Assembly: GCA_003576945.1 (NCBI GenBank)
Contig: QEVC01000007.1
Span: 1 to 38,480, forward strand
Reading direction: 5' to 3'
Length of the DNA: 38,480 nt
From: Candidatus Microgenomates bacterium
Lineage (GTDB): Bacteria; Patescibacteriota; Microgenomatia; UBA1400; UBA12108
The notes under the pieces were generated by a model. It was not told where the DNA came from. It did not search any database and saw only the letters and a program-made list of their open reading frames with translations. Shown piece by piece: positions 1 through 38,480 of this stretch. The number at the start of each line of letters is the position of its first letter. Position 1 is the first letter of the stretch. The position numbers and the translations under genes were made by a program.

Positions 1-601
1 TGCCAGTACCACAGAAGGGATCGTAGAGCGTTTTACCATTTTGACCACAGAGGGCGAGGTTAGCCATGATGCGCGCGACCTTGGGAGGCAACATGCCGCG
101 CTTGATGTCACGATAGGGCTTGTTGCGGTCGCGCTTAATCCAATCCTTGGAATCGAAGATCCAGGTAGTTATGGCGACTACGACCTGGCCTGCATCAGCT
201 GGATCTGGCAAGAGATTGAGCTCGGCAACGCGTTGGTGAGCGAGCATGACTAGTTCGTGCTCCCCTGTTTCCATACTCACAAAACGAATGGGTCGTCCAG
301 CCCCCGTTTTTAGCGAGTAAAGATCTGATTTGTCGAGAGAGAGATTGACATAATCGGTGATCGCGACATTTTTGTTGGGAACATTAGCTAATGTCGCGGC
401 GAGGAGCGTGAGGACGTCTTTTTTGGCTCCGATCCTTTCCATTTTGGCGACTTTGCGCAGGCCACCTAGACGCTGAGTGAGGGCAAGGTCTGAGTCGCCT
501 GCAACGATAGAAGGTGTAATAGGGGTGAATGGCTCATGTGTCACACTCTCTAACTCGAGTAGACTCAGCGCGGGAGTATTACCGAGGAAATAATATTGCA
601 T
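1..601 (-). CDS. RNA (guanine-N2) methyltransferase, Trm11/TrmG10-like (partial, 3' end outside window)
   Basis: This reading frame starts with ATG at 601 and runs open through the left edge, giving 200 complete codons with no stop. The N-terminal part (about residues 1-150) is a variable region such as precedes the catalytic domain in THUMP-type RNA methyltransferases. From about residue 155 the family pattern is clear: RDRNKPYRDIKRGMLPPKVAR, then an ARIMANLAL helix and the Rossmann SAM-binding motif LYDPFCGTG at about residues 191-199. This matches the UPF0020/Trm11-type enzymes that modify guanosine-10 of tRNA. The NPPY catalytic motif would lie beyond the window. A TATACT hexamer sits 6 nt before the ATG, supporting this start. 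It lies 38 bp downstream of rplU. The N-terminal domain is too divergent for me to assign an exact substrate; a DNA methylase-like annotation is possible but less likely. Confidence 0.8.
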   Translation of the reverse strand, partial: MQYYFLGNTPALSLLELESVTHEPFTPITPSIVAGDSDLALTQRLGGLRKVAKMERIGAKKDVLTLLAATLANVPNKNVAITDYVNLSLDKSDLYSLKTGAGRPIRFVSMETGEHELVMLAHQRVAELNLLPDPADAGQVVVAITTWIFDSKDWIKRDRNKPYRDIKRGMLPPKVARIMANLALCGQNGKTLYDPFCGTG

Positions 602-607
602 GAAGAA

Positions 608-613
608 AGTATA
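608..613 (-). promoter_or_regulatory. -10 hexamer TATACT, 6 nt before the methyltransferase start
   Basis: TATACT on the minus strand, with 6 nt between it and the ATG at 601. At normal -10 to +1 spacing, transcription would begin at or next to the start codon, so a leaderless mRNA is likely. No Shine-Dalgarno sequence is visible. Confidence 0.6.
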
Positions 614-639
614 TACCTAAATACCAGACTAGAATAAAG

Positions 640-1059
640 TTATTTAGTCGTGGCTTTTTTCGCGGGTGCTTTTTTGGGAGCGGCTTTAACAGCCTTTTTT
701 GGTTCTGCCTTGACGACTTTTTTAGTAGCCTTCTCAACTTTGACGGGTGCGGTGCCAATACTTTCGATCTTGACTACGGCATATTGCTGGCGATGTCCGC
801 GGAGCTTGCGATAGCGAGACTTACTCTTGTATTTGAAAACTTGGATTTTATCAGCTTTTTCAATGCCGATAACAGTCCCGTACACTTTTAGCCCAGCAAC
901 AGTTGGCATGCCGATCTCGACTTTTTCACCATCAACATATAGGAGTACTTCGTCAAAGACAACACTACCTTCGGTTGTGACTAATTTCTCAACCTTGAGA
1001 GTTTTGCCTGCTACTGCTTGATATTGTTTGTTGCCAGTCTTAATAATTGCGTACTGCAT
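640..1059 (-). CDS. rplU: 50S ribosomal protein L21 (bL21)
   Basis: Protein of 139 aa. The first roughly 103 residues are a full bL21 core: it opens MQYAIIKTGNKQYQA, carries the GTVIG strand in the middle, and has the KYKSKSRYRKLRGHRQQY RNA-binding segment. After that comes a 35-residue tail made almost only of Lys, Ala, Pro and Val (repeats like KKAVKAAPKKAPAKK). Such a tail is common on ribosomal proteins and probably contacts rRNA. In many bacteria rplU is followed by rpmA (L27); here the next gene downstream is an RNA methyltransferase instead. It lies 20 bp downstream of rodA, with TATAAT 8 nt before its ATG, so it can be transcribed on its own as well as from rodA. Confidence 0.97.
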   Translation of the reverse strand: MQYAIIKTGNKQYQAVAGKTLKVEKLVTTEGSVVFDEVLLYVDGEKVEIGMPTVAGLKVYGTVIGIEKADKIQVFKYKSKSRYRKLRGHRQQYAVVKIESIGTAPVKVEKATKKVVKAEPKKAVKAAPKKAPAKKATTK

Positions 1060-1067
1060 AGATGTGG

Positions 1068-1073
1068 ATTATA
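1068..1073 (-). promoter_or_regulatory. -10 hexamer TATAAT, 8 nt before rplU
   Basis: Consensus TATAAT on the minus strand within the 20-bp rodA-rplU gap, 8 nt from the ATG. It implies a leaderless or near-leaderless rplU transcript. Confidence 0.6.
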
Positions 1074-1079
1074 TCCTAT

Positions 1080-2156
1080 TTATCTGATTTCTAGCAAGCG
1101 GCGATGTTTTGCCCCATTAATGACGCTACTTGAAAGACCTAAGATCATAGCGGTCGCCAAGATCGAGCTACCACCGTAGGAGATCAAAGGCAGGGTGATG
1201 CCGGTCACTGGAGCTACTCCAATGTTCATCCCAATATTGACGAGAGATTGAAAGATAAAGTAAGCGAGAGAGCCAGACAGAATTGTGCGACTATGACCAG
1301 ACTCTGCCTGGGTCATGAAATGCAAGAGTCGAAAAATGAAAGTTGCCATAACTCCCAAGATTGCGAGAGAACCAAGTAGACCTAACTCTTCGGCGATACT
1401 GGCAAAGGCAAAATCGGTATGGCGTTCTGGCAAAAACCTTAAGTGACTTTGAGTCCCCTGCCCCAGGCCCTTACCCAGAATCCCGCCAGAGCCAACAGCA
1501 ATCATACTTTGAATAACGTTATAACCACTGCCGAGCGGGTCGGCAAAGGGATCAAGAAAAGTGGTAAGCCTACCTACCTGATAGTCGTGAAGATTGCTGT
1601 AGACATGGGGGAGTGAGATGAGTACGAGAAGTGAACCTAGCAGTAGATAATGCCACGGTATCCCAGCGATAAAGATTTGAGCTAACCAGATAGCAGTAAT
1701 AACTAAGGTAGTTCCTAGGTCTGGCTGAAGCATAATTAAAGCCGCTGGGATGATAAAAGAGAGACAATTAATGATGATATTGATTAGGGTTTTGGGCGGA
1801 AAGCGTTCGAGTAGGGAAGCGAATGACAGGATTAGAAATGGCTTGGTTAACTCAGAAGGCTGAAAGCGAAAACCGGCGACATCAATCCAGCTTAAAGTCC
1901 CTCTTGTAGTGGAGGCAAAAAGGATAGTTATTAGTAAGATAATAAGACTACCAAGATATCCAATTAGGGCAAATGATTTGTAGACACTTTCTTCTTGCTT
2001 AGAGAGATAAAACAAGAGAAACAAGCCTACGACTAGGACGATTGCCTGCTGTAAAAAACGATCAGGAGAGATAGAGATGAGCATCGCCAGGCTCAAGCAA
2101 CTACCAAGAATGTAAGACAGTAGCAGTAGTGGATCTGCAAATATCCGAAGCCGCAT
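1080..2156 (-). CDS. rodA: Rod-shape SEDS peptidoglycan glycosyltransferase RodA
   Basis: Polytopic membrane protein of 358 aa with about ten hydrophobic segments, of the SEDS family (RodA/FtsW/SpoVE). SEDS proteins polymerise lipid II into glycan strands together with a class B penicillin-binding protein. Family signatures seen: LQPDLGTTLV, the loop DPFADPLGSGYNVIQS, GGILGKGLGQGTQ, and the FLPERHTDFAFASIAEELG block holding the conserved Asp that is essential in the family. The C-terminus has VTGITLPLISYGGSS. It is the second SEDS gene of the window; the copy at 9738-10826 sits inside the dcw cluster and is called FtsW. The HTDF form and its position outside the mur/fts block favour RodA here. 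Its usual partner PBP2 is not in the window. It lies 37 bp downstream of ileS. Confidence 0.88.
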   Translation of the reverse strand: MRLRIFADPLLLLSYILGSCLSLAMLISISPDRFLQQAIVLVVGLFLLFYLSKQEESVYKSFALIGYLGSLIILLITILFASTTRGTLSWIDVAGFRFQPSELTKPFLILSFASLLERFPPKTLINIIINCLSFIIPAALIMLQPDLGTTLVITAIWLAQIFIAGIPWHYLLLGSLLVLISLPHVYSNLHDYQVGRLTTFLDPFADPLGSGYNVIQSMIAVGSGGILGKGLGQGTQSHLRFLPERHTDFAFASIAEELGLLGSLAILGVMATFIFRLLHFMTQAESGHSRTILSGSLAYFIFQSLVNIGMNIGVAPVTGITLPLISYGGSSILATAMILGLSSSVINGAKHRRLLEIR

Positions 2157-2166
2157 AATTACTCAT

Positions 2167-2172
2167 AGTATA
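2167..2172 (-). promoter_or_regulatory. -10 hexamer TATACT, 10 nt before rodA
   Basis: TATACT on the minus strand in the 37-bp ileS-rodA gap, 10 nt before the ATG at 2156. It suggests a very short or absent 5' leader. Confidence 0.55.
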
Positions 2173-2193
2173 CCCTGCCCCAGGCTTTTTGGT

Positions 2194-4971
2194 TTATGCT
2201 TTGGTGACACTAAATACTTCTCCCTGAGACAGAGATTTGGCACCGACCTTGGCTTTGATCTCGGACTCCCAACTTGTGGGATATGAGGGCGTAATAACCA
2301 CAACTTGATCTGTTGGCTTCAGACCCTGTTTTTTGCGCTCACCTTGGATGTCGCGCATCAGATCCCTTGCCTTACCTTCGTCTTCTAGCTCGGGAGTTAG
2401 GTTGGTATCGAGCGAGAGCTCGCTGCCGACTACTACCTCTTTGACATTTAGTTCGTCGGCGATCACTTTGAGCAAATCGCCTCCGAGCTTACTTGCAACT
2501 GTGAGGCGTGATAAGGGTTGTCTGAGACGCAGGTTGGCATTTTTTCGGAGTGCATGAGCACCTTCGACGATATCCATCACAGCCATCATGTCTGACTCGA
2601 GTTTGGGATTTTGATATTTAGCTTCGACGGTAGGCCAATCTTCGAGATGGATTGAATCTTTAGTGTGTGGCATGTTTTGGTAGATGCGCTCGGCCATAAA
2701 GGGAGCAAACGGGGCCATGAGATGAGTATATTTGGATAGCGCATAGGCAAACACTGCCTGACTATTTTTATCATTTCTTAGGCGCTCCCGAGATAGTCGC
2801 ACATACCATGTCGAAAAATCTTTGGCAAAGGCCATAAGGGGTCTTGTGGCGCCCACCACGTCATAAGAATCCATTGCGGTGGTTACGACTTTAGTTAACC
2901 CTTCGACTTTAGATAGAAGCCACTGATCTAGAGGATTTTTGATGACTTGTGGCATCGTCAACTCAACACTCCCGCAGTACGCTGAATAGAAAACATAGAT
3001 GTTCCACCAAATATTCATGACATTTTTGCGAACGTCATCGACTGCACTCTCGCTAAAATTAAGATTGTCGGCTTTCATAACAACACTACTCATTAAGTAG
3101 AGGCGGAGCGAGTCAACGCCAAATTTGCTGATCAGAACATTAACGTCGGGATAATTCTTTTTACTCTTACTCATTTTGGTACCATCCTCGGCGAGGATTG
3201 TGCCGGTAGTTACGGCGTTTTCGAAAGCAGGCTTACCAAAAAGTGCGACTGACATGACATGTAGGGTATAGAACCAAGCCCGAGTCTGAGCAATATATTC
3301 AACGATATACTGTGCAGGGTAGCGCGCTTCAAACTTGGTTTTGTTTTCAAAGGGATAATGCTCCGCGGCAAACGGCATACTCCCTGATTCAATCCAACAA
3401 TCAAAAACATCTTTGATTCTAGTCCCTGCTTCGGTTTTAGCGTCGTCTACCCAAACTTTAACATCATCGACATACTCGCGGTGAATGTCTTGAATACTCT
3501 CGACTTGTGCGGGATCAACTGCCCAGGATTTCAGTTCACTGAGTGAGCTGATTATTCTCACTTTGCCAGTTTGATCACCTTTCCAGATTGGCATTGGGGT
3601 GCCCCAGTAGCGGCTGCGACTAATATTCCAATCTGGAGCTGTCTCGAGTCCCTTACCAAAGCGACCATTTTTGAGAAAGGCTGGATACCAGTTGATATCC
3701 TGATTAACCTTAGATAGATCTTTTTTGAGTTTTTGGATGTTAATAAAGTAGGCCGGGAGGGCGTTGTAAAAGAGCGCGGTCCCACAACGGTAACAGAAGG
3801 GGTAAGAGTGGGTGGTCATTTCACTTTTGTAGACTAAACCACGACTCTCAAGATTTTCGATGATCCATTTTTGAGTTTTGAGGTAATACTGTCCTTTGAG
3901 ATCAGTCACAAAATCTAAGAAATGGCCCTGATCGTCTAACATCGGGATGGTTGGTAATCCCTCCTCTACCGAAACTCGATAGTCGTCTTCGCCATAGATG
4001 GCAGCGGTATGGACAATACCCGTACCATCCTCCATACTGACAAAATCGGCAGGGATAATTACGTATGATTTTTGGTCACCGACAGGGAGGTAGGTAAATA
4101 AGGGCTCATAACGCTCCCCCACTAGCTCACTCCCTTTGACTGTCTTTAGTACTTTTAGCTCTTTGGGAGCACGAGCTTCGGCAAACCAGAGTAGTTCATC
4201 ACCGTTTTTGACTTGGACATAGGTTTGATCTGGATTGACGGCAAGACCAACGTTCCCAGGGAGTGTCCAGGGCGTGGTGGTCCAGGCTACAAAATACTCA
4301 TTGATGGAATTTTTTTTCTTAAATTTGACGGTTAGCGAGTGAGACTCGACTTCTTTATAGCTATTATCCATGGCAATCTCAAAGTTGCTGAGCGGGGTGG
4401 AGCAACGTGGACAATAGAGGATGACTTTACGACCTTGGTAAACGAGGCCCTTCTTATATAACTCAGCAAAGGCCCACCAGACAGATTCCATAAAAGTCGT
4501 ATCCATGGTTTTGTATGAATTTTCCATGTCAACCCAGCGACCGAGCCTTTTAATAGTTTTTTTCCATTCGGTGTCATAACGCAGGATGCTCGCGCGACAG
4601 GCAGCGTTAAAGTTAGCGATCCCGTATTCTTCGATCCCCTTCTTACCACCCTTTAAACCGAGCTCGCCCTCGATCATGTTCTCGATTGGCACACCATGAC
4701 AATCCCAACCCCAAGTGCGCTCGACCTTATACCCCTTCATGGTCCAGTAACGAGGTACCACATCCTTGGCAGTACTAGCCAAGAGGTGGCCGTAGTGAGG
4801 GAGGCCGGTGGCGAAAGGTGGGCCATCATAAAAAACGTAAGACTTATTCCCACCTTTTTCACTGACACTGCGCTCGAATGCTTTGACCTCGTCCCAATAA
4901 GTTAAGATTTCTTCCTCGTGTGCTGAATGATTAAGAGGTTTTGTCGTGTCGACTGGTTTTAGTTTTGTCAT
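2194..4971 (-). CDS. ileS: Isoleucyl-tRNA synthetase, eukaryotic-like (IleS2) type
   Basis: Class I aminoacyl-tRNA synthetase of 925 aa that charges tRNA-Ile. The HIGH motif is HYGH (about residues 59-62) within DGPPFATGLPHYGHLL, and the KMSKS loop GTKMSKSKKNYPD lies near residue 600. The long CP1 editing domain lies between them (TTTPWTLPGNVGLAV, then GTGIVHTAAIYGEDDY), and a CYRCG zinc motif follows. The wording around HIGH and KMSKS and the absence of a C-terminal Cys zinc finger match the IleS2 (eukaryotic/archaeal-like) subclass, not the E. coli type. The open frame extends ten codons upstream to 5001. The inner ATG at 4971 is chosen because TATACT lies 7 nt before it and the longer form would run into greA. 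It is transcribed divergently from greA, with 18 bp between the starts. Confidence 0.95.
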   Translation of the reverse strand: MTKLKPVDTTKPLNHSAHEEEILTYWDEVKAFERSVSEKGGNKSYVFYDGPPFATGLPHYGHLLASTAKDVVPRYWTMKGYKVERTWGWDCHGVPIENMIEGELGLKGGKKGIEEYGIANFNAACRASILRYDTEWKKTIKRLGRWVDMENSYKTMDTTFMESVWWAFAELYKKGLVYQGRKVILYCPRCSTPLSNFEIAMDNSYKEVESHSLTVKFKKKNSINEYFVAWTTTPWTLPGNVGLAVNPDQTYVQVKNGDELLWFAEARAPKELKVLKTVKGSELVGERYEPLFTYLPVGDQKSYVIIPADFVSMEDGTGIVHTAAIYGEDDYRVSVEEGLPTIPMLDDQGHFLDFVTDLKGQYYLKTQKWIIENLESRGLVYKSEMTTHSYPFCYRCGTALFYNALPAYFINIQKLKKDLSKVNQDINWYPAFLKNGRFGKGLETAPDWNISRSRYWGTPMPIWKGDQTGKVRIISSLSELKSWAVDPAQVESIQDIHREYVDDVKVWVDDAKTEAGTRIKDVFDCWIESGSMPFAAEHYPFENKTKFEARYPAQYIVEYIAQTRAWFYTLHVMSVALFGKPAFENAVTTGTILAEDGTKMSKSKKNYPDVNVLISKFGVDSLRLYLMSSVVMKADNLNFSESAVDDVRKNVMNIWWNIYVFYSAYCGSVELTMPQVIKNPLDQWLLSKVEGLTKVVTTAMDSYDVVGATRPLMAFAKDFSTWYVRLSRERLRNDKNSQAVFAYALSKYTHLMAPFAPFMAERIYQNMPHTKDSIHLEDWPTVEAKYQNPKLESDMMAVMDIVEGAHALRKNANLRLRQPLSRLTVASKLGGDLLKVIADELNVKEVVVGSELSLDTNLTPELEDEGKARDLMRDIQGERKKQGLKPTDQVVVITPSYPTSWESEIKAKVGAKSLSQGEVFSVTKA

Positions 4972-4975
4972 GGTG

Positions 4976-4981
4976 TAAAGT
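4976..4981 (+). promoter_or_regulatory. Possible -10 hexamer TAAAGT, 8 nt before greA
   Basis: TAAAGT on the plus strand, 8 nt before the greA ATG at 4990. It keeps the TA...T core of a -10 element but is weaker than the others. It shares three bases (4979-4981) with the ileS box. Confidence 0.35.
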
Positions 4982-4984
4982 ATA
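4979..4984 (-). promoter_or_regulatory. -10 hexamer TATACT, 7 nt before ileS
   Basis: TATACT on the minus strand in the 18-bp gap between the divergent ileS and greA starts. It decides the ileS start at 4971 and physically overlaps the candidate greA box on the other strand. Confidence 0.6.
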
Positions 4985-4989
4985 CCAGT

Positions 4990-5439
4990 ATGATCAAACA
5001 ACCAAAACCCATCGTTTTTACGAAGTCGGGATATAGTGCTCTTAGGCCAAAACTTGATGAGCTTTTTAAAAAGCGTGAACGAGTGTTAATCGAGTTGCAG
5101 CGCGCGAGGGAGCAAGGTGACCTATCCGAGAATGGGGCATATAAGGCGGCAAGATTTGAACTAGGAGATACCGACCGTGCAATTAGACAGTTACAACATC
5201 AAATTAAGTATGGAAAAGCAATCGAGCCACCGACTGATGGGACTATCGGAGTGGGATCAACGGTTAAGCTAAGACGTGATGATGGAAAGGAATTTACATA
5301 TACGATCGTTGGAACTTACGAAGCAGATCCCATGAACGGCAAAATCTCGATCGAGAGCCCGATGGGAAAAGCGCTGATTGGCAAAAAAGCCGATGATGAA
5401 GTGGTGGTAAATGAAAAGAAATACTTAGTTTTGTCTTAA
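4990..5439 (+). CDS. greA: Transcription elongation factor GreA
   Basis: Protein of 149 aa (about 158 is usual) that rescues backtracked RNA polymerase by stimulating cleavage of the nascent transcript. The N-terminal coiled coil (about residues 12-75) carries the tip motif [16 protein letters not shown], with the acidic Asp and Glu that reach the polymerase active site. The C-terminal FKBP-like domain has [20 protein letters not shown] and ends with [18 protein letters not shown]. It is the only gene on the plus strand in the window. It is head-to-head with ileS and tail-to-tail with ftsZ: its last 15 bases, stop codon included, overlap the 3' end of ftsZ, including the ftsZ stop and the end of the conserved FtsZ tail. 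Confidence 0.95.
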
Positions 5440-6552
5440 AAAGGCGGGAATGTCGAAGGGATCGGTATCATCCGGGGTGGGAGGATTGTTGGACGATGTA
5501 CTACTGGGAGGATTGTTAGCATCATCGCCACTATTGTCATCGTATTGAATGCGTGCGGAGTTGCCAGCGGATTGCAGTGCCGCAAAACCACTGCGGTTAC
5601 TATCAAAGCCTGTGGCAATCACGCTAATTTTAATTTGATCGCCCATACTCTCGTCGATCGTCGCACCGAAGATGATATTGGCGTCGGGATCGGCATGCGT
5701 ACTTATCATGTCGGCGGCCTCGCTCACTTCGCTCATGGTCAAACTCGTGCCTCCGGTAATGTTAAAGAGAATGCCGCGAGCACCGTCGATCTTAACTTCT
5801 AAGAGTGGAGAGCTAATGGCCGTACGAGCGGCCATCTGAGCTCTATTTTCGCCGGTGCCAATACCCACACCCATCAATGCGGTGCCAGCATCGGTCATGA
5901 TAGCGCGAACATCAGCAAAGTCGACATTGATCAAGCCTGAGACGGTAATTAGGTCTGATATACCCTGAACTCCCTGTCCGAGTACGCTATCGGCGACCCG
6001 AAAAGCTTCTTGGAGAGTCATTTTTTTGTCGACGACATCGAGAAGCTTCTGATTAGGGATAACAATTAGCGTGTCGACTTTTTCTTTGAGCTCTTCGATC
6101 CCATCCTCGGCCACACTCATCCGTCTAATACCCTCAAAACTGAATGGCTTAGTGACAACTGCGACTGTGAGAGCACCTGCTTCTTTGGCCAGTTCGGCGA
6201 CAATTGCCGCGCCACCGGTACCAGTACCACCACCCATTCCGGCGGTGATAAAAACCATGTCAGTATCGACAAGAAGTTCTTTGATCTTTTCCCGAGACTC
6301 TTCGGCTGCTTGGCGACCAACTTCTGGGTCTGCGCCACTACCTAAGCCCTTGGTTAAGTTCTCACCAATCTGGAGTTTGAGGGGTGCAGGAGAGGCTAGT
6401 AGGGCTTGGGCATCGGTATTAACTGCTACAAACTCGACACCTTTAATCTTGCCGGTGGTAACCATTGAGGCGACTGCATTATTGCCACCACCACCAATTC
6501 CAATGACCTTGATTTTTGCAACTGCATTTAAATCTGGTTTAACTAGTCCCAT
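5425..6552 (-). CDS. ftsZ: Cell division GTPase FtsZ
   Basis: Tubulin-like GTPase of 375 aa that polymerises into the Z-ring at midcell. Seen: the nucleotide-binding start [14 protein letters not shown] (about residues 14-27), the tubulin signature [12 protein letters not shown] (about 104-115), and the synergy (T7) loop [11 protein letters not shown] (about 206-216). A short acidic, Asn/Pro/Ser-rich linker follows from about residue 330. The final DIPAFLRQN is the classic conserved tail that binds FtsA and other partners. It is the last gene of the dcw cluster and lies 43 bp downstream of ftsA. TAAAAT lies 9 nt before its ATG, so it probably has its own promoter. Confidence 0.98.
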
Positions 6553-6561
6553 AAGCTACTT

Positions 6562-6567
6562 ATTTTA
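6562..6567 (-). promoter_or_regulatory. -10 hexamer TAAAAT, 9 nt before ftsZ
   Basis: TAAAAT on the minus strand in the 43-bp ftsA-ftsZ gap, 9 nt before the ATG. It is consistent with separate expression of ftsZ from a leaderless or very short-leader mRNA. Confidence 0.5.
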
Positions 6568-6595
6568 TCACAGGGCAGGGACTTATATAACTACA

Positions 6596-7888
6596 CTATG
6601 GCAGAAATGACTTGATAAAGTCAAGGAATGAGCCACCACTGAATGGGTTTTTAATTTTTAAATTAAGTTTAGGCATGGTGAAGCTGGGAGAACTCTGTTC
6701 GGGCAAATCTTTAGAAGCAAGGAGAATTAGGCCAGTAACAGTTGAGAATTCGGGAGTTGTAACCTCATCAACTAGACCAGTTAACCCAGTGGGAGAGGCA
6801 ACTCTGGCTTGCATTCCCAGAATTCGCTTGGCTGACTCAGTAATTTGATAGGTAAGTGCCCCACCACCTGTTAAAACAATACCTGCTGGGGTTTTACCAC
6901 CCACTGATGCCTTAATTAATTCGCCTTTAATCAGTTCAAAAAGCTCATTCATCCGAGGACGAATAATCCCCTCAACAACAGCTTTTCGTGAAATCTTGCG
7001 CGGCGCGTCTTTTAAGCCTAGTTTATGAAGATCAATTTCGTCAGCTTGTTTTTTACTTTGAGGATTTTTGGGGTCTAAGACTTTACTGGCCATCCCATCT
7101 GGCTCGAGATTGCGCTTAATCGCTTCGGCGGTATCTAAACTAACCCTGAGTCCAATTGCGATATCATTAGTAATGTTTTTCGCACCGACTGGGATGACTG
7201 CGGAGTGAGTGAGTGCGCCATCAACGTAGACGCAAACAGAGGTGGTGCCACCACCAATGTCGATTGAGACTACACCTAGCTCGCGTTCGGTATCGGTTAC
7301 TGTGGCAACGGAAGAAGCGTAGCCACTAAAGGTTACCGCCTCACTGTCTAGTCCGATCTCACTCATGACCTTAGTAAGATTTTTGGTGTTGACGGAGCTT
7401 CCGGTTATCAAGTGAGCCTCGGCCTCTAGTCTGACGCCTGACATACCGACGGGATCTCTAATCCCATCCTGATTATCGACGAGATAGAAGCGGGGAATAA
7501 CATGGAGGATCTCGCGCGAATTTTCGAGGGGAACAGCCTTGGCAGCTTCGACTACCCGAGCGACGTCACTGCGACCTATTTCGCCATCGGGGTTTTGGAC
7601 AGCAACTAGACCCTTGCTATTTTGTGACTCAATATGGATACCTGATATTGAAACTGAAGCGCTCTTAATTGAAAAACCGGCCATACGTTCGGCCATTTCG
7701 ACCGCACTTGTGGCTGCATCGATCGTTTCTTCAATATCAACGATTTGACTCTTGCGAACACCCTTGCTGGGGACGCTCGCAACGCCGACGACGCGCAAGG
7801 ATGAATCGAGGTCTGATTTGGTTGCGATTAGACAGGTAACCTTAGAGCTCCCAACGTCGATTCCACAATAAATCTTTGCTTTTGTCAT
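6596..7888 (-). CDS. ftsA: Cell division protein FtsA
   Basis: Actin-fold ATPase of 430 aa that tethers FtsZ to the membrane and links it to the late division proteins. It begins with the phosphate-1 motif IYCGIDVGSSKVTCLIA; phosphate-2 is VVSIDIGGGTTSVCVY (about residues 205-220); the adenosine motif is GIVLTGGGALT (about 337-347). FtsA-type SHS2/1C domain wording is present (MAERMAGFSIKSASVSISG). The C-terminus NPFSGGSFLDFIKSFLP looks like the short amphipathic helix that inserts into the membrane. It lies between ftsQ (20 bp upstream) and ftsZ. TATAAT sits 12 nt before the ATG. Confidence 0.96.
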   Translation of the reverse strand: MTKAKIYCGIDVGSSKVTCLIATKSDLDSSLRVVGVASVPSKGVRKSQIVDIEETIDAATSAVEMAERMAGFSIKSASVSISGIHIESQNSKGLVAVQNPDGEIGRSDVARVVEAAKAVPLENSREILHVIPRFYLVDNQDGIRDPVGMSGVRLEAEAHLITGSSVNTKNLTKVMSEIGLDSEAVTFSGYASSVATVTDTERELGVVSIDIGGGTTSVCVYVDGALTHSAVIPVGAKNITNDIAIGLRVSLDTAEAIKRNLEPDGMASKVLDPKNPQSKKQADEIDLHKLGLKDAPRKISRKAVVEGIIRPRMNELFELIKGELIKASVGGKTPAGIVLTGGGALTYQITESAKRILGMQARVASPTGLTGLVDEVTTPEFSTVTGLILLASKDLPEQSSPSFTMPKLNLKIKNPFSGGSFLDFIKSFLP

Positions 7889-7900
7889 ATAGTTGTACCC

Positions 7901-7906
7901 ATTATA
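7901..7906 (-). promoter_or_regulatory. -10 hexamer TATAAT, 12 nt before ftsA
   Basis: Consensus TATAAT on the minus strand, 12 nt before the ATG, spanning the end of the 20-bp ftsQ-ftsA gap. It would give a leader of only about 5 nt. Confidence 0.5.
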
Positions 7907-7908
7907 GC

Positions 7909-8673
7909 CTAATTATTACCTTTAATGATCGGTTGGAGATACCGGACATCGATAACCGGGCTACTACCAGAAATTGTAATGCCAGACCGGATGGTGTGCA
8001 AGGCAGATAATTGTTCACCTAGGTCACGCGCGGTAGTAAAAATGGCAAGAGTAATACCGTCTTCGAGTGTAACCCAGAGGCCATCATCGCTAACTTTGCA
8101 AATCTTGCTTCCTGGAATGTTGCTTACAATTTTTAGACATGCCGATAACTGGGTTCGTAGAGAGTTGTCTTCGATCCTTTCGCCCACCCTCAGGCTAAGG
8201 GACTTGTTGGAGCGAACGATAGGCACGTTTGGATCCTGCTCTAAAGATTTGATGATGCGAAAATCAGTATCAAGAATAAGAAGGCTGTTGCTACCCTCTG
8301 TGCCTAAAGCGAGGGTCGCATAAACAGATTGAATTTGGATAATTATCTTACCAGGTAAAACTTTTTTGTACTCGAGTGATCTGATGGTTGGATCCCCCCT
8401 CTTAATTCGATCAGCAGCCGCGACGGTATCAAACCGAAAGAGGTTTTGCCCAAGCGAATCATTAGCCGCAGAGAGGACAAAGTTGTTCTGACAACTAGTC
8501 TCGACATCCTGATAACACTCTACTTTGGTAATTTTAAAAAGTTGCGAGAAAAATAAGGCGTAGAGAGAGGAGAGCGAAAAGAGGATTACCAAGATCTGAG
8601 GCAAAACCTGACTAGTGGCAACAAAATACTTAGAGGGTGCGTTTGATATCATTGTAAACTTTCTCTGTTGCAT
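7909..8673 (-). CDS. ftsQ: FtsQ/DivIB-type division protein
   Basis: Bitopic membrane protein of about 254 aa, assigned partly from position between murG and ftsA. A short cytoplasmic N-terminus is followed by one transmembrane segment (about residues 22-42, ILVILFSLSSLYALFF). Then comes an extracytoplasmic region with a POTRA-like start (ITKVECY) and a FtsQ-type region (RGDPTIRSLEYKKVLPGKIIIQI). Cysteines occur near the start of the POTRA region and again in the middle, so disulfides are possible. The frame opens with two GTG codons at 8679 and 8676 before ATG at 8673. TATACC lies 10 nt before the ATG, which is taken as the start. Its 5' end overlaps the 3' end of murG by 44 nt. FtsQ proteins are poorly conserved; the family call is good, the details modest. 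Confidence 0.8.
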   Translation of the reverse strand: MQQRKFTMISNAPSKYFVATSQVLPQILVILFSLSSLYALFFSQLFKITKVECYQDVETSCQNNFVLSAANDSLGQNLFRFDTVAAADRIKRGDPTIRSLEYKKVLPGKIIIQIQSVYATLALGTEGSNSLLILDTDFRIIKSLEQDPNVPIVRSNKSLSLRVGERIEDNSLRTQLSACLKIVSNIPGSKICKVSDDGLWVTLEDGITLAIFTTARDLGEQLSALHTIRSGITISGSSPVIDVRYLQPIIKGNN

Positions 8674-9691
8674 CACCACTTAGGGTATATTTCTCTGGTC
8701 TAAGCTGTTTTAACTCCTTGATCGCAACACGAAGATTTTTCAAACTTAAATCAGACTGGCTAAGCACAACTGCTTGCTTTACTTTGACTAACTCTAAGGC
8801 GTTTTTGTATTGCTCTCTTTGGTGAGTAAATGACAAAGGAACAAGTACCGCTTTGAGCCCTAATAATAGTAACTCGTAAGTGATGTGGGCACCAGAGCGA
8901 CCAAGATAATAATTGGCACTTTTTAGATAATATCCGATTTCGTTTTCGGTAATATAACCGATAGGCAGATAAGAATCGGCAAGCGAGCCGAGACTACCTC
9001 TTAGTGCAAGTGCCTGTTCATAATCGCCTGTTTCACTACTGGTTCCGGTTTGATGAATAAGATTAAAATCGATAAGGAGATCGCGCAAATGTTCGAAAAT
9101 AAAGTGATTGATTGCGTGGGCGCCTTGTTTGCCACCCATGACAAGTAAGGTTGGACGCTTGCGATCAAATAGTTTTTTTGGAGTAGCTCTGATTATGCTA
9201 CTGCGCAAGGGTAAGCCTACGACTAGAGATTTTTTCTTAGGAAAGAACTTAAGAGAACTATGCCAAGTTAGGTAAACTCGCCGCGCGAGCTTACTTATAA
9301 ACTTATTGGCTTTGCCAGCAACCACAGTTTGTTCATGTAAATAGACCGAGATACCTAGGATATATGCGGCCAGTGCGGTAGTGGCACCGAGGTAGCCGCC
9401 AAAGGAGATAACCGCGGATGGCTGGTGTGCGATCAAATACTTGAGGGCGACGATAAAACCATATGGCAATCGCAGTAGTTCAGAAATATTTAGGGTGGCA
9501 CGACCTGCGGGCAGATCTAGGAATTTGATTTTACTGGCAGTAACTTCCACATATTCGGCAGAGTCGTTTTGGTCTTTGCGACTACTTTTTTTGTGACCAT
9601 ACCAGTAAACGGTATGTTTTTGACTGACAAAATACTGAGCAAGAACAAGCGCACTATTGTGATGACCACCAGTAAAGACAAATGTACCCAT
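8630..9691 (-). CDS. murG: MurG-type UDP-GlcNAc:lipid I GlcNAc-transferase
   Basis: GT28 glycosyltransferase of 353 aa that adds GlcNAc to lipid I on the inner membrane face, forming lipid II. The N-terminal motif is FTGGHHNSAL (about residues 5-14), a reduced form of the usual GGTGGHxxPAL glycine loop. The acceptor domain has the second loop SFGGYLGATTALAA and then LHEQTVVAGKANK. The donor domain shows LVMGGKQGAHAIN and the UDP-binding stretch YYLGRSGAHITYELLLLGLKAVLVPLSFTHQREQYKNA (shown in parts: GRSGAHITYELL, then HQREQYKNA). Position between ftsW and ftsQ is typical for murG. TATCAT lies 6 nt before the ATG. Confidence 0.9.
   Translation of the reverse strand: MGTFVFTGGHHNSALVLAQYFVSQKHTVYWYGHKKSSRKDQNDSAEYVEVTASKIKFLDLPAGRATLNISELLRLPYGFIVALKYLIAHQPSAVISFGGYLGATTALAAYILGISVYLHEQTVVAGKANKFISKLARRVYLTWHSSLKFFPKKKSLVVGLPLRSSIIRATPKKLFDRKRPTLLVMGGKQGAHAINHFIFEHLRDLLIDFNLIHQTGTSSETGDYEQALALRGSLGSLADSYLPIGYITENEIGYYLKSANYYLGRSGAHITYELLLLGLKAVLVPLSFTHQREQYKNALELVKVKQAVVLSQSDLSLKNLRVAIKELKQLRPEKYTLSGDATEKVYNDIKRTL
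8684..8689 (-). promoter_or_regulatory. -10-like TATACC, 10 nt before ftsQ
   Basis: TATACC on the minus strand inside the 3' end of murG, 10 nt before ATG 8673 (4 nt before the first upstream GTG). One base from TATACT. Confidence 0.4.
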
Positions 9692-9697
9692 GTACTA

Positions 9698-9703
9698 ATG
9701 ATA
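9698..9703 (-). promoter_or_regulatory. -10 hexamer TATCAT, 6 nt before murG
   Basis: TATCAT on the minus strand in the 46-bp ftsW-murG gap, 6 nt before the ATG; TATATC overlaps it 2 nt further upstream. Either would give a leaderless transcript. Confidence 0.45.
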
Positions 9704-9737
9704 TACCAATTAATGACGAGCCTACTGTGACTAACTG

Positions 9738-10826
9738 TTAAACTTTTTCGACCCTGGCAACAGCGATAACTAGGCCGAGCCCCATGAGAATCGTCATGAG
9801 GGCGCTTCCGCCGTATGAAACAAGCGGCAAGGGAACGCCGGTTAGGGGGGTGAGCGCCACCATCGCAGCCAGATTGAGGACGACTTGGAGACTGATCCAG
9901 CAACCAACACCGGCGGCCAGGGCGGCATTAAAGGGATAGCGACACGCGGCTGCGACTTTAAAAATAAGACTAATGAGGTAGATAAAGACGAGCATGACGA
10001 TACTAATACCGACAAAGCCTAGCTCCTCACCTGCAACGGCGATAATACTATCGGTTGTGCTCTCGGGCAAATATTCATATTTTTGACGTGAGCGGCCGAT
10101 CCCAACGCCAGTGACCCCACCTGAGCCAAGGGCCAAAATGACTTGGCGGATGTGGTACGAACTACCAAGGGGGTCGTGGGTCGGATCAAGAAAAGTTTTG
10201 ACCCGATCAATGCGATAACTACTACTACCAATGAAAATGACAATGGCAATCATCGCAAGTGCCACGATGGTGGCGAGCTGTTTGACAGGATAACCGGTAA
10301 TAAAGTAGAGCGATATGGCGAGACCACTCACAACGAGAGTGGTGCCGAGATCGGGCTGGAGCATGATGAGTCCTGCGATAACGCCAACATAGGCCATAAA
10401 CTGGGTGAGGGTAACTTTTTTTGAAGTCATCCAGGCTGATAAGTAAATGACTTGCACTAACTTGATTAGCTCAGAGGGTTGAAGAACAATCCCTGGTAGG
10501 ACGAGCCAGCGACGTGCACCCAAGACCTTGGTGCCGATGCCAGGGATAATCACCAAAAAAAGCAGAAGAACCCCTACCCCGAGGATCGGAACAGCGAGTT
10601 TTTGCCAGATACCTGGGTGAACCCGCGAAATGATCAAAGATAACACAGCTCCGGCTCCTGCCCACTTAAGCTGAAGGAGCACAAAATGCCACTTATTACC
10701 AAAATCGCGTGCACCTTCGGCGACACTGGCGCTACCAATCATAACCAAGCCGAAAACGAGAAGAACTAACGTAGTTAAGACAATTTGGGAAGTAAGTGAA
10801 ATGCCAGCGAGATTAACCTTCTTCAT
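9738..10826 (-). CDS. ftsW: Septal SEDS peptidoglycan glycosyltransferase FtsW
   Basis: Polytopic membrane protein of 362 aa with about ten hydrophobic segments, of the SEDS family. It polymerises lipid II at the septum with FtsI. Family signatures: VFGLVMIGSASVAE in the first helix, LGARRWLVLPGIVLQPSEL, MLQPDLGTTLVV, DPTHDPLGSSYHIRQ, and LPESTTDSIIAVAGEELGFVG with the conserved catalytic-site Asp. It ends with LTGVPLPLVSYGGSALM. Compared with the RodA at 1080-2156 it keeps the longer LGARRWL/PSEL segment typical of FtsW and sits between murD and murG, as is usual. TATCAT lies 6 nt before its ATG; it is 28 bp downstream of murD. Confidence 0.93.
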   Translation of the reverse strand: MKKVNLAGISLTSQIVLTTLVLLVFGLVMIGSASVAEGARDFGNKWHFVLLQLKWAGAGAVLSLIISRVHPGIWQKLAVPILGVGVLLLFLVIIPGIGTKVLGARRWLVLPGIVLQPSELIKLVQVIYLSAWMTSKKVTLTQFMAYVGVIAGLIMLQPDLGTTLVVSGLAISLYFITGYPVKQLATIVALAMIAIVIFIGSSSYRIDRVKTFLDPTHDPLGSSYHIRQVILALGSGGVTGVGIGRSRQKYEYLPESTTDSIIAVAGEELGFVGISIVMLVFIYLISLIFKVAAACRYPFNAALAAGVGCWISLQVVLNLAAMVALTPLTGVPLPLVSYGGSALMTILMGLGLVIAVARVEKV

Positions 10827-10832
10827 TGATCC

Positions 10833-10838
10833 ATGATA
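10833..10838 (-). promoter_or_regulatory. -10 hexamer TATCAT, 6 nt before ftsW
   Basis: TATCAT on the minus strand in the 28-bp murD-ftsW gap, 6 nt before the ATG. Confidence 0.45.
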
Positions 10839-10854
10839 CTACGTCACCGAGGAT

Positions 10855-12180
10855 TTATGACTTAAGAGAAAGTACGGCTTTGTTAAACTGCGCTCCACGA
10901 TCAAATTCGTTTTTAAATAAATCAAAGGAGGCAAACCCAGGAGAGAGGAGAATAGTGTCACCGACACTACTAACAGACTGGGCAAGCGAGACTGCCTCAG
11001 ACATGGACTTGGCCTGTCCCGCTATCTTGTCTGGACAACCACGCCTGAGGGCATCGGTAAAATCGACCAAGTTTAAGCTACCGAGAAAGATAATCTTTTT
11101 CACATGATCATTATTTATGATCTCTTTTATCAAATCAGTTTGAGGAAGTTTTTTACTCTCACCCCCACAGATCAAGATTATGTTCCCTTTGATTGCAGAG
11201 AGGGCAGTCAGCGCAGCAACGGGTGTGGTAGCGGTCGTATCATTGACAAAGGTAACACCGCGTAAGGTGCGGATCTGCTCTAAGCGATAAGCGACACCCG
11301 TGAAAGTAGCAACTGCTTGCCTTATGACGTCGTCTTCTATCCCCAGCTTGGTGCAGAGAGTGATTGCCGCACTCAAATTACTCTGATTGTGCGCTCCCAA
11401 GAGCTTGGTCTGGTAACTACTAGCTAACTTGCTCTCGTAGGGATATTTGGTGACTGGGGAGACGCTGGCTATTTTTACACTCCCCTCATTTTCGGTGTTG
11501 TAGACGGTAAAGCCAGGAGGTTTTTGGTAGCGGACAAGCGCCTCTTTATCATAGCGGTAGCGATGCATATCAGGATAACGGTTTAAATGATCCGGATGCA
11601 AGTTGGTGACAACTGAATAGTTGGGTGAGACCTGTTGAGCGTGAAATGAGTGTAGCTGGAAAGATGATAGCTCGAGAACTGCATATAGCTTGCCCTCGCA
11701 CTCAGCAAACATGGATAGGGCAGAGTTTCCTGGGATGTTGCCACCGAGCAAGACTTTGCCAGGATAAGCAGCTTCCATAATTTTATAAATCAAGGTAGTG
11801 GTAGTAGTTTTACCACGAGTGCCTGTGATACCTATGGTCTTAAGTGGGGAGTATTTGACGAATAAAGAAATGGAGGTATAGACTTCGGCTCCTTTTGATT
11901 TAGCTCTTTGTATGAGTGGGTGATCGTCGGGAACCGCGGGGTTTTTGATAATCAAGTCACACCAATCAATGTCAGATTTGAGGTGACCCCCGAGTGAGAG
12001 CTCTAGTCCTGGAGCGTATGCCGATTTATCATGTCCGAGCTCATCTTTGCTTAGGATATCGGTGGCTCGCACCTGATAACCATTTGAGGCTAGATAATTA
12101 GCATCACCTAATCCACCGCCCTGACGACCTATCCCAAAAACTAAGATTTTTTTACCTGTTAGATATTCTTGAATTGTCAT
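10855..12180 (-). CDS. murD: UDP-MurNAc-L-alanine:D-glutamate ligase MurD
   Basis: Cytoplasmic Mur ligase of 441 aa that adds D-Glu to UDP-MurNAc-L-Ala with ATP. The N-terminal uridine-binding domain begins ILVFGIGRQGGGLGDANYL. The ATP P-loop is GITGTRGKTTTTTLIY (about residues 116-131), followed by VLELSSFQL and NLHPDHLNRYPD. The NDTTATTPVAALTAL block occupies the position of the E. coli DSKATN motif but lacks its Lys. The C-terminal domain has ILICGGESKKLPQTDL and LLSPGFASFDLFKNEFDRG, a clear MurD signature. Its ATG overlaps the TGA of murI (ATGA), so the two are translationally coupled; this pairs the D-Glu maker with its user. Confidence 0.95.
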   Translation of the reverse strand: MTIQEYLTGKKILVFGIGRQGGGLGDANYLASNGYQVRATDILSKDELGHDKSAYAPGLELSLGGHLKSDIDWCDLIIKNPAVPDDHPLIQRAKSKGAEVYTSISLFVKYSPLKTIGITGTRGKTTTTTLIYKIMEAAYPGKVLLGGNIPGNSALSMFAECEGKLYAVLELSSFQLHSFHAQQVSPNYSVVTNLHPDHLNRYPDMHRYRYDKEALVRYQKPPGFTVYNTENEGSVKIASVSPVTKYPYESKLASSYQTKLLGAHNQSNLSAAITLCTKLGIEDDVIRQAVATFTGVAYRLEQIRTLRGVTFVNDTTATTPVAALTALSAIKGNIILICGGESKKLPQTDLIKEIINNDHVKKIIFLGSLNLVDFTDALRRGCPDKIAGQAKSMSEAVSLAQSVSSVGDTILLSPGFASFDLFKNEFDRGAQFNKAVLSLKS

Positions 12181-12902
12181 AACAGCCCATATTTGTTAGC
12201 TGACTGTTGTAATCTTAACACGTCACCAGTGCTGTGATATTTTATTTGTGATTTGGGAGATAAAGCATTTTTTAGTTTTAGATTTAGCGTTTTGGCAACG
12301 TGCGCTCTGACAGCATTTGATGGATCGTAGATTTCTACCCCAGTAAATATCTCTTCGATCATACTTTTGACAAGCGGATAATGGGTACAAGAGAGGCCGA
12401 TGGCATCTATCTCTCCTAACTCGGATTTGGCAGTTTCGAGAATGCTTTTTACATTTTGTATGTTGTCATCTTCGATTGCTTTGGCAAGGCCAACTGGTGT
12501 GTAGTAACGGATGTGATCGCCATGTACTTTTTTAAGATTTTGTGCAACGACTGAGTTGGTCGTTACTGTGGTACCCCAAACCACAGGGTTAGTATACTCT
12601 TTCAACATTTTAGTTATTGGCTCTACGCCAAAGACGGGAATGCTTAGCCTTGATCGAAGATCTGAGAGTGCGGTTACTGTACCAGTGTTACAAGCCACGA
12701 CGAGACCAGAAGCATGAATCTTAGCGAAAATATCAGCTAGTTCGACAAAACGATTTTTAAGAAATCCTTCAGATTTGTCGCCATAAGGAAAGTAAGCTTG
12801 ATCGGCAAAATATACTAACGGTGTGTCATACTTGATGAGTTCTTTAAGAATCGAGAAGCCGCCAATACCTGAGTCAAAGATAATTAGTGGGTAATCTAAC
12901 AT
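12177..12902 (-). CDS. murI: Glutamate racemase MurI
   Basis: Cofactor-independent racemase of 241 aa that makes D-glutamate for MurD. The substrate-binding start IIFDSGIGGFS is near residue 6. YFADQAYFPYGDKSE follows. The two catalytic cysteines are in VACNTGTVTAL (about residue 71) and GLSCTHYPL (about 178). The open frame runs upstream to 12959, but ATG 12902 is chosen because family members begin just before DSGIGG and this ATG lies 2 nt after the mraY stop; the longer form would overlap mraY by 55 nt. It ends in an ATGA overlap with murD. murI is not usually part of the dcw cluster, so its placement next to murD is notable. Confidence 0.95.
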   Translation of the reverse strand: MLDYPLIIFDSGIGGFSILKELIKYDTPLVYFADQAYFPYGDKSEGFLKNRFVELADIFAKIHASGLVVACNTGTVTALSDLRSRLSIPVFGVEPITKMLKEYTNPVVWGTTVTTNSVVAQNLKKVHGDHIRYYTPVGLAKAIEDDNIQNVKSILETAKSELGEIDAIGLSCTHYPLVKSMIEEIFTGVEIYDPSNAVRAHVAKTLNLKLKNALSPKSQIKYHSTGDVLRLQQSANKYGLL

Positions 12903-12904
12903 AA

Positions 12905-13933
12905 CTAAATAAAAGCTAACCAAAGACCAAAAAGGGCAAGAATAATGCCTGCTAGCCAACTACGAGCCACAATCTTGGGCTCTTCCCAGCCGATTAGCTG
13001 GAGCCACAAATGGAATGGCGAAATGGGTAAGAGCCGACGACCCAGGTAACGTTTACCAAACATTTGGATACTGGAGGTGGCAATCTCTAAGATAAAAACA
13101 CCGCTTATGATGACAACGGCGACGACTTTGCCTAATAAAAGCGCAATAACAGCGAGGGTGGCGCCAAAGGAGAGGGCGCCAACATCACCCAAATGAATAC
13201 GAGCAGGATAAGTATTAAAGTATAAGAAAGCTAAGAGTCCTCCTAGCCAAAGGGCTAGAAAAAGGGCGATGGGAGTATCGAGAATCGAGGCAGCGATAAG
13301 AGTGAGCGCAAAGAGAGTGATCATGAGCAAACCAGGGGCAAGGCCATCCAAGCCATCGGTAATGTTTACGGCGTTACTGAATGCTACGATGAAAAAAGAG
13401 GCAAAGGGAACAAAGAACCAGCCCAAATTCCAGACTCCTAGATAGGGAATATTGATAATACTAATCCCCATGACGCTGTAGAGATAGTAGCTGATCCCGA
13501 GAGATAACATGATCTGAATAACCAGCTTAACGCGCATGCTAATGCCAACTACACCAGATTGTTTGCCAAAAAATTTCATGACATCGTCATAGAGACCAAG
13601 AAGTCCAAAGAGGATAAAAGTAGCAAAAATTACATTTACTTCCATGCGCATAGGGTAGACGCTACCGATCGGGGCGCCAACCAACTTGAGCATACCTGCA
13701 ACCAAAATATAGAGGAGACAGGTTGTCACAATGATGAGGAGCCCCCCACCAACCGGGATTCCTGCTTTCTTTTTGTGAAGTTTGTTGTAAATGTTATTGA
13801 CTACGCCCATAAAGTCAGAGGTCTTTTGGCTAGGTCTTTGGAATTTGAAGGTATAGAGAATATTAATGAATGGAACAATTAGGGCTGCGTTGATGGTAAA
13901 ACTGAAGAGGAGAAAACCGAGTAATGTATTCAT
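12905..13933 (-). CDS. mraY: Phospho-MurNAc-pentapeptide transferase MraY
   Basis: Polytopic membrane enzyme of 342 aa that transfers phospho-MurNAc-pentapeptide to undecaprenyl phosphate, giving lipid I. Seen: KKAGIPVGGGLLI near residue 55 (family KxGTPTMGG region), the Asp pair in LGLYDDVMKFFGK (about 115), the NAVNITDGLDGLAPG loop (about 190), LGDVGALSFGATLA (about 247), and a PISPFHLWLQLIGWEEPKIV block near residue 310 that corresponds to the HHH-type motif in a reduced form. About ten hydrophobic segments. It lies 2 nt downstream of dgkA and 2 nt upstream of murI, so the three are tightly packed. Confidence 0.93.
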   Translation of the reverse strand: MNTLLGFLLFSFTINAALIVPFINILYTFKFQRPSQKTSDFMGVVNNIYNKLHKKKAGIPVGGGLLIIVTTCLLYILVAGMLKLVGAPIGSVYPMRMEVNVIFATFILFGLLGLYDDVMKFFGKQSGVVGISMRVKLVIQIMLSLGISYYLYSVMGISIINIPYLGVWNLGWFFVPFASFFIVAFSNAVNITDGLDGLAPGLLMITLFALTLIAASILDTPIALFLALWLGGLLAFLYFNTYPARIHLGDVGALSFGATLAVIALLLGKVVAVVIISGVFILEIATSSIQMFGKRYLGRRLLPISPFHLWLQLIGWEEPKIVARSWLAGIILALFGLWLAFI

Positions 13934-13935
13934 AA

Positions 13936-14295
13936 TTAGTTAAATAGAGATAATAATTTAGGGATAAAGATTACTGCCCCGATTATAATTGCCAGGATCG
14001 AGACTACTAAAACTGATCCCGCTGCTACATCTTTGGCTTTTTTGATCTCTGGATGAATCTCAGTTGTGATAGCGTTGCAGACAAACTCAATAGCCGTATT
14101 AATCATCTCAGCAACTAACACTAAACCAACTAAAAGTATTATTTCAACTAATTCTTCTGTGCTAAGGCCCAAAAAATATCCTAAAAGACTAACGACAATC
14201 GCAATAATAAGATGAGTACGGACGTTTGGTTGAGTGACAAAGGCAGTCTTTAATCCCATAATGGCATAAGAAAAAGAAGTGATCTTCTGTTGCAT
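13936..14295 (-). CDS. dgkA: Diacylglycerol/undecaprenol kinase family protein (DgkA)
   Basis: Small integral membrane kinase of 119 aa with three hydrophobic segments. The family motif is AEMINTAIEFVCNAIT (about residues 64-79), followed by KKAKDVAAGSV. In Gram-positive bacteria this family phosphorylates undecaprenol, recycling the lipid carrier used by MraY, which is encoded just downstream; that role fits here better than diacylglycerol recycling. The open frame extends to 14403 inside murA. ATG 14295 is chosen because TATACT lies 6 nt before it in the 19-bp gap after murA and because the family starts with a short amphipathic helix (SFSYAIMGLKTAF). Confidence 0.9.
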   Translation of the reverse strand: MQQKITSFSYAIMGLKTAFVTQPNVRTHLIIAIVVSLLGYFLGLSTEELVEIILLVGLVLVAEMINTAIEFVCNAITTEIHPEIKKAKDVAAGSVLVVSILAIIIGAVIFIPKLLSLFN

Positions 14296-14301
14296 AGGCC
14301 T

Positions 14302-14307
14302 AGTATA
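14302..14307 (-). promoter_or_regulatory. -10 hexamer TATACT, 6 nt before dgkA
   Basis: TATACT on the minus strand in the 19-bp murA-dgkA gap. It decides the dgkA start at 14295 against a longer frame that would overlap murA. Confidence 0.55.
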
Positions 14308-14314
14308 CAGCAAC

Positions 14315-15637
14315 TCAGGCAGAACTTTTGCGAGTAATGTTGGCTGAAAGCTGACTAAGGCGCTCATCAAATTTTTCGTAGCCGCGATCGATGAGTTCAA
14401 CATTTTTTATAATGCTATCCCCCTCTGCCATAATAGCAGCCATAACTAGCGTTGCCCCACCACGTAAATCAGGGACGGTCATGGTGTGTCCACGAAAAGT
14501 GGTTGGCCCATAGATTCTAGCAGCATGTGGATAACTAACTTTTTCGGGATAATTAAACTCATAGAAATCAGTGGGATTATCTGGAGTTGGGTCGTAGTAT
14601 TCGATTTTGGCGCCCATTTCTCTTAATTGGTCGGTAAAGGCAAGACGGTGCTGGGTCACTGCTTCGACTACATGAGAGACGCCTTTGGCCTGAGTCATCA
14701 TGGTAGTCCAGAGTGGTTGCCAGTCTGTCATGAAGCCTGGTTCTGGCGCGGTTGTAATATCGGTCGCGACGAGTGGTTTCTCATACCAGAAACGCATCCC
14801 ATAATCTGAAGATTCATATTTACCACCAATTTCATCGAGCTTCTGTAAAAAAGCTTGAATATGGTTGAGATTGGCGCCTTCGAGGATGATGTCTCCCTTG
14901 GTGGCAATGGCCATGCAGGCGTATGACACAGCCTCGTTGCGATCGGACATTACATAATGAGTGGCACCACGGAGTTTTTTGACACCCACTATCTTAATAG
15001 AGTCACCTTCCCTTGTAACATTCGCCCCCATTTTGTTAAAGAAAGTAATTAGGTCGTCTACTTCTGGTTCGAGCGCGGCATTTTCGATGATGGTAGTACC
15101 ATTTGCTAAAACAGCGGCAATAATGAGGGCTTCGGTACCCGTGTGTGATTTCTTTGGGAAGCGGTAGGTGGCGCCACGCAAACCCTGAGAGGCTGACATC
15201 TCGATACCAACTTCGGTTAAGTCAACTTTTGCGCCCATCGCGCGAAAGCCATCGAGGTGGCGCTCAATTGGACGATCACCTAGAGCGCAGCCTCCGGGGA
15301 GAGGAATAATGGCCTGACCTTTTTTGTTGAGCAAGAGCCCGGCAAAAAGTGTCGCAGCGCGAGTCTTTTCCCCAGTAAATTGGGGAATAATGTGAGTATT
15401 TAAACCGTCGCCGGTAATGTAGACAGTATTGTCTCCGGGACGACTCACCTTTACTCCGATTGCCTCGAGTGTTTTGTAAGTTACCTCAACATCCCCAATC
15501 TTACTCATGTTAAGTAGGCGGGATTCGCCGGTTCCACAAGCGGCCGCGATCATTAGTTTGAAACTGGCATTTTTGGCGCCACCCAGGCGAACTGCGCCCT
15601 TGAGAGGGGTGCCGCCGGTAATGTGAAAATCAGTCAT
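14315..15637 (-). CDS. murA: UDP-GlcNAc 1-carboxyvinyltransferase MurA
   Basis: Cytoplasmic enzyme of 440 aa that transfers enolpyruvate from PEP to UDP-GlcNAc, the first committed step of peptidoglycan synthesis. The N-terminal [17 protein letters not shown] holds the Lys and Asn that bind substrate. The PEP loop is [17 protein letters not shown], with the catalytic Cys at about residue 116 (the residue alkylated by fosfomycin). Later [28 protein letters not shown] and the C-terminal [19 protein letters not shown] fit the EPSP synthase-like fold. TACAAT lies 9 nt before the ATG, and the gap to murB upstream is 25 bp. Confidence 0.96.
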
Positions 15638-15646
15638 AACGCGTCA

Positions 15647-15652
15647 ATTGTA
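15647..15652 (-). promoter_or_regulatory. -10 hexamer TACAAT, 9 nt before murA
   Basis: TACAAT on the minus strand in the 25-bp murB-murA gap, 9 nt before the ATG. Confidence 0.45.
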
Positions 15653-15662
15653 GCTGAGAAAC

Positions 15663-16595
15663 TCAATTTGTGCCAATCTTTATTACTTCTTCTGCCAGGC
15701 TAACACCAAATTTATCTTTAATTTTTTGTTTTACTGTATCAACTAGTGCCAGAACATCACTGCTCGTCGCAGTCCCGTCGTTAATAATAAAGTTGGCGTG
15801 TACGTCGCTGACTACTGCCCCCCCGACCCTAAGGCCTTTTAGACCTGCCTTGTCGATTAAGTATCCGGCTGAGGCGGTCGGGACCCCGAGACGCATACGA
15901 TCTGCAAGACTGATATTTTTGAACATACAGCCAGAACTAGGAAGGCCTAGTGGTTGAGTAGAGCTGCGACGCTTCACGGCCTCAGTTGCAATGCTCCAGA
16001 GAGCAGTCTTATCCCCCCGCGAGAGTTGAAAACTAGCTGAGAGAATTACTTCTTTAGTTTTGTGGAAGATGCTGTAATCGTAGGCAAATTGACACTCCGC
16101 ATTCGTGTATTTTTTTATCTTGCCAGCATGATCTAAGATTTCGACTTCGATAATGTGGTCACCAAAAAGCTTATCTAAATGATGACTGTTGTTGTAAACT
16201 GCTCCTCCCACTGTCCCAGGAAGCCCTAGCATATCTTCTAGACCAGCGAGTCCTTCATCAAGGGTATATCTAATTAGGTAGTTGGCAGTGACGCCACTAT
16301 CTGCTTCGACAATCGCTTCTTTGAGGTCCAGCCTCCCCTTTTCGACTCCCCCAGCAAAACCCTTTAATTTAACTGAACTAGTTCTGTTCTTGATCACGAG
16401 ACCACGAAAGCCAGTATCGCTCACGAGCACATTACTACCTCCACCAAGAACGAAGTAGGGGAGCTTGGACTCTATCGCGTAGCGGACTGCCTCGATTAGA
16501 TCGTCTTTAGTTTTGGCTTCAACAAATTGGTCGGCAATGCCGCCGAGCTTGAAATAGGTGTGTTTAGCGAGTGGGACCTTAGTTTGAATGTTCAT
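15663..16595 (-). CDS. murB: UDP-N-acetylenolpyruvoylglucosamine reductase MurB
   Basis: FAD enzyme of 310 aa that reduces the MurA product with NADPH to UDP-MurNAc. The FAD-binding domain shows YFVLGGGSNVLVSDTGFRGLVI (in parts: LGGGSNVLVSD near residue 50) and GLEDMLGLPGTVGGAVYNN (about 118-136). The C-terminal domain has LPSSGCMFKN (about 218-227) and the closing SLAEEVIKIG with the conserved Glu. In well-studied enzymes the position held here by Cys (about 222) is the catalytic Ser that protonates the intermediate. The lack of the extra Tyr loop of the E. coli enzyme suggests the type II form. It starts in an ATGA overlap with murC. Confidence 0.95.
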   Translation of the reverse strand: MNIQTKVPLAKHTYFKLGGIADQFVEAKTKDDLIEAVRYAIESKLPYFVLGGGSNVLVSDTGFRGLVIKNRTSSVKLKGFAGGVEKGRLDLKEAIVEADSGVTANYLIRYTLDEGLAGLEDMLGLPGTVGGAVYNNSHHLDKLFGDHIIEVEILDHAGKIKKYTNAECQFAYDYSIFHKTKEVILSASFQLSRGDKTALWSIATEAVKRRSSTQPLGLPSSGCMFKNISLADRMRLGVPTASAGYLIDKAGLKGLRVGGAVVSDVHANFIINDGTATSSDVLALVDTVKQKIKDKFGVSLAEEVIKIGTN

Positions 16596-17860
16596 AGATG
16601 TTTTTTAAAATCTTCGTGCAGTTTATAAACAAAACCAGCGCCCATTGTGAGGATGATATCACCTGGTCTACTTGCATTCCAGACTACCTCCGCGGCATTA
16701 TCCCAGGTTAAGGCAGTAGCGCCGGGAATCAGGGCTGCAAAAGAAGCTGGTGTGATTTGATGAGGCTTGCCAATTTCCCTGGCAGACTCAAAAATTGGCA
16801 TGATGAAGGTTAAATCCGCAACACTTAAGGCTTTGGCGAAATCGGATAAAAGACTCTCGGTGCGGGTATAGGTGTGTGACTCAAAAACTAAGATAACGCG
16901 GCGGTCTGGAAAATGTGTTTTGAAAGAGGTGGTGGTGACCTCGATCTCACCTGGATGATGACCGTAATCGTCATAGAGCAAGCGCCCTGCCACCTCACCG
17001 TGATACTCTTGCCTACGTCCCGCGCCACGATAGGCTTGGATTGCCTTCTCAGCTATTTCAAGCGGTATCCCTGCGGCTTGCGCAGCTAATACGGCGGCTT
17101 GAGCATCTAACTGATTCTGATCACCAAAGACAGAAAGTTCGAATGGTTTAAGGTTTGAGTTATATGGTGAAAGATGACATACAGGATTACTGTTCTTTAA
17201 TATTTGCATAGTGAGTGGGTCGGTATCGTTGTAGACCCATGTGCCTGACGCCGGAATACCTTTGATTAAGTCACTAAATACTCGAAGGGTGTCACCAACT
17301 GTTGGATAGATATCGGGGTGATCGTGCACGATATTGGTAGTAATTACAATCTCGGGGGTGAGGAGGGCAAACTTAGGTCTTGGATCAGTCTTGCTAACGG
17401 CATATTCATCGGCTTCGATGACATAATAGGGATCACTCCCGGCATGTCCGGGAGAGTCTAATCCAGCAATGGTGCTAGTACCAACATAATAGCCGACGTC
17501 GCGTCCGATACTATGGAAAAGGGCAGCGAGCATGGCGCTGGTCGTGGTCTTACCGCCAACTCCGGCGACGGCAATCACACGACGACTCCCAACAAAATCT
17601 GCCAGTGCCTGGGCAAGGGTCTTGGTGGGAATATTGGTCGTCGGGACTGGATAGGCCGCAGAGTGGATAATTAGGTCACATTGTGGCAGAGGGACAGAAA
17701 ATAGTGAGACTTTGATGTTGTGTTTTTTTAGGATAGCGTCGGTGATAAAAACCTCATCTGTGTCACTCCCTGAGACTACCCACCCGGCATCAGCCATCGC
17801 TAGAGCGAGAGAGGTCATGCCGACCCCCTTGATGCCGATAAAAAACACACTTTTAGGCAT
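16592..17860 (-). CDS. murC: Mur ligase in the murC position (UDP-MurNAc:L-alanine ligase, with Mpl-like features)
   Basis: Cytoplasmic ATP-dependent Mur ligase of 422 aa. N-terminal VFFIGIKGVGMTSLALAMA and VSGSDTDE match the MurC/Mpl uridine-binding domain. The ATP loop is VAGVGGKTTTSAML (about residues 95-108), where MurC and Mpl usually have GTHGKTTT. The middle block YYVIEADEYAVSKTDPRPKF and HDHPDIYPT resembles Mpl (EADEYDTAFFDKRSKF, DHADIF) more than MurC (EADESDxSF). The C-terminal domain has YDDYGHHPGEIEVT and VFESHTYTRT. Position beside murB and the lack of another candidate favour a MurC role. The frame is open to 17971, but ATG 17860 is chosen from the MurC N-terminus; it overlaps the upstream gene by 8 nt. 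Confidence 0.85.
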   Translation of the reverse strand: MPKSVFFIGIKGVGMTSLALAMADAGWVVSGSDTDEVFITDAILKKHNIKVSLFSVPLPQCDLIIHSAAYPVPTTNIPTKTLAQALADFVGSRRVIAVAGVGGKTTTSAMLAALFHSIGRDVGYYVGTSTIAGLDSPGHAGSDPYYVIEADEYAVSKTDPRPKFALLTPEIVITTNIVHDHPDIYPTVGDTLRVFSDLIKGIPASGTWVYNDTDPLTMQILKNSNPVCHLSPYNSNLKPFELSVFGDQNQLDAQAAVLAAQAAGIPLEIAEKAIQAYRGAGRRQEYHGEVAGRLLYDDYGHHPGEIEVTTTSFKTHFPDRRVILVFESHTYTRTESLLSDFAKALSVADLTFIMPIFESAREIGKPHQITPASFAALIPGATALTWDNAAEVVWNASRPGDIILTMGAGFVYKLHEDFKKHL

Positions 17861-18596
17861 TACTTGCTTTCTTTTGGGCACGAGAGTAGTCGCTCCGATT
17901 ATTAACCCCATGCCAAATTGAACTATCTTGGCGGAAATAAGCGCAGACTTTTTTGTTGCTTCTGAGAGCAATCTCGACCATGTCGGTTGCGTAGTACTCG
18001 CCAGTCAAGACATTTTTTTGAATATCGCCAATGTGTTTTTCCAGAAAATCACGCCTGAAACAGTAGAATCCTGTATTAATTTCTTGAATTTTCTTTTCGT
18101 TGTCGGTTGCATTTTTTTCTTCGACTATGCGCTCAACCTCGCCTAACTCATTGCGGACAATTCGCCCTAGACCAGTGGGATCATCTTTGTGGATGGTCAA
18201 GAACAATAAATCACAGTTTTTGATTTTTAGTTCTTCTACCATTTTATGGTAAAGTGATACGGGATAAAAGGCAGAGTCGTCTCCATAAACAGTTAAAACC
18301 GTCTCGATCGATGAGTCTAGGAATGGAATCGCAGACTTTAAGGCATCTCCAGTCCCAAGGGGTTCTTTTTGGGTGGCGTAGATCACTTTATTACCCAAAG
18401 CAACTTTGACACTATCTGCTGCAAAACCAACGACAGTGATGATTTGGGCAACCCCAGCTTCGATAAGATGATCGACAGTATGTGCGACCATTGGCTTGCC
18501 ATGGAGATTAAAGGCAACCTTGTTCTTGGTTTTTGCCTTCATGCGGGTGCCACGCCCGGCAGCAAGAACAATGGCGGCGGTGTGTGTTAAGTTCAT
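17853..18596 (-). CDS. glmU: GlmU-type UDP-GlcNAc pyrophosphorylase domain (stand-alone nucleotidyltransferase)
   Basis: Nucleotidyltransferase of 247 aa that should make UDP-GlcNAc from GlcNAc-1-phosphate and UTP. The signature IVLAAGRGTRMKAKTKNKV is at residues 9-27, followed by KPMVAHTVDHLI, TQKEPLGTGDALKSAI, and VYGDDSAFYP in place of the usual GDxPL metal motif. ITGFYCF-like INTGFYCFRRDFLE and the last part HGVNNRSDYSRAQKK match the end of the GlmU N-domain. The whole left-handed helix acetyltransferase half is missing, so this is a monofunctional version; the acetylation step must come from elsewhere. It sits between murE and murC. Its leader is formed entirely by a 7-bp tandem array (18605-18670). 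A related sugar nucleotidyltransferase is the alternative call. Confidence 0.8.
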   Translation of the reverse strand: MNLTHTAAIVLAAGRGTRMKAKTKNKVAFNLHGKPMVAHTVDHLIEAGVAQIITVVGFAADSVKVALGNKVIYATQKEPLGTGDALKSAIPFLDSSIETVLTVYGDDSAFYPVSLYHKMVEELKIKNCDLLFLTIHKDDPTGLGRIVRNELGEVERIVEEKNATDNEKKIQEINTGFYCFRRDFLEKHIGDIQKNVLTGEYYATDMVEIALRSNKKVCAYFRQDSSIWHGVNNRSDYSRAQKKASNA

Positions 18597-18604
18597 AAAG
18601 TTGT

Positions 18605-18670
18605 AAGTATCTAGTATCTAGTATCTAGTATCTAGTATCTAGTATCTAGTATCTAGTATTTAGTATTTAG
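18605..18670. repeat. 7-bp tandem array, about 9 copies of TAGTATC/TAGTATT
   Basis: Plus-strand units: AAGTATC (18605-18611), six perfect TAGTATC (18612-18653), two TAGTATT (18654-18667), then a partial TAG. It fills the 70-bp gap between the glmU start (18596) and the murE stop (18667-18669), which the last unit overlaps. Read in the direction of transcription the unit is GATACTA, and each copy contains GATACT, one base from TATACT. The copy nearest glmU puts GATACT 9 nt before the ATG, the place where other genes here have a -10 box. Copies degrade only at the two edges. Confidence 0.95.
18606..18611 (-). promoter_or_regulatory. -10-like GATACT, 9 nt before glmU, within the tandem array
   Basis: GATACT on the minus strand at the edge of the heptamer array, 9 nt before ATG 18596. 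The further copies upstream repeat the same hexamer every 7 bp. Confidence 0.35.
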
Positions 18671-19956
18671 TTATTATTTAGTGCGTTTTGCATGGCTTCT
18701 TGGTCTGACCAAGGGGTTTCGGTCCAGCCATCGAGATTCATCGAACCTTCATGTCCCTTGCCACAGGATACCACCCAATCTCCAGATCGTGCAAATTCAT
18801 TAATTGCCCGACTGATCGCAAGTTTTCGATCTAATTCGATAACAACCTTCCGTTTGGTTGAACTTGGCATGCCGGCCATAATATCACTCGCTATTTGCTT
18901 GGGATCTTCGGAACGTGGGTCTTCGCTAGTTATGATTATTTGGTCAGCGAACTCGGCCGCATATTTCCCCATTAAGGGTCTTTTACTGCTATCTCGCAAA
19001 CCAGCAGAACCAAAGACTACAATTAATTTTTCATTCTTGCCTAATTTATTATTTAGATTTCTAAGAACTTCCCGCAAAGCGTTCGGAGTATGGGCAAAGT
19101 CGACGTAGGCATGAATACCCCTAGTGTTTTTAATTTCTTGTAATCTCCCTTTAACTCCGGGGAAAGAAAGAAGGGTGCGCTTGATGTCGACCGGGTTAAT
19201 CTCTAAAAGAAGAGCAGTACTAATTGCGGCGAGCGCATTACTCACATTGTACCTACCAGTCATCGGGAGCTTATAGACAATGCGACCAAGTCTAAAGTTA
19301 ATTGAATCCTTAGATTCAACTAAGTCTTGCGCCTTTAACTGAGAGTCGGTCTCTAGTGAATAGGTAGAAAAGAGAGTCTTGGGAAGAGAGGCGTTAATGA
19401 TAGGAAAATCTGGCTGGTCTTTATTAATAACCGCGTGATCTGCACCCTTAAACAATCTTAGCTTGGCAGCACGATACTTTTCGTACGTCCCATGATAATC
19501 GAGATGTTCGTGAGTAATATTGGTGAGTACAGCAATTTTTGGCTTAATAGGAAAGAAGCGAAACTGATCAAGGCCATGACTCGTAACCTCGAGGACAACA
19601 TAACGAATTTTTTGAGATCTGATACGTCTCAGTAGTCTTTGGAGTAAAAAGGGATCGGGGGTCGTGACATGAAACCCAGTATCGAAACTCTTCTTGCCAA
19701 TTTTGGCTTCTACTGTACTGATCATGGCTACTTTGCGCTTTGCCATTTTGAGGATGTGATAAATCATGCTGATAGTTGTGGTTTTGCCATCGGTACCAGT
19801 GACGGCAATGATCTCTAACCCTTCACTGGGATTGCCATACATCCGCGAAGCGATAAAGGCGAGCGGCAGATGATAGAAGTAGTTGACAAGAGACTGCGGA
19901 AACAGGGGCCTGAGTTTACGAAGCAGAGTTATTAAGTAACGCCTATATTTCAGCAT
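18667..19956 (-). CDS. murE: UDP-MurNAc-tripeptide synthetase MurE
   Basis: Cytoplasmic Mur ligase of 429 aa that adds the third amino acid to UDP-MurNAc-L-Ala-D-Glu. The ATP P-loop AVTGTDGKTTTISMIYHI is at residues 51-68, followed by TTPDPFLLQRLLRR, VLEVTSHGLDQFR and LTNITHEHLDYHGTYE. The C-terminal domain has HAYVDFAHTPNALREVLR, VVFGSAGLRDSSKRPLMG and EDPRSEDPKQIASDI (about 345-359). EDPR matches the DNPR motif of meso-diaminopimelate enzymes, so mDAP is the likely substrate. Only about 50 residues precede the P-loop, against about 110 in E. coli MurE, so most of the usual N-terminal uridine-binding domain is missing. No murF follows. TAAAAT lies 12 nt and AAAGGA 4 nt before the ATG. Confidence 0.92.
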   Translation of the reverse strand: MLKYRRYLITLLRKLRPLFPQSLVNYFYHLPLAFIASRMYGNPSEGLEIIAVTGTDGKTTTISMIYHILKMAKRKVAMISTVEAKIGKKSFDTGFHVTTPDPFLLQRLLRRIRSQKIRYVVLEVTSHGLDQFRFFPIKPKIAVLTNITHEHLDYHGTYEKYRAAKLRLFKGADHAVINKDQPDFPIINASLPKTLFSTYSLETDSQLKAQDLVESKDSINFRLGRIVYKLPMTGRYNVSNALAAISTALLLEINPVDIKRTLLSFPGVKGRLQEIKNTRGIHAYVDFAHTPNALREVLRNLNNKLGKNEKLIVVFGSAGLRDSSKRPLMGKYAAEFADQIIITSEDPRSEDPKQIASDIMAGMPSSTKRKVVIELDRKLAISRAINEFARSGDWVVSCGKGHEGSMNLDGWTETPWSDQEAMQNALNNN

Positions 19957-19960
19957 AAGA

Positions 19961-19974
19961 TCCTTTGTATTTTA
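19961..19974 (-). promoter_or_regulatory. -10 hexamer TAAAAT and Shine-Dalgarno AAAGGA before murE
   Basis: On the minus strand TAAAAT (19969-19974) is followed by AAAGGA (19961-19966), which ends 4 nt before ATG 19956. This start therefore offers both signals within 18 nt. Confidence 0.45.
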
Positions 19975-19983
19975 ACACCTGTA

Positions 19984-21726
19984 CTACTGATCTGGTGGAA
20001 TGTTGTAATGAAGGAGCAGTCGCTTGGCTATTGTAAACCATAAGGGGGCGGCGGTTTCACTACCCCATTGTGAAGACTGGGGTTCTCTAAGTTTTACCAA
20101 CATTACAAAGCGTGGGTTGTGGGCTGGAGCAAAACCAACAAAGCTCGCAATAGTTTTTTCCGCATCATAGTGGCCAGAAACAGCGATTTGGGCGGTACCT
20201 GTCTTGCCGGCCATGGTGTAACCCTTGGGCTTGGCCCATTTAGCCTCGCCATACTCAACTGCCTTAATCATAAGCTCAGTCGTCCGACGCGCAGCATCTT
20301 CGGAGATTACGGTCCGAATGGTTTTGGGTAAAATCGGCAGATCATCCTCACCTAGAACCGTATCTACCACGTGTGGTTCCATGAGCTTGCCGCCGTTGGC
20401 GATTGCACCAACTGCTCGCACCATCTGGATACTAGTAACTGCAATGCCCTGCCCAAAAGAGCTAGTCGCATAATCTACTTCGCCCCATTTTTTCCTCAGA
20501 GGCGAGGCGACTTCTTCTTGGAGATCGATGCCGGTTTTTTCGCCAAAACCAAAGTTTTTGATGTACTCAACTAGCTTGTCACCTCCAAGTTTCCGCTGCA
20601 TCCAAACCATCCCAGTATTGTCAGAGTGGACAATAATATCTTCGGGAGTTGCGTCCTTTTTGTATTCACCGTTCCAAGTTTTGATACTGTATTTGTCGAT
20701 CGCAACGGGGCCTGCGCAAATGTCACATTGGTCAGTCTCGGTGATAACCCCCTCATTGAGAGCGGCGGCCGCGACCAGGACTTTAAAAGTACTACCTGGT
20801 TCGTAGGTATTAGCAATGCTTGGGTTCTTGTAGAGCGAACTATCATAGAGGTAGAAACGTGAGGGATCGTAGGTAGGAAGAGCGGCCATGGCCAAGATAC
20901 CTCCAGTCTTGGGATCCATAACAACAACCTCGCCGCTAGCTGCACCATAGCGCTCCAGAGCTTTGGCGAGCTCAGAAACAACGGCATGTTGCACGCCACG
21001 ATCTAAGTGGAGTTTGAGCGAGCGACCAAGTCGGCCAGGTAGTAGCTCCCAGGTCCCCGTAAGGAGCGGGTTGCCGAGGGCATCTTTTTCTTGAGCCTCA
21101 ATGCGAGAACGACTTGTTAGTTCACGGTTATAGTATCCTTCTAGTCCGAAGTAGCCGAGCGGGTTACCTCCATCATCCCGACCAACAAAACCTGTAACAT
21201 GCGCCGAGAGACTGGCTTCGGGATAATCCCGAGTAAAATCTTGATCAAAAGTCAGGCCGGTTAGCCCGGTTTCGTGAATTTTTGATTTGACGGTTTCGCT
21301 GATATTTTGGGCGAGCGTGACGTAGCCATTACTCTTGGCGAGTCTGGCACTCATGGTAGCACTTGCGGCATTTTTTAGCTCGGTTAAATAGAGCGGGGCG
21401 CGGAGTGAGTCGGTGGCAATAATTGGATCGGTAATCTCATATTCGAGCAGATTACTAATTGTTTCGGGGAGAGCTCTAACTTCGCCAGTAAATCCTGGCA
21501 AATAGACGCCGAGGTTGTAGACAGGTCGGTTGATAACCAGGGCCGCATTATCGGCGGTTATGATTTCACCACGTTTGGTGATTTCGATGTTTCGATCGCT
21601 ATACTGCTGCCTCGCCTCGGCGCGCAGCTCGGCACCTCGAATGAGCTGCCAGTAAGCCAGGCGAAGAGTCACAGCTGCGAGCAAGAAAATAACTATGAGA
21701 AAAAATGCCTGAATCCTTGGTCGCAT
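19984..21726 (-). CDS. ftsI: Division transpeptidase FtsI (class B penicillin-binding protein)
   Basis: Membrane-anchored peptidoglycan transpeptidase of 580 aa that crosslinks septal glycan made by FtsW. One N-terminal transmembrane helix (about residues 5-25, FFLIVIFLLAAVTLRLAYW) is followed by the PBP dimerisation domain (about 30-230). The transpeptidase domain has all three active-site motifs: YEPGSTFKVL with the nucleophile Ser (about 308), HSDNTGMVW for SxN (about 366), and MAGKTGTAQIA for KTG (about 506). No PASTA domains follow. The frame is open to 21807 and overlaps the ftsL-like gene; ATG 21726 is chosen because TATACT lies 9 nt before it and the anchor begins right after. Confidence 0.95.
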   Translation of the reverse strand: MRPRIQAFFLIVIFLLAAVTLRLAYWQLIRGAELRAEARQQYSDRNIEITKRGEIITADNAALVINRPVYNLGVYLPGFTGEVRALPETISNLLEYEITDPIIATDSLRAPLYLTELKNAASATMSARLAKSNGYVTLAQNISETVKSKIHETGLTGLTFDQDFTRDYPEASLSAHVTGFVGRDDGGNPLGYFGLEGYYNRELTSRSRIEAQEKDALGNPLLTGTWELLPGRLGRSLKLHLDRGVQHAVVSELAKALERYGAASGEVVVMDPKTGGILAMAALPTYDPSRFYLYDSSLYKNPSIANTYEPGSTFKVLVAAAALNEGVITETDQCDICAGPVAIDKYSIKTWNGEYKKDATPEDIIVHSDNTGMVWMQRKLGGDKLVEYIKNFGFGEKTGIDLQEEVASPLRKKWGEVDYATSSFGQGIAVTSIQMVRAVGAIANGGKLMEPHVVDTVLGEDDLPILPKTIRTVISEDAARRTTELMIKAVEYGEAKWAKPKGYTMAGKTGTAQIAVSGHYDAEKTIASFVGFAPAHNPRFVMLVKLREPQSSQWGSETAAPLWFTIAKRLLLHYNIPPDQ

Positions 21727-21735
21727 ACTAAGTGT

Positions 21736-21741
21736 AGTATA
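21736..21741 (-). promoter_or_regulatory. -10 hexamer TATACT, 9 nt before ftsI
   Basis: TATACT on the minus strand in the 25-bp gap after the ftsL-like gene, 9 nt before ATG 21726. It decides the ftsI start. Confidence 0.55.
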
Positions 21742-21751
21742 AAGTTGCATG

Positions 21752-22018
21752 TTAGCGCAAGGCAACAGAACTGCTCGAGAGACTAACGATCTGGGGACTC
21801 TCAACAAACCCCATAGCCTCTACTTTGCCTTGGATATTGGTGAGTGAGCCAAGGGCGGCGATTTGTTGCTTGAGGACGATGTTTTGATTACTTAGGTTTG
21901 TAATCTCAGCATTGATTGATTTAACTTCGACTGACTCATCGACTGCAGCGTTGGCCACAACCACATTAGCAACAACGAGGAAAAAGATGATGAGGGAGAA
22001 GAGTTTGACCAATTTCAT
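21752..22018 (-). CDS. ftsL: FtsL-like small bitopic division protein
   Basis: Protein of 88 aa recognised mainly by architecture and place between rsmH and ftsI, where ftsL is found in many bacteria. Residues 1-23 form a hydrophobic helix (LFSLIIFFLVVANVVVANA) after MKLVK. Residues 30-60 look like a coiled coil (VEVKSINAEITNLSNQN, then IVLKQQIAAL). The end VEAMGFVESPQIVSL resembles the FtsL/DivIC C-terminal pattern (A-x-x-x-G-[FM]). The helix ends in ANAAV, which could also be read as a cleavable signal peptide; FtsL should keep its anchor, so this is a point of doubt. Its ATG overlaps the rsmH stop (ATGA). Sequence alone would not prove FtsL. Confidence 0.7.
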   Translation of the reverse strand: MKLVKLFSLIIFFLVVANVVVANAAVDESVEVKSINAEITNLSNQNIVLKQQIAALGSLTNIQGKVEAMGFVESPQIVSLSSSSVALR

Positions 22019-22887
22019 GCTTTCCTCCCATACCTGAGTTTGGCACTACGTGACCTACGATTGTCATATTGTTCGTCGAGTGAGGGAGTGATAATGTCAC
22101 TCACCTCTAAAATATCTTTGAGACTTGCAAAGAAGTTTTTGACAATCTCATCCTCTAAGCTGTGGAAGGAGATAACGACGAGTACACCACCTGAGGTGAG
22201 TTTGCTCCAGGCCGAGGGCAGTGCGGCCTTGAGCTCCTCACGCTCAGTGTTGACAGCCATACGGAGGGCTTGGAAAACTTTGGTGGCAGGATGCAAGTGA
22301 GATTTGCTACGGGTAACATTACGTGCTACCAGACTAGCTAATTCGGCAGTTGATTCGATAGGCTTAGTTTTGCGGGCGTCAAGGATCGCTGCCACTATTT
22401 TTTTGGCGGCGTATTCTTCGCCGAGTGTGGAGAAGAGCTCTATTAGCTCATTCTTACCTAAACCATTAATGAGATCTTTTGCGGTAACGGCCAGGTCTTT
22501 GTTCATGCGCATATCGAGAGGCGCGTCGTGTCTAAAGGAGAAACCACGTTCTGGAGTATCGAGCTGATAAGAACTGACACCGAGATCCATTAACACACCA
22601 CTGTATTTAGATGGCTCTAGACGATCTCCATCAAGTGCGCTCGCAAAAGAACTATGGAGACTCGTAAAGTTAGCACTTAATCCTGAGCCAGTAATTCTTT
22701 TTTGGGCGAGCTCCAAGATATCGGCATCCTGATCTATGCCGACAACTGAGGCCCCAGCTTTGAGGAGCTCGAGCGTGTGCCCGCCATAACCAAGAGTGGC
22801 GTCAATATACATTTTGCCTGGCTCAGGAGCCATGATCTTAACTACCTCAGAGAGTAGAACGGGAGTGTGGAGCAGTTTATTTTCCAT
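22015..22887 (-). CDS. rsmH: 16S rRNA (cytosine-1402-N4)-methyltransferase RsmH
   Basis: SAM-dependent methyltransferase of 290 aa (also called MraW) that methylates C1402 in the 16S rRNA decoding centre. The start LHTPVLLSEVVKIM is typical. The SAM motif DATLGYGGHTLELL is at about residues 29-42, then VVGIDQDADIL, and VLMDLGVSSYQLDTPERGFSFR with the family-specific DLGVSS (about 96-117). It ends with VISFHSLEDEIVKNFF and a basic NRRSRSAKLRYGRKA tail. It lies 2 nt after mraZ and overlaps ftsL by ATGA, so mraZ-rsmH-ftsL form one translationally linked block. Confidence 0.97.
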   Translation of the reverse strand: MENKLLHTPVLLSEVVKIMAPEPGKMYIDATLGYGGHTLELLKAGASVVGIDQDADILELAQKRITGSGLSANFTSLHSSFASALDGDRLEPSKYSGVLMDLGVSSYQLDTPERGFSFRHDAPLDMRMNKDLAVTAKDLINGLGKNELIELFSTLGEEYAAKKIVAAILDARKTKPIESTAELASLVARNVTRSKSHLHPATKVFQALRMAVNTEREELKAALPSAWSKLTSGGVLVVISFHSLEDEIVKNFFASLKDILEVSDIITPSLDEQYDNRRSRSAKLRYGRKA

Positions 22888-22889
22888 AT

Positions 22890-23321
22890 TTAGATCCCAA
22901 GCTCAGCTAAGGTATTTTCGAGTTCCCCTGTTTGCGAATTGAGACCATCAATGTATGCGTGATAGCGGGCTTTGTCCCAGATCTCAACACGAGTTAGCGC
23001 TCCGGCAAAAACGACTTCTTTGGTGATTCCGACCAATGCTTTGAGATTGTCTGGCAATAGCATGCGACCATATGTGTCTAGTTCGAGAGGAGTCGCATTG
23101 AATGTAAGTAAACGGAGAAAATCGCGAGCGGCCTTGTTGGTTAGTGGTAATGACTGGAGCTTATCGGTTAACTTACTCCAACTATCTGCTGTAAAGATAA
23201 ATAAACAACCGTCTAAGCCGTAGGTTGTAACGGATCCAGATTCTAGTTGACTACGAAAGGCTTTTGGGACGGCAACACGCTTCTTTTCATCGAGAGTATG
23301 ATAATATGTGCCTATAAACAT
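22890..23321 (-). CDS. mraZ: Transcriptional regulator MraZ
   Basis: AbrB-like DNA-binding protein of 143 aa that forms rings and controls the dcw operon it heads. Both half-motifs are present: TLDEKKRVAVPKAFR (about residues 10-24; the first usually reads DxKGR, here DEKKR) and ELDTYGRMLLPDNLKALV (about 81-98). LFIFTADSWSKL lies between. Two TGGGA boxes 10 bp apart lie just before its start, so self-regulation is probable. ATG 23321 lies about 28 nt after the predicted transcription start. First gene of the dcw cluster. Confidence 0.97.
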   Translation of the reverse strand: MFIGTYYHTLDEKKRVAVPKAFRSQLESGSVTTYGLDGCLFIFTADSWSKLTDKLQSLPLTNKAARDFLRLLTFNATPLELDTYGRMLLPDNLKALVGITKEVVFAGALTRVEIWDKARYHAYIDGLNSQTGELENTLAELGI

Positions 23322-23332
23322 ATAAGACTATC

Positions 23333-23350
23333 TCCCACTTTGTCCCACTT
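23333..23350 (-). promoter_or_regulatory. MraZ operator: two TGGGA boxes 10 bp apart
   Basis: On the minus strand AAGTGGGACA is followed directly by AAGTGGGAGA, so two TGGGA boxes (23343-23347 and 23333-23337) repeat with a 10-bp period, one helical turn. E. coli MraZ binds TGGGN repeats spaced by 5 nt, and the Mollicutes box is AAAGTGG-like; both are matched. The boxes lie directly over and after the predicted transcription start. Confidence 0.8.
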
Positions 23351-23355
23351 CGATT

Positions 23356-23384
23356 ATTAAAGCGTAAATTGATATGGTTGTCAA
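23356..23384 (-). promoter_or_regulatory. Sigma-70-type promoter of the dcw operon (Pmra)
   Basis: On the minus strand TTGACA (23379-23384) is followed by a 17-bp spacer and TTTAAT (23356-23361), one base from TATAAT. Start of transcription is predicted near 23349, giving a leader of about 28 nt that carries both MraZ boxes and a GGGAG sequence 10 nt before the ATG. The rest of the 188-bp gap (23385-23509) holds only weak AT-rich inverted repeats and no clear terminator for the gene upstream. Confidence 0.7.
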
Positions 23385-23509
23385 CTATTTAGCACTAGGA
23401 AATAGTGGTTTGATATAAAAACCGAACAGTACCCGAAATTAGTGTTATAGGATAAATAACTACGAGAAAATTATGTAAGAACGTGATGAGATGAGAAGCT
23501 TATGTGTGA

Positions 23510-24310
23510 CTATTCTCCAACAGCAAGGAAAGCGCTCATGGGCGATGTTGCAGTTAAGCTATCTTTGTTTAACTTAGTGACAAGCTTGACCCAACTCTTA
23601 CCATCCCAACCATAGAGAGTGGGGTTAGTGTGCTCACCGGCAGGGAGCTTGACCTCAACAGTAATGTCCCCTTTGGGAGAAGTTGCATAGGCGATGTGAT
23701 AAGGACCTGCCAAAAGCTTTGCATTTTGGGCGGGCAGGCCTGCTTTGTTATAGCCGAAGGTTTTCATAGTAAGAGCGCGGGTTCCCTCTTTGAGGGCAGT
23801 CTTACCCAGGGTGGCGACAAATCTGCCATCGGTCGAGAGAAGGGTTGGATCTTTTGGATCGAATTTAAGAAAACTAAAACTCTCCTTGAGACGGGTGCTA
23901 CCGTATGTTACAGTCACGGTTCCACCAGTCACGCCTTCGTGGTATGTGACTTTACCGCCTGCGGACTTACTACCTAGTAGCAGACTTTTGATGACTGGTT
24001 GCTTTTCGTTTTTGAGATCTAGTCTCCCAAAAACTCCCTCTTGAACTTCGATAGTCTGGTAGACCAGCTCGTACTCTAGCTCTCCCTCAGTCGGGGCACC
24101 TGAAACATACAGGTCTAGACTCCTACCCGATTCATCAGGCGAGAGGGTGATAAAAGGTCTCTCCTCAATTGGAATAGTGTTGATTGGGAGATCGACCTCC
24201 TCCTCTACTGGAGCAGTAGTTGTTTGAGGTGTTCTATTTTTGATAAAAAATGCACCAGCAATAATGGCAATAACAATGCCAATGATGACAACGAGTGCGG
24301 GTTTGTTCAT
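23510..24310 (-). CDS. Unrecognised membrane-anchored extracytoplasmic protein
   Basis: Protein of 266 aa that I cannot assign to a family. Residues 4-23 are a single hydrophobic helix (ALVVIIGIVIAIIAGAFF) followed by a Thr/Pro/Glu-rich spacer (about 27-52). The remainder alternates polar and hydrophobic residues with many Gly, Thr and Val and looks like beta-sandwich domains. The C-terminus has LYGWDGKSWVKLVTKLNKDSL and then SPMSAFLAVGE, a pattern common at the end of Ig-like or surface repeat domains. It is therefore probably anchored to the membrane and exposed outside. Its ATG overlaps the stop of glyS (ATGA), so it is translated with glyS although no functional link is evident. No cysteines were noticed. 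Confidence 0.75.
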   Translation of the reverse strand: MNKPALVVIIGIVIAIIAGAFFIKNRTPQTTTAPVEEEVDLPINTIPIEERPFITLSPDESGRSLDLYVSGAPTEGELEYELVYQTIEVQEGVFGRLDLKNEKQPVIKSLLLGSKSAGGKVTYHEGVTGGTVTVTYGSTRLKESFSFLKFDPKDPTLLSTDGRFVATLGKTALKEGTRALTMKTFGYNKAGLPAQNAKLLAGPYHIAYATSPKGDITVEVKLPAGEHTNPTLYGWDGKSWVKLVTKLNKDSLTATSPMSAFLAVGE

Positions 24311-25692
24311 AAATTTTTCTCCAACTGGGCAGATAATTGGTCGATTGGCAAGCGCAACTGCTCTGTCGTGTCACGATCTCTCAGAGTAACTGTGCCGTCT
24401 TCTAGGGTTTGGTAATCGATTGTTACACAGTAAGGAGTACCCATTTCATCCTGATAATAATAGCGTTTACCAATATTGCCGCGATCATCCCAGGCGACTC
24501 TAAACTTAGAAGCAAGAAGTTGATACACACTTCGAGCCTCAGACATTACCTCTTCGTTATTCTTAACGAGCGGAAATACCGCGACAACGTAAGGGGCGAG
24601 GCGAGGGGCGAGCTTTAAGACAATCCGGTTGTTGGCAGTATCGTTCCAGTAGGCGTCACACAATACCATCAGAACGAGTCGATCAATGCCGACTGCTGGC
24701 TCGATGACGTGTGGTACTAACTTGGTATTTGTCGCTGGATCGAGGTAGCTCAAATCTTTGCCACTGTACTTAATGTGTTGTTGCAAATCGTAATCAGTAC
24801 GATAGGCAAGCCCCCAAAGTTCTTTAAAGCCGAAGGGGTAGTTGTATTCGAGATCGACTGTTCGTTTACTATAGAAACTTCGTTCTTTATCATCGTGCTC
24901 TCTAGTCCGTAAATTTTCACTATTAATACCCAGCGTATTGGTCACAAAATTTTTCATGGCAGTTAGCCAGGTTTCAAAAAGCTCTTCCCAGTTACTACTT
25001 GCGGGATTAAAGAAATACTCGATTTCGCCTTGCTCAAATTCGACTGTGCGAAAGGTAGCTTGACCCTTAGTAATCTCGTTACGAAAACTTTTACCCATTT
25101 GTCCGACACCAAAAGGTAAGCGGACACGAGTACTATCGGTGATGTTTTTGAAGTTAGTAAAGATCCCTTGCGCGGTTTCACCACGTAAGTAAGCGAAATC
25201 TGCAGTCTCGGCAAGAATCCCGAGATGAACCGGGAAAAGAAGGTTAAAACTGCGGGCATCGGTTAACTCTAGAGAGCCACAATTGGGGCATTTAATCTTA
25301 TTGTCTCTAATTAGCTGAGAAAGCTCGTCCAGACTCTTGCCCTCGACTTTGATCTCACTCCCCTTCTTTTCAAAATGCCCCTCGATCAAGTGATCGGCAC
25401 GGGTACGTGTGTGACAAGTCTTACAATCGACCATGGCATCGGCAAAACTGGCAACGTGCCCGGAGGCTTCCCAGACTTTACTGCTACTAATCACGGCTGA
25501 GTCGAGACCCACCATGTCTGACCGTCTAGCAATAAAAGTTTCCCACCAGAGATCTTTGATCTTTTTCTTAAGCTCGGCGCCGAGGGGACCGTAGTCCCAG
25601 GTGTTGGCGAGACCGCCATAGATGTCGGATCCTGGGTAAAAGAACCCGCGGCGCTTGGCAAGACTAACAATGTCATTTAAAGATAAAGTCAT
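24307..25692 (-). CDS. glyS: Glycyl-tRNA synthetase, single-chain dimeric type
   Basis: Class II aminoacyl-tRNA synthetase of 461 aa that charges tRNA-Gly. It is the single-chain alpha2 form, like those of Gram-positives, archaea and eukaryotes, not the two-subunit GlyQ/GlyS form. The N-terminus SLAKRRGFFYPGSDIYGG and TWDYGPLGAELKKKIKDLWW is diagnostic. Zinc-type Cys pairs occur at CKTCHTRTRADHLIEGHF and CPNCGS. Motif 2 is GKSFRNEITKGQATFRTVEFEQGE (in part: FRNEI...RTVEFEQ), with LRGETAQGIFTNFKN before it. Motif 3 is EPAVGIDRLVLMVL. The anticodon-binding domain covers about the last 110 residues. TAAACT lies 7 nt before the ATG, 27 bp after recO. Confidence 0.96.
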   Translation of the reverse strand: MTLSLNDIVSLAKRRGFFYPGSDIYGGLANTWDYGPLGAELKKKIKDLWWETFIARRSDMVGLDSAVISSSKVWEASGHVASFADAMVDCKTCHTRTRADHLIEGHFEKKGSEIKVEGKSLDELSQLIRDNKIKCPNCGSLELTDARSFNLLFPVHLGILAETADFAYLRGETAQGIFTNFKNITDSTRVRLPFGVGQMGKSFRNEITKGQATFRTVEFEQGEIEYFFNPASSNWEELFETWLTAMKNFVTNTLGINSENLRTREHDDKERSFYSKRTVDLEYNYPFGFKELWGLAYRTDYDLQQHIKYSGKDLSYLDPATNTKLVPHVIEPAVGIDRLVLMVLCDAYWNDTANNRIVLKLAPRLAPYVVAVFPLVKNNEEVMSEARSVYQLLASKFRVAWDDRGNIGKRYYYQDEMGTPYCVTIDYQTLEDGTVTLRDRDTTEQLRLPIDQLSAQLEKNL

Positions 25693-25699
25693 GCTAACT

Positions 25700-25705
25700 A
25701 GTTTA
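25700..25705 (-). promoter_or_regulatory. -10 hexamer TAAACT, 7 nt before glyS
   Basis: TAAACT on the minus strand in the 27-bp recO-glyS gap, 7 nt before ATG 25692. Confidence 0.45.
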
Positions 25706-25719
25706 GCACAAGAGATCCA

Positions 25720-26232
25720 CTAGAGAATATCGCTAGCCTGTAAAGGCTTGGTTAATAAGCTTGCAATGTAAGCATCGAGATCGGAAGGATTGGGGTCAAA
25801 GCCAAGCTCGGTTAGGAGCTTTTTTTTAAATCTTGTTAAGTATTCGGGTGTGTCAAAGCGATGCAGATGAGTTAGGGCGGTTAAAAGTAGGTTGTAGATC
25901 GCAGGATGAGGATCCTCATCGGCAGTCAACTTGTCTACGAGCTCCCCAATCTGAAATAATCTAGAAATATTATGAAGACTAGTTTTACTAGCCTGATGGG
26001 TATGAAGGAGTTCCACCTGAGTGAGAGTTTTTCGCTCATTTTTCTCATAGACTTCACATGAAATGTGGGTAAAAAGGTCCAGACTAGCTAGTCTTTTAGA
26101 CTTAAGACTGCGGACACTTTTGGCATAGACATCGATTTTGCCAGATTCTAGCGTATATAGGGTAAGAAAACGGTCGGCATCTTTAATGTTTCTGCGATTG
26201 ATGACAATGGCGTGATATTTGGAATACTTCAC
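25720..26232 (-). CDS. recO: DNA repair protein RecO (short form)
   Basis: RecO helps load RecA on SSB-coated single strands with RecR. This protein has 170 aa, whereas 230-250 is usual. The N-terminal OB fold is clear: KYHAIVINRRNIKDADRFLTLYT and GKIDVYAKSVRSLKSKR, then a helical part (LFQIGELVDKLTADEDPHPAIYNLL) typical of the RecO C-terminal domain. It stops after LLTELGFDPNPSDLDAY, before the Cys4 zinc finger that usually follows this point, so the last 60-70 residues are missing. The start is GTG at 26232, overlapping the TGA of the DUF4012 gene (GTGA). Short RecO proteins without the zinc finger occur, so this need not be a damaged gene. Confidence 0.85.
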   Translation of the reverse strand: MKYSKYHAIVINRRNIKDADRFLTLYTLESGKIDVYAKSVRSLKSKRLASLDLFTHISCEVYEKNERKTLTQVELLHTHQASKTSLHNISRLFQIGELVDKLTADEDPHPAIYNLLLTALTHLHRFDTPEYLTRFKKKLLTELGFDPNPSDLDAYIASLLTKPLQASDIL

Positions 26233-28244
26233 CGAGTAATTATAACTTCTTGATCAGAGTCAACAGTGACAACTTTAGGTTTGGCGCCGCTAACCGTAAT
26301 CGTATGCTTAACTGGATCGGTTCCAGGCTGGTTTTGGATGAGGAGTCGATAATCATTACCCTTGATCGTGCCGGCGGGAATAGTGTATTCGATTTCAAGT
26401 TTTTTGACAGATTGAGGAGCGAGCGTAAAGAAGCCTTCGAGAACGGTATAGCCTAGGTCTTCGCTGGTTGCCATGTCGGCTTCAAAACCGCGACCACTTT
26501 TGAGCACACTCCCCTTCGGGACGTAGAGACGAGTCCAGCTCCGAAGGAGACCATTGAGACAAAGTTGGCCGGCTTCGAGATTACAGTTATCACCTTTCCT
26601 GGGATTTTTGTAGGTGAGAGTTAGTTTTTTGGTGGCAGAGCCGTCGCTACCCATGGTGATCTCTTGAGTAACTTCGGATTCGACAAAGAGGTTACTCTTG
26701 GCCCCGGCAAAGTTGCTATCGTTGATATGGAGATAATCACCCTCTGCAAACGAGGTTAGACGGCCAGCCGCGCCAAGCGCTTCTGCAGCCTTCTGCTTGT
26801 TCTCATCTTTAAAGTACATAAGTAGATGTTTTTGCTCGATACTCTCGGTGAAGATGTTGAAGAACTCGGCCCATTTGGCCTTGGGACTACCCATCATGTT
26901 AGCTAGCATACTGTTCATGAGGGGGCCGAGAATGCTCTTTCTACCTTCCCTGATTTCGTAGGTTGGTTTGGTAATAATATTTTCTAGTTCGTAGATAACC
27001 TGAGGACAATCGCAGCGAGGATCGTTTTCGGCACTAAACTTACCACCGTAGCCAGGAACGCCGATGGGACCCAATACTTTTAAGATGCGGACAGGAACCT
27101 CGGTGTCGATTGCGATAATTGCGTCATATTCGGGGGCGACAGAGCTCTCGCGCATGTAGGTAGTAAAAGTGTCCATACTAACCTTAAAATCGGGCGACAA
27201 GTTCATGTCACGCAGATTCCAGTTATAGACAAGTGGAAGGTATTTCTTGATTGGATCGGGTGCGGGAACTTTTTTCTTAAAACCATTATCGAGTGTGTAA
27301 ATATCTTCAGAGATACCTGGCTCGATCTTACCCTTGGTGATGGTGAGGGTGGCGTAGGCAGTTAAGAAACCACCAGTGGCCCTGAGCTCGGCGTCATTTT
27401 GGAAGAGCAATAAGTACTTACGAGGATCAGGGTTGCCAAGCAGGTCTGGGAGCAATTTCACGATCGGTTGGAAATTGCTCAGTGAATCGGCGAGGCCTGA
27501 GACGGCTGACTTTGCAGAAGCAATGTTTTCACGAACTGCCATGCCTTGAATCGTTTTAGGGTAGCGGTTTTCGTCGATACCAGATATGGCCTCATCGACC
27601 ATTTTTAGCTTGGCGCTGATGTTGTCCATTTCGGGGGCTAATTTCTCGACAGTTTCGGCAACAAAGATGATGCGATCCTCGGCAGTAGCGAGCGCAGGAT
27701 CAGATGAAATAGCGCCGGTAAAGCCCATGAGCTCGGCATACGGCTCTATCGCCTTGATTACTAGCTCAGTCACCTCAACCACAAGCGCACCAGCAGTAAA
27801 AGCGCGGTCGCCATCTTTGAGGTAGGCACCTAGTATCGGGAAACTCATAAGCGGTTTTACTGCTTGGTAACTTTTGTTAGCTTCGCTGAGCGCATTTTTA
27901 GTGTTGTCTAGCTCAGCTTTAGCCGTCTGGAGGTCGCGAGCCTGGAAGGCGGAGGCGGCACGACGACCATGAGACTCTACCGCGCCAATTTTTGAGTAAG
28001 TGTTTGCGGCAACATAACCAAGATAACTAAACAAAGTTAAAAGGAGAATGGTTAAAGTTAAAAGAATAATAAACCAGGGGCGCTTGTAGAGTGGTTTTTT
28101 TGTCGATTTTTTGGGAGAGACTAAACTGACCTCGTTGGTAGCTTTAAACTTATCAAGCTGAGGAATACTTGCGTCACTCTCGTTCTTTACCATTTCGAGA
28201 TCATTGCTTTGGGGGTCTTTAAGAGTATTGTTAGATCCGTCCAT
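26229..28244 (-). CDS. DUF4012 domain membrane protein
   Basis: Protein of 671 aa. A cytoplasmic N-terminus of about 50 residues, rich in Asn, Asp, Ser and Lys, is followed by one transmembrane helix (about residues 55-80, WFIILLTLTILLLTLFSYLGY) and a helical region (about 85-260). The DUF4012 core begins at GNPDPRKYLLLFQNDAELRATGGFLTAY (shown in parts: KYLLLFQNDAELRATGGF, about residues 274-291). Two Cys pairs occur (DPRCDCPQ and CNLEAGQLC). The function of DUF4012 is not established; the family is common beside surface-polysaccharide genes in Actinobacteria and CPR, as here. AAAGGA lies 7 nt before the ATG, supporting 28244 although it lies 58 nt inside the upstream gene. It ends in a GTGA overlap with recO. 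Confidence 0.88.
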   Translation of the reverse strand: MDGSNNTLKDPQSNDLEMVKNESDASIPQLDKFKATNEVSLVSPKKSTKKPLYKRPWFIILLTLTILLLTLFSYLGYVAANTYSKIGAVESHGRRAASAFQARDLQTAKAELDNTKNALSEANKSYQAVKPLMSFPILGAYLKDGDRAFTAGALVVEVTELVIKAIEPYAELMGFTGAISSDPALATAEDRIIFVAETVEKLAPEMDNISAKLKMVDEAISGIDENRYPKTIQGMAVRENIASAKSAVSGLADSLSNFQPIVKLLPDLLGNPDPRKYLLLFQNDAELRATGGFLTAYATLTITKGKIEPGISEDIYTLDNGFKKKVPAPDPIKKYLPLVYNWNLRDMNLSPDFKVSMDTFTTYMRESSVAPEYDAIIAIDTEVPVRILKVLGPIGVPGYGGKFSAENDPRCDCPQVIYELENIITKPTYEIREGRKSILGPLMNSMLANMMGSPKAKWAEFFNIFTESIEQKHLLMYFKDENKQKAAEALGAAGRLTSFAEGDYLHINDSNFAGAKSNLFVESEVTQEITMGSDGSATKKLTLTYKNPRKGDNCNLEAGQLCLNGLLRSWTRLYVPKGSVLKSGRGFEADMATSEDLGYTVLEGFFTLAPQSVKKLEIEYTIPAGTIKGNDYRLLIQNQPGTDPVKHTITVSGAKPKVVTVDSDQEVIITR

Positions 28245-28813
28245 AAACTCATCCTTTTAACGTATTGTGCGTCAAGTTCGGCACGTTTGTCAAACGTAAC
28301 TTCATTTCTCCCAGAGACCTGCCACAAGCCAGTAATGCCTGGTTTAACAGAAAGAACGGTTGGTATAAATGCCTTAGCACTAGGGTATTTTTTAACTTGT
28401 TCTGTGAGCTCACGTTCTAAGTAGGCACGAGGACCCACCATACTCATATCACCAGTTAAAACGTTGTAAATTTGGGGGAATTCGTCGATGGTTAGAGCTC
28501 GCAGAATCCTGCCGAGCGGGGTAATCCGTGGATCGTCTTTAGCTTCTAGTTTCCAGTCCCCTGCTTTGAATTTTTTTAATAAGGTTTTGTTTTTGTGGTG
28601 CAGAATAAAATCGGCATCGGTTACCATCGAACGGAATTTATACATATAAAATTGCTTGCCCCCCTTCCCTACCCGCTTATGGCGATAAATGATGGGACCT
28701 GGGCTAGTTAACACAATTAATGCCGGGACAATTAGCCAAAAAGGTAGAAAAACTATCATTAAGGCAAACGCGACTGCAATATCTAGCGCTCGCTTAAGGT
28801 ATTCGTAAGACAT
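28187..28813 (-). CDS. Initiating sugar phosphoglycosyl transferase (bacterial sugar transferase family)
   Basis: Monotopic phosphoglycosyl transferase of 208 aa (WcaJ/PglC-like) that moves a sugar-1-phosphate from a nucleotide sugar to undecaprenyl phosphate, starting a surface glycan. It begins YLKRALDIAVAFALMIVFLPFW, a re-entrant membrane helix (about residues 5-35). Then come SPGPIIYRHKRVGKGGKQFYMYKFRSM (shown in part: RVGKGGKQFYMYKFRSM), ITPLGRILRALTIDEFPQIYNVLTG with the catalytic Asp-Glu pair (about 118-119), and SMVGPRAYLERE. It ends GITGLWQVSGRNEVTFDKR. The large extra membrane domain of full WbaP/WcaJ proteins is absent. It lies 5 nt downstream of manC. The sugar cannot be told from sequence. 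Confidence 0.92.
   Translation of the reverse strand: MSYEYLKRALDIAVAFALMIVFLPFWLIVPALIVLTSPGPIIYRHKRVGKGGKQFYMYKFRSMVTDADFILHHKNKTLLKKFKAGDWKLEAKDDPRITPLGRILRALTIDEFPQIYNVLTGDMSMVGPRAYLERELTEQVKKYPSAKAFIPTVLSVKPGITGLWQVSGRNEVTFDKRAELDAQYVKRMSLWTDLTILLKTPKAMISKW
28252..28257 (-). promoter_or_regulatory. Shine-Dalgarno AAAGGA, 7 nt before the DUF4012 gene
   Basis: AAAGGA followed by TGAGTTT and the ATG at 28244, all inside the upstream sugar transferase gene. It decides the start in favour of a 58-nt gene overlap. Confidence 0.6.
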
Positions 28814-28818
28814 AAATA

Positions 28819-29901
28819 TTAGGCGTATTTTTCATTGGGAGTACCAATGAAAGTCTCTATTAATTTCTTAATTTGTGGGATCTTGGATTGTGGAGTCACC
28901 ATGACCACGTCGGCAGTCGCGACCACCACCATACCTTCCAAGCCGATCGTAGAAACTAGTTGATTGGTAAAGTTGTAAACCACCGTATTGGTGGTCTCGT
29001 AGGTTGCCACGTGGCCTTTAATTAAGTTTTCGGAAGGAGTTTTTTGGAGTGCTTCCTTTAGAGCTTCCCAGGTACCGATATCGCTCCACCCCAGGTCTGT
29101 TGTGAGCACTACCGCTTTTTCTGGTTCAGTTTTGGTCACTACCGCATCATCGAAAGAAATCTTTTCGAGTGTGGGGTAGATTTCTTTTAGAGTTGCGGCA
29201 TGATCTGGAGTTCCATAGCTTTCTTGCAACTTAACAAGACCTGCATACATTTCTGGCGCGTGCTTTTTATACTGATTTAGAACAAATTGGGGGGAAAGCA
29301 CGAAATAACCAGGATTCCAAGAGTAGCTGGGGCTCTGGTAGTATTTCTCGGCAGTCTCTTGATCTGGTCGATAATGCCATGAGATAAATTGGTGGAGTTC
29401 TATCCCGTTAATTTCTGTGATCTTTTCGCCATGCTCAATCCAACCTAGATTTTGATTGGCAAACCTTGCCTTTTGCCCAATGAAAACAAAGTTCTCTTTA
29501 TTTTGATTTATGTACTGTGCGCCTGCGGAAATTGCGGATTTGAAACGATCTATGTGTTCGACCAAGTGATCACTCCAAAGGATGGCGACTGGTCCCCAGG
29601 GGTCTTTTTTTGCGAGGATGCCCATTAGATAGCCGACTGCAGGGCCGACGTCTCTCATCTCGGGTTCACTGATTACATTTTCTTTAGGTAGTTCAGGCAA
29701 TTGAGCTCTTACAGTCTCCACGTATTGAGCACCAGTTGAAATATAGATGTTTGAGTAGTCAACTTCGGGACGGACGCGCTCAACTGCGAGCTGCAAGGTT
29801 GATTTATCCCCAACAATTTTTTCGAATTGTTTTGGGGTTGATTTGCGTGAGAGCGGCCACATTCGGGTACCAACTCCGCCGGCAAAGATGACGATGCGCA
29901 T
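28819..29901 (-). CDS. manC: Mannose-1-phosphate guanylyltransferase
   Basis: Nucleotidyltransferase of 360 aa that makes GDP-mannose from mannose-1-phosphate and GTP. The pyrophosphorylase signature FAGGVGTRMWPLSRKSTPKQF is at residues 5-25 (core GGVGTRMWPLSR). It continues with TLQLAVERVRP, VISEPEMRDVGPAVGYLMG (about 80-98), VAILWSDHLVEH, NLGWIEHGE, and SWNPGYFVLSP near 217. The metal-binding end is FDDAVVTKTE, then TDLGWSDIGTWEALKEAL (about 273-290). There is no phosphomannose isomerase domain. The open frame extends six codons upstream; ATG 29901 is chosen because it follows the upstream stop by 1 nt and begins MRIVIFAGG. GDP-mannose made here can feed the GT4 enzymes encoded next door. 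Confidence 0.93.
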   Translation of the reverse strand: MRIVIFAGGVGTRMWPLSRKSTPKQFEKIVGDKSTLQLAVERVRPEVDYSNIYISTGAQYVETVRAQLPELPKENVISEPEMRDVGPAVGYLMGILAKKDPWGPVAILWSDHLVEHIDRFKSAISAGAQYINQNKENFVFIGQKARFANQNLGWIEHGEKITEINGIELHQFISWHYRPDQETAEKYYQSPSYSWNPGYFVLSPQFVLNQYKKHAPEMYAGLVKLQESYGTPDHAATLKEIYPTLEKISFDDAVVTKTEPEKAVVLTTDLGWSDIGTWEALKEALQKTPSENLIKGHVATYETTNTVVYNFTNQLVSTIGLEGMVVVATADVVMVTPQSKIPQIKKLIETFIGTPNEKYA

Positions 29902-29902
29902 A

Positions 29903-30991
29903 TTAGCGAGTGTTGACATATTTCTGTATCCTTTCCCTTATTTTTTTCTTCCAAATAGCAATATCAAAGCGCTTAGCACTCTTTAGGCAGACCTCCCTAT
30001 CAAAACGCTTCGGATCAAAATTGTCAATCGCAGCGGTAAAACTAGCAACTGAACAATCAGGCAGCAGTATACCAGTCTTACCATCTTTGACAATATCGCT
30101 GGCGCCTCCAGCACGGTAGGCAATCACAGGAATGCCAGAAGCATGAGCCTCAACCATCGAAATACCAAAGTCTTCCTCGTTAGCCTGTAGGTAGGCTGTT
30201 GCACCTCGGTATAGGGAGGGCAAGGTTGATTCTGAGACCGCTCCAAGGAATTTGATATTTTCTCCTGCGAGTTTTTTGAGCCGACTCATTTCACTACCTA
30301 CGCCTGCGATAACCAGATTTTTGTGCGGGAGCTGATTAAAAACGCGAATAAGTGTATCGATTTTTTTGTACGGAACTAAGCGGGAGACAACGAGGAAGTA
30401 GTTTTTGTTACGTAAGTCCGTAAATCCGTGAAGTCCTTTTTGAGCAAATCGCGCTACGTCAACCGGGGGAAAGATGATTTCAGAATCACGATGGTAATAC
30501 TGTTTAATTCTTTTTTTCACCTGAGTACTAATTGCAATCATTTTATCTGGTCGAGTAGATGCAACGAGGTCCCAAGCGCGTAGTGGCCGGGCCAGTGCGC
30601 GGTAGAGCGGGTTATCTAGATATTCGTCCTGATGAGAGTAGAGATAGCGAGTAGGCGTGAGACAGTAATGGAGATGGACTGTCCCTGGTTTGGTAATCAC
30701 ACCCTTACATTCGGCACTCCCGATGCTTATGACTAGTTCATAGCCTGAGAGATCGAAAGATTCGAAAATAAAAGGCATGAGAAAGGGATAATATTCGTGA
30801 TGGCGACGAAGCCATGGGATCTGGCTCAACCAACTCGAATGGACACGCCAAGTGCGGCTAAAAGGAGCCCCCTGCTTGTCCCAAACACTGGTATACCAAT
30901 CTGCCTTGGGATATAACTCAGAAAAAGCCGCGAGAACGCGCTCAGCCCCACCAACCTTATTGAGACGATCGTAAACGAGTGCAACTCGCAT
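29903..30991 (-). CDS. GT4 glycosyltransferase (mannosyltransferase-like)
   Basis: GT-B fold glycosyltransferase of 362 aa. N-terminal domain: MRVALVYDRLNKVGGAERVL, with the GGAERV helix typical of GT4. Linker and donor domain: YFLVVSRLVPYKKIDTLIRVF (about residues 205-225), GVGSEMSRLKKLAGENIKFLG, and the donor-binding ANEEDFGISMVEAHASGIPVIAY (about 283-305) containing the E-x7-E motif. PDKMIAISTQVKKRIKQYY marks the domain border. It resembles the WbaZ-type mannosyltransferases, in line with the manC gene 1 nt downstream. The frame is open to 31006, but ATG 30991 is preceded by GGAGG at 6 nt and begins at the first beta strand, so it is preferred. It overlaps the upstream GT gene by 35 nt. 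Confidence 0.9.
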   Translation of the reverse strand: MRVALVYDRLNKVGGAERVLAAFSELYPKADWYTSVWDKQGAPFSRTWRVHSSWLSQIPWLRRHHEYYPFLMPFIFESFDLSGYELVISIGSAECKGVITKPGTVHLHYCLTPTRYLYSHQDEYLDNPLYRALARPLRAWDLVASTRPDKMIAISTQVKKRIKQYYHRDSEIIFPPVDVARFAQKGLHGFTDLRNKNYFLVVSRLVPYKKIDTLIRVFNQLPHKNLVIAGVGSEMSRLKKLAGENIKFLGAVSESTLPSLYRGATAYLQANEEDFGISMVEAHASGIPVIAYRAGGASDIVKDGKTGILLPDCSVASFTAAIDNFDPKRFDREVCLKSAKRFDIAIWKKKIRERIQKYVNTR

Positions 30992-32054
30992 TGAGAACCT
31001 CCGCAATCGACTCCGTAACTGTTTTCCAGGTTCGAGTTAAAGAAAGCGGGGCAGGCTTGGGGGTTTTTAGGACTGCTTTGATTGCTTTTACTAGATCATT
31101 GACATTTTTGGGCTCAAAATAAGTGACGAGCTTCCCGTACACTTCGCGATAAACCGGAATGTTGCTCGCTACGACCGGAGTACCAAGCATGAGTGCCTCT
31201 AACCCTACTAAACCGTACCCCTCCATGAGTGAGGGGGTCACTAACGCGCTTGCATTATTATAGACAGTGTAGAGCTCGAGATCGGTTAACTCACTCATGA
31301 TGTGGATATTTTTCGGTTCATAGGGCGCAAGCGTACGAGAAAGAAAGGGAGTTAGCTTACTTACGACGACTAAGTGGAGTGTGGGATCTTTGAGTGCTTT
31401 GAGGGCATCGAGTAGTACAGAGAGATTTTTGTGGGGATAGGCATTGCCCACATAGAGCAAATATTTTTGAGGTAAGTCGAGACTCGCGCTTGTGTTGAGA
31501 TTTTGCTTCGCAAAGATTGGGTCTGGCGCCTCAGGAATAGGGAAAATATGCTCTGGGGCGATACTCGGGAAATTGGCGAGAATCTGGTTTTTGACAGTGT
31601 TAGTGGGAACAATTACTGAGGTAGCATTTTCCAGACTTTTTTTAATTACATAGTTATAGCCAGCTCGTTTGAGTCGGTAAATTAAGGGATGCCTAGTCGT
31701 CGTACTACTATCAGTAAAATAGGATTTGATGAGATCGTGAACAGTAATAATAGTCTTAACACCCGGGATAATCGGAACATTAAAATGAAGGGTATAAAGA
31801 AGATCAACACCAAGCGTCTTTAACTTTAGAGGGATAATGATCTGTTCAGAGAGCGAGTAATGTGGGGTGTCGCAGAGGACCTTAATGCAGTTACTTGGAA
31901 AAATTAGAGAGTCATAGTATTTCTTGCGCAACAGAATGTAGAGAGTGTGATCTTTTAAGAATGTAGGGAGATGGGCTAGGACATTGGTGGTGTAGCGACC
32001 AAGACCAGTGTGTTCAGTTCCATAGAAACGTGCGTCGATTGCAAGCTTAGCCAT
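30957..32054 (-). CDS. GT4 glycosyltransferase
   Basis: GT-B fold glycosyltransferase of 365 aa. It starts LAIDARFYGTEHTGLGRYTTNVL, the usual GT4 pattern in which the small loop GLGRYT binds the acceptor side. Further: YTLHFNVPIIPGVKTIITVHDLI (about residues 89-111), SVIVPTNTVKNQIL, and the donor domain KYLLYVGNAYPHKNLSVLLDAL. The E-x7-E motif is in SLMEGYGLVGLEALMLGTPVVAS (about 277-299). The end PVYREVYGKLVTYFEPKN is typical of the family. Substrates are unknown; GDP-mannose is plausible from manC. TATAAT lies 7 nt before its ATG, so it may head its own transcript. Its last 35 nt overlap the next GT gene. Confidence 0.9.
   Translation of the reverse strand: MAKLAIDARFYGTEHTGLGRYTTNVLAHLPTFLKDHTLYILLRKKYYDSLIFPSNCIKVLCDTPHYSLSEQIIIPLKLKTLGVDLLYTLHFNVPIIPGVKTIITVHDLIKSYFTDSSTTTRHPLIYRLKRAGYNYVIKKSLENATSVIVPTNTVKNQILANFPSIAPEHIFPIPEAPDPIFAKQNLNTSASLDLPQKYLLYVGNAYPHKNLSVLLDALKALKDPTLHLVVVSKLTPFLSRTLAPYEPKNIHIMSELTDLELYTVYNNASALVTPSLMEGYGLVGLEALMLGTPVVASNIPVYREVYGKLVTYFEPKNVNDLVKAIKAVLKTPKPAPLSLTRTWKTVTESIAEVLNASCTRLRSSQ
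30998..31002 (-). promoter_or_regulatory. Shine-Dalgarno GGAGG inside the upstream gene
   Basis: GGAGG on the minus strand, 6 nt before ATG 30991, within the coding end of the preceding glycosyltransferase. It is the strongest ribosome binding site seen in the window and settles the start of an overlapping gene. Confidence 0.7.
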
Positions 32055-32061
32055 GGATCTG

Positions 32062-32067
32062 ATTATA
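32062..32067 (-). promoter_or_regulatory. -10 hexamer TATAAT, 7 nt before the GT4 gene at 30957-32054
   Basis: Consensus TATAAT on the minus strand in the 15-bp gap after the upstream GT2 gene, 7 nt before ATG 32054. Confidence 0.55.
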
Positions 32068-32069
32068 AA

Positions 32070-32984
32070 CTACTTAAGGCCTACTCTAATAAGATAAAGC
32101 ACTCTAAAACCAAGCGAGACGAGCCAATTAACATAAAATGGGTATCTGGACTCGTAATGTTTTTGGTAAAAAATCTTCATGGCTTGAATCGACCACTTTT
32201 TTACCTGTAGAGTTTTTTTGGCTGACGCAGTAGTGATAGCCTGACTCGCTTTACTCATACCCGTTGTCGCGCCTTTGTAATGTTTGACCGTAACGGCGGG
32301 ATAATAAAGTACACTGTAGTTTTTTCCCCATAAGCGATAGCAAAAATCTAAGTCTTCACCATAAAAATCAAATGACTCATCCCACCAACCAAGGGTCTCT
32401 CCTGCCTCACGCTTAACCATCATAAACATGCCACCGACAGAGTCGATATAGTGCTCGTGACCATAACCGAGATAGCGTTTACTGTATTGGTTGAAGAAAG
32501 GTAGTTTCGGAAAAATCTTTGATAAGCCAGAAAAGTGGGCCAGACTCGCCCAGGGGGTCGGGAAACCACGATGACTCGTCTCATCAATCTGCCCAGTCAA
32601 AGCTAGGATGACTTTGGGTGAGAGACAGCCTAGTTTTTCTTCTTGCCAAAGCCGCGCGTAACATTTTTTTAGATCACCAATATTTGTTAATGTAATGTCT
32701 GGGTTAAGAAACAAAATTGTATTTGCCTTCGCTTTTTTTACCCCTAGGTTATTGGCAGCTGCAAAACCAACGTTAGTGTCTCTTTTAATTACCAGAACTT
32801 CGGGAAAGTTTTTTTTAATCATCGAAAGCGTTTGATCAGTACTCAGATTATCGACCACAATCACTTCGAAGGAAATGTCTGCCTGAGTATAGACTGAGCT
32901 TAGGGTTTCATGCAAAAAATCATGACTATTGTGCGAAACAATAATTATTGATAGTTGTGGCTTAGATCTATTATTTTTTGTCAT
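32070..32984 (-). CDS. GT2 glycosyltransferase (rhamnosyltransferase-like)
   Basis: GT-A fold glycosyltransferase of 304 aa. The N-terminus SIIIVSHNSHDFLHETLSSV is followed by VIVVDNLSTDQTLSMI, NVGFAAANNLGVKKAKANTILFLNPDITL (in parts: NVGFAAANNLG; LFLNPDI is the DxD-like site, about residue 97). GGMFMMVKREAGETLGWWDESFDFYGEDLDFCYRL (in part FYGEDLDFCYRL) holds the ED catalytic-base motif near 215. This is the wording of WbbL-type rhamnosyl or related transferases. The C-terminus has a weak hydrophobic patch (FYVNWLVSLGFRVLYLI). The open frame runs to 33053, but ATG 32984 is chosen because GT2 proteins begin near the SIIIVS strand. It overlaps the upstream GT4 by 14 nt. Confidence 0.88.
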   Translation of the reverse strand: MTKNNRSKPQLSIIIVSHNSHDFLHETLSSVYTQADISFEVIVVDNLSTDQTLSMIKKNFPEVLVIKRDTNVGFAAANNLGVKKAKANTILFLNPDITLTNIGDLKKCYARLWQEEKLGCLSPKVILALTGQIDETSHRGFPTPWASLAHFSGLSKIFPKLPFFNQYSKRYLGYGHEHYIDSVGGMFMMVKREAGETLGWWDESFDFYGEDLDFCYRLWGKNYSVLYYPAVTVKHYKGATTGMSKASQAITTASAKKTLQVKKWSIQAMKIFYQKHYESRYPFYVNWLVSLGFRVLYLIRVGLK

Positions 32985-34170
32985 TATGTTTAAACTCTTG
33001 GTAGACGGCGTCAAGGTCGCGGGTGATCCCCTCCCAACTATACGAACGCTCAACTAGTATACGTCCAGCTTCCCCTAGAAATTGTTGTAACTTATGATTT
33101 TTTAGGAGTCTAACGCTCTCTCTCGCTAGCTCGGCAACGGATTCAGCGATTAAGACGTTTTTCTCATGAGTTAGATCGATCCCCTCGGCGGCCAATGGAG
33201 TCGCGACTACAGGAGTACCAGTAATCATAGCCTCAAGTACCTTATATCTAGTCCCCTTCCCACTCCTGATTGGGGCGAGGAGCATGTGGCTAGTAGCAAA
33301 GGCAGTGCGGATATCTTTGATCGCCCCTAGCATCTCAATAGAAGGATCTACTGCAAATGACTGGATGCGCTGAGTAGGCGAAAAGCCGACAATTTTTAGT
33401 TTTGCATAAGGGAGTTTTTGCTTAATTAAGGGCCATATTTTTGTCACGATTTCTTCGACCGCTTCTTTGTTAGGTAGCCACTTAAAGGTCCCGACAAAGA
33501 GAACGGTCGGATCTTTTGGTAGTTTCTTTTTAACGGCAGAAAAATAGGCGAGGTCGACGCCGTTGGCGACAACGCTAATATTGATTTTTACACCAAGTTC
33601 TTTTTCGATAAACTGTTTATCATCTTCGGACATGGTGATCAATTTGTCGGCTTTTTTCCAGTAAAAACGTTCCCAATATTTAATCTTGGCCACATCTATG
33701 GCCAAGAGTGGCCGAAGCAGTGGGTTAGCTTTTTTCATGTAATCCTGGTAACCCAAGTACTCAATCGTTTGCTCGGCGAGAATGATCGGGATCTTAGTTT
33801 CGGGGATGTTCGGCATCATGTAAAAAGTCTCGGCGTGAATAAGATCGTAGGTGCTACTACTTAGCTCTTTTTGGATCGCTGCGGCCATACCTAGTGGGAG
33901 ATTACGAGTAACGACAAATGGATAGGCAGTAAATCCTGCCAGGAGAATGTTGCGTAGCACAAAAGGGTGGCGAGTCCTTTTAAATAGGATAATTTTACTG
34001 CAATATTTTTTTAGCTCAGACAAATGTTCACGTTCTGATTCATCTTTAATCAAGGCAAAAAGAGTGATGTCGTGTTTGGCACTTAATGCTTTTAGAAGGT
34101 TATAGGTACGGATTTGTCCCCCGGAAACCAAGGGGTAAGGCAGATATGGTGTGAGCATGAGGATTTTCAT
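32971..34170 (-). CDS. GT4 glycosyltransferase
   Basis: GT-B fold glycosyltransferase of 399 aa. N-terminal KILMLTPYLPYPLVSGGQIRTYNLL (in part: PYPLVSGGQIR) with the glycine-rich acceptor loop, then YDLIHAETFYMMPNIP. Donor domain: PTVLFVGTFKWLPNKEAVEEI (about residues 219-239), LKIVGFSPTQRIQ and the LAPIRSGKGTRYKVLEAMITGTPVVAT block (in part: GKGTRYKVLEAMITG, about 311-325), which is the version of the donor site seen in WcaI/PelF-like GT4 proteins. The open frame reaches 34191 through a run of short repeats; ATG 34170 is chosen because the first beta strand starts there. The 5' gap holds a heptamer array (34177-34207). Confidence 0.88.
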   Translation of the reverse strand: MKILMLTPYLPYPLVSGGQIRTYNLLKALSAKHDITLFALIKDESEREHLSELKKYCSKIILFKRTRHPFVLRNILLAGFTAYPFVVTRNLPLGMAAAIQKELSSSTYDLIHAETFYMMPNIPETKIPIILAEQTIEYLGYQDYMKKANPLLRPLLAIDVAKIKYWERFYWKKADKLITMSEDDKQFIEKELGVKINISVVANGVDLAYFSAVKKKLPKDPTVLFVGTFKWLPNKEAVEEIVTKIWPLIKQKLPYAKLKIVGFSPTQRIQSFAVDPSIEMLGAIKDIRTAFATSHMLLAPIRSGKGTRYKVLEAMITGTPVVATPLAAEGIDLTHEKNVLIAESVAELARESVRLLKNHKLQQFLGEAGRILVERSYSWEGITRDLDAVYQEFKHNDKK

Positions 34171-34176
34171 AGAATT

Positions 34177-34207
34177 TAGTACATAGTACATGGTACATAG
34201 TACATAG
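34177..34207. repeat. 7-bp tandem array, 4 copies of TAGTACA
   Basis: Plus-strand units TAGTACA (34177-34183), TAGTACA (34184-34190), TGGTACA (34191-34197), TAGTACA (34198-34204) and a partial TAG that runs into the stop codon of the next gene upstream (34208-34210). It lies in the gap between the GT4 start at 34170 and the GT-C gene stop at 34208. Period and TAGTA core match the array at 18605-18670. In transcription direction the unit nearest the gene contains TGTACT 7 nt before the ATG. Confidence 0.9.
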
Positions 34208-35632
34208 TTATTTTTCTAGTTTAATAATGCTGTATTGATCGGTTTCTTCAACTAAAGTGTGTTTCTTTTTTAGTTCCTGATATTCATCGTCACGAGTCGT
34301 GGTGACGTAGTAGCTCGCGCCTGATTTAATTTTTAAGTCGATTTCACCGCCGATGGGCCACCCTGATCGATTTGTCTGAAAAAGAAAGGCAGTATCACCC
34401 ATGTAGGGCGCAATTACCTTAGCATCCTGCGGAGTAATAGAGTCGATTCGCATCCCTGCCTCAACGATAGCGGGGTTGTTGATGTTGAAATAACCACGAA
34501 CTTCGTACCAACCAAGGGCGAGAGAGATTAAGTAGCAAGGAACAAGTAGAAAAATTAAAGTAAGTTTGGAAAAAAGTGTTTTACGAAGCGAGTAAACATA
34601 ACTAACACCAACCCCCATGAGCATAACTAGACTCGGAATGATCTGGATTTGATAATAGTCATGCTGGACATTACCGGTGGCGATAACGCTAAGGTAGACG
34701 AGGCTACCTAGTGCCATGCCCCCGACTACAGTGGTTTCACGACGATTCCTACCTAACGAGATAAGTCCTAAGGCGAGCGGGACCATACCCCAATAGCCAA
34801 GAATTAAGCGGCCAATGCGATCACCAAATAACCACCTGAGCCAGGCCCCTTTAAAGCGAATGCCGTTACCATTAAACAGCCAGGAATTGGCAGGAATCCC
34901 CTCTGGGTAGTTGGCAACGTAGTTTCGCCAGAGAGCATAAGGAACAACAGATAGTGCACTTGCAAAAAATACTGTGATTAAGCGTCGGAAATTTACTTTA
35001 CTACCAAAAAGACCATAGAGCGCAATCGGGAAGCCCACGATTAAAGCGGTTGGTTTCATTAAGACACTAAGTGTCATAAATATGACGTAACTAAGGAGTG
35101 ACAGGAGTTTGCCTGAATCGTAGTAGCGAATAAAGCTATAGAGAGCAACTAACGTAAAGAGTACGAGGTGAGGTTCGGGTAGGATAACGCGGCCGTAAAA
35201 TAAGTTGTAGGGTAATGTCGCATAAACGAGGGCTGAAGTAAGTGCAGCGAGTGGTGTACTAATGTTGCTCATGATCAGATATATTAATAAAATTGAGAGA
35301 GTTGAGGCGATAATGGAGAGTACCCTCCCCCACTCGACTAACCCCAACTGAGGGAAGGAGCGAGCAAGGGAAGCGTGTATAGCGCTAATAATCGGGAATT
35401 CGACAAAGCGATGTCCGGATGGGTTGTCTAACCCAGAAGGGATACTACTCAAATCATGGTAGGTAGGTTTTAGTAAATCGATACCATGCTTAGTGTATTC
35501 ACGCGCCACGCTTGCTGTATCTGTCTGGCGCCAACTATGCCAATCGGCGAGTGGGGCATCTAGGCGATAGAGCCTGAGGGTGAAGCCGAGAATCATAATG
35601 GTAAGGATGGCTAGGAGAGAGATTTTTTTCAT
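34208..35632 (-). CDS. GT-C family membrane glycosyltransferase (PMT/ArnT-like)
   Basis: Polytopic membrane protein of 474 aa with about ten hydrophobic segments. It starts LLAILTIMILGFTLRLYRLDAPLADWHSWRQTDTASVAREY (in parts: TLRLYRLDAPLADW; HSWRQTDTASVAREY), a hallmark of GT-C enzymes that use polyprenyl-phosphate sugars; Asp in the first outer loop is the usual base. GRVILPEPHLVLFTLVAL (about residues 149-166) fits the PMT_2 region. The last roughly 90 residues form a soluble extracytoplasmic part. It probably transfers a sugar to the growing glycan or a protein outside the membrane. AAAGGAT lies about 8 nt before the ATG, inside the end of the ligase gene 6 nt upstream. The substrate is unknown. 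Confidence 0.85.
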   Translation of the reverse strand: MKKISLLAILTIMILGFTLRLYRLDAPLADWHSWRQTDTASVAREYTKHGIDLLKPTYHDLSSIPSGLDNPSGHRFVEFPIISAIHASLARSFPQLGLVEWGRVLSIIASTLSILLIYLIMSNISTPLAALTSALVYATLPYNLFYGRVILPEPHLVLFTLVALYSFIRYYDSGKLLSLLSYVIFMTLSVLMKPTALIVGFPIALYGLFGSKVNFRRLITVFFASALSVVPYALWRNYVANYPEGIPANSWLFNGNGIRFKGAWLRWLFGDRIGRLILGYWGMVPLALGLISLGRNRRETTVVGGMALGSLVYLSVIATGNVQHDYYQIQIIPSLVMLMGVGVSYVYSLRKTLFSKLTLIFLLVPCYLISLALGWYEVRGYFNINNPAIVEAGMRIDSITPQDAKVIAPYMGDTAFLFQTNRSGWPIGGEIDLKIKSGASYYVTTTRDDEYQELKKKHTLVEETDQYSIIKLEK

Positions 35633-35638
35633 GCTGCT

Positions 35639-37306
35639 TTATCCTTTTTTGAGTGGCAACGAGTCATAGCGATAGGCAACCATACCAACTAAGATCCAAT
35701 AAGTATAGGCCACTTTACTACTTTCAAAAATGTCGATGTAGGTCGCGGTGACGAGTAGTGCGACGGTTGCACCGATAGCACCAAGCGCCAGGAGATCTGC
35801 TTTAGTATTACTCGATTTTAAGATAAGGTAGCTGTAGCGGATGACGAGATAAATGGTAGTGAGAAAGGCAAGTGTACCCAAGAGACCAGTTTCACCTAGC
35901 ATTCTTAAGTAATCGTTGTCGGTGCTTTCGGCGTAAGTGAACTCGCCGACATTACTTTTGACGAGGGTGGCATAGCCTGTACCGAGGAGTGGGTTAGTCA
36001 TAAAGCCGCGAATCGCATTTGGCCACAATACATCTAATCTAATACCCATCGAGAGCCCGTATTTGAGGGCATTGGCGCTATATTGTGGTCCGTTATACTC
36101 CCTACCCTCATCCTTAGCTGATTGTTCGCGAATTGATTCGGATTCTTCGCTTACGTCAGTTGGGAGATTGGGCCTGGGTGTAGTGGTTGGTTTGGGCGTG
36201 GGCTTTATGGGACTTGGTGGCATGTCTGAGTCTGAGGCGACGATATCGAGCTGTGATTTTTCAGTATCGGTTAGTTCGATCGTTTTGAGTGGTTCATTTT
36301 TGAAAAGGAAGGCGAGAAGACTCGGCAGCTCAGCAACCGTGTCTTTCCCCTCTGGTTCAGGAACAAATGGTTGATTGATTATTTTTTGGAGTGTCAGGAT
36401 AGTGTCGCGGGTTTTTTGATCAGGAATAACCTGAGTAAAACGCTCCAGGAGTGTACTAAAACTAAACATAATAATGAGACTCATTAGCACGGTGAGCACG
36501 TAGTGCCTAATACTCCACCACCACCCGCGGTACGCAATAAGAAGGTAACAGATGACTGTTGTGCCGACTAAGTAGCCGATAAAGGAGGTCCTAGATGTCG
36601 TTAGAACTAGACACCAATAGGCAACTACGGAGAGAGCGTAGAAACCAAGTTTAAATAACTTCTTTTTTGCGAGGTAAGCGGCAGGGAGGACAAAGCTGAG
36701 GGCGATTGTTAAGTAACCGGCTAGATCATAATGTCCACCAAACGTGCTAAAGAGCCGAGTGTTGGGCTGAAGATATAGCCTAACCCCCTTGCTAAACTCT
36801 CGATTCATCGTGGAAAAGGCGGGGAAGTAAAAATACTTTTGACCGATCCCATACAAGACGATGCCAATAGTGGTAATTAAGGCAACTTTTAAGAATAGAG
36901 AGAGATCTTTTTTGGTCCGAATGGCACTATAGGTGATAAAGAAGAGGGCAAAGTATTCGATACGGCGGAAGTAATGGAGAATAAGTTTGAGAACGTGCGC
37001 TTTCTCCATCGGAGTAGACTCGGTAATGAAAAGTGATGACAGGACTGACAAGAGGGCAAAGCCTAGGTAGGTGAGGATCGAGACAGTTAAAAGATTTTTA
37101 GGAAAATGAACCCTCCGGCGAAGAAGTTGGAGTAAATATACCAAGCTCGTTGCCATAACCAAGAGATCTTCGAGGCGCATTCTTACGATATATCCTTGAA
37201 TGAGCTCGGCCATCGGAATCTTGGGATACAGCGGAATGAAGGCGATCAAAAATGCAGTTAGGATCGTGAGCAAATTATTGTCGAGATAAGCTAGGAATTT
37301 TTTCAT
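35639..37306 (-). CDS. O-antigen ligase/polymerase family protein (Wzy_C/WaaL-like)
   Basis: Polytopic membrane protein of 555 aa with about eleven hydrophobic segments. The Wzy_C core is visible: LVLTTSRTSFIGYLVGTTVIC (about residues 232-252) with the conserved TxSRTS/G, and later RLDVLWPNAIRGFMTNPLLGTGYATLV (in part: NPLLGTGYA, about 435-443), then ESTDNDYLRMLGETGLLGTLAFL. These match ligases and polymerases that use lipid-linked glycans outside the membrane. Between them, a large outer loop (about residues 290-415) contains an insert with PPSPIKPTPKPTTTPRP and an acidic stretch, which resembles a wall- or surface-exposed spacer. It starts in an ATGA overlap with the upstream GT2 gene. Whether it ligates or polymerises cannot be told. 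Confidence 0.85.
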   Translation of the reverse strand: MKKFLAYLDNNLLTILTAFLIAFIPLYPKIPMAELIQGYIVRMRLEDLLVMATSLVYLLQLLRRRVHFPKNLLTVSILTYLGFALLSVLSSLFITESTPMEKAHVLKLILHYFRRIEYFALFFITYSAIRTKKDLSLFLKVALITTIGIVLYGIGQKYFYFPAFSTMNREFSKGVRLYLQPNTRLFSTFGGHYDLAGYLTIALSFVLPAAYLAKKKLFKLGFYALSVVAYWCLVLTTSRTSFIGYLVGTTVICYLLIAYRGWWWSIRHYVLTVLMSLIIMFSFSTLLERFTQVIPDQKTRDTILTLQKIINQPFVPEPEGKDTVAELPSLLAFLFKNEPLKTIELTDTEKSQLDIVASDSDMPPSPIKPTPKPTTTPRPNLPTDVSEESESIREQSAKDEGREYNGPQYSANALKYGLSMGIRLDVLWPNAIRGFMTNPLLGTGYATLVKSNVGEFTYAESTDNDYLRMLGETGLLGTLAFLTTIYLVIRYSYLILKSSNTKADLLALGAIGATVALLVTATYIDIFESSKVAYTYWILVGMVAYRYDSLPLKKG

Positions 37307-38211
37307 GAGAAGTATTTCCTATATTCAACTAAAGTCTCGCGACGTGCTGGGATTATGGTAAAAAGTGCGAGTCGCATAATTACCCCAAGAGTAATAACTC
37401 CCTTAATATACCAATATAGGCCGGGATAGTGCTTTCGATATATATACTCGATTCCCTTTAACTCATAGTTTAGTCTGTAGGCATTAGCCTTCTTGGTACT
37501 GACACTGCCAATATGCACTACCTTGGTTTTGGTAGTAAAGAAGACTTTTTTTCCGAGAGACTCTTTGAGTCGTCGGTATAGCTCTACTTCTTCGGCATAC
37601 ATAAAAATTTTGTCATCAAAACCGCCCGCCTCAATAAACTCAGCCCTTCTAAACATAATGCAAGCTCCCATCAACCACTCGGGATAGTGATCTGTCTTGT
37701 GCCAGTTTAGATCGTAGACGTGATATGGGGTTGGAAATAAGCGTTTAATCCCAGGAATTTTGTCTAACCATAACATCCAAGCAGTAACACGCCAAGGAGT
37801 TGGCAGGTAGCCTGCTGACTGCTGTAGTTCACCGTTTTCGTACCTAAGTTGAGGACCAACCGAGACAATGTCTTCGTTTTTAATCAGGATGTCGGTCATG
37901 ATGCGGAGTGAGTCAGGAGCTAAAAAGGCGTCTGGATTGAGGAGGAGGAGATATCGACCTTTTGATTCGGCGATCGCCTGATTGTTGCCGCCACCAAAAC
38001 CCTTATTATCTTTATTGGCAATAACTTTGACCATGGGCAAGTGTTTGCGGGTATAGGCAACTGTGTCGTCAGGAGAGTTGTTATCAACCATAACAACCTC
38101 GATTTCTCCAGGCTTAAAGCCGCGACTATCGAGCGCTGTTTGCATAGCCTTAACAGTGTAAGCTCGCGTGTTATAGCTAACCATGATTACTGAGACGAGA
38201 GGTTTATTCAT
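37303..38211 (-). CDS. GT2 glycosyltransferase (rhamnosyltransferase-like)
   Basis: GT-A fold glycosyltransferase of 302 aa. The N-terminus VSVIMVSYNTRAYTVKAM is followed by VVMVDNNSPDDTVAYTRKH, NKGFGGGNNQAIAESKG and LLLLNPDAFLAPDS with the DxD-like site (about residue 94). GELQQSAGYLPTPWRVTAW, LMGACIMFRRAEFIEAGGFD and MYAEEVELYRRLKE (about 207-220, catalytic-base motif) follow. These match WbbL-type rhamnosyl or related transferases. A weak hydrophobic segment near the C-terminus (VITLGVIMRLALFTII) suggests membrane contact. It lies 2 nt downstream of the acetyltransferase and overlaps the ligase by ATGA. It is similar in layout to the GT2 at 32070-32984, so the two may be old paralogues. 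Confidence 0.9.
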   Translation of the reverse strand: MNKPLVSVIMVSYNTRAYTVKAMQTALDSRGFKPGEIEVVMVDNNSPDDTVAYTRKHLPMVKVIANKDNKGFGGGNNQAIAESKGRYLLLLNPDAFLAPDSLRIMTDILIKNEDIVSVGPQLRYENGELQQSAGYLPTPWRVTAWMLWLDKIPGIKRLFPTPYHVYDLNWHKTDHYPEWLMGACIMFRRAEFIEAGGFDDKIFMYAEEVELYRRLKESLGKKVFFTTKTKVVHIGSVSTKKANAYRLNYELKGIEYIYRKHYPGLYWYIKGVITLGVIMRLALFTIIPARRETLVEYRKYFS

Positions 38212-38213
38212 AA

Positions 38214-38480
38214 TTATTGAAACAACTTAGGACGACCTAGACGATATTTTGGATTTTTGAGCTTACGCTCACCAATCACCTTGGCTGGCACACCACCTAC
38301 AATTTCACCCGCACCAACATCCTTCGTGACAACGGCACCGGCCGCAACGACAGCACCATCCCCTATTTTGACTCCAGCGAGAATTATGGCACGAGGTCCA
38401 ACAAAGACGTAATTACCAATGCTGACCGGAGCACATGTGGCGTGGAAGTCTGCGGCACTTACATCATGTTCGCTGCTATA
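38214..38480 (-). CDS. Hexapeptide-repeat acetyltransferase (partial, 5' end outside window)
   Basis: This frame ends at TAA 38214-38216 and runs open to the right edge, giving the last 88 residues. It shows a left-handed beta-helix hexapeptide pattern: [39 protein letters not shown], then the closing [17 protein letters not shown], as in CatB, LacA, WcaF or NeuD-type O-acetyltransferases using acetyl-CoA. The GGVPAKVIG ending is typical of the whole class. It is 2 nt upstream of a GT2 gene in the same direction, so it is probably an O- or N-acetyltransferase acting on sugars of the same surface glycan. The family is clear; the acceptor is not. Confidence 0.85.

Follow-up and report, generated by a model that had tools for sequence, protein, structure and literature searches.

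A putative two-box MraZ operator in a Microgenomates bacterium, accompanied by a C(C/T)TATA element that looks peculiar to its lineage

In a 38,480-nt stretch of contig QEVC01000007.1 (the window), mraZ is preceded by two in-phase GTGGGA boxes that very probably form an MraZ operator, a known kind of site in a new lineage. This assignment follows from the phase of the boxes, their position, the adjacency of mraZ and their deep conservation. We consider it highly likely that the site is autoregulatory. The new feature here appears to be a conserved C(C/T)TATA element beside the boxes. This is a Microgenomates genome of the Patescibacteria lineage, in agreement with an earlier note that had proposed a likely CPR genome from the letters of the window. 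Coordinates are collected in Table 1.

Table 1. Features at and downstream of the mraZ promoter in the window
Feature	Position	Strand	Basis or remark
-35 hexamer TTGACA	23379..23384	-	17-nt spacer kept in relatives L003, L004 and L006
-10 hexamer TTTAAT, without A at position 2	23356..23361	-	sequence, promoter scoring
Predicted transcription start, about 6-8 nt past the -10	23348..23350	-	inferred from the -10 position alone
MraZ box 1 (putative), GTGGGA	23343..23348	-	sequence and conservation
MraZ box 2 (putative), GTGGGA	23333..23338	-	sequence and conservation
Lineage element CTTATA, the final A of which begins the mraZ ATG	23321..23326	-	sequence and conservation
mraZ ATG	23319..23321	-	
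mraZ, 143 aa	22890..23321	-	Pfam MraZ, 107 bits (cut-off 23)
rsmH/mraW (Methyltransf_5), 2 nt past mraZ	22015..22887	-	Pfam
ftsI-type transpeptidase gene	19984..21807	-	Pfam
Rest of the dcw-type cluster	6596..19956	-	Pfam; finer names inferred from gene order

The MraZ protein of the window gave two Pfam MraZ domain matches and was also matched by solved MraZ chains. Between rsmH and the ftsI-type gene lies an 88-aa open reading frame without a Pfam match. The rest of the cluster comprises Mur ligases, an NTP transferase, MurB, an EPSP-synthase type protein (MurA-like) and DAGK, then a glycosyltransferase 4 (MraY-like), an Asp/Glu racemase, FtsW, a glycosyltransferase 28 (MurG-like), an FtsQ-type POTRA protein and FtsA. 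The genes from mraZ through that for FtsA are all on one strand.

On the minus strand, TTGACA is followed by 17 nt, TTTAAT, 7 nt, GTGGGACAAAGTGGGA, 11 nt and the mraZ start codon, so that the earlier note had the letters of promoter and boxes right. The T of the first TGG is 8 nt past the -10, and the box starts are 10 nt apart, which corresponds to one helical turn. The note had also called this the clearest sigma-70-type promoter noticed in the window. It was indeed the sole match of 11 of 12 letters in the window, compared to a mean of 0.63 over 30 shuffles, of which the highest reached 3, but the letter missing from the -10 is the A at position 2, the most important one. Fittingly, a promoter scan requiring this A did not list the TTGACA/TTTAAT of mraZ. 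By themselves the promoter letters are weak evidence. The -35 and the spacing were kept in three relatives of the window's family, with TTTAAT, TATTCT and TATCCT as their -10s, and a fourth (L005) reads alike by eye. The predicted mraZ leader measures only about 28 nt. The putative operator is located within this promoter, past the -10 and over the predicted start region, with mraZ adjoining.

The exact pair GTGGGA-N4-GTGGGA occurred once in the window versus 0.0027 expected, and its expectation in the 60 nt before mraZ was under 3e-6. Four other matches of the pair in the window carried two mismatches each; as 5 of 100 shuffles also yielded at least five matches, significance is confined to the exact pair. 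The exact pair was likewise found once in the 825-kb genome. Chance is thus not a good explanation of the box pair. Further MraZ sites elsewhere in the genome were considered and rejected, since the five one-mismatch pairs did not exceed the reversed control, which gave 6; one of the five, with the same CAAA spacer, sits within a 213-aa open reading frame. A looser two-box pattern was also discarded as an indicator, being uninformative alone: it matched all 88 genomes of the order, including five without an MraZ match.

We then investigated the conservation of the boxes in 120-nt stretches upstream of mraZ. MraZ was found in 83 of the 88 order genomes; among genomes drawn from the class the figure was 311 of 373, and among those from the phylum 200 of 239, the larger groups partly including the smaller. 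No MraZ was shown in one of the six genomes of the window's family (G004, 88% complete). The order set held 83 upstreams: G060, with its mraZ truncated by the end of a contig, was left out, and G081 contributed two. TGG boxes 10 bp apart were present in 77 of these 83 (shuffle mean, 2.0; elsewhere in the loci, 3.5). They were also present in 56 of 70 class loci outside the order, a nonrandom set made of the best 30 listed and 40 picked across families (shuffle mean, 4.4; elsewhere, 2.1). In other phyla, 51 of 75 loci carried them (shuffle mean, 3.2; elsewhere, 1.7), in a set rich in related Bacteroidales that was left from 80 after removal of 5 same-order loci. For other classes of the phylum, the count was 21 among the best 30 matches (shuffle mean, 3.0). 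When spacings of 5 to 25 were compared, 10 and 20 alone stood out. Exact in-phase TGG pairs were missing from the 120 nt of 6 of the 83 order upstreams, including L005 with its second box AGGGGA, and from 14 of 70 class, 24 of 75 far and 9 of the best 30 other-class upstreams. Conservation in relatives had been set beforehand as the test on which the operator reading depended, and the TGG pairs of the 77 order upstreams bear that reading out. What is conserved upstream of mraZ are in-phase TGG boxes rather than the GTGGGA repeats the earlier note expected, as T is commoner after TGG in the order.

The usual box of the order is GTGGTRA, mostly in two copies. Among order arrays within 130 nt, the letters after the two TGGs were T and T in 53 of 78 and G and G in 5; in the far set this letter was mostly A. 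The GTGGGA boxes of the window are common to its genus (L003) and to another genus of the family (L004), and other family members differ (GTGGTA and AGGGGA in L005, GTGGTG and TTGGTG in L006). Arrays among the relatives ranged from 2 to 5 boxes: 64 of the 83 order upstreams had two and 13 had three, while outside the order three to five boxes were seen in 46 of 70 class upstreams and two in 10. A box-letter code was sought through the mutual information of MraZ residues with the letter that follows TGG, and no convincing column emerged. Within the order, the five genomes whose two boxes both read TGGG all lack the Gly of KGR (residue 14), versus 5 of 72 others (Fisher, 1.3e-5), and Lys, Asn or Arg replaces it in these five (L001, L003, L004, L067 and L083). 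This link was dropped as a code, given the few lineages, p = 1.0 in the rest of the class and the KGR of E. coli, which goes with TGGG boxes. R15 and R86, which have a role in DNA contact, belong to the columns with at least 90% conservation across 184 MraZ sequences. One genome (G081) carries two MraZ genes with different operators, one with C(C/T) at +11 from the last TGG (L053, CCTAGA) and one without (L016).

The site was compared with MraZ sites known from other bacteria. PMC8475190, from its own results and citing Eraso et al. 2014, reports that MraZ of E. coli and Mycoplasma genitalium represses the gene cluster it belongs to and binds to repeats upstream of mraZ. In Mollicutes these sites are AAAGTG[T/G] repeats (Fisunov et al. 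2016), according to PMC8475190 and PMC5138195, and the former, where it treats the M. genitalium chromosome, gives one such site and states a narrow regulon. MraZ of Burkholderia cenocepacia shifts a 250-bp fragment with four putative repeats of 10-bp period, 7-nt units with 3-nt spacers, which in PmraBc lie downstream of the -10 and overlap the transcription start, as reported in PMC7761207. Like the window, the E. coli operator (NC_000913) has GTGGG boxes spaced by 10 bp where the dcw cluster begins, with the first TGG 8 nt past the -10, the same gap. Unlike the window, it has three boxes, not two, and no C(C/T)TATA past the last box. PmraBc resembles the predicted layout here in its 10-bp period past the -10 and over the start and differs in having four repeats; three or four boxes are typical, though not defining, of the E. 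coli and Burkholderia sites. The Mollicute repeats are AAAGTGG-like and stand by mraZ, the single M. genitalium site recalling the single exact pair here, but their letters past GTG differ. The match to E. coli and Mollicutes operators proposed in the earlier note is overstated as to box number in E. coli. Among the titles and abstracts of the literature matches listed, none dealt with an MraZ operator in CPR bacteria.

MraZ is a ring of AbrB-like DNA-binding units. Here, it would bind the two in-phase GTGGGA boxes on one helix face, where the predicted transcript begins (about +1 to +17), and would thereby block RNA polymerase at the mraZ promoter. Repression would then extend to mraZ and to the presumably cotranscribed rsmH, ftsI, mur genes, ftsW, ftsQ and ftsA. 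Repression of mraZ and its operon is the likeliest role, since the boxes cover the predicted start and MraZ represses its own cluster elsewhere. We infer that MraZ autoregulation of the dcw cluster is kept in this lineage, and the single exact site in the genome makes a narrow regulon likely. A self-regulated switch for division genes, studied in few cultivated bacteria, would thereby extend to the reduced, mostly uncultured CPR bacteria, and the analysis names the bases to test.

In a further step, the letters past the last box were compared, with positions counted from the T of the last TGG; the C of the element is at +11. In the 64 two-box order upstreams, +11 was C in 60 of the 63 with a base there, the next base was T or C in 57 of 63 and mostly TATA followed, while +7, +8 and +10 were variable. 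The C at +11 is the most conserved letter outside the TGG cores. C(C/T)T was found at +11 in 48 of 73 order arrays, and no other offset between 6 and 23 had it in more than 2. When the start codon was counted in, 64 of 73 had C at +11 and 60 of 73 had C(C/T). Elsewhere, C(C/T)T at +11 was seen in 1 of 43 class arrays outside the order and 0 of 48 of the far set, and its counts at other offsets reached 6 of 46 in the class (offset 7) and 9 and 11 of 48 in the far set (offsets 12 and 17). C(C/T) at +11 was found in 0 of 20 from other classes of the phylum, among the best 30 matches. A fixed motif past the array is therefore not unique to the order, but C(C/T)T at +11 is. The element is phased to the boxes and not to the start codon, as start codons lay anywhere from 4 to 77 nt past the last box among upstreams with a full box score. 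A strict pattern of box and element gave 46 matches in the 88 order genomes versus 12 for the reversed control; 36 of the 83 mraZ upstreams carry it, and the remaining matches are about as many as in the control. As a further control, the pattern shifted out of register by one base gave 4 matches in the 88 genomes (reversed control, 11), and none in the 83 mraZ upstreams. The window itself misses the strict pattern, with G at +5 where A is required, and reads CTTATA beginning at +11. L005 and L006, as judged by eye, also have CTTATA at +11 of their last, degenerate boxes (AGGGGA and TGAGGA).

In a tree of 133 MraZ proteins, built by a quick method and poorly resolved with some long branches, a 66-row group (SH-aLRT 95) held 60 of the 62 C(C/T) sequences and 6 without. 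C(C/T)TATA beside MraZ boxes thus appears nearly confined to one MraZ clade. We tentatively suggest, with slightly less than even confidence, that the MraZ operator was rebuilt in one Microgenomates clade, going from at least three boxes to only two, with C(C/T)TATA in the register of the third box. If so, the MraZ ring would touch the element without a GG core or bend it, and the operator would be a compact one with a different third contact. In this way, the element leads to a definite prediction of how a two-box operator would be read by an MraZ ring. Three-box operators of one family (f5) also carry the element, so box loss and element gain need not be one event.

Could the element instead act independently of the operator, as a signal in the leader RNA or as a second promoter? 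It resembles TATAAT and is situated within the predicted leader where a promoter precedes the boxes. However, its distance of 11 nt from the last TGG is kept while the start codon moves, and A is favoured at +18, where a -10 would have T. For L086 and L088, the best-scoring promoter has the boxes between its -35 and its -10; the element stays by the boxes and falls at the predicted start site of the shifted promoter, which argues against a role in leader RNA. These two are imperfect witnesses, their letters past C(C) being shifted by one. On balance, we regard an independent signal as rather unlikely.

The boxes too may be read otherwise. The GGAG of box 2 ends 10 nt before the mraZ ATG and could pair with the 16S tail as a ribosome-binding region, box 1 being a chance repeat; a 14-mer resembling the common 16S terminus, GGATCACCTCCTTT, is present in the genome. 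Against this, the 10-bp phase is conserved over the same wide range of distances to the start codon, most order relatives have GTGGTRA or TGGTAA, which are poor Shine-Dalgarno sequences, and the shifted promoter of L086 and L088 does not fit either, so that ribosome binding is very improbable as an explanation. We give equally little credence to a DNA-binding protein other than MraZ. The lack of a convincing pairing of box letter with MraZ residues would suit such a protein, but site and mraZ stay together across phyla and the boxes match sites reported to be bound by MraZ of other bacteria.

Leaders were also looked at beyond the operator. The leaderless-type starts proposed for other genes of the window are plausible: TATAAT or TATACT ends 6-12 nt before the start codons of 640-1059, 1080-2156, 6596-7888 and 25720-26232, which fits short-leader or leaderless transcripts. 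Rfam gave no match in the window or in 18 chosen loci, most of them with leader motifs. CTGCC(C/T) was present within 110 nt before mraZ in 18 of the 83 order upstreams, 12 of them in family f9 (elsewhere, average 6.7), and in 17 of the 70 class upstreams (elsewhere in the loci, average 4.9). Examples are L117, L127, L128, L145, L148 and L162, and some of these leaders form a small hairpin by eye. Finally, at least four tandem copies of the heptamer ACTAGAT were observed at 18609-18636 on the minus strand, just upstream of the NTP-transferase gene (17853-18596).
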